From positions 1 through 38,438 of IMG/VR virus record IMGVR_UViG_3300048589_000170: a stretch of 38,438 bases of DNA; one strand, 5' to 3'. The first letter of the stretch is position 1; the number at the start of each line of letters is the position of its first letter. Shown one piece after another: positions 1 through 38,438 of the stretch. The notes under the pieces were generated by a model. That model saw nothing but the letters and a program-made list of their open reading frames with translations, made no database searches and was not told the DNA's origin. Source of the DNA: a virus. The translations under genes were made by a program, and so were the position numbers.

Positions 1-210
1 GCCCCGGCCCGCGTCACCCAGGTGCGGCAGTTGCCGGTTCACGCCCCGGCCCGCGTCACCCAGGTGCGGCAGTTGCCGGTTCACGCCCCGGCCCGCGTCA
101 CCCAGGTGCGGCAGTTGCCGGTTCACGCCCCGGCCCGCGTCACCCAGGTGCGGCAGTTTCCGGTTCACGCCCAGGCCCGCGTCACCCAGGTGCGGCAGTT
201 GCCGGGCATC
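1..210 (-). repeat. Five 42-bp tandem repeats coding a 14-residue repeat
   Basis: Units lie at 1-42, 43-84, 85-126, 127-168 and 169-210. The first three are identical; the fourth has one change (Q to K) and the fifth differs at both ends. On the minus strand each unit codes VNRQLPHLGDAGRG, so the array is an in-frame insert in the middle of the DNA adenine methylase. The unit length is a multiple of three, so slippage keeps the frame open. The copy number cannot be trusted, because the contig ends lie inside the same repeat. Confidence 0.95.
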
Positions 211-666
211 CACCAGCTTCTCACCGTCATGCACCCACGGGCCGGTTCCGCTGCACCAACCCGAGCCGATCCAGTTGCACGCGCCCCAGCACCACCAGCC
301 GGCAATCTTGGCGTCGTAGTAGTCCGGGTCGGCCTCAAGCCGCTGCAGTAGCCCTGGCGCATTGCGCACCAGCCACGAGTGCCGCGCAATCAGATCTGCC
401 TCGTTCGTGGGCCAGTCAACATGCCGTGCCACCTCTGCCGCATCCAGCGACACCGCGCGCCAGAAGTTCGCCACAAAGCCATCCGCATCGTTGATCGTTT
501 CCACCTTGCCTACGTTCGGGCGTCCCAGCAGCATGGCGGCCGAACCAGCGAACGGCTCCACGTAGTTCTCGGGGTCGCCCAACGCGGCCCACACTGTCTC
601 GCACGCCAGCGACTTCCCGCCAAAGTAGGGGAAGGGTGCTGCCAGGGTGCCTGCTACTGACTTCAT
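1..666 (-). CDS. dam: DNA adenine methylase (D12 class), N-terminal part; continues at the right end
   Basis: This codes for a SAM-dependent N6-adenine DNA methyltransferase, which would mark phage DNA, for example against host restriction. Translation starts at the ATG at 666, after GGTGGAG. The motif FPYFGGKS is at residues 12-19 and the SAM-binding EPFAGS at about 37-42. The frame stays open to base 1, giving 222 codons, and continues in frame at 38280 once the 158-base end overlap is removed. The target-recognition region (about residues 153-222) is expanded by five 14-residue repeats. The joined protein would be about 366 residues; D12 methylases are usually 270-300. The gene is the sole content of cassette C1, with attC1 just upstream of its start. 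The family assignment is strong. The number of repeats is uncertain. Confidence 0.93.
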   Translation of the reverse strand, partial: MKSVAGTLAAPFPYFGGKSLACETVWAALGDPENYVEPFAGSAAMLLGRPNVGKVETINDADGFVANFWRAVSLDAAEVARHVDWPTNEADLIARHSWLVRNAPGLLQRLEADPDYYDAKIAGWWCWGACNWIGSGWCSGTGPWVHDGEKLVDARQLPHLGDAGLGVNRKLPHLGDAGRGVNRQLPHLGDAGRGVNRQLPHLGDAGRGVNRQLPHLGDAGRG

Positions 667-686
667 CTGTTCTCCACCAAGAAGTG

Positions 687-744
687 CCCTAACACGTCAT
701 TCCACCGGACGGCCTACGGCCGCCGGTGAATTCCAGCGTTAGGC
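687..744 (+). other. attC1 (58 bp)
   Basis: The left core is CCCTAAC (687-693) and the right core GTTAGGC (738-744). The arms CACCGG-A-CGGCC and GGCCG-CCGGTG pair with one extra A in the left arm and a TA-rich turn between them. This is a textbook attC hairpin, with its top strand on plus. It lies between the methylase start and the stop of the 117-residue gene, whose TAA is formed by the core TTA at 739-741. Confidence 0.9.
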
Positions 745-1092
745 AGCACAGCCCGTGGCCTTCGCAATGGCCTCGCGTGCCTGCTGCACCACGTACTTCA
801 TGCCGGGGTTCGTGCTCGGGCTGTCCATGTCGAATCGGTCGGCGTAGTCGGCGGCAATTTCCCGCAGCGCCATAAGTAGGTCAGGCGCGGCCCCAATCAG
901 CTTCGCATTGGCCTGGTTCTGGTCCGAGTTGTTCACGTTGCTCACACTGGCCACGCGGTAGTAGTTCTCTGCAGCCGGGTCTTTGCTGCCGGCGCTAATG
1001 TCAAAGCGGCCCCACTGCGCATGCTCGCCGCTGGCAGTGCGCCATTCGTCAGCAGTCGCTGTATGCCAAGGCCCTGGTGTGTGGTTGCTCAT
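739..1092 (-). CDS. Small phage protein of the NHTPGPW type (cassette C2)
   Basis: The protein has 117 residues. It starts MSNHTPGPWH and contains the segment NAKLIGAAPDLLMALREIA, a pattern seen in many small phage proteins of unknown function. The ATG at 1092 follows a good ribosome-binding site (GAGGAAA). The TAA stop is supplied by the attC1 core. There are no membrane segments and no catalytic motif that I recognise. The gene fills cassette C2 and is antisense to the cassette's attC polarity, so it depends on the leftward phage operon for expression. Confidence 0.8.
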   Translation of the reverse strand: MSNHTPGPWHTATADEWRTASGEHAQWGRFDISAGSKDPAAENYYRVASVSNVNNSDQNQANAKLIGAAPDLLMALREIAADYADRFDMDSPSTNPGMKYVVQQAREAIAKATGCAA

Positions 1093-1118
1093 ACGTTTCC
1101 TCGTTGTTCAACAGTGCT

Positions 1119-1217
1119 GCCTAACACGTCGCTGCACCTGAGAGCCAACGGCTCCACCTCGGGTGCGTCTGCTTGCTTGGTCACGGCCGTTGTCTCCAGG
1201 TGAGCTAGGCGTTAGGG
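1119..1217 (+). other. attC2 (99 bp)
   Basis: The cores are GCCTAAC (1119-1125) and GTTAGGG (1211-1217). The outer arms CACCTG-A-GAG and CTC-CAGGTG pair with the diagnostic extra A on the left. A second stem, AACGGC with GCCGTT, lies inside. The left flank GTGCTGCCTAA (1114-1124) is complementary to the start of its own cassette C2 (TTAGGCAGCAC, 739-749). Confidence 0.85.
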
Positions 1218-1496
1218 TGCAAAGTGGTACTTCCTTCGCACCGATCTCAAAATCATCTGCTCCAGCGGCAGCCAATCCACATATGGCATGCTGTAGTGCC
1301 ATCGGTGCCATTCGTCCCATTCGGCGCTGTCAATGTCTGGCTCGCTTTCGCAGTCGAGTTCGATTTCGGTTGCAATCCATTCTCCGGTTGCCTCATCGAG
1401 TTCCGTTCCTGCGCCAGCATCAAGCAGCAGACCCCCTCCGCAAATCGGGCATTTGGCCTTAATCCGCAAAGGAGCGCGGTCTTTTGGCCAAAGCAC
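1212..1496 (-). CDS. Small acidic Cys-motif phage protein (cassette C3)
   Basis: This is a protein of about 94 residues. It has a KCPICGGG zinc-ribbon-like knuckle near the start, an acidic middle and a C-terminal YSMPYVDWLPLEQM motif that recurs in small phage proteins. TAA is formed by the attC2 core at 1212-1214. The start is uncertain: no ATG lies between the attC sites in this frame. A GTG at 1496, inside the attC3 left core, or a TTG further in are the candidates; the frame is also open upstream through attC3. The function is unknown. Confidence 0.65.
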   Translation of the reverse strand: MLWPKDRAPLRIKAKCPICGGGLLLDAGAGTELDEATGEWIATEIELDCESEPDIDSAEWDEWHRWHYSMPYVDWLPLEQMILRSVRRKYHFAP

Positions 1497-1576
1497 CCTA
1501 ACATTGCGGTCCAGCGGACGTGCCGCCAGCGTCGCTTCGCTCCTAGTCGTCACTCCGCTGACCTCCAGCGTTAGGC
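1496..1576 (+). other. attC3 (81 bp)
   Basis: The cores are CCCTAAC (1496-1502) and GTTAGGC (1570-1576). The arms CAGCGG-A-CG and CCGCTG pair with the extra A on the left. The inner stem is less regular, with AGCG-TCGCTT-CGCT at its tip. The flank GCACCCTAA (1493-1501) is complementary to the start of C3 (TTAGGGTGC, 1212-1220). The C-terminus of the gene to the right reads 28 bases into this site. Confidence 0.8.
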
Positions 1577-2013
1577 CCCAAGGCCGCTTCCCACGCAGCC
1601 CGCAGCCGCGCAAGGTGCTCGGTGTTCATGTGGCCGTCGTCCAGCAGCCATTCCACCGCCTGCATCAACGGCTTGTGGCGCTCCAGCTCGGCCGCGTAGG
1701 TCTCGGCAGCCTTGCTCCAGGTGTACGCCTCGCGGGCCAGCCGCTCGTTGTCTTCACGCATCCGGCTGCGGCCTTTTGTCAGCCCGTCCCTGGCGTATTG
1801 CAAGTCATGCTTCAGCGCGGCGTTCTCCGCCTCCAGCCTTGCCAGCATCTCGGCCGTAATCGGAAACCAACTCTCAAGGCTGCTGTCCTCGCGCCAGCGC
1901 CGGCCTATCTCAGCATCCTTGCAGTCGCACGGCAGGTATACGGGCTCGCCCCACGGGTGCGTGCCGCCGCTGTCGCGCTCTCCGGTGTCGTTGCACTCAG
2001 GGCAGGTCGTCAT
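1543..2013 (-). CDS. Phage protein with Cys knuckles and coiled coil (cassette C4, second gene)
   Basis: The protein has 156 residues. The N-terminus has CPECNDTG and then CDC, a DnaJ-like zinc-finger pattern. The middle (about residues 50-110) is a charged helical or coiled-coil stretch, and the end reads LLDDGHMNTEHLARLRAAWEAAL. The ATG at 2013 overlaps the stop of the 50-residue gene upstream, suggesting translational coupling. The gene does not stop in its own cassette: it reads through the core at 1570 and ends at 1543 inside attC3, so its last residues depend on the neighbouring cassette. The function is unknown. Confidence 0.75.
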   Translation of the reverse strand: MTTCPECNDTGERDSGGTHPWGEPVYLPCDCKDAEIGRRWREDSSLESWFPITAEMLARLEAENAALKHDLQYARDGLTKGRSRMREDNERLAREAYTWSKAAETYAAELERHKPLMQAVEWLLDDGHMNTEHLARLRAAWEAALGPNAGGQRSDD

Positions 2014-2149
2014 CGTCGTCTTCCTCCGCGTGGTCGTCTAGGTCGAACACTTCGCCACAGGCCGCGCAGCGTTGCAGCCGGTCGTCCTGCGGGTCTTCCT
2101 CGTCATCGAACTGGTACACGGTCTTGCAACCGCACTTTGGGCAGGCCAT
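1997..2149 (-). CDS. 50-residue zinc-ribbon protein (cassette C4, first gene)
   Basis: This short gene starts MACPKCGCKTVY and has a second knuckle, CAACGEVFD, giving a CPxC/CxxC zinc ribbon, followed by a very acidic tail (about residues 36-48). It overlaps the ATG of the next gene by 17 bases. With that gene it makes C4 a two-gene cassette. The role is unknown; small zinc ribbons of this form are common in phage early regions. Confidence 0.7.
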   Translation of the reverse strand: MACPKCGCKTVYQFDDEEDPQDDRLQRCAACGEVFDLDDHAEEDDDDDLP

Positions 2150-2174
2150 CGTCTGCGCGCTCCGGTTGGTTGGG

Positions 2175-2226
2175 GCCTAACACTTCGTTCCAGCCGACCT
2201 ACGGCGGCTGAACTCGGGCGTTCAGC
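2175..2226 (+). other. attC4 (52 bp)
   Basis: The cores are GCCTAAC (2175-2181) and GTTCAGC (2220-2226); the right core departs from GTTRRRY at one base. The arms CAGCCG-A-C and G-CGGCTG carry the extra A. The site resembles the compact aadA-type attC. The flank TTGGGGCCTAA (2170-2180) is complementary to the start of C4 (TTAGGCCCCAA, 1571-1581). Confidence 0.85.
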
Positions 2227-2227
2227 G

Positions 2228-2485
2228 TCAAGGCTGTCCAATCGCGCCGCTTGTCGTTCTGTTCCGGCCTTCGACTACGCCACCATCCCCGCGCTTCGGT
2301 TTTCCGCCGCACTTCTCGCGCGGTCCATTGCAGCCCCAGCATGGGTTGTCACCTGCCTGAACTACTGCCATCACCGTCATGCCCCCAAGCAAGCAGTTTT
2401 GGGGCACGTAGCCCTGCATCTTCGCCATCCCGAGCAGGTGGTCATCTCGGTCGGACTTGCCCTGTTCAAAGTAGTGCACTTTCAT
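2228..2485 (-). CDS. Small cysteine-containing phage protein (cassette C5)
   Basis: This is an 85-residue protein starting MKVHYFEQGKSDRDD. It has a central CWGCNGPREKCGG motif that could bind a metal, and a Gly/Lys/Arg-rich tail. The start at 2485 is chosen because AGGAG lies eight bases upstream; an upstream ATG at 2524 lies in attC5 without such a site. The stop is just inside the C5 boundary. The function is unknown. Confidence 0.7.
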   Translation of the reverse strand: MKVHYFEQGKSDRDDHLLGMAKMQGYVPQNCLLGGMTVMAVVQAGDNPCWGCNGPREKCGGKPKRGDGGVVEGRNRTTSGAIGQP

Positions 2486-2510
2486 CGTTCGTTCTCCTGT
2501 GTAAGTTGCC

Positions 2511-2579
2511 GCCGAACCAGCCAATCAAGCGGACAGTCAGCCGGGTACGTCTGCCTGCCGCTTATCGGCGGCGTTATGC
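2511..2579 (+). other. attC5 (69 bp, degenerate left core)
   Basis: The right core is GTTATGC (2573-2579). The arms AAGCGG-A-CAG and CTG-CCGCTT pair with the extra A. The left core GCCGAAC (2511-2517) has one mismatch to RYYYAAC, as does the start of its own cassette (TTCAGC), so both ends of C5 are off-consensus in a nearly matching way. Confidence 0.7.
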
Positions 2580-3194
2580 AGCAACAGCCGGCGTGCCAGC
2601 TTTCTGCGCGTCATAGGTGGCAATGGCCCACTCCAGCGCGTGGCAGCACCACAGAAAGCGGTGCGTCCACACCTTGCAGTCGCGCTCCCAGTCTTGGAAG
2701 CGGAAGCCGTCGTGCTCGAACTCCCACAGCGCCACCCAGGCGTGGTGCTCGCTGTCTTCGGCGGCGGCGCACACCTGTTCGTCAATCTCGCTCCACAGCG
2801 CAGCCTTCCGCGCCTCGGGCCAATCTTCATCGTCGCTGGTGTGTTGGTCGAAGTAGTCGCGCACCTCCGCGCGGAACTTCTTTTCGCTCCACTCGCGCAC
2901 GCCGTCGCCCTTGTCGCTGGCTTCCAGCTTCTCGGCCCAGTACCGCAGGTCAATGCGGTACTGGCCGCGGCTCTCGCCGCGCCGGAAGAACTGGAACATG
3001 TCCTCCAGCCGCCGGAAAACGTATGTGCCCATGTCGCCCGTGTAGCAGAGGTAGCCCGGCCAGGTCAGCAAGTCGAAGTGCATGCACATCGTGTTCGGTC
3101 GCTTGAACCGCAGGTGTCGGCTCACGCCGTCGTCGCGGATCACCTGCATCTGGTGCTGGGCAATGTCGCCAGTGAATTGGTCTGCAAAGGTCAT
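2574..3194 (-). CDS. Phage protein with DMGTYVFRR motif (cassette C6)
   Basis: This is a 206-residue soluble protein rich in aromatic and acidic residues. It contains the segment DMGTYVFRRLEDMFQFFR (about residues 54-71), which I associate with conserved phage proteins of unknown function. The ATG at 3194 follows GGTGGAG, the same leader motif as the methylase. TAA is supplied by the attC5 right core. No catalytic motif is visible. It is the largest complete gene of the array. Confidence 0.8.
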   Translation of the reverse strand: MTFADQFTGDIAQHQMQVIRDDGVSRHLRFKRPNTMCMHFDLLTWPGYLCYTGDMGTYVFRRLEDMFQFFRRGESRGQYRIDLRYWAEKLEASDKGDGVREWSEKKFRAEVRDYFDQHTSDDEDWPEARKAALWSEIDEQVCAAAEDSEHHAWVALWEFEHDGFRFQDWERDCKVWTHRFLWCCHALEWAIATYDAQKAGTPAVAA

Positions 3195-3216
3195 CGTGTT
3201 TCTCCACCAAGTTGCT

Positions 3217-3278
3217 GCATAACACTTCGCTCAAGCGGGACGCCCGCAAGCGGGCGCCTCTTAGCTCAAGCGTTATGC
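3217..3278 (+). other. attC6 (62 bp)
   Basis: The cores GCATAAC (3217-3223) and GTTATGC (3272-3278) are exact complements. The inner stem CGCCCGC-AA-GCGGGCG is perfect, and the outer arms pair imperfectly around an extra A. The spacing and the words CTTCGCTCAAGCG and TAGCTCAAGCG closely resemble classical 59-base elements. The flank is complementary to the start of its own cassette C6 over 12 bases. Confidence 0.9.
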
Positions 3279-3644
3279 AGCACCAATTACCCACTCGGCA
3301 GGCAGCGCAGCCTTTGCCGTGCGGATCAGGTCTTCCATCGACCATTGGTCGGGCCGCGATCCATCGTCAACGTCCATTTGCAGCCTGCGCACAATGCAAT
3401 CCAGTGCGGCGGCCATCGCTGGCGCTGCGGCGGCCAGCTTAGCACTGGCAAGCGCGCGTTGCCCAACCTCTGAGTGCTCCGGGAAACTCGGCCCGTACAC
3501 AAAGCCCACCGGCTCAGTGCCAGGGCCGCGCTGCAAGCCAAACAGCAGCGGGTCGTCGTTGCCCGTCACCCACGGCCCAAGGCGCTGCATAACTGTCGGT
3601 TCAACTTGACCCGCAAGGGCGGGCGGCAGTGTGGCGTTACTCAT
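3273..3644 (-). CDS. Small phage protein (cassette C7), start codon inside attC7
   Basis: This is a 123-residue protein. The C-terminal half has the ASAKLAAAAPAMAAALDCIVRRL pattern, broken here by AAAP, which resembles the LIAAAPDLL motif of small phage proteins. The ATG at 3644 has an ideal AGGAG site, and both lie in the apical loop of the attC7 hairpin; the first 17 or so codons form one arm. TAA comes from the attC6 core. The function is unknown. Confidence 0.75.
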   Translation of the reverse strand: MSNATLPPALAGQVEPTVMQRLGPWVTGNDDPLLFGLQRGPGTEPVGFVYGPSFPEHSEVGQRALASAKLAAAAPAMAAALDCIVRRLQMDVDDGSRPDQWSMEDLIRTAKAALPAEWVIGAA

Positions 3645-3688
3645 GCTTCTCCTAGCGCCCTTGCGGGCAAGTTAACCTAGCGTTAGGC
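3587..3688 (+). other. attC7 (102 bp), last site of the array
   Basis: The cores are GCATAAC (3587-3593) and GTTAGGC (3682-3688). The arms AACTTG-A-CCCGCAAGGGCG and CGCCCTTGCGGGCAAGTT pair over 18 bp with a single extra A on the left. The loop holds the ribosome-binding site and start codon of the C7 gene on the other strand. Right of this core the ordinary phage operon resumes. Confidence 0.9.
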
Positions 3689-3982
3689 CCGCGGATCTCG
3701 CCCCCCCCAAAGCACTCGCACCCGCTCCCAATCATCTCGGTCACAGTCCCACCCGAGTGGCTTGTACTGGTTTCCGGCCGCGCGCGCTCGGTCGTCGGCC
3801 TCAAATGCCTCTTCAACATCCCGGCGGATGACGTCCTGCGCTTTGGCGCTGATGTTCAGCCACTGGTCTATCAACCAGTCCTTGCAATCGCCGACGATGT
3901 AGCTCTTCCGACCCAAGCAATAGCGCACGGCGGCGACCGCCATCAGGTCACCGCGTCCGTAGTGTTTCTTTCTGCGGGTCAC
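3683..3982 (-). CDS. Phage early protein, unknown function
   Basis: This is a 99-residue basic-then-acidic protein (starts MTRRKKHYGRGDLMAVAAV). It overlaps the preceding gene by four bases (ATGA at 3979-3982), so it is part of the backbone operon. Its TAA is formed by the attC7 right core (3682-3688), which marks the right edge of the inserted array. If the array were removed, the core would join 37835 to this gene. No motif is recognised. Confidence 0.75.
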   Translation of the reverse strand: MTRRKKHYGRGDLMAVAAVRYCLGRKSYIVGDCKDWLIDQWLNISAKAQDVIRRDVEEAFEADDRARAAGNQYKPLGWDCDRDDWERVRVLWGGRDPRA

Positions 3983-4254
3983 GATTGATCCTTCATCGCC
4001 TGCACGGCGTTCTCGCTGCCGCTCAAGTACACAGCCGCCAGCGTCTCCTGAAGCGTGGCGCCCGCGTTCACCATGTCCGTGTATATCGACAGGGCGATGC
4101 GCTCAATGCACTCTCGGTGATCGGCTGGCAGGCTGATGCAGGCCATGCCGCGCGGCTTGATGTGGCGCAGCGCAAGCCTCCGGCTGATGTGCAGCGGAGA
4201 TAGGTGTGCGGGCGTCAACGGCCGCGATGTACGGGCGGATGTACGGGCTGCCAT
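3979..4254 (-). CDS. Phage early protein, unknown function
   Basis: This is a 91-residue protein with a basic, Arg/Ser/Thr-rich N-terminus and a helical C-terminal part (ECIERIALSIYTDMVNAGAT). The start at 4254 is chosen because it overlaps the upstream stop (TGATG). An internal ATG at 4146 (MACISLPADHRE) would give a 54-residue product covering only the likely folded part. Confidence 0.65.
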   Translation of the reverse strand: MAARTSARTSRPLTPAHLSPLHISRRLALRHIKPRGMACISLPADHRECIERIALSIYTDMVNAGATLQETLAAVYLSGSENAVQAMKDQS

Positions 4255-4472
4255 CACACCACCTCCCAAGCCGGCACCCATCTCGGCGCCGGCCTGCTGT
4301 TCACGATCGCATCAAACGGCATCGGCACGGTCGCCAGCTCCTCTAGCATCTCCTGCTCGGCCAGCAGCGCAGACAGTTCGTCGCGGCGGCCGACGTGCCA
4401 GCCGAAGTGCTCCCGCAGCGCCTGTATGCGCTCGCGGCCGTGGAGTTCTCGCGCGTATGCAACCGGGATCAT
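4254..4472 (-). CDS. Phage early protein, unknown function
   Basis: This is a 72-residue helical protein. It starts MIPVAYARELHGRERIQAL at 4472, where ATG overlaps the preceding stop as ATGA. No signal, membrane segment or known motif is visible. It is part of the ERF operon. Confidence 0.65.
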   Translation of the reverse strand: MIPVAYARELHGRERIQALREHFGWHVGRRDELSALLAEQEMLEELATVPMPFDAIVNSRPAPRWVPAWEVV

Positions 4473-4678
4473 TTCACGCTCCAAGCATCGGAAGTCGCCT
4501 TGATGCGCGACCGCATTGCAAGGCCCTGAAGCGCAGATCGCAAAGCGGCATCCGGCAGCTTGGTTTGCGCGCGCAGAGACTCAAACGACAATCCGCCGCG
4601 CTTGTTGAGCGCCAGCAGGATTGCGACAGATTCGTCAGACCCTTCGGCAGAGGGCGATAGATCCTGTTCGTACATCAT
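4469..4678 (-). CDS. Small winged-helix-like protein
   Basis: This is a 69-residue protein. The segment SVAILLALNKRGGLSFESLRAQTKLPDAALRSALQGLAM has the spacing of a winged helix-turn-helix. The start at 4678 (or 4675) overlaps the stop of the ERF gene. A role as a regulator or DNA-binding accessory to ERF is possible but not shown. Confidence 0.65.
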   Translation of the reverse strand: MMYEQDLSPSAEGSDESVAILLALNKRGGLSFESLRAQTKLPDAALRSALQGLAMRSRIKATSDAWSVK

Positions 4679-5298
4679 TTCGTTACCGCTCGCGCGTGCG
4701 ACTTGAGTGCGGATCGCACATTGCTTGGGAGCTTTGACCACATATATACCTTTTCCTCATCGGGGAGCTTTTCCATGTCGATACGCTCATGTGCCGACTC
4801 GACGCCGAATGCGCTGAAGTCGTCAATAACGGTAAGCGCCAGTTCGTCCAGCGCGTCCATTCGGTCCTGAGAGATATTGACTGCTTCAAGGTAGTCTGAG
4901 ACGACGCCGCCTTTCTTGGCTGGCTTCTTCGCCGCCGCGTTTCCGTCGTCATCCTCTGGCGCGATGCCGCACGCAGCCATGAGCGAGTACCGGCGAGCGT
5001 AGGTCATGGCAGACCCGTAGCCCTGCGCGTCAGCCTTTGATGCCGGGACGTGCAAAGGACCGCTCGAAAGCATCTCGCCAGACTCGTGCACAAACACCGT
5101 CTCAATCGTGATGCCGGTATCGCAGGCTATGTTGCGCTGCATAAGCGCGATGCCGTTAGCGTTGAGCGAGTCAATGACGGCTTCCACGCACGCTGCGAGG
5201 TCGGCATAGCGCGATTTGAAGTGCGGATTCGTCGCGCTTTTGAGTGCAGGGCCAAAGGCTTTCTGAGCCTTGACCAGTGCGGATGCGATCTTGTCCAT
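4675..5298 (-). CDS. erf: ERF-family single-strand annealing recombinase
   Basis: This is a 207-residue protein with the ERF core: LVKAQKAFGPALKSATNP, then HFKSRYADLAACVEAV and, further on, GYGSAMTYARRYSLMAACGI (about residues 92-111), the family's signature. ERF proteins anneal complementary single strands in phage recombination and genome circularisation (known from P22 Erf). A Lys-rich linker (AAKKPAKKGG) separates a C-terminal acidic domain of unknown role. This is the only recognisable recombinase in the window. It does not cut attC sites, although it could act on repeats. Confidence 0.9.
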   Translation of the reverse strand: MDKIASALVKAQKAFGPALKSATNPHFKSRYADLAACVEAVIDSLNANGIALMQRNIACDTGITIETVFVHESGEMLSSGPLHVPASKADAQGYGSAMTYARRYSLMAACGIAPEDDDGNAAAKKPAKKGGVVSDYLEAVNISQDRMDALDELALTVIDDFSAFGVESAHERIDMEKLPDEEKVYMWSKLPSNVRSALKSHARAVTK

Positions 5299-5308
5299 GA
5301 TGATGGTC

Positions 5309-5416
5309 CTAGAACGGCAGCCGACGCACCGCGATGCGCCAGGCGGTTGACAGCGCGTACAGCTTCGGATGGTGGCGCCTGTACATACGGTAAATGGTGA
5401 TGAATTCGCGGATCAT
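5309..5416 (-). CDS. 35-residue basic phage protein
   Basis: The start is at 5416, where ATG overlaps the upstream stop (ATGA). The product is a short, basic, aromatic peptide (starts MIREFITIYRMYRRHHP) of a type often found in phage early operons. It is perhaps amphipathic and membrane-associated. The function is unknown. Confidence 0.6.
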   Translation of the reverse strand: MIREFITIYRMYRRHHPKLYALSTAWRIAVRRLPF

Positions 5417-5586
5417 TGGTGCACCCATGCGATAAGGATGGCGCATCCTACGGCGGCCGCAACAATCGCGATAGCTAGGACAAACCCTAACGCCGCGTCC
5501 CACAGGTCAACCTGTTCGGCGCGGCAAAGGTCCGGCGTAGGGCACTCTTTGCGGCCTTGGTTGCAGTCGGCTGAACAGTGGATCAC
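5413..5586 (-). CDS. 57-residue membrane protein with N-terminal cysteines
   Basis: The GTG at 5586 overlaps the upstream stop as GTGA, and the stop overlaps the next ATG as ATGA, so both limits are well supported. Residues 4-23 hold four Cys in the pattern HCSADCNQGRKECPTPDLC, followed by a single hydrophobic segment (ALGFVLAIAIVAAAVGCAIL). The Cys pattern followed by a transmembrane helix recurs in small phage proteins. The function is unknown. A TAGG-ACAAA-CCCTA operator-like word lies inside the gene at 5476-5489. Confidence 0.7.
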   Translation of the reverse strand: MIHCSADCNQGRKECPTPDLCRAEQVDLWDAALGFVLAIAIVAAAVGCAILIAWVHQ

Positions 5587-5846
5587 GGTTCTTCCCCGGC
5601 GTGAACAAGCGCCACATTCGCGATTTTCACAAGCCGCATAGCGTCATCATCGCCACCGGCTGCGGACTCTGGAATGCACGAAAGGTAGTCTCTGCACTGG
5701 CGCAATGCGTCGATGAGCCTTGCTTTCTCCGCCATGAGCGTTTTACGATGCCTGTCGTATCTGTCTCGCTCGCTGATGATGCGGTTAATCTCAGACTCAA
5801 CGTCATCAAGTTGCGAGAGAATGCGCGCGCCGATATTGAATGTCAT
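5583..5846 (-). CDS. Coiled-coil phage protein
   Basis: This is an 87-residue protein, starting MTFNIGARILSQLDD at 5846 (ATGA overlap with the gene upstream). Residues 10-55 form a charged helix (DVESEINRIISERDRYDRH) likely to be a coiled coil. The function is unknown. Confidence 0.65.
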   Translation of the reverse strand: MTFNIGARILSQLDDVESEINRIISERDRYDRHRKTLMAEKARLIDALRQCRDYLSCIPESAAGGDDDAMRLVKIANVALVHAGEEP

Positions 5847-6010
5847 TGCAGCGCCTCCAAAAGCCAAAAGGCGAACCCGACGCCGACAGCGACAGCCAGG
5901 CACCACTCCGTGATGCGGTCATACCTCCGCACCTTGGCAGCTTCAATGGATGCCGCATAGCGCACGGCGTCGAATGACTGACGGCGCGTCAGGTTGTCGT
6001 CGTCAGTCAT
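5843..6010 (-). CDS. 55-residue single-span membrane protein
   Basis: The gene is short, with ATGA overlaps at both ends. The N-terminal half is charged (MTDDDNLTRRQSFDAVRYA). The C-terminal half holds one transmembrane helix (CLAVAVGVGFAFWLLEAL). It is one of two tiny membrane proteins in this operon. The function is unknown. Confidence 0.65.
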   Translation of the reverse strand: MTDDDNLTRRQSFDAVRYAASIEAAKVRRYDRITEWCLAVAVGVGFAFWLLEALQ

Positions 6011-6249
6011 GCTGCCTCCGCTTTGTACTGGCTCGCCAGCGCGTCAGTGAGCATGTCCCGGAGCGTCTCGGCCTGATCCTGCTTCAGCCGCAGGGAACAT
6101 CCGACGCCTGAACCGCCCGACGCTATGATCTGAGCCGTCAGTTCGCCTGTTATCTTGTCGCGGCTGATGTGGATCGTGACGGTTTCGTCACTCGCGCCCT
6201 GCGCGTATGTGTCGAACTCGGAACGATGAAAGTGCGGATGCATCATCAT
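6007..6249 (-). CDS. Phage early protein, unknown function
   Basis: This is an 80-residue protein with a His-rich start (MMMHPHFHR), a beta-prone middle (ETVTIHISRDKITGELTAQI) and a helical end (QDQAETLRDMLTDALASQY). It is separated from the first gene of the operon by only six bases. The function is unknown. Confidence 0.65.
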   Translation of the reverse strand: MMMHPHFHRSEFDTYAQGASDETVTIHISRDKITGELTAQIIASGGSGVGCSLRLKQDQAETLRDMLTDALASQYKAEAA

Positions 6250-6255
6250 GACTTG

Positions 6256-6486
6256 TCATCCTTCAGCCAGCCGGCTCAGCCAGCCGGCCGCCTCGTACAT
6301 GATCGACCGAGCGGCGAGCATGTCGCCCATGCGGATCGCATCGCGGGCCATCGCCATCAGCTCGGTAGCTTCTTCCATGTCGAGCAGCATCCCTTCCGCC
6401 TCGTCGTCATCCTCGGTGCGAGGGTCGTTCGGGTGGCCGGTAGGGGAGCCCCATGTCTGTTCGTCGCCTGGTCCGTAGTCGATCAT
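6256..6486 (-). CDS. First gene of the leftward operon, acidic protein
   Basis: This is a 76-residue acidic protein. The start at 6486 (MIDYGPGDEQTW) is chosen because GGGAGAC precedes it. The C-terminal half is helical (EATELMAMARDAIRMGDML). It lies about 70 bases downstream of the operator at 6555-6571 and so is probably the first to be expressed. The function is unknown. Confidence 0.65.
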   Translation of the reverse strand: MIDYGPGDEQTWGSPTGHPNDPRTEDDDEAEGMLLDMEEATELMAMARDAIRMGDMLAARSIMYEAAGWLSRLAEG

Positions 6487-6554
6487 CTTGCGTCTCCCGC
6501 GCCGCACCGTGCAGCGCATGAGTGAAAGTATCGGCCCCGTTTTGCTTCGACTCC

Positions 6555-6571
6555 ATAGGGACAAACCCTAA
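6555..6571. promoter_or_regulatory. Operator-like palindrome TAGGG-N5-CCCTA (site 1)
   Basis: TAGGG-ACAAA-CCCTA lies directly upstream of the leftward operon. On minus it follows TATCTT, a possible -10 element, although no good -35 is seen. Similar palindromes occur at 7036-7052 and 7719-7734, so a repressor binding site is likely (inference). Confidence 0.6.
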
Positions 6572-6607
6572 GATAAGAGAAAAAACAAGTGTTCGCTGTA
6601 GCGAAGA

Positions 6608-6656
6608 GACAAGGAGGCCCTACCCACGCTTCCGCGTGAGTTTGGGCCTCCTTGTC
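6608..6656. other. Long hairpin with 13-bp perfect arms
   Basis: GACAAGGAGGCCC (6608-6620) pairs exactly with GGGCCTCCTTGTC (6644-6656). The loop contains a second stem, CACGC-TTCC-GCGTG (6625-6638). No U-run follows on either strand, so it is not an ordinary intrinsic terminator. It could be a protein-binding or RNA-processing element. Confidence 0.6.
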
Positions 6657-6886
6657 CTAGCTGCCGACACCGACCCGGTCGGAAGCAGGCCCGTCATGTC
6701 ACCACAGACAGAGGACGGCGGCGCTCATACAGTCCCGGTGTGATCCGGTCAATCCCCACGCATATGAGCTTCGGCTGCGCTTGTGGTCAGGGGCTACACG
6801 AGTTCCACTCTCACGCGCTGCCCTGCGTCCAACGCCAGTTTTTACGGGGCGTCTCACCTCGACATGCGCGCCAGTCTGTAGGGACG

Positions 6887-6965
6887 AAAAAAGGCCGCTT
6901 GGTCTCTGTTCGCGCCCCATGTGCCAGCATGAGACCCCTTTCGGGTGAACAGAGGCCAAGCGGCC
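6887..6965 (-). terminator. Intrinsic terminator of the leftward small RNA
   Basis: A 19-bp stem (arms 6947-6965 and 6893-6911) is followed on minus by TTTTTT (6892-6887). The loop is long (35 bases) but folded. No leftward coding gene lies upstream, so the terminator appears to serve a non-coding transcript. Confidence 0.6.
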
Positions 6966-6993
6966 AATGATCGTGCATCTGCTGGCACAGACA
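6887..6993 (-). ncRNA. Candidate ~107-nt structured RNA with pseudoknot
   Basis: Read leftward, a TTGACA/TAGACT promoter (7027-7000) would start a transcript near 6993. It would end in a 19-bp stem (6965-6947 with 6911-6893, one G-U pair) followed by six U. In its loop, ACCC-GAAA-GGGGU forms a small tetraloop hairpin. The loop word TGCTGGCAC (minus, 6929-6921) is complementary to GTGCCAGCA near the 5' end (6988-6980), allowing an H-type pseudoknot. No protein frame with a ribosome-binding site is present. The structure is seen; expression and function are inferred. Confidence 0.55.
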
Positions 6994-6999
6994 GCCTGA

Positions 7000-7027
7000 A
7001 GTCTACGCCACCCACTATCCGTGTCAA
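7000..7027 (-). promoter_or_regulatory. Leftward sigma70-type promoter
   Basis: There is a perfect TTGACA (7027-7022), a 16-base spacer and TAGACT (7005-7000). The operator-like palindrome at 7036-7052 lies just upstream of the -35 box. The promoter drives the candidate small RNA and perhaps, by read-through, the leftward operon. Confidence 0.6.
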
Positions 7028-7035
7028 GCGGTGAA

Positions 7036-7052
7036 CTAGGGAAAACCCCTAG
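7036..7052. promoter_or_regulatory. Operator-like palindrome (site 2)
   Basis: CTAGGG-AAAA-CCCCTAG contains TAGGG-AAAAC-CCCTA (7037-7051). It sits between the leftward small-RNA promoter and the rightward promoter. It matches sites 1 and 3. Confidence 0.6.
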
Positions 7053-7243
7053 AGACGGGAAGCTGGGAGCGGGTAGAGTTTTAACGCAGAGTTAACCGGC
7101 CCGTGGAGGCCGTAGGCCGTAACGGGTCCGGTTGGACGACGGGTTAGCCGGCTGGCTGAGCAACTTACGGGCGGTGGCGTACTCCCACAAGACACAAATA
7201 TCCGGGCCGTGTGCCGCCCACCAAAAAAAGATGAAAAAACCTC

Positions 7244-7273
7244 TTGCGTTACCGGAAACGAAGGCACTAGAAT
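7244..7273 (+). promoter_or_regulatory. Rightward early promoter
   Basis: TTGCGT (7244-7249), an 18-base spacer and TAGAAT (7268-7273) place a start near 7280. That is about 20 bases before the AGGAG and ATG of the first rightward gene. Confidence 0.6.
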
Positions 7274-7298
7274 AGAGCCATCGCAACAGGAGATTCAA

Positions 7299-7487
7299 AT
7301 GAAGGCAAGCATCTACACCCTGAACAACGGCACCGAAGTGGCCTACCAGCGCGGCACCAGCCGAGTGGTTACCAACAAAGCAGGCGAAATTCTGCGGCAC
7401 GAAGTCAAGGAAGCCGGCGCATGGCGCGAAGCTCGCGGCTACTTCAAGCCCCGCTTCATTGAGATGGTGAAGGGAATGCTCAAGTGA
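7299..7487 (+). CDS. First rightward early gene, small basic protein
   Basis: This is a 62-residue protein (MKASIYTLNNGTEVAYQRGT) with ATG at 7299, seven bases after AGGAG. It is beta-prone then basic-helical (FKPRFIEMVKGMLK). It directly follows the rightward promoter and overlaps the next gene by GTGA. The function is unknown; early regulatory proteins are often this size. Confidence 0.7.
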   Translation: MKASIYTLNNGTEVAYQRGTSRVVTNKAGEILRHEVKEAGAWREARGYFKPRFIEMVKGMLK

Positions 7488-7678
7488 ATAAGGCCCGAAA
7501 GGGCCTTGCGCCCAAGACAACGGCCGAGCGCGTGGCGGCCATGCGAGCGGCCCGCGATGCTCTAGGCCTGAAACGCCTAGAGCTGTATGCGCACCCGGAA
7601 GACTGGCCGCAAATCAAGGCGCTGGCCGAGAAGCTACAGCGCAAACGGGCAAGACTGCTGGCACGCGGTGCCGGCTAA
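7484..7678 (+). CDS. Small basic protein, possible ribbon-helix-helix regulator
   Basis: This is a 64-residue protein starting at GTG 7484 in a GTGA overlap. It has a basic helical part (TTAERVAAMRAARDALGLKR), then LELYAHPEDWPQIKALAEKL. The strand-helix-helix order and size resemble ribbon-helix-helix repressors, but the match is not decisive. It is a candidate for the protein that binds the TAGGG palindromes (inference from position only). A perfect hairpin AAGGCCC-GAAA-GGGCCTT (7490-7507) covers its first codons and could limit translation. Confidence 0.65.
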   Translation: MNKARKGLAPKTTAERVAAMRAARDALGLKRLELYAHPEDWPQIKALAEKLQRKRARLLARGAG

Positions 7679-7681
7679 CTA

Positions 7682-7734
7682 GGTGTTATGGCGCACATCT
7701 GCCGCATAACACCAAACACTAGGGTTTGCCCTAG
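7682..7734. promoter_or_regulatory. Hairpin followed by operator-like palindrome (site 3)
   Basis: GGTGTTATG (7682-7690) pairs with CATAACACC (7705-7713), without a U-run. Directly after it, CTAGGG-TTTG-CCCTAG (7719-7734) is a perfect palindrome related to sites 1 and 2. It lies in the only gap of the early rightward operon and may separate a second control point. Confidence 0.55.
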
Positions 7735-7787
7735 TTCACAAGCATCCAAGCCTGACCGATGATTGAGCCATCAACCGGGAGCAAGAC

Positions 7788-8006
7788 ATGCGCAACATCA
7801 CCGAAGAAGTCGCACAGCAGATTATCGGCATGGTAAACCCGCTGAACGAAAGCGCCGCGCTGTGCTTGGCAGACGCCGAAAAGTGCATGGCAGATGGCCG
7901 GTACGATTACGCGGCAGGCCGGGCGCTGCACGCCATTTCGCACGTTAGCGGAGTGTGCAGCGACACCTACCAGCGCGCCTGCGAACTCTGCGAAACGTGC
8001 TTCTGA
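7788..8006 (+). CDS. Phage early protein, unknown function
   Basis: This is a 72-residue protein with ATG at 7788 after GGGAG. It is helical with four Cys in the C-terminal half (SGVCSDTYQRACELCETCF). It overlaps the next gene as TGATG. The function is unknown. Confidence 0.7.
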   Translation: MRNITEEVAQQIIGMVNPLNESAALCLADAEKCMADGRYDYAAGRALHAISHVSGVCSDTYQRACELCETCF

Positions 8007-8260
8007 TGGACAAAGATCGAGTGCTCAAAGCCGCGCTCAAGCGACAGCAAGAGGTCGCAAACTTGTGCGACAGGCTTGAAGGCGTGGCGCTTTGCATGCG
8101 TGGCGACATGCTGCCAGGCGCCCGCCTTGTCCTCGACGCGGTTTACCAGCTGCGGAACCTTACCGGGCTGGATCAACAAGTTTCCCCCACTGGCGGCAGC
8201 GATGCCGTGCCTTCGCTCGCTGAGAGCGTTCCTCCCCGCAATCCGCAGTTGCCGGACTAG
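8006..8260 (+). CDS. Phage early protein, unknown function
   Basis: This is an 84-residue protein (MDKDRVLKAALKRQQEVAN) with a helical N-terminal part and a Ser/Pro-rich tail. The start overlaps the upstream stop. A stretch near its end (CCCCGC ... GCGGGG and six T at 8275-8280) could act as a weak terminator. Confidence 0.65.
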   Translation: MDKDRVLKAALKRQQEVANLCDRLEGVALCMRGDMLPGARLVLDAVYQLRNLTGLDQQVSPTGGSDAVPSLAESVPPRNPQLPD

Positions 8261-8295
8261 TGAGCGAGGCGGGGTTTTTTACACTAGGAGAGAAG

Positions 8296-8505
8296 ATGGC
8301 AAACAAATACGCCACGCAAGGGCGGTGCCTCATCATCGCGCTCAAGAAGCGACCGCACACGTACATGGAGATGCTCGCTCATGGGGTATCCACAAGTCCC
8401 TGGAGAAGAATTGTGGAAGGCCTGCGGCACGATGAGAAGCTGGTCAAGGGCCAGCGTTGGCTCGGCGATCAGAAGCTGACGACTTGGCGGGTGGTGAAGG
8501 CATGA
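8296..8505 (+). CDS. Winged-helix-like small protein
   Basis: This is a 69-residue protein starting MANKYATQGRCLIIALKKR at 8296 after AGGAG. The layout (helix, short HTH with YMEMLAHGVSTSPWRRIVEGL, then a wing with GQRWLGDQKLTTWRV) fits a winged helix of the kind used in phage replication initiators or regulators. The in-frame GTG at 8260 is less likely, as it has no ribosome-binding site. Confidence 0.65.
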   Translation: MANKYATQGRCLIIALKKRPHTYMEMLAHGVSTSPWRRIVEGLRHDEKLVKGQRWLGDQKLTTWRVVKA

Positions 8506-8849
8506 TCCCACTCCCCGCCTACATAGACCCCGAAGCCTGGGACGGCTATGTCGAGATGAGGCGCGCGATCAAGAAGCCACTGACAAAGCGAGCTGCCGTG
8601 TCTCTGCTGTGCAACCTGCAAGAGCTAAAGGACAAGGGGCACGACGTCAACGCGGCATTAGACCAATCGACCTTCTGCTGCTGGCGTGGTGTGTTCCCGG
8701 CAAAGGATCGGTGCATTGAGCGAGCGCCAGAGACTAAGGAGCAGTACGCGGCTAGGGAGCGCGCAGAGCGCCAGGCAGAGAAGGCGCGCGCTGCGCCGAT
8801 GCCTGACGAGGTGCGCGCCAAACTGGCAACGCTGAGGCGAGTGGCATGA
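8502..8849 (+). CDS. Replisome-organiser-like C-terminal domain protein
   Basis: This is a 115-residue protein. The pattern AWDGYVEMRRAIKKPLTKRA, then LLCNLQELKDKGHDVNAALDQS and CWRGVFP is that of the short C-terminal domain found in phage DnaT/replisome-organiser-type proteins. It lies directly after a winged-helix gene (ATGA overlap), so the two may form a split replication initiator (inference). The remainder is a charged helix. Confidence 0.65.
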   Translation: MIPLPAYIDPEAWDGYVEMRRAIKKPLTKRAAVSLLCNLQELKDKGHDVNAALDQSTFCCWRGVFPAKDRCIERAPETKEQYAARERAERQAEKARAAPMPDEVRAKLATLRRVA

Positions 8850-9130
8850 TTGCCTGTATGGGGGGTTTCTGTGCGAAAAGGAACGGCTGTGCCAACTACC
8901 TTGCCGTTGATCGACGAAATCCCGTCGAACGACTGTGCGGACCCGTCGAAATGCCCACCCGGAGTGGTCAACCGGAGTTGCAGGCATTGTCGACTACGGC
9001 ACATCCGCAACGGCCCGGCATTCTGGGCGAGCGAGAAGGCGGGAGCGATGAGCCGGACATATCGGCTGCAACTCATCGCGGAATTCGGGAAAGACTTTTT
9101 GAATGGGCACAAGATCGTGAAAGGCATCAA
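8846..9130 (+). CDS. Cys-motif phage protein read from the ATGA start (frame 1)
   Basis: The ATG at 8846 overlaps the previous stop (ATGA). The frame begins MIACMGGFCAKRNGCANY and continues to NPVERLCGPVE, a cysteine pattern that I recognise from small phage proteins. The frame then loses protein-like character at about 8955. It has no stop and runs in frame into the winged-helix gene at 9131. Either it is the N-terminus of a fusion, or translation shifts into the +1 frame. The coordinate given for the end is nominal. Confidence 0.45.
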
Positions 9131-9134
9131 GTGA
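8871..9134 (+). CDS. Overlapping Cys-motif protein (frame 2)
   Basis: This frame, shifted +1 relative to the one starting at 8846, codes NDCADPSKCPPG and NRSCRHCRLRHIRNGPAFWA followed by a helical tail. Its TGA overlaps the GTG of the next gene (GTGA), which supports its end. Its start is unclear: GTG at 8871 after a G-run, or a frameshift from the upstream frame. The function is unknown. Confidence 0.5.
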   Translation: MRKGTAVPTTLPLIDEIPSNDCADPSKCPPGVVNRSCRHCRLRHIRNGPAFWASEKAGAMSRTYRLQLIAEFGKDFLNGHKIVKGIK

Positions 9135-9832
9135 CTGGCGGACTAAACAGCAGGCGCGCGGAGGTAGTGGGGCACTTCGAGGCGGCCGCGGAAAAAGGCA
9201 TCGACACGCACGAACTCGGCAAGCTGCTGGGCCTGACGCACGGCGCAGCACAGCACCATATCGAGACCCTGCGGCACTCGGGCGAGATCATCAAGTCCGT
9301 GCAGGCCAACGGTAACCGTCCGGCGCGCTACTGGCTGGCGCAGTACACGGACGCGGCGAAAGCGCATCGCTACCCGTTCGTCCCGGCTCCGAAGGTCGCA
9401 AAGTCCAAGCAAGCGAAGGCCGCGCCCATCGCGGACAAATGCCTAGCGATCATCAGGAGCGCAGGGCGGCAAGGCATCAACACCGCTGACTTGGCCGAGA
9501 AGATGGGCATGTCACGCGGGTCGGTCCTAAACCGCATCCAAGCCGCGCGAGTGGCCGGCCTGATCGTCAGGCTGTGGGACGGCACGAAGAACTCTCCGGC
9601 ATACTGGTACATCGCAGGGTGCGATCCGATTAGTCCGCCAAAGACGACGACCATCCGTGCGGCGAACACCGGACTCGACAAAACCGCTCCGGCGATCATC
9701 CCGAAAGGGCTCAAGATCACGAAGTGCCCGAGCGCAGACCCGAATGGGCGGTGGAAAGCCACGCAAGCCCCCCAAGTCGTCAACAGCCAGGAGTCGCGCC
9801 CATGGGCAGCCGCGCTTACTGCGAGAAACTGA
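9131..9832 (+). CDS. Protein with two winged-helix domains
   Basis: This is a 233-residue protein. Two repeats of a winged HTH are visible: residues about 8-70 (GIDTHELGKLLGLTHGAAQ, then RPARYWLA) and about 100-165 (GINTADLAEKMGMSRGSVL, then SPAYWYIAG). A basic linker (KVAKSKQAKAA) joins them. It probably binds DNA as a regulator or replication accessory. The GTG start at 9131 is supported by the GTGA overlap. Confidence 0.75.
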   Translation: MTGGLNSRRAEVVGHFEAAAEKGIDTHELGKLLGLTHGAAQHHIETLRHSGEIIKSVQANGNRPARYWLAQYTDAAKAHRYPFVPAPKVAKSKQAKAAPIADKCLAIIRSAGRQGINTADLAEKMGMSRGSVLNRIQAARVAGLIVRLWDGTKNSPAYWYIAGCDPISPPKTTTIRAANTGLDKTAPAIIPKGLKITKCPSADPNGRWKATQAPQVVNSQESRPWAAALTARN

Positions 9833-10278
9833 CCAAGAAATACACGTCCGGGCAAATGGACGCATCGGACAAGGAAATACTGCGTGTGATCGAGTATGCG
9901 GAGACTGGCGTGTCAGCCAAGGCCGTAGCCATTGAGGTCGGGCAGGCTCACAATACAGTCGGGTCGAAGCTGCGCGTGATGAAAAACCTAGGGCTGATCG
10001 GCAAGGTCGGAGAATCACACTATGCAGTGTGGTGTACGTTGGATAGAGTCGAAGTGATCACATACTTGATAGACGAGCGGCATCTAGAGTCAGCAAAGCG
10101 CAAGGGGGCGCACGCTGTCCGTGCGTTTTTGGCCCGACGCGGCCGGTCTGACGACTGGATCAAGCGCCCGAGCGTCGAGCGGTCAATGCAAGACGAACCG
10201 GTTCAGATATGGCGCAAGGCCGGAGAGTGGGCCACGCTGCCTATCCGTGGGCCGGTGAGCGTGTGGGATCTGGCATGA
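9802..10278 (+). CDS. Winged-helix DNA-binding protein
   Basis: This is a 158-residue protein, starting MGSRAYCEKLTKKYTSGQM at 9802 with AGGAG upstream. The HTH region (ETGVSAKAVAIEVGQAHNTV, then KNLGLIGKV) is followed by a wing (SHYAVWCTL). It overlaps the previous gene by 31 bases and the next by ATGA. It makes a third winged-helix domain in a row. The function is unknown beyond probable DNA binding. Confidence 0.7.
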   Translation: MGSRAYCEKLTKKYTSGQMDASDKEILRVIEYAETGVSAKAVAIEVGQAHNTVGSKLRVMKNLGLIGKVGESHYAVWCTLDRVEVITYLIDERHLESAKRKGAHAVRAFLARRGRSDDWIKRPSVERSMQDEPVQIWRKAGEWATLPIRGPVSVWDLA

Positions 10279-10607
10279 CAGAACCCATCGACCCGCAAAA
10301 GCACCTAGCCCGCATGTGGGAGACGGCGCCTAAGCTGGCGCAAGCCAAGGCAGACAGGATCTACATTGAGGAATTCCGCAAAAGCCTGAAGGCAAGGCTC
10401 ATGAAAGAGTGCGAAGAGTCGGCCATAGGCGCACAGGAGCGGGAAGCCTACGCGCATCCTGACTATGTGGCACACCTAGAGGCACTACGGCACGCGGTGC
10501 AGGCAGAGGAGCAACTGCGCTGGCGGATGGTCTCGGATCAGGCTGCGGTCGAGGTGTGGCGGTCGATGGAAAGTTCGGCAAGGGCGATGGATCGAGGCAC
10601 AAGGTGA
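10275..10607 (+). CDS. Helical phage protein preceding the HNH gene
   Basis: This is a 110-residue, mostly helical charged protein (HLARMWETAPKLAQAKADRI, then SLKARLMKECEESA). It starts in an ATGA overlap. Its size and position before an HNH-type gene recall conserved phage recombination-region proteins. The function is unknown. Confidence 0.65.
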   Translation: MTEPIDPQKHLARMWETAPKLAQAKADRIYIEEFRKSLKARLMKECEESAIGAQEREAYAHPDYVAHLEALRHAVQAEEQLRWRMVSDQAAVEVWRSMESSARAMDRGTR

Positions 10608-10873
10608 GGAGCAAGAACCAGTCTCCCATCACAAAGCAAGAGCGCGAACACCTGGCAGCCGTCAAGGATCTGCCCTGCTCGATCTGCGACGCCCCAGGCC
10701 CATCGGACGCGCACCACATCAACCAAGGGCAGCACTTCACGACAATTGCCCTGTGCAAAGACTGCCACCAAGGGACTAAACTAGGCTGGCACGGCGAGAA
10801 ACTCGCGTGGAGGGTGCGTAAGATGGACGAACTGGCGGCGCTTAACGTCACCCTGCGGCGTTTGATGGCATGA
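10604..10873 (+). CDS. HNH-type (Ref-like) nuclease
   Basis: This is an 89-residue protein. A zinc-binding CSICDAPG is followed by DAHHINQGQHF and ALCKDCHQG, which is the Cys/HH/CxxCH framework of HNH or Ref-family His-Me nucleases; GWHG follows. GTG at 10604 overlaps the previous stop. It probably nicks or cuts DNA in recombination or repair, as known for P1 Ref. The exact family is uncertain. Confidence 0.75.
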   Translation: MRSKNQSPITKQEREHLAAVKDLPCSICDAPGPSDAHHINQGQHFTTIALCKDCHQGTKLGWHGEKLAWRVRKMDELAALNVTLRRLMA

Positions 10874-11106
10874 CCCTGCCCGCCGACGTCACCAGATGCC
10901 GCCCGGCCGGAGTGTGCGCCGTCAAGGAAACATGCCTACGCTACACATCCCCGGTGCCTGACATGGGCTCGGTAAGCGATTTCCTCCTGACCCGCACCGC
11001 TCCCCTATGGCTGGACTGCAATGCCCGCATCCCGGTAAGCGATGCCGAGAAGTATCAGCCAGCGCCAGCGACGCCCAAAGCTAGACCGTGGCCAGGTGAT
11101 GCATGA
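10870..11106 (+). CDS. Small Cys-motif phage protein
   Basis: This is a 78-residue protein starting MTLPADVTRCRPAGVCAVK. It has four Cys (CRPAGVC, CLRY, LDCNARIP) that could bind zinc, and a Pro-rich tail. It overlaps both neighbours by ATGA. The function is unknown. Confidence 0.65.
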   Translation: MTLPADVTRCRPAGVCAVKETCLRYTSPVPDMGSVSDFLLTRTAPLWLDCNARIPVSDAEKYQPAPATPKARPWPGDA

Positions 11107-11378
11107 GACGCGCAGCCCGTACGGACGCTAACCAAGCCTCAATCGTCAGGGCACTAAGAGACGCAGGCGCATCGGTCTACATCATCAAGCTACCGACTGA
11201 CCTACTGGTCGGATACCGTGGGCGAACCTTGATCGTCGAGGTCAAAGACGGCGACAAGGCGCCTAGTAAGCAGGCACTGACGAAAGTGCAAAGCGAATTC
11301 ATGTCAACATGGCGAGGCGGGCCGGTGGCAACGGTCAATAGCGTGGAGAGCGCACTACGGGCGATAAACTGCCTATAA
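11103..11378 (+). CDS. PD-(D/E)XK / VRR-NUC-like nuclease
   Basis: This is a 91-residue protein. RTDANQASIVRALRDAGA is followed by PTDLLVGYRGRTLIVEVKDG. The D...EVK core with the preceding hydrophobic strand is the PD-(D/E)XK pattern. The size and arrangement fit small phage VRR-NUC or Holliday-junction-resolvase-like enzymes. It closes the early rightward operon just before the terminase genes. Confidence 0.75.
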   Translation: MRRAARTDANQASIVRALRDAGASVYIIKLPTDLLVGYRGRTLIVEVKDGDKAPSKQALTKVQSEFMSTWRGGPVATVNSVESALRAINCL

Positions 11379-11444
11379 TTCGGACACTTGGACAAGTGAG
11401 TGTGTGCTAACAACGCGCACAATACTAGTTAGGAATAGATCGCA
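11379..11444. promoter_or_regulatory. Gap before the late genes with a perfect palindrome
   Basis: CACTTG-GA-CAAGTG (11385-11398) is a perfect 14-base palindrome. A TATAAT word lies just before it at 11374-11379, without a good -35. It may be a control point for late genes, or the site recognised by the terminase. Confidence 0.4.
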
Positions 11445-11753
11445 ATGCCGAAGGGCGTGAAATACGGCGGGCGGGCAGCCGGGACACCTAACAGGATCAA
11501 CGCGGAATTTCGCGAGACCGTGCGCCGCCTGTTGGAAGAAAACGCACAGAATGTCGGCAGGTGGCTTACATTGGTGGCCGAGGGCGGTGGCGATATCAAG
11601 CCAGACCCAGGCAAGGCGCTAGACCTAATGGCAAGGCTCGCAGAGTACGCGGCGCCCAAGTTGGCCCGCACGGAGCATGTCGGCGAGAATGGCGGTCCGA
11701 TACAGCACGGCGTGACACTGGTCGTCAATGGCATCGCCGCAGATCAGCGTTGA
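11445..11753 (+). CDS. terS: Terminase small subunit
   Basis: This is a 102-residue protein. GGRAAGTPNRINAEFRETV at the N-terminus, a helical middle and the tail DPGKALDLMARLAEYAAPKLARTE fit the small-terminase-like family found directly upstream of PBSX-type large subunits. It would recognise phage DNA for packaging. It overlaps the large subunit by 26 bases. Confidence 0.8.
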   Translation: MPKGVKYGGRAAGTPNRINAEFRETVRRLLEENAQNVGRWLTLVAEGGGDIKPDPGKALDLMARLAEYAAPKLARTEHVGENGGPIQHGVTLVVNGIAADQR

Positions 11754-12996
11754 TATCCCCGTAAAGCTGCTGCCGCTATTCAGGCCGAAGCGGTACAAGG
11801 TACTCTATGGCGGCCGCGGGAGCGCGAAGTCGTGGAGCGTTGCAAGGACACTAATCACAAAGGCGGCCGCCCAGCCGATCCGGGTTCTTTGCGCCCGCGA
11901 GACGCAGAAATCCATTCAAGAGTCGGTGCACCGGCTGCTGAAGGATCAGATAGAACTACTCGGCCTGTCTGACCGCTTCGAGGTGCAAGAGACGAAGATT
12001 CTCGGGCGCAACGGTTCGGAGTTCGTGTTCGTTGGCGTCCGGCAGCAGGGCGTGGCGAACATGAAATCGTTCGAGGGCGTCGATATCTGCTGGGTGGAAG
12101 AGGCCCACGTCGTCACCAAACGATCATGGGACGTGCTTATCCCGACGATTCGCAAGCCTGGCAGTGAGATATGGGTCACGCTTAACCCGGAGCTAGACAC
12201 GGACGAGACCTATCAGCGGCTGATTCTCGACCCGCCATCGGATAGTTGGGTCGTCGCCGTGAACTACCACGACAACCCATGGTTTCCGCCGGAACTGGAG
12301 TCAGAACGGCTGCACATGCAGTCGCGCGACCCGATCAGTTACGCGAACATCTGGGAGGGGCAGCCGAGGGCGGCGGTCGAGGGCGCCATCTATGCAAACG
12401 AGATCGACCGATTGCTGCGCGAGAATCGGTTTACGTCGGTGTCCTACGATCCGATGCTCAAGGTCCACACTGTCTGGGATCTCGGCTGGTCAGATCAGAC
12501 AGTTGTCCTGTTGGTGCAGCGCGCGGCGAGCGAGATCAGGATCATCGGCGCGCACATCAGCCAGTACGCGACCTACGATGACGATGTGGCCGCACTGCGA
12601 AAGCTGCCGTACAGGTGGGGCAAGGATTGGATGCCGCACGATGCGCGGGCCAAGAGCAAGGCCGCGGGCGGTCGGTCTCCTGAGCAGATCGTGCGCGCCC
12701 TAGGGCGCCAGGTAGAGATTGTCCCGGGCGATAGCGTCGAGGCCGGCATCAAATACACCAGAGACCTATTCCCGCGCCTGTGGGTCGATAAGGGCTGCGA
12801 CGAGTGGATGAACGCACTCAAGCGGTACCGGCGACACATCTCTGCCGATGGAAAGCGCACGGGCGAGCCGGTGCACGACGACGCCAGCCACGGTGCGGAT
12901 GCGCTGCGATACCTGGCGCTGGTCGCAGATCGCCTGTCCAATGAGGAGTGGGGCGGACAGAAAGACTTGTATCCTACTGATCTCGCAATAGTATGA
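11728..12996 (+). CDS. terL: Terminase large subunit (PBSX/Terminase_3 type)
   Basis: This is a 422-residue packaging motor. Walker A GGRGSAKS is at residues 28-35 and Walker B VDICWVEE at 118-125, with the catalytic Glu. The nuclease domain starts at VWDLGWSD (Asp251) and ends near HDDASHGADALRYLA, which supplies the later metal-binding Asp. The length is normal for the family. The N-terminus overlaps TerS. Confidence 0.95.
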   Translation: MASPQISVDIPVKLLPLFRPKRYKVLYGGRGSAKSWSVARTLITKAAAQPIRVLCARETQKSIQESVHRLLKDQIELLGLSDRFEVQETKILGRNGSEFVFVGVRQQGVANMKSFEGVDICWVEEAHVVTKRSWDVLIPTIRKPGSEIWVTLNPELDTDETYQRLILDPPSDSWVVAVNYHDNPWFPPELESERLHMQSRDPISYANIWEGQPRAAVEGAIYANEIDRLLRENRFTSVSYDPMLKVHTVWDLGWSDQTVVLLVQRAASEIRIIGAHISQYATYDDDVAALRKLPYRWGKDWMPHDARAKSKAAGGRSPEQIVRALGRQVEIVPGDSVEAGIKYTRDLFPRLWVDKGCDEWMNALKRYRRHISADGKRTGEPVHDDASHGADALRYLALVADRLSNEEWGGQKDLYPTDLAIV

Positions 12997-13148
12997 TTGA
13001 TATATCCAGTTGGGCGAGACGGATAGAGGCGCGACTAGAGCGACTAGAGCGCATCATAGAAGCCCTGAAAGAGCAGCAGCGAACCCAGCCAAAGCGCGGC
13101 CCAGGACGGCCGAGGAAAGACGATAAATGGACATCCTCGCAGCCCTAG
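12993..13148 (+). CDS. 51-residue protein with AT-hook-like motif
   Basis: The ATG at 12993 overlaps the TerL stop (ATGA). The product has a charged helix (ARRIEARLERLERIIEALKE) followed by KRGPGRPRKDDK, which contains the GRP core of an AT-hook. It overlaps the portal start by 22 bases. It may bind DNA during packaging (inference). Confidence 0.6.
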   Translation: MIDISSWARRIEARLERLERIIEALKEQQRTQPKRGPGRPRKDDKWTSSQP

Positions 13149-15364
13149 CGTATCAGGAGCGCGTCGCGCAGTCTCGTGGCGAGCTTGACGAAGAGCGCCG
13201 GGACGCCATCGATGCGTACCTTGGTCGCCCGTATGGAGACGAGACAGAACATCGGTCCAAGGTCGTGATGCGCGATGTCGCAGACACTATCGAATGGATC
13301 AAGCCGTCGCTTCTCAAGATCTTCGCGGCCAGCGATGAGGTCGTTTCGTTCGAGCCGTTTGGCCCCGAAGACGAAGAACAAGCTGCGCAAGAGACAGAGT
13401 ATTGCAACTACGTCTTGATGACGAAGAATCAGGGTTTCCTAGTTCTTCACGACTGGTTTCATGACGCATTGTTGCAGCGTACCGGGTATGTCCTGGTCCG
13501 GGCCGTCACCAAGCGAGAGCACGAGCTGGAGCGCTATCGCGGGCTGACGGACGACGAGGTGGCGCTCGTGATGCAGTCCGAGGGCGCCGAGGTCGAAGAA
13601 CACTCACAGCAGACGACGATCGACCAGACTGGGGCGCCCTATACCGTGCACGATGTCGCGGTGCGCCAGGTGCGCGAGTATTCGTGCGTCGAGACCGTCA
13701 ACATCCCTCCAGAGCGTGTAATGGTGGCGCCGGACTGGCCGCACATGCATTTCGACGGCTGCCCGTTCCTCGAAGTCGTCGATTACTGCACCATCTCGCA
13801 ACTGCGGGAAATGGGCTACGAGATCGACGACAACATCAGCGATGCGTCGGACAGCGAGGACGATCGCTTTGAGGAGGAGCTTAGAGCGGTTGACTACGGC
13901 GACGATTTTGGTCGCGACGAGATCGAAGCCGATCCTGCTACCCGCCGTGTGCGGGTGCGTTATGCATGGATGCGGTTCGACGAGGACGGCGACGGCGTCG
14001 CCGAATTGCGCCGGCTGGTGGTCGTTGGGTCGACGATCCTGGAGAACGAAGAAGACGACCTGATCCCGGTTGCAAGCCTGTGTCCTAGCCGGATGCCGCA
14101 CGAGCATATCGGGCTGTCGGTGCATGATTGGGTGAAGGACCTCCAGCGTATCCGCACGGTCCTGATGCGCGGGTTCCTGGACAACATGTATTTGTCGATG
14201 TACCCACAGGTATACGTCGACAAGAACCGGGTAAATCTGGACGATCTGCTAGTCGTGCGTCCGGGCGGCATCCGTCGCGTCGATGGCATCCCGCAGCAGG
14301 CGGTGATGGAGCAAGTCATCCCTGACAAGGGCGGCCCGCTGATCGCTGCGCTTGAACTTGTCGATTCAATCCGCGAAAACAGGACCGGCGTCACCCGCTA
14401 CAACCAAGGTCTAGATGCCAATACGCTGAACAAGACTGCGACCGGCATCCAGCAGATCATGTCTGCGTCGCAGCAGCGGATCGAACTGATCGCGCGGGTC
14501 TTTGCTGAAACCGGCGTCAAGTCGCTGATGCTGATCATTCACGCCATGTCGATCAAGCATGGCCGGCAGCAGGAAATGGTTCGTCTGCGCAATCGCTGGA
14601 TACCGATCGACCCGCGCGGGTGGAAGCACCGCAGGGACATGACGGTATCTGTCGGCATCGGCACCGGCAACAAAGATCAGATGCTTGGGCACCTGATGAT
14701 GATCCTGCAAGAGCAGAAACAGGCTCTAGGCGCTGGTTTGGCGAAACCGCAAAACCTGTATGCCACCCTGAAGCGGCTGACGCAGAATGCCGGCTTCAAG
14801 AACGCGGAGGAATTCTGGAGCGATCCGTCTATGACGCCGCAGCAGCCGCCGCAGGTTCCGCCAGAGGTGCAGCGCGAGCAGATGCGGATGCAGGCCGAAG
14901 CGCAAAAGGTCCAGTTTGAGGCGCAGCAGGCGCAACAGAAGGCGCAGGCTGACGCGGCACTAGAGCGCGAGCGGATGCAGATGCAGCTTCAGGTGGACCA
15001 GAACAGACAAGAGTACGAAGCGCGCCAGCAAGAGCACAAGGCGCAGCTTCAGGCGCAGCTGGCGGAAATCCAGCGCCAGGCTGACGAACGCATCAAGGCT
15101 GCTGAGTTGGAGTTCGAGCGTTGGAAGGTCGAATATCAGTCAGGGATCGAACTGCAAAAGACGAGCGCACAGATTGACTCTCAGCAGCAGATCGCGCGCA
15201 TGAAGATGGTCGATGACATCAAGGCCGCCGTGATTGACGAGTGGCGCACCAGTACACCTAGCATCGTCCGAGATGCGACGGGGCGTGCGGTTGCCGTTGA
15301 GCGTGGAGGCGTAACGCGCAAGGTCAGGCGCGATGAGGCTGGCCGTGCAGTGGGGCTTGAGTGA
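13127..15364 (+). CDS. Portal protein
   Basis: This is a 745-residue protein, a usual size for podovirus head-tail connectors. The conserved block DVADTIEWIKPSLLKIF is near residue 50, and NRTGVTRYNQGLDANTLNKT, the typical late portal motif, lies about residues 420-440. The C-terminal ~170 residues are a Gln/Arg/Glu-rich coiled coil. It would form the dodecameric ring at the packaging vertex. It follows terL directly. Confidence 0.92.
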   Translation: MDILAALAYQERVAQSRGELDEERRDAIDAYLGRPYGDETEHRSKVVMRDVADTIEWIKPSLLKIFAASDEVVSFEPFGPEDEEQAAQETEYCNYVLMTKNQGFLVLHDWFHDALLQRTGYVLVRAVTKREHELERYRGLTDDEVALVMQSEGAEVEEHSQQTTIDQTGAPYTVHDVAVRQVREYSCVETVNIPPERVMVAPDWPHMHFDGCPFLEVVDYCTISQLREMGYEIDDNISDASDSEDDRFEEELRAVDYGDDFGRDEIEADPATRRVRVRYAWMRFDEDGDGVAELRRLVVVGSTILENEEDDLIPVASLCPSRMPHEHIGLSVHDWVKDLQRIRTVLMRGFLDNMYLSMYPQVYVDKNRVNLDDLLVVRPGGIRRVDGIPQQAVMEQVIPDKGGPLIAALELVDSIRENRTGVTRYNQGLDANTLNKTATGIQQIMSASQQRIELIARVFAETGVKSLMLIIHAMSIKHGRQQEMVRLRNRWIPIDPRGWKHRRDMTVSVGIGTGNKDQMLGHLMMILQEQKQALGAGLAKPQNLYATLKRLTQNAGFKNAEEFWSDPSMTPQQPPQVPPEVQREQMRMQAEAQKVQFEAQQAQQKAQADAALERERMQMQLQVDQNRQEYEARQQEHKAQLQAQLAEIQRQADERIKAAELEFERWKVEYQSGIELQKTSAQIDSQQQIARMKMVDDIKAAVIDEWRTSTPSIVRDATGRAVAVERGGVTRKVRRDEAGRAVGLE

Positions 15365-15543
15365 TGAAAACCGGCGTAGGTGGACGATTGGGGATCAGCG
15401 GCACGCTTGAGTGGCGCGACAAGGATGGGAACATCCTCGGCACTACCGAGTTGTCCGGTTCGGTCCCGCTCGAACAAGTTGAACTGATCGGCGAGGAAGC
15501 CGAAACGAAGGAGAAAGACGATGGCAATTACCTTGGCAAATGA
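15364..15543 (+). CDS. Small structural-region protein
   Basis: This is a 59-residue protein, with ATG at 15364 overlapping the portal stop (TGATG). The beta-prone sequence LGISGTLEWRDKDGNILGTT is followed by an acidic tail. It overlaps the next gene by 23 bases. The function is unknown. Confidence 0.65.
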   Translation: MKTGVGGRLGISGTLEWRDKDGNILGTTELSGSVPLEQVELIGEEAETKEKDDGNYLGK

Positions 15544-15886
15544 GTGCCGCAAGGCGGCGTTGGACGGCATCACAGGGCTGCTGTCCGGTGGCGATATCCG
15601 TTTCGACTCTGCGGCTGACGCGGAGCTGGCGGTTCTTCCGCTATCGTGGGCGGCCGCATCGACTGCGAGCCCGAGTGTCGCGGTCGGGACGGCCACGGCG
15701 GACACGTCTGTCGCGCCCGGCACCATCACGAAGTTCATCATCCGCACCAGTGGCGCAGCGACGCGCATCAATGGCACGGTTGGGACTTCCGGCGCCGACT
15801 TGATCGTGACGGACAACGTGATCCCAAGCGGCGCGACCCAGGTTACGTCGACGGGCGGGATCTCGCTGTCGTTGCAACTGTCGTGA
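15521..15886 (+). CDS. Beta-rich structural protein, possibly decoration or fibre part
   Basis: This is a 121-residue protein rich in Ala, Ser, Thr and Gly with alternating beta strands. It has a short helical start (ANECRKAALDGITGLL). The composition is that of a virion surface protein. It lies between portal and scaffold genes. The function is inferred from composition and place only. Confidence 0.65.
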   Translation: MAITLANECRKAALDGITGLLSGGDIRFDSAADAELAVLPLSWAAASTASPSVAVGTATADTSVAPGTITKFIIRTSGAATRINGTVGTSGADLIVTDNVIPSGATQVTSTGGISLSLQLS

Positions 15887-15889
15887 TGC

Positions 15890-16198
15890 GTGCGCTCCAA
15901 CTGCCTGATCTTCGCGCTGCGCCTGTACCGGCGCCTGCTGCGGCGCTGGGAGCGCAACCTGGACCGCGGGCTGCTCACGCCGCGGCCCCGCCTAGTGTGG
16001 CGCGGCTCGTTCATCGCGGGCGGCCCGTTCCATGTGCTGGTCGGCCGCGGCCGGCGCGACGGCACGCTGCGGGTCGTCAGCTACAAGCCGACCACGGCGG
16101 CCAAGCCGTTCCTCGTGGACGCGCTCGGCTTCCGTGGTCGCGTCGTGTGGGGCGACCCGCCGTGGCCCCCGCGACTGGATGCGCGCCATGACCTATGA
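15890..16198 (+). CDS. Small basic phage protein
   Basis: This is a 102-residue protein starting at GTG 15890 (RSNCLIFALRLYRRLLRRW), with a later GPFHVLVGRGRRDGTL stretch. I associate this pattern with a conserved small phage protein of unknown function. The local composition is more GC-rich than the genes beside it and resembles the lysis region. The alternative ATG at 15886 opens a low-complexity frame and was not chosen. Confidence 0.6.
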   Translation: MRSNCLIFALRLYRRLLRRWERNLDRGLLTPRPRLVWRGSFIAGGPFHVLVGRGRRDGTLRVVSYKPTTAAKPFLVDALGFRGRVVWGDPPWPPRLDARHDL

Positions 16199-16415
16199 CC
16201 AGATCCAGCGCGCCACCGTCAAGGCCCTGCGTCGGCACCTGGCAGACGCTACTCCTTCAGAGGCGGAGATTGAGCGGCGACTGTCAGAAGTTGCGCACCG
16301 TGCTTCGCTTGAGCGAGCCAGGCTCCGTGCGGCTGGCCGACGAGATGGTCAGGCTGGCGAGACGGATCGACCCGAATGTGGATTGGCGCGTGGCGCCGGA
16401 AAGGAGACTGAATAA
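16188..16415 (+). CDS. Small helical protein, possible frameshift
   Basis: This is a 75-residue protein starting MTYDQIQRATVKALRRHLA. The helical N-terminal half (ATPSEAEIERRLSEVAHRA) looks real, whereas the C-terminal half does not. In the +1 frame (ATG at 16195, ends 16434) the reverse holds: its second half reads VRLADEMVRLARRIDPNVDW. Either the two frames overlap or a base has been lost or gained near 16300. Confidence 0.45.
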   Translation: MTYDQIQRATVKALRRHLADATPSEAEIERRLSEVAHRASLERARLRAAGRRDGQAGETDRPECGLARGAGKETE

Positions 16416-16861
16416 TGGTATTCCGAGCCTCTAATATCGTCCCCCAAGCGGCTTATCAGACAGTCAAGTCTGCGGCGGTGCAACTGAAGCTCAACCTCCA
16501 GGGTGCCGTGTCACGCATGGCTTCGCAGAATACTGACTACGAATACTTGCGCGGCCTATATCAGGTGCTGAAGCGTGCGGATGACCAGTTCACGTCGCTC
16601 AAAACTACGCCCGGTCTTGCCGCTTTTGCGCAAGCTCAGGAGTCCGATCCGGCATATAACGTCGTGGCAGAGTTCACGACGATGCAGGACGCCATTAGTG
16701 GAGTCACCGCGTGGATGGCCACCAATCTGCCGCTGAGTGTCACTCTGCGGCCCGTAACGGAGTGGGGGTCTTCTGGCTCTCTCATTGCCACGGAATACAC
16801 TCCGGCGCAGACGTTGCAGCTTCGCAATCGTCTCGATACTGTCATCGCCTCGATTGCCTAA
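16415..16861 (+). CDS. Structural-region protein, unknown
   Basis: This is a 148-residue, mainly helical protein (TDYEYLRGLYQVLKRADDQF) with a beta-prone end. ATG at 16415 follows GGAAAGGAG and overlaps the previous stop. The same gene order in other phages would place virion or head-completion proteins here. The function is unknown. Confidence 0.65.
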   Translation: MVFRASNIVPQAAYQTVKSAAVQLKLNLQGAVSRMASQNTDYEYLRGLYQVLKRADDQFTSLKTTPGLAAFAQAQESDPAYNVVAEFTTMQDAISGVTAWMATNLPLSVTLRPVTEWGSSGSLIATEYTPAQTLQLRNRLDTVIASIA

Positions 16862-16870
16862 AGGGCTGCC

Positions 16871-17581
16871 GTGGCCGCCGCTTTTGTTCAAAGCTCTCTG
16901 GATTACGTAAACTCAACTGTAACCAGTTTTGTGCTGACCTTAGTTGGCACGCCGACGGCTAATAACCTTCTTGTTGCTAGCGTGGGCGGGCGTAGCATTT
17001 CGGGCGATATCGGCACGCCTACCGGCTGGACTTTGCTTTACAGGGACAATGCTGGGGGCGCCGCGCACGCAGCATTCTACAAAATCGCAGATGGTACAGA
17101 AACGTCTGTAACTTTTACGTTTCCTGATGATTGTGAGCCGGTATGCGCTGTCCATGAATTTTCAGGGCTTGATGCGGTTTCGCCACTGGATCAAGTGAAC
17201 ATGACCGCCATCGGCGGCGCAACAGCTAGAACTGCTGGCCCTTTGACGCCTGCGTCTGCTCCCGGCCTAGCGTTCACATCAATGGGCGGTGAAATTAACT
17301 CCAATGCGGTGACCATAACCACGCCAAGTGAGTTTACTGCGCTTTCAGGTCGCTCAGTCTCAACATTTAACCCGTCGAATCGAGCGGCTCGTTTTTTCTA
17401 CAGCACGACCGATGCCATATCAGCCGAGTGGCTAAGCTCACCGAGTCACGAATACGCTGCAGGGCTCGCCATATTTCTTGAGCCGAGCGGGGGCGCGTCT
17501 CTCCCCACCCTCACCGCCGCCAGTGCCATCAACATCGGCACAACCACGCTCACGCCGCGCGTGACTTTCACGACGAGCTAA
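16871..17581 (+). CDS. Beta-sandwich fibre-like or decoration protein
   Basis: This is a 236-residue protein starting at GTG 16871. Strand-rich segments (VTSFVLTLVGTPTANNLLVA, then TVTFTFPDDCEPVCAVHEFS) resemble the jelly-roll domains found in phage fibre and adsorption proteins. It lies just before the repeat protein at 17586, and the two may act together on the capsid surface (inference). Confidence 0.6.
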   Translation: MAAAFVQSSLDYVNSTVTSFVLTLVGTPTANNLLVASVGGRSISGDIGTPTGWTLLYRDNAGGAAHAAFYKIADGTETSVTFTFPDDCEPVCAVHEFSGLDAVSPLDQVNMTAIGGATARTAGPLTPASAPGLAFTSMGGEINSNAVTITTPSEFTALSGRSVSTFNPSNRAARFFYSTTDAISAEWLSSPSHEYAAGLAIFLEPSGGASLPTLTAASAINIGTTTLTPRVTFTTS

Positions 17582-17585
17582 GGCG

Positions 17586-18848
17586 ATGGCGCAGACTTTC
17601 TATTGGGTCGTCGTTCCGAGCGGAGATTCCGCCTACGCGAACAACGCCACCGACGCAGCAAAGATCGCAGCCGGTAATCGTGTCGGCGGAACTGCCGCGC
17701 CGGCCAGTGGAAGCGAACCAGCAAGTGGCGCAACAAGCCCCCTCGACGGCGACCCAGGTGCTACCGGCCTGACGGCTGGCGCGTCCTACCGGGTCGCGTG
17801 GACGGTCTACGATGATGTCGCGCTGACCTACGGGGACGGGACGACGTTCCTGGTCGAGTCGGGCGTCGTCGTCACCACTGTTGATCTAGTCGCAAGTGCG
17901 ATTGCCGTCTCTGGTACGGTCAGCGCGACCGGCGACATCCAGATCGGCACGTCTTTTGATATCTCTGCGACCGCGGTTGCAGTGTCTGGCGCGCTCACGA
18001 CGAGCGGCGATATCGAGATCACTCCGCCGGGCGATTTGGACCTGGCCGCTGATCCTTTGGCGCTGTCTGGCGTTTTGTCGGTCAGCGGCGATATTGAGAT
18101 CGGCACCAGTTTTGACTTGGCGGCGGACCCGCTGTCGGTAACTGGCGCGCTTTCAGCATCAGGCGATATCGAGATCGGCACGTCGTTTGACGTTTCAGCG
18201 TCTACGATTTCCGTGTCCGGCACGGTGGCGGTTTTTGGAGATATCGAGTCCAGCGTTGATCCGATTCTTGAGGTTGTCGCAGACCCGCTGTCGATCACGG
18301 GCACCATTTCCGCAAGTGGCGATATCCAAATCGGCACGTCGTTTGACCTTGCGACCGACCCGATTGCAATCACTGGCACGCTATCGGCGTCCGGCGATAT
18401 CGAGATCGGAACTAGCTTTGATCTGTCGGCTAGTCCGGTTGCGCTAACAGGCTCGCTCTCGACATCAGGAGATATCCAGTCATCGACCGATCCTGTTGTA
18501 GTCGTCGCGCCTCGCAAGCGTGGCGGCGGCGTCAATAGGTTTGTCGAAGCGCGCAAGCGGCTACCAATGCCGTTCCTCGTGGACTGGCTGACGAACGACG
18601 AGCCAACAGAGGCGACGCAGCGCGTCATCAGAGAGATCAAGGCAGGCCGTCCTATTCCTCAGGATGCCAAACCGCCGAAGGGACCAGAGAACATCAGCCC
18701 GGCGCGGTTGGCTAGCGCCATCCTGCCGAATCGCGCCTATGCTTTCGATACCTGGCTAAGTGACCTGATAGTCACTTCGCGGGCAGTTGAGAAGGCCGTA
18801 CAGATTGCGCGCGACAAAGACGACGAGGATATCCTCCTGCTTCTATGA
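17586..18848 (+). CDS. Repeat protein with eight ~25-residue beta repeats
   Basis: This is a 420-residue protein. Residues 1-97 look like an Ig/FN3-type domain (ASYRVAWTVYDDVALTYGDG). Residues 98-303 hold eight copies of a unit such as FDLAADPLSVTGALSASGDI followed by EIGTS. The copies are diverged but regular, as in a beta-solenoid. The last 115 residues are basic and helical (VNRFVEARKRLPMPFLVDWL). It is probably a virion fibre or decoration protein; the function is inferred from architecture only. Confidence 0.7.
   Translation: MAQTFYWVVVPSGDSAYANNATDAAKIAAGNRVGGTAAPASGSEPASGATSPLDGDPGATGLTAGASYRVAWTVYDDVALTYGDGTTFLVESGVVVTTVDLVASAIAVSGTVSATGDIQIGTSFDISATAVAVSGALTTSGDIEITPPGDLDLAADPLALSGVLSVSGDIEIGTSFDLAADPLSVTGALSASGDIEIGTSFDVSASTISVSGTVAVFGDIESSVDPILEVVADPLSITGTISASGDIQIGTSFDLATDPIAITGTLSASGDIEIGTSFDLSASPVALTGSLSTSGDIQSSTDPVVVVAPRKRGGGVNRFVEARKRLPMPFLVDWLTNDEPTEATQRVIREIKAGRPIPQDAKPPKGPENISPARLASAILPNRAYAFDTWLSDLIVTSRAVEKAVQIARDKDDEDILLLL
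17880..18495 (+). repeat. Eight coding repeats of about 75 bases
   Basis: The repeats code SGDIEIGTSFD-type units. At DNA level they share words such as GGCGATATCGAGATCGGCAC. The spacing is 75 bases with slightly longer units where PPG or SVDPI is inserted. Confidence 0.85.
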
Positions 18849-19117
18849 AAGACGAAACCGAGCGGCGCGCAAGTGAAGCAGAGCGGCTTATGCGCGAGCC
18901 GTTGCTGATTGATGCGTTTGACGCTATCGAAGCCAGAATTGTGCAGGAGTTGCGCGTGACTGATGTCAGCGCACGGGACAAGATGCGCGATCTGGTCGTC
19001 ACCATGCAGCTTTTGGGCGCGTTGCGAAAACATATCAATACACATATCGAAACGGGTAAACTCGCGGAATTGGCCAAGCCAAGCCTGTCTGACAAACTCC
19101 GACGGCTGGCAGCCTAA
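18845..19117 (+). CDS. Small helical protein before the scaffold
   Basis: This is a 90-residue, charged, all-helical protein (LLIDAFDAIEARIVQELRVT, then RDLVVTMQLLGALRKHINTH). ATG overlaps the previous stop (ATGA). It may be an assembly helper. The function is unknown. Confidence 0.65.
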   Translation: MKDETERRASEAERLMREPLLIDAFDAIEARIVQELRVTDVSARDKMRDLVVTMQLLGALRKHINTHIETGKLAELAKPSLSDKLRRLAA

Positions 19118-19132
19118 ACAGGAGAGCGCGTA

Positions 19133-20071
19133 ATGGAAGAAACCACCAATCCCGTCGAGGAAGTGGGGACAGATCCGGCCGATCGTCTTGCAGCATTGTT
19201 CACTGCGCCGCCAGAGGACGACGAAGAAGTCGTCGATGAGGCTGTTGAAGAGGAACAGGACGAAGATGGCGACGACGATGAAGTCGAGGAAGGCGAGAGT
19301 GAGCCAGCGCCAGAGGATGATTCCGAGGAAGTTACCTACGGCGACAAGCAATACAAGCTGCCGAAGGAACTAGCCGAAGTCGTCAAGAAGGCCGATTCTC
19401 TCCAAGCCGACTACACGCGCAAAACCCAGGATGTGGCCGATACCCGGCGCATCGTTGAGGACAAGAAGCAGTATCTCGAAGCCCAAGAGCTGATCCTTCA
19501 GCACGCATTTTCTGATGCGGCGGAAGTGCAGTCCATTCAAGCGCAGTTGCAGCAGTTCGACGCGCTGGATTGGAACTCACTCGTCGCCGAGGATGCGCAG
19601 AAGGCATTGCAGCTAAATCTAGCCCGGCAGCAGCTTCACCAGCGGCTGACGGAAAAGCAGTATCGGCTACAGCAGATCGTCAAGCAGGCCCAAGACGCCA
19701 AAGTCCAACATACCCGCAATCAGGCGGAATTGGGGATGGCCGAGGTGCAGCGACGAATCGGAAAGCTGGATGACAAGATGCGGGAAACGCTGATGACAGC
19801 AGCCCGGCAGTACGGGATGCAGGAATCGCACCTGATGGACCCGGTTGTTATTCATGCGCTAGCGGATGCGGCGAAGTGGCGGGCTCTTCAGAGTGGCAAG
19901 CCCGCGGCGGTGAAGAAGGCGCAACAGGCGCGACCGGCAGCGCAGCCGGCGGCGCGCTCTACGGCGCCGAGCAATGAACAATCGCGGTGGAACGAACAGC
20001 GGTCAGCGTTGAAGAAAACCGGCCGCCAGGATGTCGCCGCCGCGCTCCTTAATCGAATCGTGAAAGGATAG
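19133..20071 (+). CDS. Scaffolding protein
   Basis: This is a 312-residue protein lying directly before the major capsid gene. The N-terminal 70 residues are extremely acidic (VVDEAVEEEQDEDGDDDEVE). Then YGDKQYKLPKELAEVVKKAD and a long Gln-rich helical region follow, with a basic C-terminus that would contact capsid subunits. It is the standard architecture of a phage head scaffold. Confidence 0.85.
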   Translation: MEETTNPVEEVGTDPADRLAALFTAPPEDDEEVVDEAVEEEQDEDGDDDEVEEGESEPAPEDDSEEVTYGDKQYKLPKELAEVVKKADSLQADYTRKTQDVADTRRIVEDKKQYLEAQELILQHAFSDAAEVQSIQAQLQQFDALDWNSLVAEDAQKALQLNLARQQLHQRLTEKQYRLQQIVKQAQDAKVQHTRNQAELGMAEVQRRIGKLDDKMRETLMTAARQYGMQESHLMDPVVIHALADAAKWRALQSGKPAAVKKAQQARPAAQPAARSTAPSNEQSRWNEQRSALKKTGRQDVAAALLNRIVKG

Positions 20072-20075
20072 AGAA

Positions 20076-21050
20076 ATGACTACCCCTACCGGACAAAACA
20101 AGACCTACGGGCGCATCGGGCGCAAGGAAGATGTCCATGACATCATCTACGACATCTCGCCGACAGAGACGCCAGCGATGCAGATGGCGAAGCGGCTGAC
20201 CGCTCGCAACACGTTGCACCAGTGGCAGACGGATTCGCTCGCTGCGGCGGCCGCTAACAACGCGGTTGAAGGCGCAGATGCGACGTTCGCCAGCGCGACG
20301 GCAACGACGATGCTCGGCAACTACACCGCGATCAGCACCAAGACAATCAGCGTGTCGCGCACCGCTGACAGCGTGGCGAAGTACGGCCGCGCGACCGAGC
20401 TTGGCTACCTCGTTGCCAAGTATGGCAAGGAACTGAAGCGCGACATCGAGTTCATGCTCGTTGGCGGGCAGGCGTCCTCGGCCGGCACGGCATCGACGGC
20501 TCGCTACACCGCCGGCTGGCGCGCGATGATCCAGAACTACGCGCTTTGCACCGGCACGACCGTGACCGGGGGCACCGTCTTTCCGTATTCCAGCGGCTGG
20601 ACGGCGATGTCCGACTCGACGGCATCGACGATGCTTGAGGCCGACCTGAAGAACGCGCTTGAACTGGCGTGGACTGACGGCGGCGCGACCGATACGATCC
20701 TCGTCAACTCGAAGCAGAAAAAGCGCCTCGCCACGTTCGGCGGCGCGACGGCGTTCGAGGGCTTCTCGACGAACAATGGACGCACGGCGCAGGGCGTTGT
20801 CATCGGTGGCGTGGACATCTACGTTTCCGACTACGGCTCGCACAAAGTCGTGATGGATCGCTTCTTGGGCCAGACGGCTGTTCTGTGCCTGGACAGCGAG
20901 TACACCGGCATCGCCTGGCTCGACACCATCAAGGTCGAGGACATCGCGAAGGTCGGCGACGGTCGGCGCAAGCAGCTGGTGTGCGAATGGGCGGCTGTGC
21001 TCCAGAACCCTGACGCGCACGCGCAGCTGATTGGGTGCGCCGTGACCTAA
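20076..21050 (+). CDS. Major capsid protein (DUF5309 / SU10 type)
   Basis: This is a 324-residue protein. Family marks are SPTETPAMQMAKRLTARNTL, HQWQTDSLAAAAANNAVEGA and GNYTAISTKTISVSRTADSV in the first 110 residues, and VDIYVSDYGSHKVVMDRFLG late. This is the HK97-fold DUF5309 group found in podoviruses and some siphoviruses. A strong terminator follows at 21056. Confidence 0.9.
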   Translation: MTTPTGQNKTYGRIGRKEDVHDIIYDISPTETPAMQMAKRLTARNTLHQWQTDSLAAAAANNAVEGADATFASATATTMLGNYTAISTKTISVSRTADSVAKYGRATELGYLVAKYGKELKRDIEFMLVGGQASSAGTASTARYTAGWRAMIQNYALCTGTTVTGGTVFPYSSGWTAMSDSTASTMLEADLKNALELAWTDGGATDTILVNSKQKKRLATFGGATAFEGFSTNNGRTAQGVVIGGVDIYVSDYGSHKVVMDRFLGQTAVLCLDSEYTGIAWLDTIKVEDIAKVGDGRRKQLVCEWAAVLQNPDAHAQLIGCAVT

Positions 21051-21055
21051 ACGGT

Positions 21056-21079
21056 ACGGGGGCTTCGGCCCCCGTTTTT
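21056..21079 (+). terminator. Intrinsic terminator after the capsid gene
   Basis: ACGGGGGC-TTCG-GCCCCCGT followed by TTTT is a perfect 8-bp stem with a stable UUCG loop. It would separate the abundant head transcripts from the enzyme island downstream. Confidence 0.95.
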
Positions 21080-21081
21080 CC

Positions 21082-21405
21082 ATGCTCAAGATTCACCAAG
21101 ACATCACCCAGGACGGGCTCGTCACCGAAATGTGGTCGGACGGCGACGACTTGCACGTCAGGCACTCACAGGACGCGGAACCGGCTTTTGAGGCGGTGCT
21201 CCAGTCGCGCAACGACGGCAGCCACTGGCAAAAGGGCGTCAAGCAGGGGATGGTCCATGCTTTTCACATTCCCAGCGGAGTCGTAACCGAGCTGTTCGGG
21301 ATCGGAATCAATGTCTACCAGGCGCCGATGAAAGACATCAAGGCGGGACTGATGAAGCTCAATCGCTACACGGCGTGCGACATGACGGGGAAGCGGCTTG
21401 TCTGA
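21082..21405 (+). CDS. Small protein after the capsid gene
   Basis: This is a 107-residue protein starting MLKIHQDITQDGLVTEMWSD, just after the terminator. It has mixed alpha/beta character and no recognised motif. It opens the enzyme island and overlaps the next gene by eight bases. The function is unknown. Confidence 0.65.
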   Translation: MLKIHQDITQDGLVTEMWSDGDDLHVRHSQDAEPAFEAVLQSRNDGSHWQKGVKQGMVHAFHIPSGVVTELFGIGINVYQAPMKDIKAGLMKLNRYTACDMTGKRLV

Positions 21406-22723
21406 CGCGCTATCAAGAGCGGCGGCGGTCGCTGAAGAAAACCCAGAGTTGGCGATTCAGCTTTGCATGCAGTACCTGCGCGAGAACCCGGAGAGCGCGC
21501 CGGGGTTCACGTTGGGCGGCGTGCTGCACGCACGGGCCGGCATCGAAGCTGTGGCGCTGGCGTTCTTCGAGCGCGCCGTGAAGCTGGTCCCGCGGGCCGA
21601 GACCTGGAACAACTACGGCAGTCAATGCCACACGGTCAAGCTCACGCAGCAAGCGCGGCAGGCGTTCGAGCGCGCGCTGGCGATGACGGACGATCCGCGC
21701 AAGCGCGCCGTCTATATGTGCAACATGGCGGCCACCTACACCGACGACGAACAATACGCGCGTGCTCTTGAGTGGATCGGGAAAGCCGAAAAGCTCGATC
21801 CAGATTGCCCTAACCTGTCTCAAGTAGCGCGCTTTCCGTACCTGGCGCTAGGCGACTGGCGCAACGGCTGGCGGCATTGGCGCTCGACCATCGGCACCAA
21901 GCATCGGAAGTGGCTCGACTTTGGCGGCGCCGAATGGGGCGGCGAGCCGACCGGGACGCTGGTGATATACGGCGAGCAGGGCATCGGCGACGAGATTGCC
22001 TACGCGTCGTGCATCGAAGATTGCCGGCCGCTGGCCGAGCGCGTCATCATCGAATGCGATCCGCGGCTCGAAGCGCTCTACGCGCGGTCATTTCCGTGGG
22101 CGACCGTCTACGGCACGCGCCGCGGCGATAGGGGGTGGCTAGAAAGCGTTCGGGTGGATGCACAGGTGCCCGTGGGCAATCTGCCTAGCTATTTCCGCCC
22201 CGAGCCGGCCTCGTGCCCAAAGACGCCATATCTGGTGCCTGACCCAGAGCGCGTTCTGATGTGGCGCGCGTTGTTCGCATCGTGGGGCAAGCCTGTAGTC
22301 GGGCTGTGCTGGTCCGGCGGCCGTTTCGAGTCGCAGCAGCAGCTACGGCGGGTCGGTCTGGATGCATTCATGGAATACATGGGCCGGCGGGATGCGGTCT
22401 ATGTCTCGCTGCAATACACGGACCCGCGCGAGGAAATCGCCGAGACAGGGCTGCCGGTGCGGTTCTTCAGCGAGTGCTTGTCCGAGGCTAACTACGATGA
22501 GACGGCGGCCCTAGTGGCGGCCCTGGACGACATGGTTGGCATCCATACGTCTGCACACCACGTCCGCGGCGCGATGGGCCTGCCGTCGACGGTCCTAGTC
22601 CCGTCGCCGCCGATGTGGCAATACGCGCACGGCGACGGGATGCCGTGGTACGCGGGACAGCGGTATCACCGGCAACGCAAACACGAGCGTTGGATTGATT
22701 GTGTCAACAGGTTGGGGGTTTGA
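21398..22723 (+). CDS. TPR protein fused to a glycosyltransferase-like domain
   Basis: This is a 441-residue protein with a TTG start at 21398 overlapping the gene before. Residues 1-145 are TPR-like helical repeats (ALAFFERAVKLVPRAETWNN, then RALEWIGKAEKLDPDCPNLS). Residues 175-440 resemble the GT-B/heptosyltransferase fold seen in TPR-glycosyltransferases (LVIYGEQGIGDEIAYASCIE, KPVVGLCWSGGRFESQQQ, MVGIHTSAHHVRGAMGLPS). It would transfer a sugar to a protein or surface target. Such enzymes are unusual next to a phage capsid gene. Confidence 0.75.
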   Translation: MSDALSRAAAVAEENPELAIQLCMQYLRENPESAPGFTLGGVLHARAGIEAVALAFFERAVKLVPRAETWNNYGSQCHTVKLTQQARQAFERALAMTDDPRKRAVYMCNMAATYTDDEQYARALEWIGKAEKLDPDCPNLSQVARFPYLALGDWRNGWRHWRSTIGTKHRKWLDFGGAEWGGEPTGTLVIYGEQGIGDEIAYASCIEDCRPLAERVIIECDPRLEALYARSFPWATVYGTRRGDRGWLESVRVDAQVPVGNLPSYFRPEPASCPKTPYLVPDPERVLMWRALFASWGKPVVGLCWSGGRFESQQQLRRVGLDAFMEYMGRRDAVYVSLQYTDPREEIAETGLPVRFFSECLSEANYDETAALVAALDDMVGIHTSAHHVRGAMGLPSTVLVPSPPMWQYAHGDGMPWYAGQRYHRQRKHERWIDCVNRLGV

Positions 22724-23652
22724 TGGGAATTACGGACAGGATCGACAACATCACGCGCATCGCGCCGCAGTATCGGGGCGAGATCATCCCGGCGCCGAAG
22801 TCGGTGAAGATCGAGATTACGGCGACGTGCAACTACGAATGTTCATTTTGCGTGAAGTCGATCCGCAACGACGACGGGCACATGGATCGTGCGTTGTATC
22901 GCCGTCTGCTGGGCGAAATGCGCGCCGCGGGCGTCGAAGAGCTGGGCGTCTTCTACATCGGCGAATCCTTCACCTGCAAATGGCTTCCCGATGCCATCCG
23001 CGAAGCGAAAGAAGCGGGATTCCCGTATGTGTTCCTGACGACGAACGGCAGCGCGGCGACGCCTGACCGTGTGCGTGCGTGCTTCGATGCTGGGCTGGAT
23101 TCGCTGAAGTTCTCGATCAACTTCCACAGCGCCGGGCAGCTTGCCGAGGTTGCGAAGGTCTCGCCCCGGTACTGGCAGCGCGCTATCGACAATCTCAAGG
23201 CGGCGCGGCGCATCCGCGACGAGGGCGGCTACAAGTGCGGCATCTATGCCTCGTCGATCAAGTTCGACGGGGTGCAGGGCGAGGCGATGCAAGAGGTCAT
23301 CGACGACATCGCTCCGCACTGTGACCAGACCTATTGGCTGCCGCTGTACGGCATGAGCGGCGCGAGCAAGGCCGCCGGCTGGAAGCCTCAACCCGGGAAC
23401 CCGGGGCGGCTGGAGGCCATGCGCGACCCGCTGCCGTGCTGGGCCGTGTTCACCGAAGGGCATATAACGCATGACGGAAAGTTAGCGGCGTGCTGCTTCG
23501 GAGACGGGCTCGACGGCGGGTTGATCATGGCCGACCTGACAGAAGTCGATTTCATGACGGGCTGGAACTCGGTACAGTATCAGCATCTTCGCCGGGCGCA
23601 CCTAGCCCGGGATGTACGGGGGACGGCGTGCGAGTCGTGCGCCGCAGCGTGA
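22723..23652 (+). CDS. Radical SAM enzyme with SPASM-like C-terminus
   Basis: This is a 309-residue protein with ATG at 22723 in a TGATG overlap. The CxxxCxxC cluster motif is CNYECSFC (Cys36, Cys40, Cys43), set in VKIEITATCNYECSFC. FYIGESFTCKW and FLTTNGSAAT follow in the TIM-barrel order. C-terminal cysteines (LPCWAVF, AACCFGDG, CESC) fit a SPASM or twitch auxiliary iron-sulfur site. SPASM enzymes usually modify peptides. The substrate is unknown; a virion protein or a sugar is possible given its neighbours. Confidence 0.85.
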   Translation: MGITDRIDNITRIAPQYRGEIIPAPKSVKIEITATCNYECSFCVKSIRNDDGHMDRALYRRLLGEMRAAGVEELGVFYIGESFTCKWLPDAIREAKEAGFPYVFLTTNGSAATPDRVRACFDAGLDSLKFSINFHSAGQLAEVAKVSPRYWQRAIDNLKAARRIRDEGGYKCGIYASSIKFDGVQGEAMQEVIDDIAPHCDQTYWLPLYGMSGASKAAGWKPQPGNPGRLEAMRDPLPCWAVFTEGHITHDGKLAACCFGDGLDGGLIMADLTEVDFMTGWNSVQYQHLRRAHLARDVRGTACESCAAA

Positions 23653-23656
23653 TGCG

Positions 23657-24769
23657 ATGCAAGCGATAGATGTTCTACAGGCGGCCTCGAATGCGGTAGC
23701 CGGCAACGTCACCGGGCCGGTCGATATTCTTTCGCTGCTGATGCGAAAGATCGGCGTCCCGGTGCCGGAGAACGCTATCGGCTCGTCGCAGTGGGCGCGC
23801 GAGCAGGGGCTGCTGCGGGACGTTGACGATCCATACGCGCGAGCGGCGGGTGAGTCGCTTGGCATCATCGCGCCGATGGTCGCGGCCGCGAAGGCGCCGC
23901 AGATTGCGCGCGGGCTACTCAAGGCGGGCGACAACCTGGCCGCGCCGCGGATGCTCGATCCGCAGACTGGCGCTATCGTGTGGCACGGCTCGCCGCACAA
24001 GTTCGACAAGTTTGACAGCAGCAAGATCGGCACGGGTGAGGGCGCGCAGGCTTACGGGCATGGTCTGTATCTGGCTGACTCTCCCGCTGTGGCTAAGGGT
24101 TACGCAGACACGTTGAGCCAATACCACATTGCTACAAAAGACGGCGTTAAAGCGGGCGGAGATTTTGCGGACTTTTTGGTGGCAAACGCTGGACAGTATC
24201 CGGCGTCTCTATCATCCGCAATTCGCTCGCAAGCGAACAAGATAGCGACTGATTTGGCAAACGGAAAGCCTGCTGATCTGGTCATTTCGTCAATGCGGAA
24301 TGGCCCATATGCGCGCATGTATGCCGGTCTTGCGGACGCAGTAGAAAAGCTAGCACCAACAAAAGCCGGTGGTTCGCTCTACAAAGTCGATCTCCCAGAC
24401 GAGAAGATCGCCCGTATGCTGGATTGGGATGCTAAGTTGAGCGATCAACCAGCAATGGTTCAGCAGCGCATATACGATTCAATGATCGACGCAGGATTTG
24501 ATAAGCCGCTTGTCAATCACATTCTTAATAACAAGACAGGCGCGGAACTTTTGAACGAGTTGGGTGGCAGGTTGGCAGTTCGCAATCCGTCGCCTATGTC
24601 TGGGAGCGCACAAGCAAGCGAGTTCGTCAAAAAGGCAGGCATTCCCGGAATCCGCTACCTAGACGGCGGCTCCCGTGGTGCAGGCCAAGGAACGCGCAAT
24701 TACGTCGTGTTCCCGGGCGAGGAAGCGTTGCTGACGATCCTCGAACGCAACGGCATCCCGCTACCATGA
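23657..24769 (+). CDS. ADP-ribosyltransferase-like (polyvalent-type) protein
   Basis: This is a 370-residue protein starting MQAIDVLQAASN at 23657. The first 100 residues resemble ejected virion proteins (helical, Ala-rich, with a hydrophobic stretch). Residues about 109-150 contain IVWHGSPHKFDKFDSSKIGT and AYGHGLYLADSPAVAKGYAD, the HG and GxGLY marks of the ADP-ribosyltransferase domain of phage polyvalent proteins. The C-terminus has GIPGIRYLDGGSRG and NYVVFPGEEALL, typical of the end of that domain. Bases 24090-24620 look more AT-rich than the rest. It may be injected with DNA to modify host targets (inference). Confidence 0.75.
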   Translation: MQAIDVLQAASNAVAGNVTGPVDILSLLMRKIGVPVPENAIGSSQWAREQGLLRDVDDPYARAAGESLGIIAPMVAAAKAPQIARGLLKAGDNLAAPRMLDPQTGAIVWHGSPHKFDKFDSSKIGTGEGAQAYGHGLYLADSPAVAKGYADTLSQYHIATKDGVKAGGDFADFLVANAGQYPASLSSAIRSQANKIATDLANGKPADLVISSMRNGPYARMYAGLADAVEKLAPTKAGGSLYKVDLPDEKIARMLDWDAKLSDQPAMVQQRIYDSMIDAGFDKPLVNHILNNKTGAELLNELGGRLAVRNPSPMSGSAQASEFVKKAGIPGIRYLDGGSRGAGQGTRNYVVFPGEEALLTILERNGIPLP

Positions 24770-25449
24770 TCCCAATCTTCACCGGCTTCGACGAGCGCGA
24801 GGAAGTCGGCACGCATGTATTCCAGTCGTCGGTACTGCATAACGCCACACATCCGGTAGCGTTTGTACCGCTGCGGATCGAGCTGTTCCGGGACTACTTC
24901 GGCGACAAGCGCGGCAGCAACGCTTTCACGTTCACGCGGTTCCTGATCCCGTGGCTGCAAGACTTCCGCGGCTGGGCGATCTTCGCGGATGCGGCGGACA
25001 TGCTTTGCCGGGCTGACATTGCCGAGCTATGGGCGCTGCGGGATGAGTACAAAGCCGTGCAGGTAGTGCAGCATGATTACATGACGCGGCATCCGCGCAA
25101 GTACGTCGGGACGCCGATGGAGTGCGACAACCTCGACTACGCGCGCAAGAACTGGGCATCACTCATGCTCATCAACTGCTCGCATTTCTGGTGGCGCGAG
25201 ATGCGGCCTGAAGTCGTCGAGGGCATGACGCCGATGCATCTGCTCCGGTTCGATTTCCTCAAGGACGAACTGATCGGTGCGCTGCCCGTCGAGTGGAATT
25301 GGTTGTGCCAAGAGCACGGCGAGAACCCTAATGCCAAGATCATTCATTACTCCATTGGCATCCCTGGGTTCGATTCCTACAAGGACGCACCGCATGCCGA
25401 CGAATGGCGGGCTGCGCTGGAAAGGATGCAAAGTGTTTGTCACGGATGA
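24766..25449 (+). CDS. Glycosyltransferase-like protein (GT-A type)
   Basis: This is a 227-residue protein with ATG in an ATGA overlap. A GT8-like layout is visible: RFLIPWLQDFRGWAIFADAA gives the DxxD-type metal site, then YARKNWASLMLINCSHFWW, LPVEWNWLCQEHGENPNAKI and IIHYSIGIPGF. These blocks recur in phage and bacterial sugar transferases that act on surface glycans. The donor and acceptor are unknown. Confidence 0.75.
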   Translation: MIPIFTGFDEREEVGTHVFQSSVLHNATHPVAFVPLRIELFRDYFGDKRGSNAFTFTRFLIPWLQDFRGWAIFADAADMLCRADIAELWALRDEYKAVQVVQHDYMTRHPRKYVGTPMECDNLDYARKNWASLMLINCSHFWWREMRPEVVEGMTPMHLLRFDFLKDELIGALPVEWNWLCQEHGENPNAKIIHYSIGIPGFDSYKDAPHADEWRAALERMQSVCHG

Positions 25450-25942
25450 CTACCGAGAACAACAGGCGGCGCTGCATGCCACCGGAACCTATGGCGTCAT
25501 GGGCCGCAGTTTCGGGCCGTTGGTGTCCCGTATCGCCGAGCAGCACGGATGCTCGACGCTGCTTGATTACGGCTGCGGATCGCGACAATCCCTGCGATCC
25601 GGGCTTGTGTGCCAGATCGAATATTGCGGCTACGATCCGTGCGTAGTAGACTACGCGTGCGAACCGCACCCGGCCGACATGGTGGCCTGCATCGACGTTC
25701 TGGAGCACGTCGAGCCGCAGTTTACCGTTGATGTCATCCGAGACATTCGGCGACTTACGCGAACCGTCGCGATAGTCTCGATCCACACCGGGCCAGCGCA
25801 GAAAACGCTACCAGATGGGCGCAATGCCCATATCGTCCAGCGCCCAGCGCGTTGGTGGTTGCCCAAGTTCTGCGAAGGGTTCGACATCCGGGACATGGGG
25901 CGCACGCCGGGCGGGTTCTATCTCGTCTTGGAGCCCGAATGA
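25433..25942 (+). CDS. Class I SAM-dependent methyltransferase
   Basis: This is a 169-residue protein. The SAM-binding motif I is LLDYGCGS, motif II region EYCGYDPCV and the later block ADMVACIDVLEHVEPQ. DGRNAHIVQRPARWWLPKFC follows. The GTG start at 25433 is chosen for its AAGGA site six bases upstream; ATG at 25394 would add 13 residues that overlap the glycosyltransferase gene. The substrate is unknown; the context suggests a sugar or small molecule. Confidence 0.8.
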   Translation: MFVTDDYREQQAALHATGTYGVMGRSFGPLVSRIAEQHGCSTLLDYGCGSRQSLRSGLVCQIEYCGYDPCVVDYACEPHPADMVACIDVLEHVEPQFTVDVIRDIRRLTRTVAIVSIHTGPAQKTLPDGRNAHIVQRPARWWLPKFCEGFDIRDMGRTPGGFYLVLEPE

Positions 25943-26508
25943 ACTACGGACAGCTGAAGTCAAACATCGCGGCCTGGCTGCATCGGGAGGACTTGTCTAC
26001 CGTTATCCCGACGTTCGTCGCGCTTGCCGAAGCCGACATTCGGCGCACCGTTCGAGTGCGAGCGATGGAGACGCGCGATACGGGCACGACGACGGGCACG
26101 ATCACGCTAGGCGATGACTTCATACAGGTGCGGCAGTTCATCATAGGCGACATTCCGCTGCTGTATTCACCGCCTCAGGAGTGGCACACCTATAACGACA
26201 ACAGCGGCAAGTACCGCTACACGATCATCGGCGATACGCTCTACAGCGCGGCCGGCAGCTATCAGCTTGACTACTGGGCAGCCTTCGATGCGCTGTCTGC
26301 CGATGGCGATACGAATTGGCTGCTGACGAATGCGCCTGATGTGTACCTGTTTGCCGCCCTGAAGCAAGCGGCCATATACACACGCGACGATGCGATGGCG
26401 CAGCAGATGGCGGGCGAATACATGGCATCCGTTAGGCACGTCATGAACCTGGAAACGGCGTCGCGTATCGGCTCGGTGCTTCAAATGCGTAGCGAGGTGG
26501 TGGAATGA
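25939..26508 (+). CDS. Head-tail adaptor (P22 gp4-like)
   Basis: This is a 189-residue protein. MNYGQLKSNIAAWLHREDLS and TFVALAEADIRRTVRVRAME at the N-terminus, followed by beta strands and the helical tail LFAALKQAAIYTRDDAMAQQ, fit the phage adaptor family that extends the portal. ATG lies in an ATGA overlap with the methyltransferase gene. Confidence 0.85.
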   Translation: MNYGQLKSNIAAWLHREDLSTVIPTFVALAEADIRRTVRVRAMETRDTGTTTGTITLGDDFIQVRQFIIGDIPLLYSPPQEWHTYNDNSGKYRYTIIGDTLYSAAGSYQLDYWAAFDALSADGDTNWLLTNAPDVYLFAALKQAAIYTRDDAMAQQMAGEYMASVRHVMNLETASRIGSVLQMRSEVVE

Positions 26509-26798
26509 CGGTGCCCTATGCAGACAGGTTCGATCTCGTCGAGAACGGGCAATTTCGCAAGCGCATTCAATACGCTGTGTGGGTCGCGGCACGCGGTGTA
26601 GTGACTGATGGCAGCGCTACGTCAGGACAGAAGGAAAAGGCGCGGGTGCTGCTTCGCGGCGTTCTCGATGCCGATATCATGCGCCGCGTGGCAATCGCAT
26701 GCGTCGCTGATCCGGTAGTCGGCGGCGCAGGGTTTGAGGCGACTGACGCCGATATCCAATCCGTTGTCGATAGCGGCATTGCCGCGATGGTGACATGA
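26505..26798 (+). CDS. Small tail-region protein
   Basis: This is a 97-residue protein (MTVPYADRFDLVENGQFRKR) with a helical core and an end like GIAAMVT. It lies between the adaptor and the tail hub gene with ATGA overlaps at both ends. It is probably a virion or assembly protein. The function is unknown. Confidence 0.65.
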   Translation: MTVPYADRFDLVENGQFRKRIQYAVWVAARGVVTDGSATSGQKEKARVLLRGVLDADIMRRVAIACVADPVVGGAGFEATDADIQSVVDSGIAAMVT

Positions 26799-28237
26799 TC
26801 TTTGCCCCTGATTCGCCTGCGAGCGCGCCGGGCGTGCTGCTGGAAGTCAACATGGCCCCGACAAAGCGGGGCTATGCGGCCGCGCCGTCGTGGCAAGACG
26901 CTGGATACGCCGATCTTGCCGCCGCATCAAACGGCGCCGCACTGGTGAACAAACTGGGCGGAACGCGGAGATTGTTCGCTGGCACGACAACTGCGCTATA
27001 TGAAGGCTCGGGCGGCACTTGGACGGATCGTTCTCGTGGGACGGCATATAGCACGGGCGCGGTGCGGTGGCAGTTCGCGCAATACGGCGACCTGACCTAC
27101 GCGACGAACATCAGCACACAGCTGCAGGTATCAAGCACGGCCGCGTTCGCGGATGTCGCAAACGCTCCCAAGGCCGCGTGCATGGACACTGCCTCGGGCT
27201 TCCTGATGCTCGGCAATTGCGACGACACGAGCACCGGGCTATCGACGTCCTACGGGCTGCAAGAGCATCGTTGGTGGTGTTCGCAGTTGTTCAACCCGTC
27301 AGGGACGTGGGCGCCTGACATCACAACGCAGGCGACCTCAGGACTCTTGGTCTCATCGCCGGGCCCGATTGTTGCCGTAAAGGCACTAGGCGACCAGATC
27401 GTCTATTACAAGTCGCAGGCGATGCACGTCGGATCCTATGTCGGCACTCCAGAAGTGTGGCGCTTCGAGCGCGTCCCTGTGGCGGCCGGAGCCGTGTCGT
27501 CCGAGGCGGTGGTGGCGGTCAATAACGTCCACTATTTCATCGGACAGGATGACATCTGGCGGTTTGACGGGTCGCGTCCGGTGCCCATCAGCGACGACAT
27601 CAGAGAGTGGTTCTTCGGCGAGGAGGTCAACAGCGCTTATCTGTACCTTATCGCCGGGCAGCACGACCCAACGACATCGACGATCTGGTGGTGGTATCCG
27701 AGCGGAACAGACATCAAGCTGACCGCCGCACTGGTGTACAACTACCAGTCAAACAAGTGGGGCCGAGTCGATCTAGCGCTGACGGCACCACTGTACGTCG
27801 TCAGGTCGGCCGTCACCTATGACTCTCTCGGCTCGGAGTATTACACCTACGATGATCTGCCGGAGATTGCCTACGATTCGCCATTCTGGAACTCTGGGAA
27901 GGAACAGGTTGGCGGGTTCGTAAGCACGACGCTGTACACGCTGACGGGGACGCCCGGCGCATCGTCTTTCATCACTGGATGGGTAGGGGATGCGGATAGG
28001 TGGTCGCTGGCTGATCGCGTCAGACTACGGTATAGGACGAAGCCGACGAGCCAGACGCTGGAGGCGCGGGCATTGGACGAGCTTGGGGCGACCCTGACGT
28101 CAAAGTCCTGCACGCATAACGTGGATCGGTTCGACCTGCTACAAAACGCGCGATGGCACCAGCTAAAGGCAACATTTACAGGTCCGGTCGAAGTCGAAGA
28201 CATCGCCGCCAGGTTCAAGCCTACAGGGTATGAATAA
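26795..28237 (+). CDS. Tail / packaged-DNA stabilisation protein (P22 gp10-like)
   Basis: This is a 480-residue, beta-rich protein. Repeated kelch-like segments (GTTTALYEGSGGTWTDRS, VAVNNVHYFIGQDDIWRFDG, ALVYNYQSNKWGRVDLALTA) match the tail-tube-closing family of podoviruses such as P22 gp10. It would follow the adaptor in the short tail. Confidence 0.8.
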   Translation: MIFAPDSPASAPGVLLEVNMAPTKRGYAAAPSWQDAGYADLAAASNGAALVNKLGGTRRLFAGTTTALYEGSGGTWTDRSRGTAYSTGAVRWQFAQYGDLTYATNISTQLQVSSTAAFADVANAPKAACMDTASGFLMLGNCDDTSTGLSTSYGLQEHRWWCSQLFNPSGTWAPDITTQATSGLLVSSPGPIVAVKALGDQIVYYKSQAMHVGSYVGTPEVWRFERVPVAAGAVSSEAVVAVNNVHYFIGQDDIWRFDGSRPVPISDDIREWFFGEEVNSAYLYLIAGQHDPTTSTIWWWYPSGTDIKLTAALVYNYQSNKWGRVDLALTAPLYVVRSAVTYDSLGSEYYTYDDLPEIAYDSPFWNSGKEQVGGFVSTTLYTLTGTPGASSFITGWVGDADRWSLADRVRLRYRTKPTSQTLEARALDELGATLTSKSCTHNVDRFDLLQNARWHQLKATFTGPVEVEDIAARFKPTGYE

Positions 28238-28625
28238 GGTCAAGCCATCACCGCAACTCACGGATGACGCGCGTATGTTTCGGGCGCGTCTTGAGGATGT
28301 TTTGCGGCAGCACGCGGACGCGCTGAATCAAGCCGCTGGCGGGCAACTTCACAATGTCGTATCCGTGTCTGCATCGTATGCAGCGGGGACGGCGGATCAC
28401 ATCATCCTCGTATCACCGGCCGGGACACTCACGGTAACGCTCCCGGCCGCGCTAGATATGCTCGGGAAGCGGGTTGTCGTGAAGCGAGCGAACAACACGA
28501 CGCACGTCGTCACGATTGACGCGTCATCTGGAACGATCGACGGAGCGGCATCCGTAACGCTCACGACGGCGTGGCAGAGGCGGGAGGTAGTGAGCGATGG
28601 CAGTAACTATTTCGAGGTGACGTGA
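28230..28625 (+). CDS. Tail fibre-like protein
   Basis: This is a 131-residue protein. A helical start (MFRARLEDVLRQHADALNQA) is followed by beta strands of the type LVSPAGTLTVTLPAALDMLG, the common pattern of small fibre or spike tips. It overlaps its neighbours. The function is inferred from composition. Confidence 0.65.
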   Translation: MNKVKPSPQLTDDARMFRARLEDVLRQHADALNQAAGGQLHNVVSVSASYAAGTADHIILVSPAGTLTVTLPAALDMLGKRVVVKRANNTTHVVTIDASSGTIDGAASVTLTTAWQRREVVSDGSNYFEVT

Positions 28626-30043
28626 TGGCGTATTCGGCGCAAGATATCCGGGAGTTTTTGACGCAGCAGGGGCTTGTTGGGCCGAACGGCAACGCTATCG
28701 ACCCGGCCGGCATATATGCGGCCGCGAGGCAATACGGCGTTGCACCCGCTGAGCTTGATACCGCGATGGGGTGGAATCCTGGCGATGCCCAGAACTGGAT
28801 CAATCAGCAGGGTCTGGCCACGACGGACACCGGCACGACGACGCCAGGCACGGTAAGCCTGGCCAACGCGGTCAATCCGGTGCAGGCACGGTCGGCGGCC
28901 GGCGTCGCGCCGCTACAGGCTGCGCAAGCATCGAACCCGTACATTGGGCAGACGACGCAGCAGACGTCGGCGAGTCAGTACATGGGTCAGACGACGCCTG
29001 GGGCGTCGATGTCAAACCCGTACATGGGCCAGACCGGAGGGTCTGTGTCGGCGCAGAATGCTGGCGTCGAGCGTAACGCGCTCGCGGGTGTCGATAACCC
29101 GTATCTGACGCGCGCCATTGACGCGGCATCACAGGACGCGGCGCGTAACTACAACTTGACGGTTGCGCCGCAGCGTCAGACTCAGATGCAGCAGTCCGGC
29201 GCTTTCGGTAATACCGGCGTGCAGCAGATGCAGCTTGAGGACCAACGAAACCTGCAAAACACGCTAGGCAACATCGCTACCCAGGCAAGGTATGGCGACT
29301 ACGCGCAGCAGCTAGGACTTGCCGAGAACGCGGCGGCGCGCGGCACGCAGGCGAACCAGTTCAACGCGGCGCAGAATCTCGGCGCGCAGCAGTTCAACGT
29401 CGGCGCAAGGCAAGCCGATCTTGCGCGTAACCTTGGTGCTGCCAATCAGATCGGCATGTTCAACGCCGGCCTGGCTCAGAACGACCTGGCGCGGAACCTC
29501 GGTGCAGACATGCAGCGGCAGCAGTTCAACGCGGGACTTTCGCAAGCCGATCTTGCGCGCAACAGTAACGCGGCGATGGGGCTCGGGACGTTCAATGCCG
29601 GGCAGGCCAATCAGCTCGGCATGTTTGGTGCGGGGCAGCAGCAACAGAACAACCAGTTCAATGCCGGGCAAGCAAACAACCTAGGTCAGTTCAACGCCGG
29701 GCAGCAGCAGCAGCGCAACATGTACAACGCTGGCGCGCAGAATCAAGGAAACCAGTTTAACGAGAACCTTGATTTCAACATCTACAACTCCAATGCCAAC
29801 GCAGCAAACATCGCAAACACCAATCAGTTCAACTTCTTGAACTCCCTGCTAGGACTCCAGGGACAAGGCGCGGGGCTGGCCGGCAATATGTACATGCAGC
29901 CGATGAACCTGTACGGTCAGTTCGCAAATCAGGCCATGGGCTTCGGCGGCATGGGCGGGACAAACACGCAGCCGACGAGCGGGAATCCGTACCTAGGCGC
30001 AATGGGCGGGATGCAACTGGCGGGCTCGTTGTTCGGCGGCTAG
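28625..30043 (+). CDS. Asn/Gln-rich repeat protein, probable ejection or tail protein
   Basis: This is a 472-residue protein with ATG at 28625 in a TGATG overlap. The N-terminal 60 residues are helical. Residues 95-140 hold NPYIGQTT, SQYMGQTT and NPYMGQTG copies. Residues 240-400 hold many QFNAG-type units of 11 or 22 residues (QFNAGLSQADLARN, QFNAGQANNLGQFNAGQ). Such Gln/Asn/Ala repeats form long helices or coiled coils in virion proteins. The position before ejection-type genes supports a virion role. Confidence 0.7.
   Translation: MAYSAQDIREFLTQQGLVGPNGNAIDPAGIYAAARQYGVAPAELDTAMGWNPGDAQNWINQQGLATTDTGTTTPGTVSLANAVNPVQARSAAGVAPLQAAQASNPYIGQTTQQTSASQYMGQTTPGASMSNPYMGQTGGSVSAQNAGVERNALAGVDNPYLTRAIDAASQDAARNYNLTVAPQRQTQMQQSGAFGNTGVQQMQLEDQRNLQNTLGNIATQARYGDYAQQLGLAENAAARGTQANQFNAAQNLGAQQFNVGARQADLARNLGAANQIGMFNAGLAQNDLARNLGADMQRQQFNAGLSQADLARNSNAAMGLGTFNAGQANQLGMFGAGQQQQNNQFNAGQANNLGQFNAGQQQQRNMYNAGAQNQGNQFNENLDFNIYNSNANAANIANTNQFNFLNSLLGLQGQGAGLAGNMYMQPMNLYGQFANQAMGFGGMGGTNTQPTSGNPYLGAMGGMQLAGSLFGG
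29340..29765 (+). repeat. QFNAG coding repeats
   Basis: Copies of CAGTTCAACGC/CAATGCCGGGCA words recur at spacings of 33 or multiples of it, coding QFNAG and DLARN units. They belong to the gene starting at 28625. Confidence 0.75.
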
Positions 30044-30083
30044 CCGTACGGCTTTGGGCCTTGATAGATAAGGAGATAGAGAT

Positions 30084-30620
30084 ATGTGGGAACAACTCGC
30101 AGGGGCCGCGCTAGGTGGCCTGTTGTCGTCTAGCGGCGGCTCGCAAAAGTCTACTAATTCGCCGTGGACACCGGCAAAGCCGTGGCTAAAGAGCCTGATC
30201 GGGCAGGGACAGGAGCTGCAAGATCAGTACATGGCGGAGCCGTTCAGTCAGCAGCAACGGGATGCGTTCGGAAACCAGTTCGGGTTACTCGACTTCATGA
30301 TGCAATCCGCTCCGGGGATCATGGAGAACTACGGCCTTCTCGGTCGTGGTTATGACCGAAACGCAGAGAATAGAACGCAGACAGGATTTCAGCCCATGAG
30401 CATGCAGATGCCGTCATTCGCTCCATTGAGCGCGCAGATGGGCCAATCGCAGACGGGGCTATTGTCCCCTACGTCCTCCCCCACATTGGCCCAGACAGTC
30501 ACGTCGAACGCGCAATTCGCACAGAACACGCAAGACGCTGAGGCCGCGCAGCTACAGGAAAAGGCGCAGTTGCAGCGAGAACTTGACGAATGGCTACGCA
30601 TGATCGGCGGGGGAGCGTGA
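30084..30620 (+). CDS. Virion-region protein, probable ejection protein
   Basis: This is a 178-residue protein with an excellent AAGGAG site. The N-terminus is hydrophobic and Gly-rich (LAGAALGGLLSSSGGSQ), then PWTPAKPWLKSLIGQGQELQ and a Gln/Ser-rich helical tail. These are features of small internal virion proteins. The function is inferred. Confidence 0.65.
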   Translation: MWEQLAGAALGGLLSSSGGSQKSTNSPWTPAKPWLKSLIGQGQELQDQYMAEPFSQQQRDAFGNQFGLLDFMMQSAPGIMENYGLLGRGYDRNAENRTQTGFQPMSMQMPSFAPLSAQMGQSQTGLLSPTSSPTLAQTVTSNAQFAQNTQDAEAAQLQEKAQLQRELDEWLRMIGGGA

Positions 30621-30621
30621 C

Positions 30622-31911
30622 ATGGAGGCAGACGTTGCGAAGACGCTGAACGCGTGGAGCACCACGGCGGGCAGTAATGCGCCGTCGGGCGCTACAGCCA
30701 TCAGCACGAACCTGGACGACAACCTGCGCGAAATGCAAGCAGTCGTCCGGCAGCTTGCCGCGTCCAACACGCTCGCGGCGGCGACGACGACGGACTTGTC
30801 AACGGTCGATGCGACGTTCATCACCCTGACTGGGACGGCGGCCACCATTGCCGGACTAGGCACGCTGACGGCCGGGATGTACAAGTGGGTCGTGATGAAC
30901 GCGGCGCACACGCTGACGCATAACGGCACTTCGCTGATCCTGCCGACTGCGGCAAATATCACTGCGGCATCTGGCGACGTGGCGATGTTCGTGTCTCTCG
31001 GGTCCGGTAACTGGCGATGCCTGTCCTACCTGCGCGCCACTGGCAAGCAGGTCTTGGACACGGCGGCGCTGCTGTCCGAACTGGGTGCGGCCGCGGCGGC
31101 AAACACGATATCGAATACCGACTACGCGCAGACGTGGCAGTGGAAGCTGACCACGGCCAGCAAGCAAGCACTTAGCCTGACTGAATCCGCCGCATCGACG
31201 GGCGCGAACTCGGTTTTGTTCGACATCGAAACGCTCGCAGCGAGCACGGCATATCCGATCAACATCACTGCGCGTGGCTCAAATATCCTGACGGTCAAGG
31301 AAGACGGTGAAGTTTTTATTGCTGCGGCAATAGATCAGGATATTCGCATTGGTCAAGTGCCAACAGGGCCAGCCGCAGTAGGAGGAGGCGTCACGGGTAA
31401 TAGAGCCGGCGACATCATCATTGCCGGCCAAGGTTCGCAGGATGGCGACGGTGGCGATATTGTAATCACAGCAGGTAACTCAATAAGCGGAACGAGCGGC
31501 AGCATTTCGCTGTCGGCAGGACTTACAACAACTAATGCTGGGAATATCGGCCTTACAGGATCGTCTGTAAACATTACTGCTGGTGACAGGGTGGTGTTTG
31601 TGGATTCGACGCTGACCGTTAGCGGGGGCACGAATCACACGCCAACGATCAATACAGGCGGCGGCAGCGGTGCGGCAATTACCGGGTCAGATGCGTGTTT
31701 TCAGGTGACGTTCGGGTCAGGTGATCCGACAAGCGTGACGGTGGATTTCGGAACGGCGTATGCCGCCGCTCCGATGGTGATTGCGACGGGAACGCAGTCC
31801 GGGCAGATTATTCACGTTGCGGCAGTCAGCACGACGCAGGTGCAGATTTCATCCAGCACGGCATTTAGCAGTGGAACGAAGGTCAATGTGCTGTGCATTG
31901 AGGAGGCGTAA
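30622..31911 (+). CDS. Tail fibre or spike protein
   Basis: This is a 429-residue protein. The N-terminal 60 residues are helical. The rest is Ser/Thr/Gly-rich beta structure with a collagen-like or solenoid feel (GDIIIAGQGSQDGDGGDIVI). The end VTVDFGTAYAAAPMVIATGT, then VQISSSTAFSSGTKVNVLC resembles phage fibre tips that bind receptors. The function is inferred from composition and position. Confidence 0.75.
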   Translation: MEADVAKTLNAWSTTAGSNAPSGATAISTNLDDNLREMQAVVRQLAASNTLAAATTTDLSTVDATFITLTGTAATIAGLGTLTAGMYKWVVMNAAHTLTHNGTSLILPTAANITAASGDVAMFVSLGSGNWRCLSYLRATGKQVLDTAALLSELGAAAAANTISNTDYAQTWQWKLTTASKQALSLTESAASTGANSVLFDIETLAASTAYPINITARGSNILTVKEDGEVFIAAAIDQDIRIGQVPTGPAAVGGGVTGNRAGDIIIAGQGSQDGDGGDIVITAGNSISGTSGSISLSAGLTTTNAGNIGLTGSSVNITAGDRVVFVDSTLTVSGGTNHTPTINTGGGSGAAITGSDACFQVTFGSGDPTSVTVDFGTAYAAAPMVIATGTQSGQIIHVAAVSTTQVQISSSTAFSSGTKVNVLCIEEA

Positions 31912-33128
31912 TGCTTGACTTCACCAAGCTCCTGAGCGATGACGGGGCGCGCCTTGGTCTGTCGCTTCTCGCGGCCGCATCGCCAACGGTTAGGCCGGCC
32001 GGGTTCGGCGAGCGCCTGGCTCAGGGCGTCGGCATGTTCGACCAGTGGAAGCAAGGCAGGGACGATGCGAAGTCGAAAGAATCGCAGCGCGCCATGCAGG
32101 CGCGGCTGATCGACATGCAGCTACAGCAGGCGCTGGCACAGCAGGCGGCGGCCAAGAGGGCGCAGGAACAGCAGGCAATCGACGAAGGGCTGATCCGCGG
32201 CCAGGCGCAGGGGCTCGGCCCTGGCGGCATGGGGCCAGCGGCGCCGGATCCTCAGTTTGATCCGCGCGCATTCATGGGGGGCGGCGGATCGCTCGGCGGG
32301 CTGCAGCAGCTGCTGGGGGTGCAACGAGCTTTGAACCCGGCCGAGGAAGCCTATACGCTGGCGCCGGGGGCCAGGCGCTATCTGGGCGGGCGCGAAGTCG
32401 CGGCGAACCCTGTCGAACAGAAGCTCGATGCGATGATTGTCACCGGCACCGATGGCAAGCCGATGGTGAATCCGCTGTGGGTGCAAGCCAAGAAGGCGAC
32501 GCAGGCGCCGGGGACGGTAGTCAACGTCGGTGCCGGGCAAAAGGACGCAAACTGGGGCACGCCTCCGAAGGACTACGTATGGGCGCGGGATGCGGCCGGC
32601 AACGTGATGACCGAGCGCGACCCAGGTAGCGGCGCATTCAGGCCGATCGCTACGCCTATCGGCGGCAGCAAAGACGAGCGCGCGGTGTCAACCGAGAAGC
32701 GGCAAGCTGCCGACAAAGCCGCACGGGCGTACACCACAATCGATCAGATGCTCAAACATCCGGGGCTTGATACGGCAGTCGGGCTGAGCGGCCAGATTGA
32801 CCCGCGGAATTACCTGTGGGGCAATGAATCTCAGGGTGCGTTAGCGCTCATCAAGCAGGCGCAGGGGCAGGCATTCTTGCAAGCCTTCGAGTCGCTGAAA
32901 GGCGGCGGGCAGATCACGCAGATCGAAGGCGAGAAGGCGACGGATGCAATGGCCCGCCTTCAGCGCGCGCAGTCTGACAAGGATTTCCGCGCTGCTGCAG
33001 AAGAACTGAAGCAGATTGCCGCGCGTGCGTATGAACGCGCAACCGGCAAACGCATCACCGAAGGTCCGACGCTGGCGCCGATGGGCGATGCGTCCTTGGA
33101 TGACCTCCTGAAAAAATACGGGAACTGA
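31911..33128 (+). CDS. Internal virion / ejection protein
   Basis: This is a 405-residue protein. The N-terminal part is helical and Gln/Ala-rich (MQLQQALAQQAAAKRAQEQQ). The C-terminal part (residues 265-405) has TTIDQMLKHPGLDTAVGLSG and QGQAFLQAFESLKGGGQITQ, a block that recurs in podovirus proteins injected with DNA. The stop is followed at once by the next virion gene. Confidence 0.7.
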   Translation: MLDFTKLLSDDGARLGLSLLAAASPTVRPAGFGERLAQGVGMFDQWKQGRDDAKSKESQRAMQARLIDMQLQQALAQQAAAKRAQEQQAIDEGLIRGQAQGLGPGGMGPAAPDPQFDPRAFMGGGGSLGGLQQLLGVQRALNPAEEAYTLAPGARRYLGGREVAANPVEQKLDAMIVTGTDGKPMVNPLWVQAKKATQAPGTVVNVGAGQKDANWGTPPKDYVWARDAAGNVMTERDPGSGAFRPIATPIGGSKDERAVSTEKRQAADKAARAYTTIDQMLKHPGLDTAVGLSGQIDPRNYLWGNESQGALALIKQAQGQAFLQAFESLKGGGQITQIEGEKATDAMARLQRAQSDKDFRAAAEELKQIAARAYERATGKRITEGPTLAPMGDASLDDLLKKYGN

Positions 33129-33129
33129 C

Positions 33130-34791
33130 ATGGCAGACCTGGCGCAGCTTGAGCGCGCGTTGCGAAACGCTGACGCGGCCGGCGACATGGACGCCGCGCG
33201 TAGGCTGGCGCAAGCCATCGTGCAGGCGCGATCTGTGCCACAGGAGCCTATGTCTGCAACAGACCGTTTCGGTATGGGCCTTGCCGACCCGATCCAGGGT
33301 GGCGCGCAGTTGCTTACGAAGGTGCTGCCTGATTCCGTCGTCAGCGCCGGCAATCGTCTTAACAACTGGATCGCCGACAAGACTGGCCTTGTCGCTCGCC
33401 TTCCGGCTGGTGGCGTAGATCAGCAGACGCGCGAGCGCGAGGCGGCGTATCAGGCACGCAAACCTGAAGGGTTCGATTGGGCTCGCTTGAGCGGGAACAT
33501 TCTGAATCCAGTCAACGTCGCGCCCGGTTCTTTGGCAACTCGCGCAGGAACGCTAGGCGGCAGGATGGTTGCGGGGGCCGGGCTTGGAGCGGCATCGTCC
33601 ATGCTGGCACCGACAGCAGGCGATGATTTCTGGTCCGACAAGGCAAAACAGATGGCGCTAGGCGCGGCTGTCGGTGGTGCCGCGCCGGCCGTTGTCGCGG
33701 GCCTTGGGCGCGGGATCAGCCCGCGAGCGTCCGTCAATCCTGACCTTGAGCTACTCAAGGCGTCAGGCGTCCGGCCGACCATCGGTCAAACGCTTGGAGG
33801 ATGGGCAAACCGAGCCGAGGAAAAGCTGCAAAGCGTGCCCATCATGGGAGACGCCATTACGTCGGCCAGGAATCGTGCGGTCACTCAGCTAAACCGCGCT
33901 GCCATCAACCGAGCGACGGCGCCCATTGGCGTGCAGATTGACGACGTCGGGCAAGAAGGCATCAAGAAAGCCGGAGACGCGCTTTCGCAGGCGTATGACG
34001 ATGTGCTTTCTGGGCTGAAGTCGATCAACTTCGATCAGCAGTGGCGGCGTGACTTCGGCCAGCTCAAGAGCATGGCTAAGGCGCTCCCGCAAGGCGTGCG
34101 CGGCACCTTTGCGCAGAAAACCAAGTCTCTGATTGAAGACCGCATCTCGAAGGCCGGCGGCATGACGGCCGAGACGATGAAGCAACTCGACAGCGAACTA
34201 GGGACGATGGCGCGTCGATACTCAAGGTCTGCGGTTGCTAGCGAGCAAGAGTTAGGCGACGCATTCCTACAAGCCCAAGCGATGCTTCGCGATCAGGTGG
34301 CCCGCAACAACCCAGCAGCCGCAGAGTCGCTCAAGCGCATCAATGAGGGATGGGCTAACCTTGTCCGCGTCGAGGGCGCCGGCAAAGCAGCTATGAACAA
34401 CGAGGGGTTGTTTACGCCGGCCCAACTCAATCAGGCGATCAGGACCGCAGACAGCAGCGCCAGAAAGCGAGCGGCTGCAAGGGGAACGGCCCTGATGCAG
34501 GATCTTGGAACGGCGGGACAGCAAACGCTAGGCGGGCGGGTGCCGAATAGCGGGACGGTTGACCGACTGCTACTCGGTGGCGGTGCATTGGGCGCCGGTG
34601 CGATCAACCCGCTTATCCCGGCTGGACTGATCGCTGGCGCCGGTGCCTACTCGCCCCCAGTGCAGTCGCTACTGCGCGGACTTGTATCGGCGCGCCCACA
34701 AGCGGCCGAGACGGTACGCGGCCTGCTCAATCAATCCTCGCCCATGTTCAGCCCGGCATCGGGCCTGCTCGCTCTTGAGCTTCTGGAATAG
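33130..34791 (+). CDS. Large ejection protein with hydrophobic Gly/Ala segments
   Basis: This is a 553-residue protein. Several Gly/Ala-rich hydrophobic stretches (GRMVAGAGLGAASSMLAPTA, MALGAAVGGAAPAVVAGLGR, LLLGGGALGAGAINPLIPAG) alternate with long charged helices. This is the usual form of podovirus proteins that cross the envelope with the DNA. The last 120 bases are overlapped by an open frame on minus. Confidence 0.75.
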   Translation: MADLAQLERALRNADAAGDMDAARRLAQAIVQARSVPQEPMSATDRFGMGLADPIQGGAQLLTKVLPDSVVSAGNRLNNWIADKTGLVARLPAGGVDQQTREREAAYQARKPEGFDWARLSGNILNPVNVAPGSLATRAGTLGGRMVAGAGLGAASSMLAPTAGDDFWSDKAKQMALGAAVGGAAPAVVAGLGRGISPRASVNPDLELLKASGVRPTIGQTLGGWANRAEEKLQSVPIMGDAITSARNRAVTQLNRAAINRATAPIGVQIDDVGQEGIKKAGDALSQAYDDVLSGLKSINFDQQWRRDFGQLKSMAKALPQGVRGTFAQKTKSLIEDRISKAGGMTAETMKQLDSELGTMARRYSRSAVASEQELGDAFLQAQAMLRDQVARNNPAAAESLKRINEGWANLVRVEGAGKAAMNNEGLFTPAQLNQAIRTADSSARKRAAARGTALMQDLGTAGQQTLGGRVPNSGTVDRLLLGGGALGAGAINPLIPAGLIAGAGAYSPPVQSLLRGLVSARPQAAETVRGLLNQSSPMFSPASGLLALELLE

Positions 34792-34851
34792 CAGATACCA
34801 GAACACAGCCCCGAGCGACATCCCGAGCGCGCGAATCAGTGAATCATCCAT
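34669..34851 (-). CDS. Possible small membrane protein antisense to the ejection gene end
   Basis: This is a 60-residue frame starting MDDSLIRALGMSLGAVFWYL, with one predicted transmembrane helix and a basic tail. ATG at 34851 has only a loose purine-rich leader (GTAGGG). It overlaps the ejection gene by 123 bases. The first 20 residues look protein-like. It may be an accessory lysis or exclusion protein, or merely an open shadow frame. Confidence 0.35.
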   Translation of the reverse strand: MDDSLIRALGMSLGAVFWYLLFQKLKSEQARCRAEHGRGLIEQAAYRLGRLWARRYKSAQ

Positions 34852-34962
34852 CCGTCAAACCCTACCACATTAACCAAACAATCCGGCGAACTCGTTTGCG
34901 TAAGCTGGTAAGCATGTGATTTCGTAAAGTAGCCACTGAACCCAACTCACGCGAGGCTAATC

Positions 34963-35286
34963 ATGACGACCAAGACCTTCATCCTGCGCTCGATCGACTT
35001 GTCGCCGGGCCTTGGCAACGCACACGACGGCGTGCCTTTCCGGCACTTGACCAGCCTCGTCGAGCAGGTGCGCCGCATCGTGCCGGACGACGAGGAGGGC
35101 ACCTGCAAGGTCCGCGGCGCCGAGCTGCTGACCTTCGAGTACACGCACACCCTGACGCCGCTGGAGCGCGTGCAGTCCGACCTCGACGACATGCGAGCCA
35201 AGGCCGACCAGATCAAGGCGATGCTGCCGCGCGACGGCGCACTTACGGCCGAGCAGACCGACGCACTGCGCCGGCTGCTGGGCTGA
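34963..35286 (+). CDS. Small phage protein before lysis genes
   Basis: This is a 107-residue protein starting MTTKTFILRSIDLSPGLGNA with GAGG upstream. The acidic and helical end (LERVQSDLDDMRAKADQIKA) is followed by ALTAEQTDALRRLLG. It begins a more GC-rich block that carries the lysis genes. The function is unknown. Confidence 0.65.
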   Translation: MTTKTFILRSIDLSPGLGNAHDGVPFRHLTSLVEQVRRIVPDDEEGTCKVRGAELLTFEYTHTLTPLERVQSDLDDMRAKADQIKAMLPRDGALTAEQTDALRRLLG

Positions 35287-35669
35287 TGCAGGGGGCAATA
35301 GACGTGTCCGATCCGCAGCATCTCCCGCCAGACTGCCCGGCCCGGACGGGCGATATTGCGCTGCTACGCGAGCAGATGACCACGATCAACAGCAAGGTGG
35401 ACGACCTGCGCGTCGCGTTGGCCAAACTGTCCGATGCGATGGCCTCCGTGGTGCGACTGGAGGTGCGGCACGAGCAGACGTCGATGGACATGCACACCAT
35501 GCGCGAGGCCATCGCGCGGCTGGCGGTGCGGCTCGACTCAATCGAACCCGAAATGCCGGCATTGCGCGATTTGCGCAAAAAGGTCAACGCAGCACTCTGG
35601 GCGCTGGCCGCCATCGTCGGCATGTCTGTGCTCTCGCTCGTAATGGCGCGCGGCGCGGGGCTGGGATGA
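35286..35669 (+). CDS. Coiled-coil protein with C-terminal membrane anchor (XhlA-like)
   Basis: This is a 127-residue protein, with ATG in a TGATG overlap. A coiled coil (LREQMTTINSKVDDLRVALA) is followed by one transmembrane helix near the end (ALWALAAIVGMSVLSLVMAR). The layout resembles haemolysin XhlA-type lysis helpers that sit beside holins. The exact role is uncertain. Confidence 0.7.
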   Translation: MQGAIDVSDPQHLPPDCPARTGDIALLREQMTTINSKVDDLRVALAKLSDAMASVVRLEVRHEQTSMDMHTMREAIARLAVRLDSIEPEMPALRDLRKKVNAALWALAAIVGMSVLSLVMARGAGLG

Positions 35670-35818
35670 CCCACGTCACGCCCACGGCCTGGCTCGTCGT
35701 CACGGGTGACGGCGCGCACCGCAGCGTGTACCTGGAGCGCGCGCGGGCTGACCAGTGGGCGTCGCGGTGTCACGGCACGGTGTATCCGCTGTATCTGTGG
35801 CCGGAGTCGGTGGCATGA
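35666..35818 (+). CDS. 50-residue protein in the lysis operon
   Basis: ATG and TGA overlap both neighbours (ATGA at each end), which supports a real gene although it is short. The product (starts MTHVTPTAWLVVTGDGAHRS) is a compact soluble protein, similar in look to small phage proteins encoded before endolysins. The function is unknown. Confidence 0.6.
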   Translation: MTHVTPTAWLVVTGDGAHRSVYLERARADQWASRCHGTVYPLYLWPESVA

Positions 35819-36963
35819 ACGCTTTGGCGCACGAGCTGCTGTCTACGCTATCGACCAGCGGTAACCTGCGCGCCTTCCTGCGCGTCATCCGCGAGGGCGA
35901 GACCTCGCAGACCGACGACGCCTACCGGACCCAGGTCTACGGCCGGCAGCTCGACGACCTGGCCGATCACCCGCGCGAGGTCATCACCGGCACCATCGGC
36001 GGGCGCGAGATCCGCAGCAGCGCGGCCGGCGCCTACCAGTTCCTTCGCGGCACCTGGGACGAGTGCGCCGCCGCGCTCGGCCTGTCCGACTTCGGGCCGG
36101 TGTCGCAGGACATCGCGGCCGTCTACCTGATCCGCCGTCGCGGTGCGCTGGATGACGTGCTGGCCGGACGCGTGCGCGAGGCGATCGCGAAATGCAACAA
36201 GGAATGGGCCAGCCTGCCGGGCAGCCCCTACGGCCAGCCGACCAAGACGTTGACGCGCGCGCTGGACGTCTACCGCCACTGGGGCGGCGTCGAGCGGCCT
36301 GACGACCAGCCGGCGCCGATCGAGTCGCGCCATGTGCCAAAGGAGAACCGCATGCCGATACCTGCTGTCCTGACCGGGCTTGCATCCATCCTGGTCAATG
36401 CCTTCAGCCCATTGGTCGCCGAGAAGCTCACCAAGGAGATGCGCCGGCACACCGGCGACACCAAGGTCGCCGAGCAGATCAGCGGCACGATCATTGAGGC
36501 CGCCAAGGCGGTCACAGGGCAGACCGAGCCGCTACAGGCCGTCGCTGCGGTGCAGGCCGACCCGGCGCTGGTGCAGCGGGTGGAGGCCGACGTGATGGCG
36601 CGGATGACGGCCATCGCCCCCATGCTGGAGCGTCTGGCCGAGCTCGACGAGGCGCAGTACAGGCGCGACGAGGGCTCGCGGGATGCGGCGGCCGCCAGGG
36701 CGCGCACCGAGGCCAAAGACCTCGACGAGTACCTGACGCGGTCGCTGCTGAGACTGTTCGTCGGCGTGCTGGCCGGTGGCGGCGCGCTGACGGCGTTCCT
36801 GGTCTGGCAGGGCCACAGCGTCGAGATGATCCTGGGCGCGCTGCTTGGGTTAGTCGGTTTGGTCGGCGGCAAGTTCTCGCAGCGCTATGACTACCGCTAC
36901 GGCAGCAGCAGTGGCAGCGCGGCGAAGGAAATCACGATCGCCGAGATGACGCGGCACAAGTGA
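35815..36963 (+). CDS. Endolysin (lambda R type) fused to a holin-like membrane domain
   Basis: This is a 382-residue protein. Residues 16-165 match the lambda R transglycosylase (GH104) block by block: LRAFLRVIREGE with the likely catalytic Glu27, HPREVITG, SSAAGAYQFLRGTWDECAAA, PVSQDIAAVYLIRRRGALDD, KCNKEWASLPGSPYGQ. Residues 180-382 form a second domain with hydrophobic segments (LLRLFVGVLAGGGALTAFLV, VEMILGALLGLVGLVGGKF). This domain has its own AAGGAG and ATG at 36352 in the same frame. Lambda R alone has 158 residues. The fusion, or dual-start, arrangement is unusual. Confidence 0.85.
   Translation: MNALAHELLSTLSTSGNLRAFLRVIREGETSQTDDAYRTQVYGRQLDDLADHPREVITGTIGGREIRSSAAGAYQFLRGTWDECAAALGLSDFGPVSQDIAAVYLIRRRGALDDVLAGRVREAIAKCNKEWASLPGSPYGQPTKTLTRALDVYRHWGGVERPDDQPAPIESRHVPKENRMPIPAVLTGLASILVNAFSPLVAEKLTKEMRRHTGDTKVAEQISGTIIEAAKAVTGQTEPLQAVAAVQADPALVQRVEADVMARMTAIAPMLERLAELDEAQYRRDEGSRDAAAARARTEAKDLDEYLTRSLLRLFVGVLAGGGALTAFLVWQGHSVEMILGALLGLVGLVGGKFSQRYDYRYGSSSGSAAKEITIAEMTRHK
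36352..36963 (+). CDS. Internal in-frame start: holin-like membrane protein
   Basis: AAGGAG lies six bases before ATG at 36352, in frame with the endolysin. It would give a separate 203-residue product. That product has an N-terminal hydrophobic stretch (IPAVLTGLASILVNAFSPLV), a charged helical middle and two C-terminal transmembrane helices, like 3-TM phage holins. Both the full fusion and the short form may be made. This is inferred from the ribosome-binding site. Confidence 0.6.
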   Translation: MPIPAVLTGLASILVNAFSPLVAEKLTKEMRRHTGDTKVAEQISGTIIEAAKAVTGQTEPLQAVAAVQADPALVQRVEADVMARMTAIAPMLERLAELDEAQYRRDEGSRDAAAARARTEAKDLDEYLTRSLLRLFVGVLAGGGALTAFLVWQGHSVEMILGALLGLVGLVGGKFSQRYDYRYGSSSGSAAKEITIAEMTRHK

Positions 36964-37141
36964 TCATCTCCCGCAGCACCTCGATCTCGGTCGCCGCGTC
37001 GTACAGCAGTTCGGCGTCGCCGCGCTTTTCGCGGCGGAGGAAGTAGTCGCCACGCTCGCGCAGCCGGCGCGGGAGATCGCGCCAGTCGGCGGGCGTTTGC
37101 TTGCGCGCGGATATCTGTGGTGGGGGCTTGGTGGCGGTCAC
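36932..37141 (-). CDS. Last gene of the leftward operon
   Basis: This is a 69-residue basic protein (RDLPRRLRERGDYFLRREKR, then DAELLYDAATEIEVLREMI). GTG at 37141 overlaps the upstream stop as GTGA. It converges on the lysis gene and overlaps its end by 32 bases. The function is unknown. Confidence 0.65.
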   Translation of the reverse strand: MTATKPPPQISARKQTPADWRDLPRRLRERGDYFLRREKRGDAELLYDAATEIEVLREMITCAASSRRS

Positions 37142-37401
37142 TTCAGCCGCTCCTGACGCGGCTCACGCCGAAGAATTACAGCGACATCGCCGGGTCGCAG
37201 CCACGCGCCGATCAGGAAATACTGCCTCTTGCCGTCTGTGCGCGTGTACTCGGACAGGATCTCGGCGCCGTCAATTCGCTCGCGCTCGACGGATGCGCAT
37301 AGACGACCGTAGGCGCGCATATAGCACTCGGTCCACCCGTGAGTGTTGTGCACCACGTCCACGATGTCGGCAGGCGGCAGCGGGGGTAAGTCGTCTGTCA
37401 C
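37138..37401 (-). CDS. Phage early protein, unknown function
   Basis: This is an 87-residue protein starting MTDDLPPLPPADIVDVVHN from GTG 37401, in a GTGA overlap. The end is beta-prone then basic (RQYFLIGAWLRPGDVAVILR). It lies downstream of the cassette array in the same transcript direction. The function is unknown. Confidence 0.65.
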   Translation of the reverse strand: MTDDLPPLPPADIVDVVHNTHGWTECYMRAYGRLCASVERERIDGAEILSEYTRTDGKRQYFLIGAWLRPGDVAVILRREPRQERLK

Positions 37402-37775
37402 TTCAGCCGCGCCCGGAGTGCGTGCGCAGCGGCCGACGACGCTGCGATCGCCACGGTCGCGCACTCTGTCATCAGCACAGCGCAATCGCGCTCTGCGCAA
37501 GGTAGACGCTCACGCAGGGCGGCGGTACAGGCGCCCAGCGCATCCAACGACTGCTGCATCACATTGAGGTCATTGGACCGCTCGTGCTCCAGCGCCTCGA
37601 TGCGTTCCTCGTCGATCTCGCGTTCGCGCTCGTAGCTGATCTGCTGGCGCTTGAGGGTGGCCTCAAGCTCAGCGATGCGTTCGGCGGCGTCCAGCATGGT
37701 GTCTGCGTATGACTCGCGGCGAGCCGCGAATCCGTCAAAGTCGCGCAGCCGCCGCACAAGGTCGTCACTACTCAT
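37398..37775 (-). CDS. Coiled-coil phage protein beside the array
   Basis: This is a 125-residue protein. Residues 25-75 form a coiled coil (AERIAELEATLKRQQISYER). It is the first backbone gene after the cassette array, starting 60 bases from the boundary core at 37835. The function is unknown. Confidence 0.7.
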   Translation of the reverse strand: MSSDDLVRRLRDFDGFAARRESYADTMLDAAERIAELEATLKRQQISYEREREIDEERIEALEHERSNDLNVMQQSLDALGACTAALRERLPCAERDCAVLMTECATVAIAASSAAAHALRARLK

Positions 37776-37845
37776 CTCGATCCATCCAAAGATGCGGTAT
37801 CCGGTTATGGGCGCAAAACTGCGCCCTAGATTGCGTTAGGGCACT

Positions 37846-38438
37846 TCAAAACAGCGACTCCTGCACCGCGCTTTCTGGCGCACAGTGAGGGCTGCACCAC
37901 AAAGTTTCCGAGGCGCTGTTCTCCACCGCCTCATCGGTCACTGCGTAGCCCTTGCGTGCCGTCCAGGCCCGCAGGTGCCAGCCGTTCGACAGCAGCGCGT
38001 CGTGCTCGCCAGCATGGCCGCAAAGCACGATCCGCAGCTTCTTGTCCTGTCCGTTTGCCGCGCACCAGGCGCGCACCTTGTCGGCAAGGTCGCCGCCCAC
38101 GCCGCCGGCTGCGTAGTCCATCGCGCCTTTCGTGTATGGCGGGTCCAGAAACACCCCGGTCGTGCCGTGCCGCGTCGTCACGCTTTCAGTCAGCACGCGC
38201 TGCCAGTCGCCCACCGCAACCCGCACGCCCCGCGTGCGATCCTGCAGCGCGCCGAACCACTCATAGATGTAGCGCGTGCGGCCCCGGCCCGCGTCACCCA
38301 GGTGCGGCAGTTGCCGGTTCACGCCCCGGCCCGCGTCACCCAGGTGCGGCAGTTGCCGGTTCACGCCCCGGCCCGCGTCACCCAGGTGCGGCAGTTGCCG
38401 GTTCACGCCCCGGCCCGCGTCACCCAGGTGCGGCAGTT
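37846..38438 (-). CDS. dam: DNA adenine methylase (D12 class), C-terminal part
   Basis: This is the second half of the methylase that begins at 666. It reads from the 14-residue repeats into the catalytic domain, whose motif IV is DPPY (context VFLDPPYTKGAMDYA), the signature of an adenine-N6 methyltransferase. It ends with a stop at 37846-37848, just inside the cassette boundary at 37835. The ATG visible at 38406 is an internal Met in the repeat region on the opened contig and should not be taken as the start. Downstream in the reading direction is the 125-residue coiled-coil gene of the phage operon. Confidence 0.93.
   Translation of the reverse strand, partial: LPHLGDAGRGVNRQLPHLGDAGRGVNRQLPHLGDAGRGVNRQLPHLGDAGRGRTRYIYEWFGALQDRTRGVRVAVGDWQRVLTESVTTRHGTTGVFLDPPYTKGAMDYAAGGVGGDLADKVRAWCAANGQDKKLRIVLCGHAGEHDALLSNGWHLRAWTARKGYAVTDEAVENSASETLWCSPHCAPESAVQESLF
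38281..38438 (-). repeat. Same 42-bp tandem repeat at the right end (copy of 1-158)
   Basis: Three perfect units and a 32-base partial unit repeat the first 158 bases of the window exactly. This is most simply an assembly overlap of a circular or circularly permuted genome. Removing it joins 38280 to 1 and restores one open methylase frame. A collapsed longer repeat would give the same picture. Confidence 0.9.

Follow-up and report, generated by a model that had tools for sequence, protein, structure and literature searches.

The window, that is, the whole 38,438-nt stretch of viral DNA analysed here (IMGVR_UViG_3300048589_000170), contains seven cassettes between an attI-like site (site A) and a fixed phage gene, and an eighth cassette at a second attI-like site (site B), outside the main array. 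Integron cassettes are swappable units by which bacteria trade antibiotic-resistance genes. The units found in the window have the form TTRRRY...gene...attC...G and are joined at G^TT. The features are as follows, with E-values from the covariance model R1 described below.

37804–37841, + strand: site A, attI-like resident site at which the main array begins (GTTATG..31 nt..G^TTAGGG)
37836–38438 then 1–738, across the contig ends, + strand: cassette c0, ending with attC1
666 to 1, then 38438 to 37846, − strand: gene of c0, a D12-type DNA methylase (phrog_56/MethyltransfD12)
687–744, + strand: attC1 (46.8 bits, E 2.6e-9)
739–1211, + strand: cassette c1; ORF 739–1092 on the − strand (117 aa, phrog_1273), its stop codon falling within the R box
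1119–1217, + strand: attC2 (E 1.8e-5)
1212–1570, + strand: cassette c2; − strand ORF that runs to 1212, within the R box
1496–1576, + strand: attC3 (E 8.7e-10)
1571–2220, + strand: cassette c3; ORFs 1543–2013 and 1997–2149 (zinc ribbon), both on the − strand
2175–2226, + strand: attC4, R' box GTTCAGC (E 2.1e-8)
2221–2573, + strand: cassette c4; ORF at about 2228–2485 on the − strand
2511–2579, + strand: attC5 (E 2.9e-4)
2574–3272, + strand: cassette c5; ORF 2574–3194 on the − strand (206 aa, phrog_4657), its stop codon falling within the R box
3217–3278, + strand: attC6 (E 9.2e-8)
3273–3682, + strand: cassette c6; ORF 3273–3644 on the − strand, start codon within the attC7 loop
3587–3688, + strand: attC7, long-looped, identified by hairpin score, fold z and matching cassette ends, missed by R1
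3683–3982, − strand: fixed phage gene bounding the array (phrog_11947)
7673–7710, − strand: site B, second attI-like site (GTTATG..31 nt..G^TTAGCC)
7085–7678, − strand: cassette of the second locus; ORFs 7299–7487 and 7484–7678 on the + strand
7079–7149, − strand: attC8 (E 3.6e-6)

The original prediction placed seven attC-like sites in an integron-type array inside a phage operon. All seven are present at the positions given, and the operon, which reads through the array in one direction, is the early operon; an Erf annealing protein gene adjoins the array (4675–5298). The prediction had overlooked the methylase cassette, the one-cassette locus at 7085–7678 and the antisense arrangement of genes and attC sites. 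As the methylase gene also forms a cassette, those of the array number seven. The ends of c0 match each other perfectly over 13 nt, and the contig ends fall within a 42-bp repeat. Phage protein families are represented in several cassettes (the methylase and families of unknown function): the MethyltransfD12 match lies slightly below the Pfam cut-off, the c5 ORF matches phrog_4657 with an E-value of 7.5e-58 and has homologs in 85 phage records, actinophages being in the majority, and the family search gave no match for the c2 ORF. As predicted, a profile search of the window detected neither the integron integrase (TIGR02249) nor a tyrosine recombinase (PF00589).

Support for the attC sites

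An Rfam search of the window gave no attC family match, and we therefore built our own covariance model. An earlier training alignment including Vibrio sites was discarded because the arm offsets differ; the model used (R1) was trained solely on attCs of class 1 plasmid and Shewanella-prophage integrons. It recovered six of the seven predicted sites on the + strand at their exact coordinates (E 8.7e-10 to 2.9e-4) and added the site at 7079–7149 on the − strand, but did not recover attC7, although its boxes and arms are present. With the filters off, several sites scored lower or were partial and the site at 1119–1217 was lost. There were no matches at E ≤ 1 in 80 other phage loci (Erf relatives; 855 kb), and ten relatives found by portal protein had no attC.

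The hairpin-plus-box scan of the + strand yielded eight matches with a score of at least 17 and six with a score of at least 22, against means of 2.1 (maximum 7) and 0.12 (maximum 3), respectively, for 100 dinucleotide shuffles of the window. The highest score (31) was that of attC7, for which the single-strand fold gave a z of −4.15. This fold beat all 200 shuffles at six of the seven sites (z −3.5 to −5.5), attC4 being weaker than the other six (z −1.9). When the two ends of each cassette were compared with each other, 61 of 70 positions agreed, a value attained by the true pairing alone among 5040 permutations. The clusters of attC sites without an integrase gene are called CALINs. They are recognised by at least two clustered attCs with conserved boxes and hairpin structure, left ends matching their own attC box with G^TT joints, and the absence of an integron integrase gene, all of which were found here. 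At the second locus, the cassette ends pair as GTTAGCCGGC/GCCGGCTAAC. Only two attI-like layouts occur in the window, precisely where the two loci start, and the 31-nt spacing of site A is that of sites upstream of phage integron integrases.

Gene orientation, cassette differences and phage integrases

Gene strand was assigned with codon models, an earlier count based on ORF length having been dropped because it was too noisy in GC-rich DNA. In all six intervals of the main array the gene lies opposite to the attC strand, as do the genes of the second locus, and most cassette genes end within or close to the R box. The same orientation predominated in viral arrays (54–60 intervals opposite, 4–5 same), whereas bacterial integrons had one interval opposite and 22–32 the same. 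Canonical integron cassette genes share the attC top strand, a trait that is usual but not strictly defining; the window lacks it. A by-eye reading with the cassettes in gene-sense orientation was ruled out by the model, the joints in the sister phage and the edge of c3.

In sister phage G001, the flanks of which are about 97% identical, a different set of cassettes occupies the space between these two joints. Site A is common to G001, G006 and G015, with different neighbouring cassettes, and the phrog_11947 gene is present in G001 (95% nucleotide identity), where it is adjoined by other attC arms. At the second locus, G001 has a near copy of site B, spaced at 30 nt and followed by another cassette; that cassette recurs in G015, with an edge at the joint and 99% identity over 127 bp. 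Phage G014 also has the core of c1, the left edge of which is precisely at G^TT; the right edge falls not at G^TT but on the left box of attC2, and the arms are dissimilar, so that a process other than canonical excision of a cassette must also have been at work. Phage G005 carries the end of c3 plus all of attC4, up to G^TT. These make three independent exchanges between unrelated phages, with an edge at G^TT and no flanking homology at the opposite side. The predicted pattern of relatives differing by whole cassettes was therefore borne out. A BLAST match suggesting that attC1 moved together with c1 reflected arm family likeness only, high identity beginning at the joint. In the comparison of the two sister phages, cassette c3 proved mosaic. 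All records are metagenomic, except for the published controls; the evidence for movement is sequence comparison.

An integrase was sought in G001 and none was found. Phage G004 combines an integron integrase, an attI-like site, an inverted array and phage hallmark genes; the window shares the site and the inverted array, but not intI. Similarly, intI beside attI characterises the canonical bacterial integron, whereas here the attI-like sites are present and intI is absent. The attC type of the window recurs in the integrase phage, the intI of which is in canonical orientation relative to attC, the cassette genes being reversed. The integron integrases of viral contigs form clades of their own (clade support 100/99), and one terminase family occurs on 8 of 11 integrase contigs.

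The original prediction knew of no described phage with such an array, but CALINs are known in the virulent phages TJE1, P12002L, PH101 and MW202573, where IntI1 recombines the attC sites with attI1 (Qi et al. 2023, PMC9892861). The kind is therefore not new. These are likewise integrase-less attC clusters with methylase genes as cargo, but the array in the window is longer (seven cassettes, two loci), has attI-like resident sites and gives evidence of cassette exchange between phages; in TJE1, attC and genes are both on the + strand (our scan), whereas the genes of the window are inverted. Complete integrons, with integrase and cassettes on phage DNA as on the phage contigs studied here, occur in temperate phages (V. 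anguillarum p16, Shewanella M16-3 and P1 L-II), and the Vibrio and P1 cases are described as phage capture of a host or class 1 integron (PMC9892861); by contrast, the viral-contig integrases form their own clades and their arrays are inverted. Class 1 plasmid arrays (L094, L093) share with the window R and L boxes, unpaired left-arm bases and G^TT joints, and attI1 has a similar two-box layout with a spacing of 32 nt, but their genes run with attC, their cargo is resistance genes and the integrase is adjacent. Spirochaete integrons, for which PMC9668308 mentions a reversed integrase gene, are also known to deviate from the canonical arrangement; in the phages, it is the cassette genes that are reversed, not intI.

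Probable origin and mobility of the cassettes

We consider it very probable that the locus is a genuine integrase-less integron array (CALIN) in a phage early operon, the cassettes of which are exchanged, most likely by an integrase acting in trans. From the attI-like resident site onward, the cassettes are joined at G^TT. Because gene and attC strands are opposed, the phage operon would transcribe the cassette genes in series. We infer that an integron integrase made the joints in trans; it may have been supplied by an integrase-encoding phage with an attI-like site and inverted cassettes or, alternatively, by a host integron. Points against this explanation are the absence of an integrase here and in G001, the right edge of c1, the mosaic c3 and the failure of R1 to detect attC7.

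The position of the hairpins between genes of one operon would also suit ordinary terminators or regulatory hairpins fixed there, but the model matches with attC-specific features, the end matching and the exchange of whole units argue against this, and the hairpins differ between the sisters, whereas the flanking genes do not; the whole-cassette differences refute this reading, to which we give almost no credence. An assembly artefact joining a phage to a bacterial integron is just as improbable: although the records are metagenomic throughout, the contig ends lie in the 42-bp repeat and the G001 and G015 contigs both terminate inside a common cassette, the same joints are found in two sister genomes, the operon crosses the array in one direction, phage-family genes lie in several cassettes and more than 15 other viral contigs have the same architecture. 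Somewhat less improbable, but still unlikely, is that these are true attC cassettes acquired from an integron on a single occasion and thereafter rearranged solely by phage homologous recombination, with the neighbouring Erf protein acting at conserved attC and gene sequences. The lack of an integrase, the c1 core shared with G014 without its arms and the mosaic c3 are consistent with such fossils; the three G^TT-edged exchanges, the own-end matching retained in all cassettes and the two separate loci with different cassettes in the sisters speak against them.

The original prediction assigned movement to a host integron integrase. A host chromosomal integron, rather than another phage, remains a tentative candidate and forms an overlapping sub-case of the CALIN explanation: CALINs usually stem from such integrons, betaproteobacteria commonly carry integron integrases and IntI1 uses the published phage attCs (PMC9892861). 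The host is not the sole candidate, since some other phages with this type of attC have an integron integrase gene of their own. Moreover, bacterial integrons have genes in the other orientation, phage families are among the cargo, and a 21-nt half of attC4 was found in none of the genome contigs searched, whereas its first 20 nt are present in 13 viral contigs. A plasmid search gave nothing beyond short attC likeness.

The different cassettes of relatives at the same joints, with their genes backwards, suggest that phages run their own gene-trading system. Phages probably maintain an integron system comprising an integrase clade, attI-like sites and a common pool of phage-gene cassettes, tapped in trans by integrase-less phages, and the window phage is best read as an integrase-less member of this phage-borne system carrying phage genes. 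Single cassettes most likely pass between unrelated phages via an integron integrase in trans. Phage genomes are mosaics, and site-specific exchange of this type would be a defined mechanism of mosaicism at the level of the single early gene. Being inverted relative to attC, the cassettes would be expressed in a phage operon but antisense to a bacterial integron promoter, and vice versa, which would hold the phage and bacterial pools functionally apart, a simple and testable rule. Phage-encoded integron integrases also bear on the origin of integron integrases and cassettes.

attC sites and cassette units

The 38,438-bp IMG/VR virus record is that of a tailed phage, as indicated by its terminase, portal, scaffold, major head protein, endolysin and Erf annealing protein. 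Both contig ends fall in one 42-bp repeat within a methylase gene that continues across the ends, and the window was therefore handled as circular. Within the methylase cassette, the contig is cut in a series of in-frame 42-bp (14-aa) repeats (38281-38438 and 1-205). A radical SAM protein with a SPASM domain (22699-23652; Pfam E 3.5e-10) is encoded amid the virion structural genes, an unusual site for such an enzyme. The two cassette loci include the following features:

37804..37841, attI-like resident site at the start of the main array
37836..738, methylase cassette (c0), spanning the contig ends
3587-3688, + strand, attC7, the last attC of the array
3683-3982, fixed phage gene bounding the array
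7079-7149, - strand, attC8
7085-7678, single cassette of the second locus
7673..7710, attI-like resident site of the second locus

All seven attC sites of the original prediction (attC1-attC7) are present in the window. A covariance model based on 12 attC sites from a class 1 integron plasmid, a second plasmid and a Shewanella prophage integron recovered six of the seven, with exact coordinates and on the + strand (E 8.7e-10 to 2.9e-4), together with the additional attC8 (E 3.6e-6). It missed attC7, which has the boxes, long arms and matching cassette ends, probably because of the large loop of this site. With the same model, no match was obtained at E <= 1 in 855 kb surrounding 80 Erf genes of other phages. 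The attC7 loop (3635-3655) contains AGGAGAAGC-ATG, the ribosome-binding site and start codon of the gene of the last cassette (c6), which therefore begins within its own attC.

When a cassette of an integron array is circular, its left end meets the left box of its attC, and the two sequences therefore match. Such own-end matching was found in all seven cassettes of the array (61 of 70 positions), every other pairing of ends being poorer. The methylase gene is a cassette as well, with a perfect end match over 13 nt, a point missed in the original prediction. The motif GTTATG-31-GTTAG occurs only twice in the window, at the starts of both cassette loci, and a GTTAT, 31 nt, GTTRG-like layout lies upstream of several phage-contig integrases.

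The attC sites of the array are on the + strand (attC1, 46.8 bits versus 9.7 bits on the other strand), and all the cassette genes are on the - strand. In viral arrays, the gene was opposite to attC in 54 to 60 intervals and in the same direction in 4 to 5, with gene strand called from codon usage. In bacterial integron loci identified through homology to integrase, the corresponding counts were 1 and 22 to 32, depending on the training set, and many intervals were unclear. Many viral cassette genes have their stop codon inside the R box. No description of this inversion was found in the limited selection of literature searched.

Cassette differences between phages

The sister phage G001 (IMGVR_UViG_3300048592_000094; 35,304 bp) is ~97% identical to the window over most of its genome; its array differs between the same bounds, the resident site (37804-37841) and the fixed phage gene (3683-3982). 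The first cassette of G001 carries another gene, one cassette matches the window cassette c3 at both ends but not in the middle, and the attC arms differ. At the second locus, a different cassette lies behind a nearly identical resident site. Relatives thus differ by cassettes at the same joints, as the original prediction had envisaged, rather than having hairpins fixed with their genes. An HNH endonuclease gene of G001 (L088 566-1186) is absent from the window between 6573 and 7003.

Cassette exchange also extends to unrelated phages. A half-site scan of viral contigs yielded 12 contigs in addition to G001, with attC matches in all 12. A scan with the c1 protein recovered the phage G014 (41,278 bp); its portal and head families differ from those of the window, and its terminase is 47% identical. 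The c1 core is common to both at high identity, with its left edge exactly at G^TTAGGC, and the attC arms flanking it differ on both sides. The contig G005 shares the c3 end and the entire attC4 with the window, identical over approximately the last 100 bp to the G^TT joint and divergent past it. The second-locus cassette of G001 is also present in G015, with 99% identity across 127 bp beginning at the joint, and is preceded by an attI-like site in G001 and by an attC in G015. A caution is that both contigs terminate within this cassette, in the way that assemblies break at repeats. G001 and G004, too, have a cassette end in common (88% identity over ~117 bp). In G015 (L272), two copies of the first attI-like site (9041-9080 and 13380-13429) each open cassettes, one being 96% identical to that of the window.

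Integron integrases on phage contigs

Consistent with the original prediction, neither an integron integrase nor a tyrosine recombinase was found in the window; the same was true of G001. In G004 (40.2 kb), a half-site contig from a siphovirus-like phage with a primase, both terminase subunits, a capsid protease and a tape measure, a 344-aa integron integrase adjoins the array, with the active-site residues and integron-specific insertion conserved in an alignment judged by eye. A search of viral contigs yielded 38 relatives, 32 being full-length or nearly so. Maximum-likelihood analysis grouped the integrases of 19 viral contigs with those of three bacterial-filed loci (support 100/99), and another group contained six further viral integrases. 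A prophage origin or misbinning may account for the three bacterial-filed loci: of their integrases, one has an identical viral counterpart, one adjoins an inverted array and one is on a 3-kb contig. The same terminase family was present in 8 of the 11 integrase contigs tested. The contigs of G004 and its close relatives have the integrase gene at their edge, a position that could reflect a trimmed prophage boundary; the phage operon nevertheless passes through the array into the integrase gene, which argues that the integrase belongs to the phage.

A Denitromonas halophila contig (L137 240-2684) with a phage-clade integrase and an inverted array may represent a prophage of a cultured bacterium and would then give a lead to the host. 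Loci L240-L247 constitute a separate second clade of viral-contig integron integrases (support 100/99); the genes in the L240 array have the same direction as attC, which sets them apart from those of the main phage clade.

Known and apparently new features of the arrays

The original prediction knew of no phage with such an array, but 17 attC clusters without an integrase gene (CALINs) and a few complete integrons have been reported in phages, with methylases among the cargo, and phage attC was recombined by IntI1 (Qi et al. 2023, PMC9892861). The phage array is therefore of a known kind. As far as can be told, the phage-to-phage exchange of cassettes at joints, the inverted orientation, the attI-like sites without an integrase and the phage integron-integrase clades are new. 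As shown by the right edge of c1 and by c3, which is a mosaic, homologous recombination or the use of the opposite box also plays a part. We suggest that an integrase acting in trans, supplied by the host or by an integrase phage that is resident or co-infecting, would join cassettes at either attI-like site or at attC. The array would be transcribed by the early operon, and products of its cargo genes, the methylase for example, may shield the phage from host defence.
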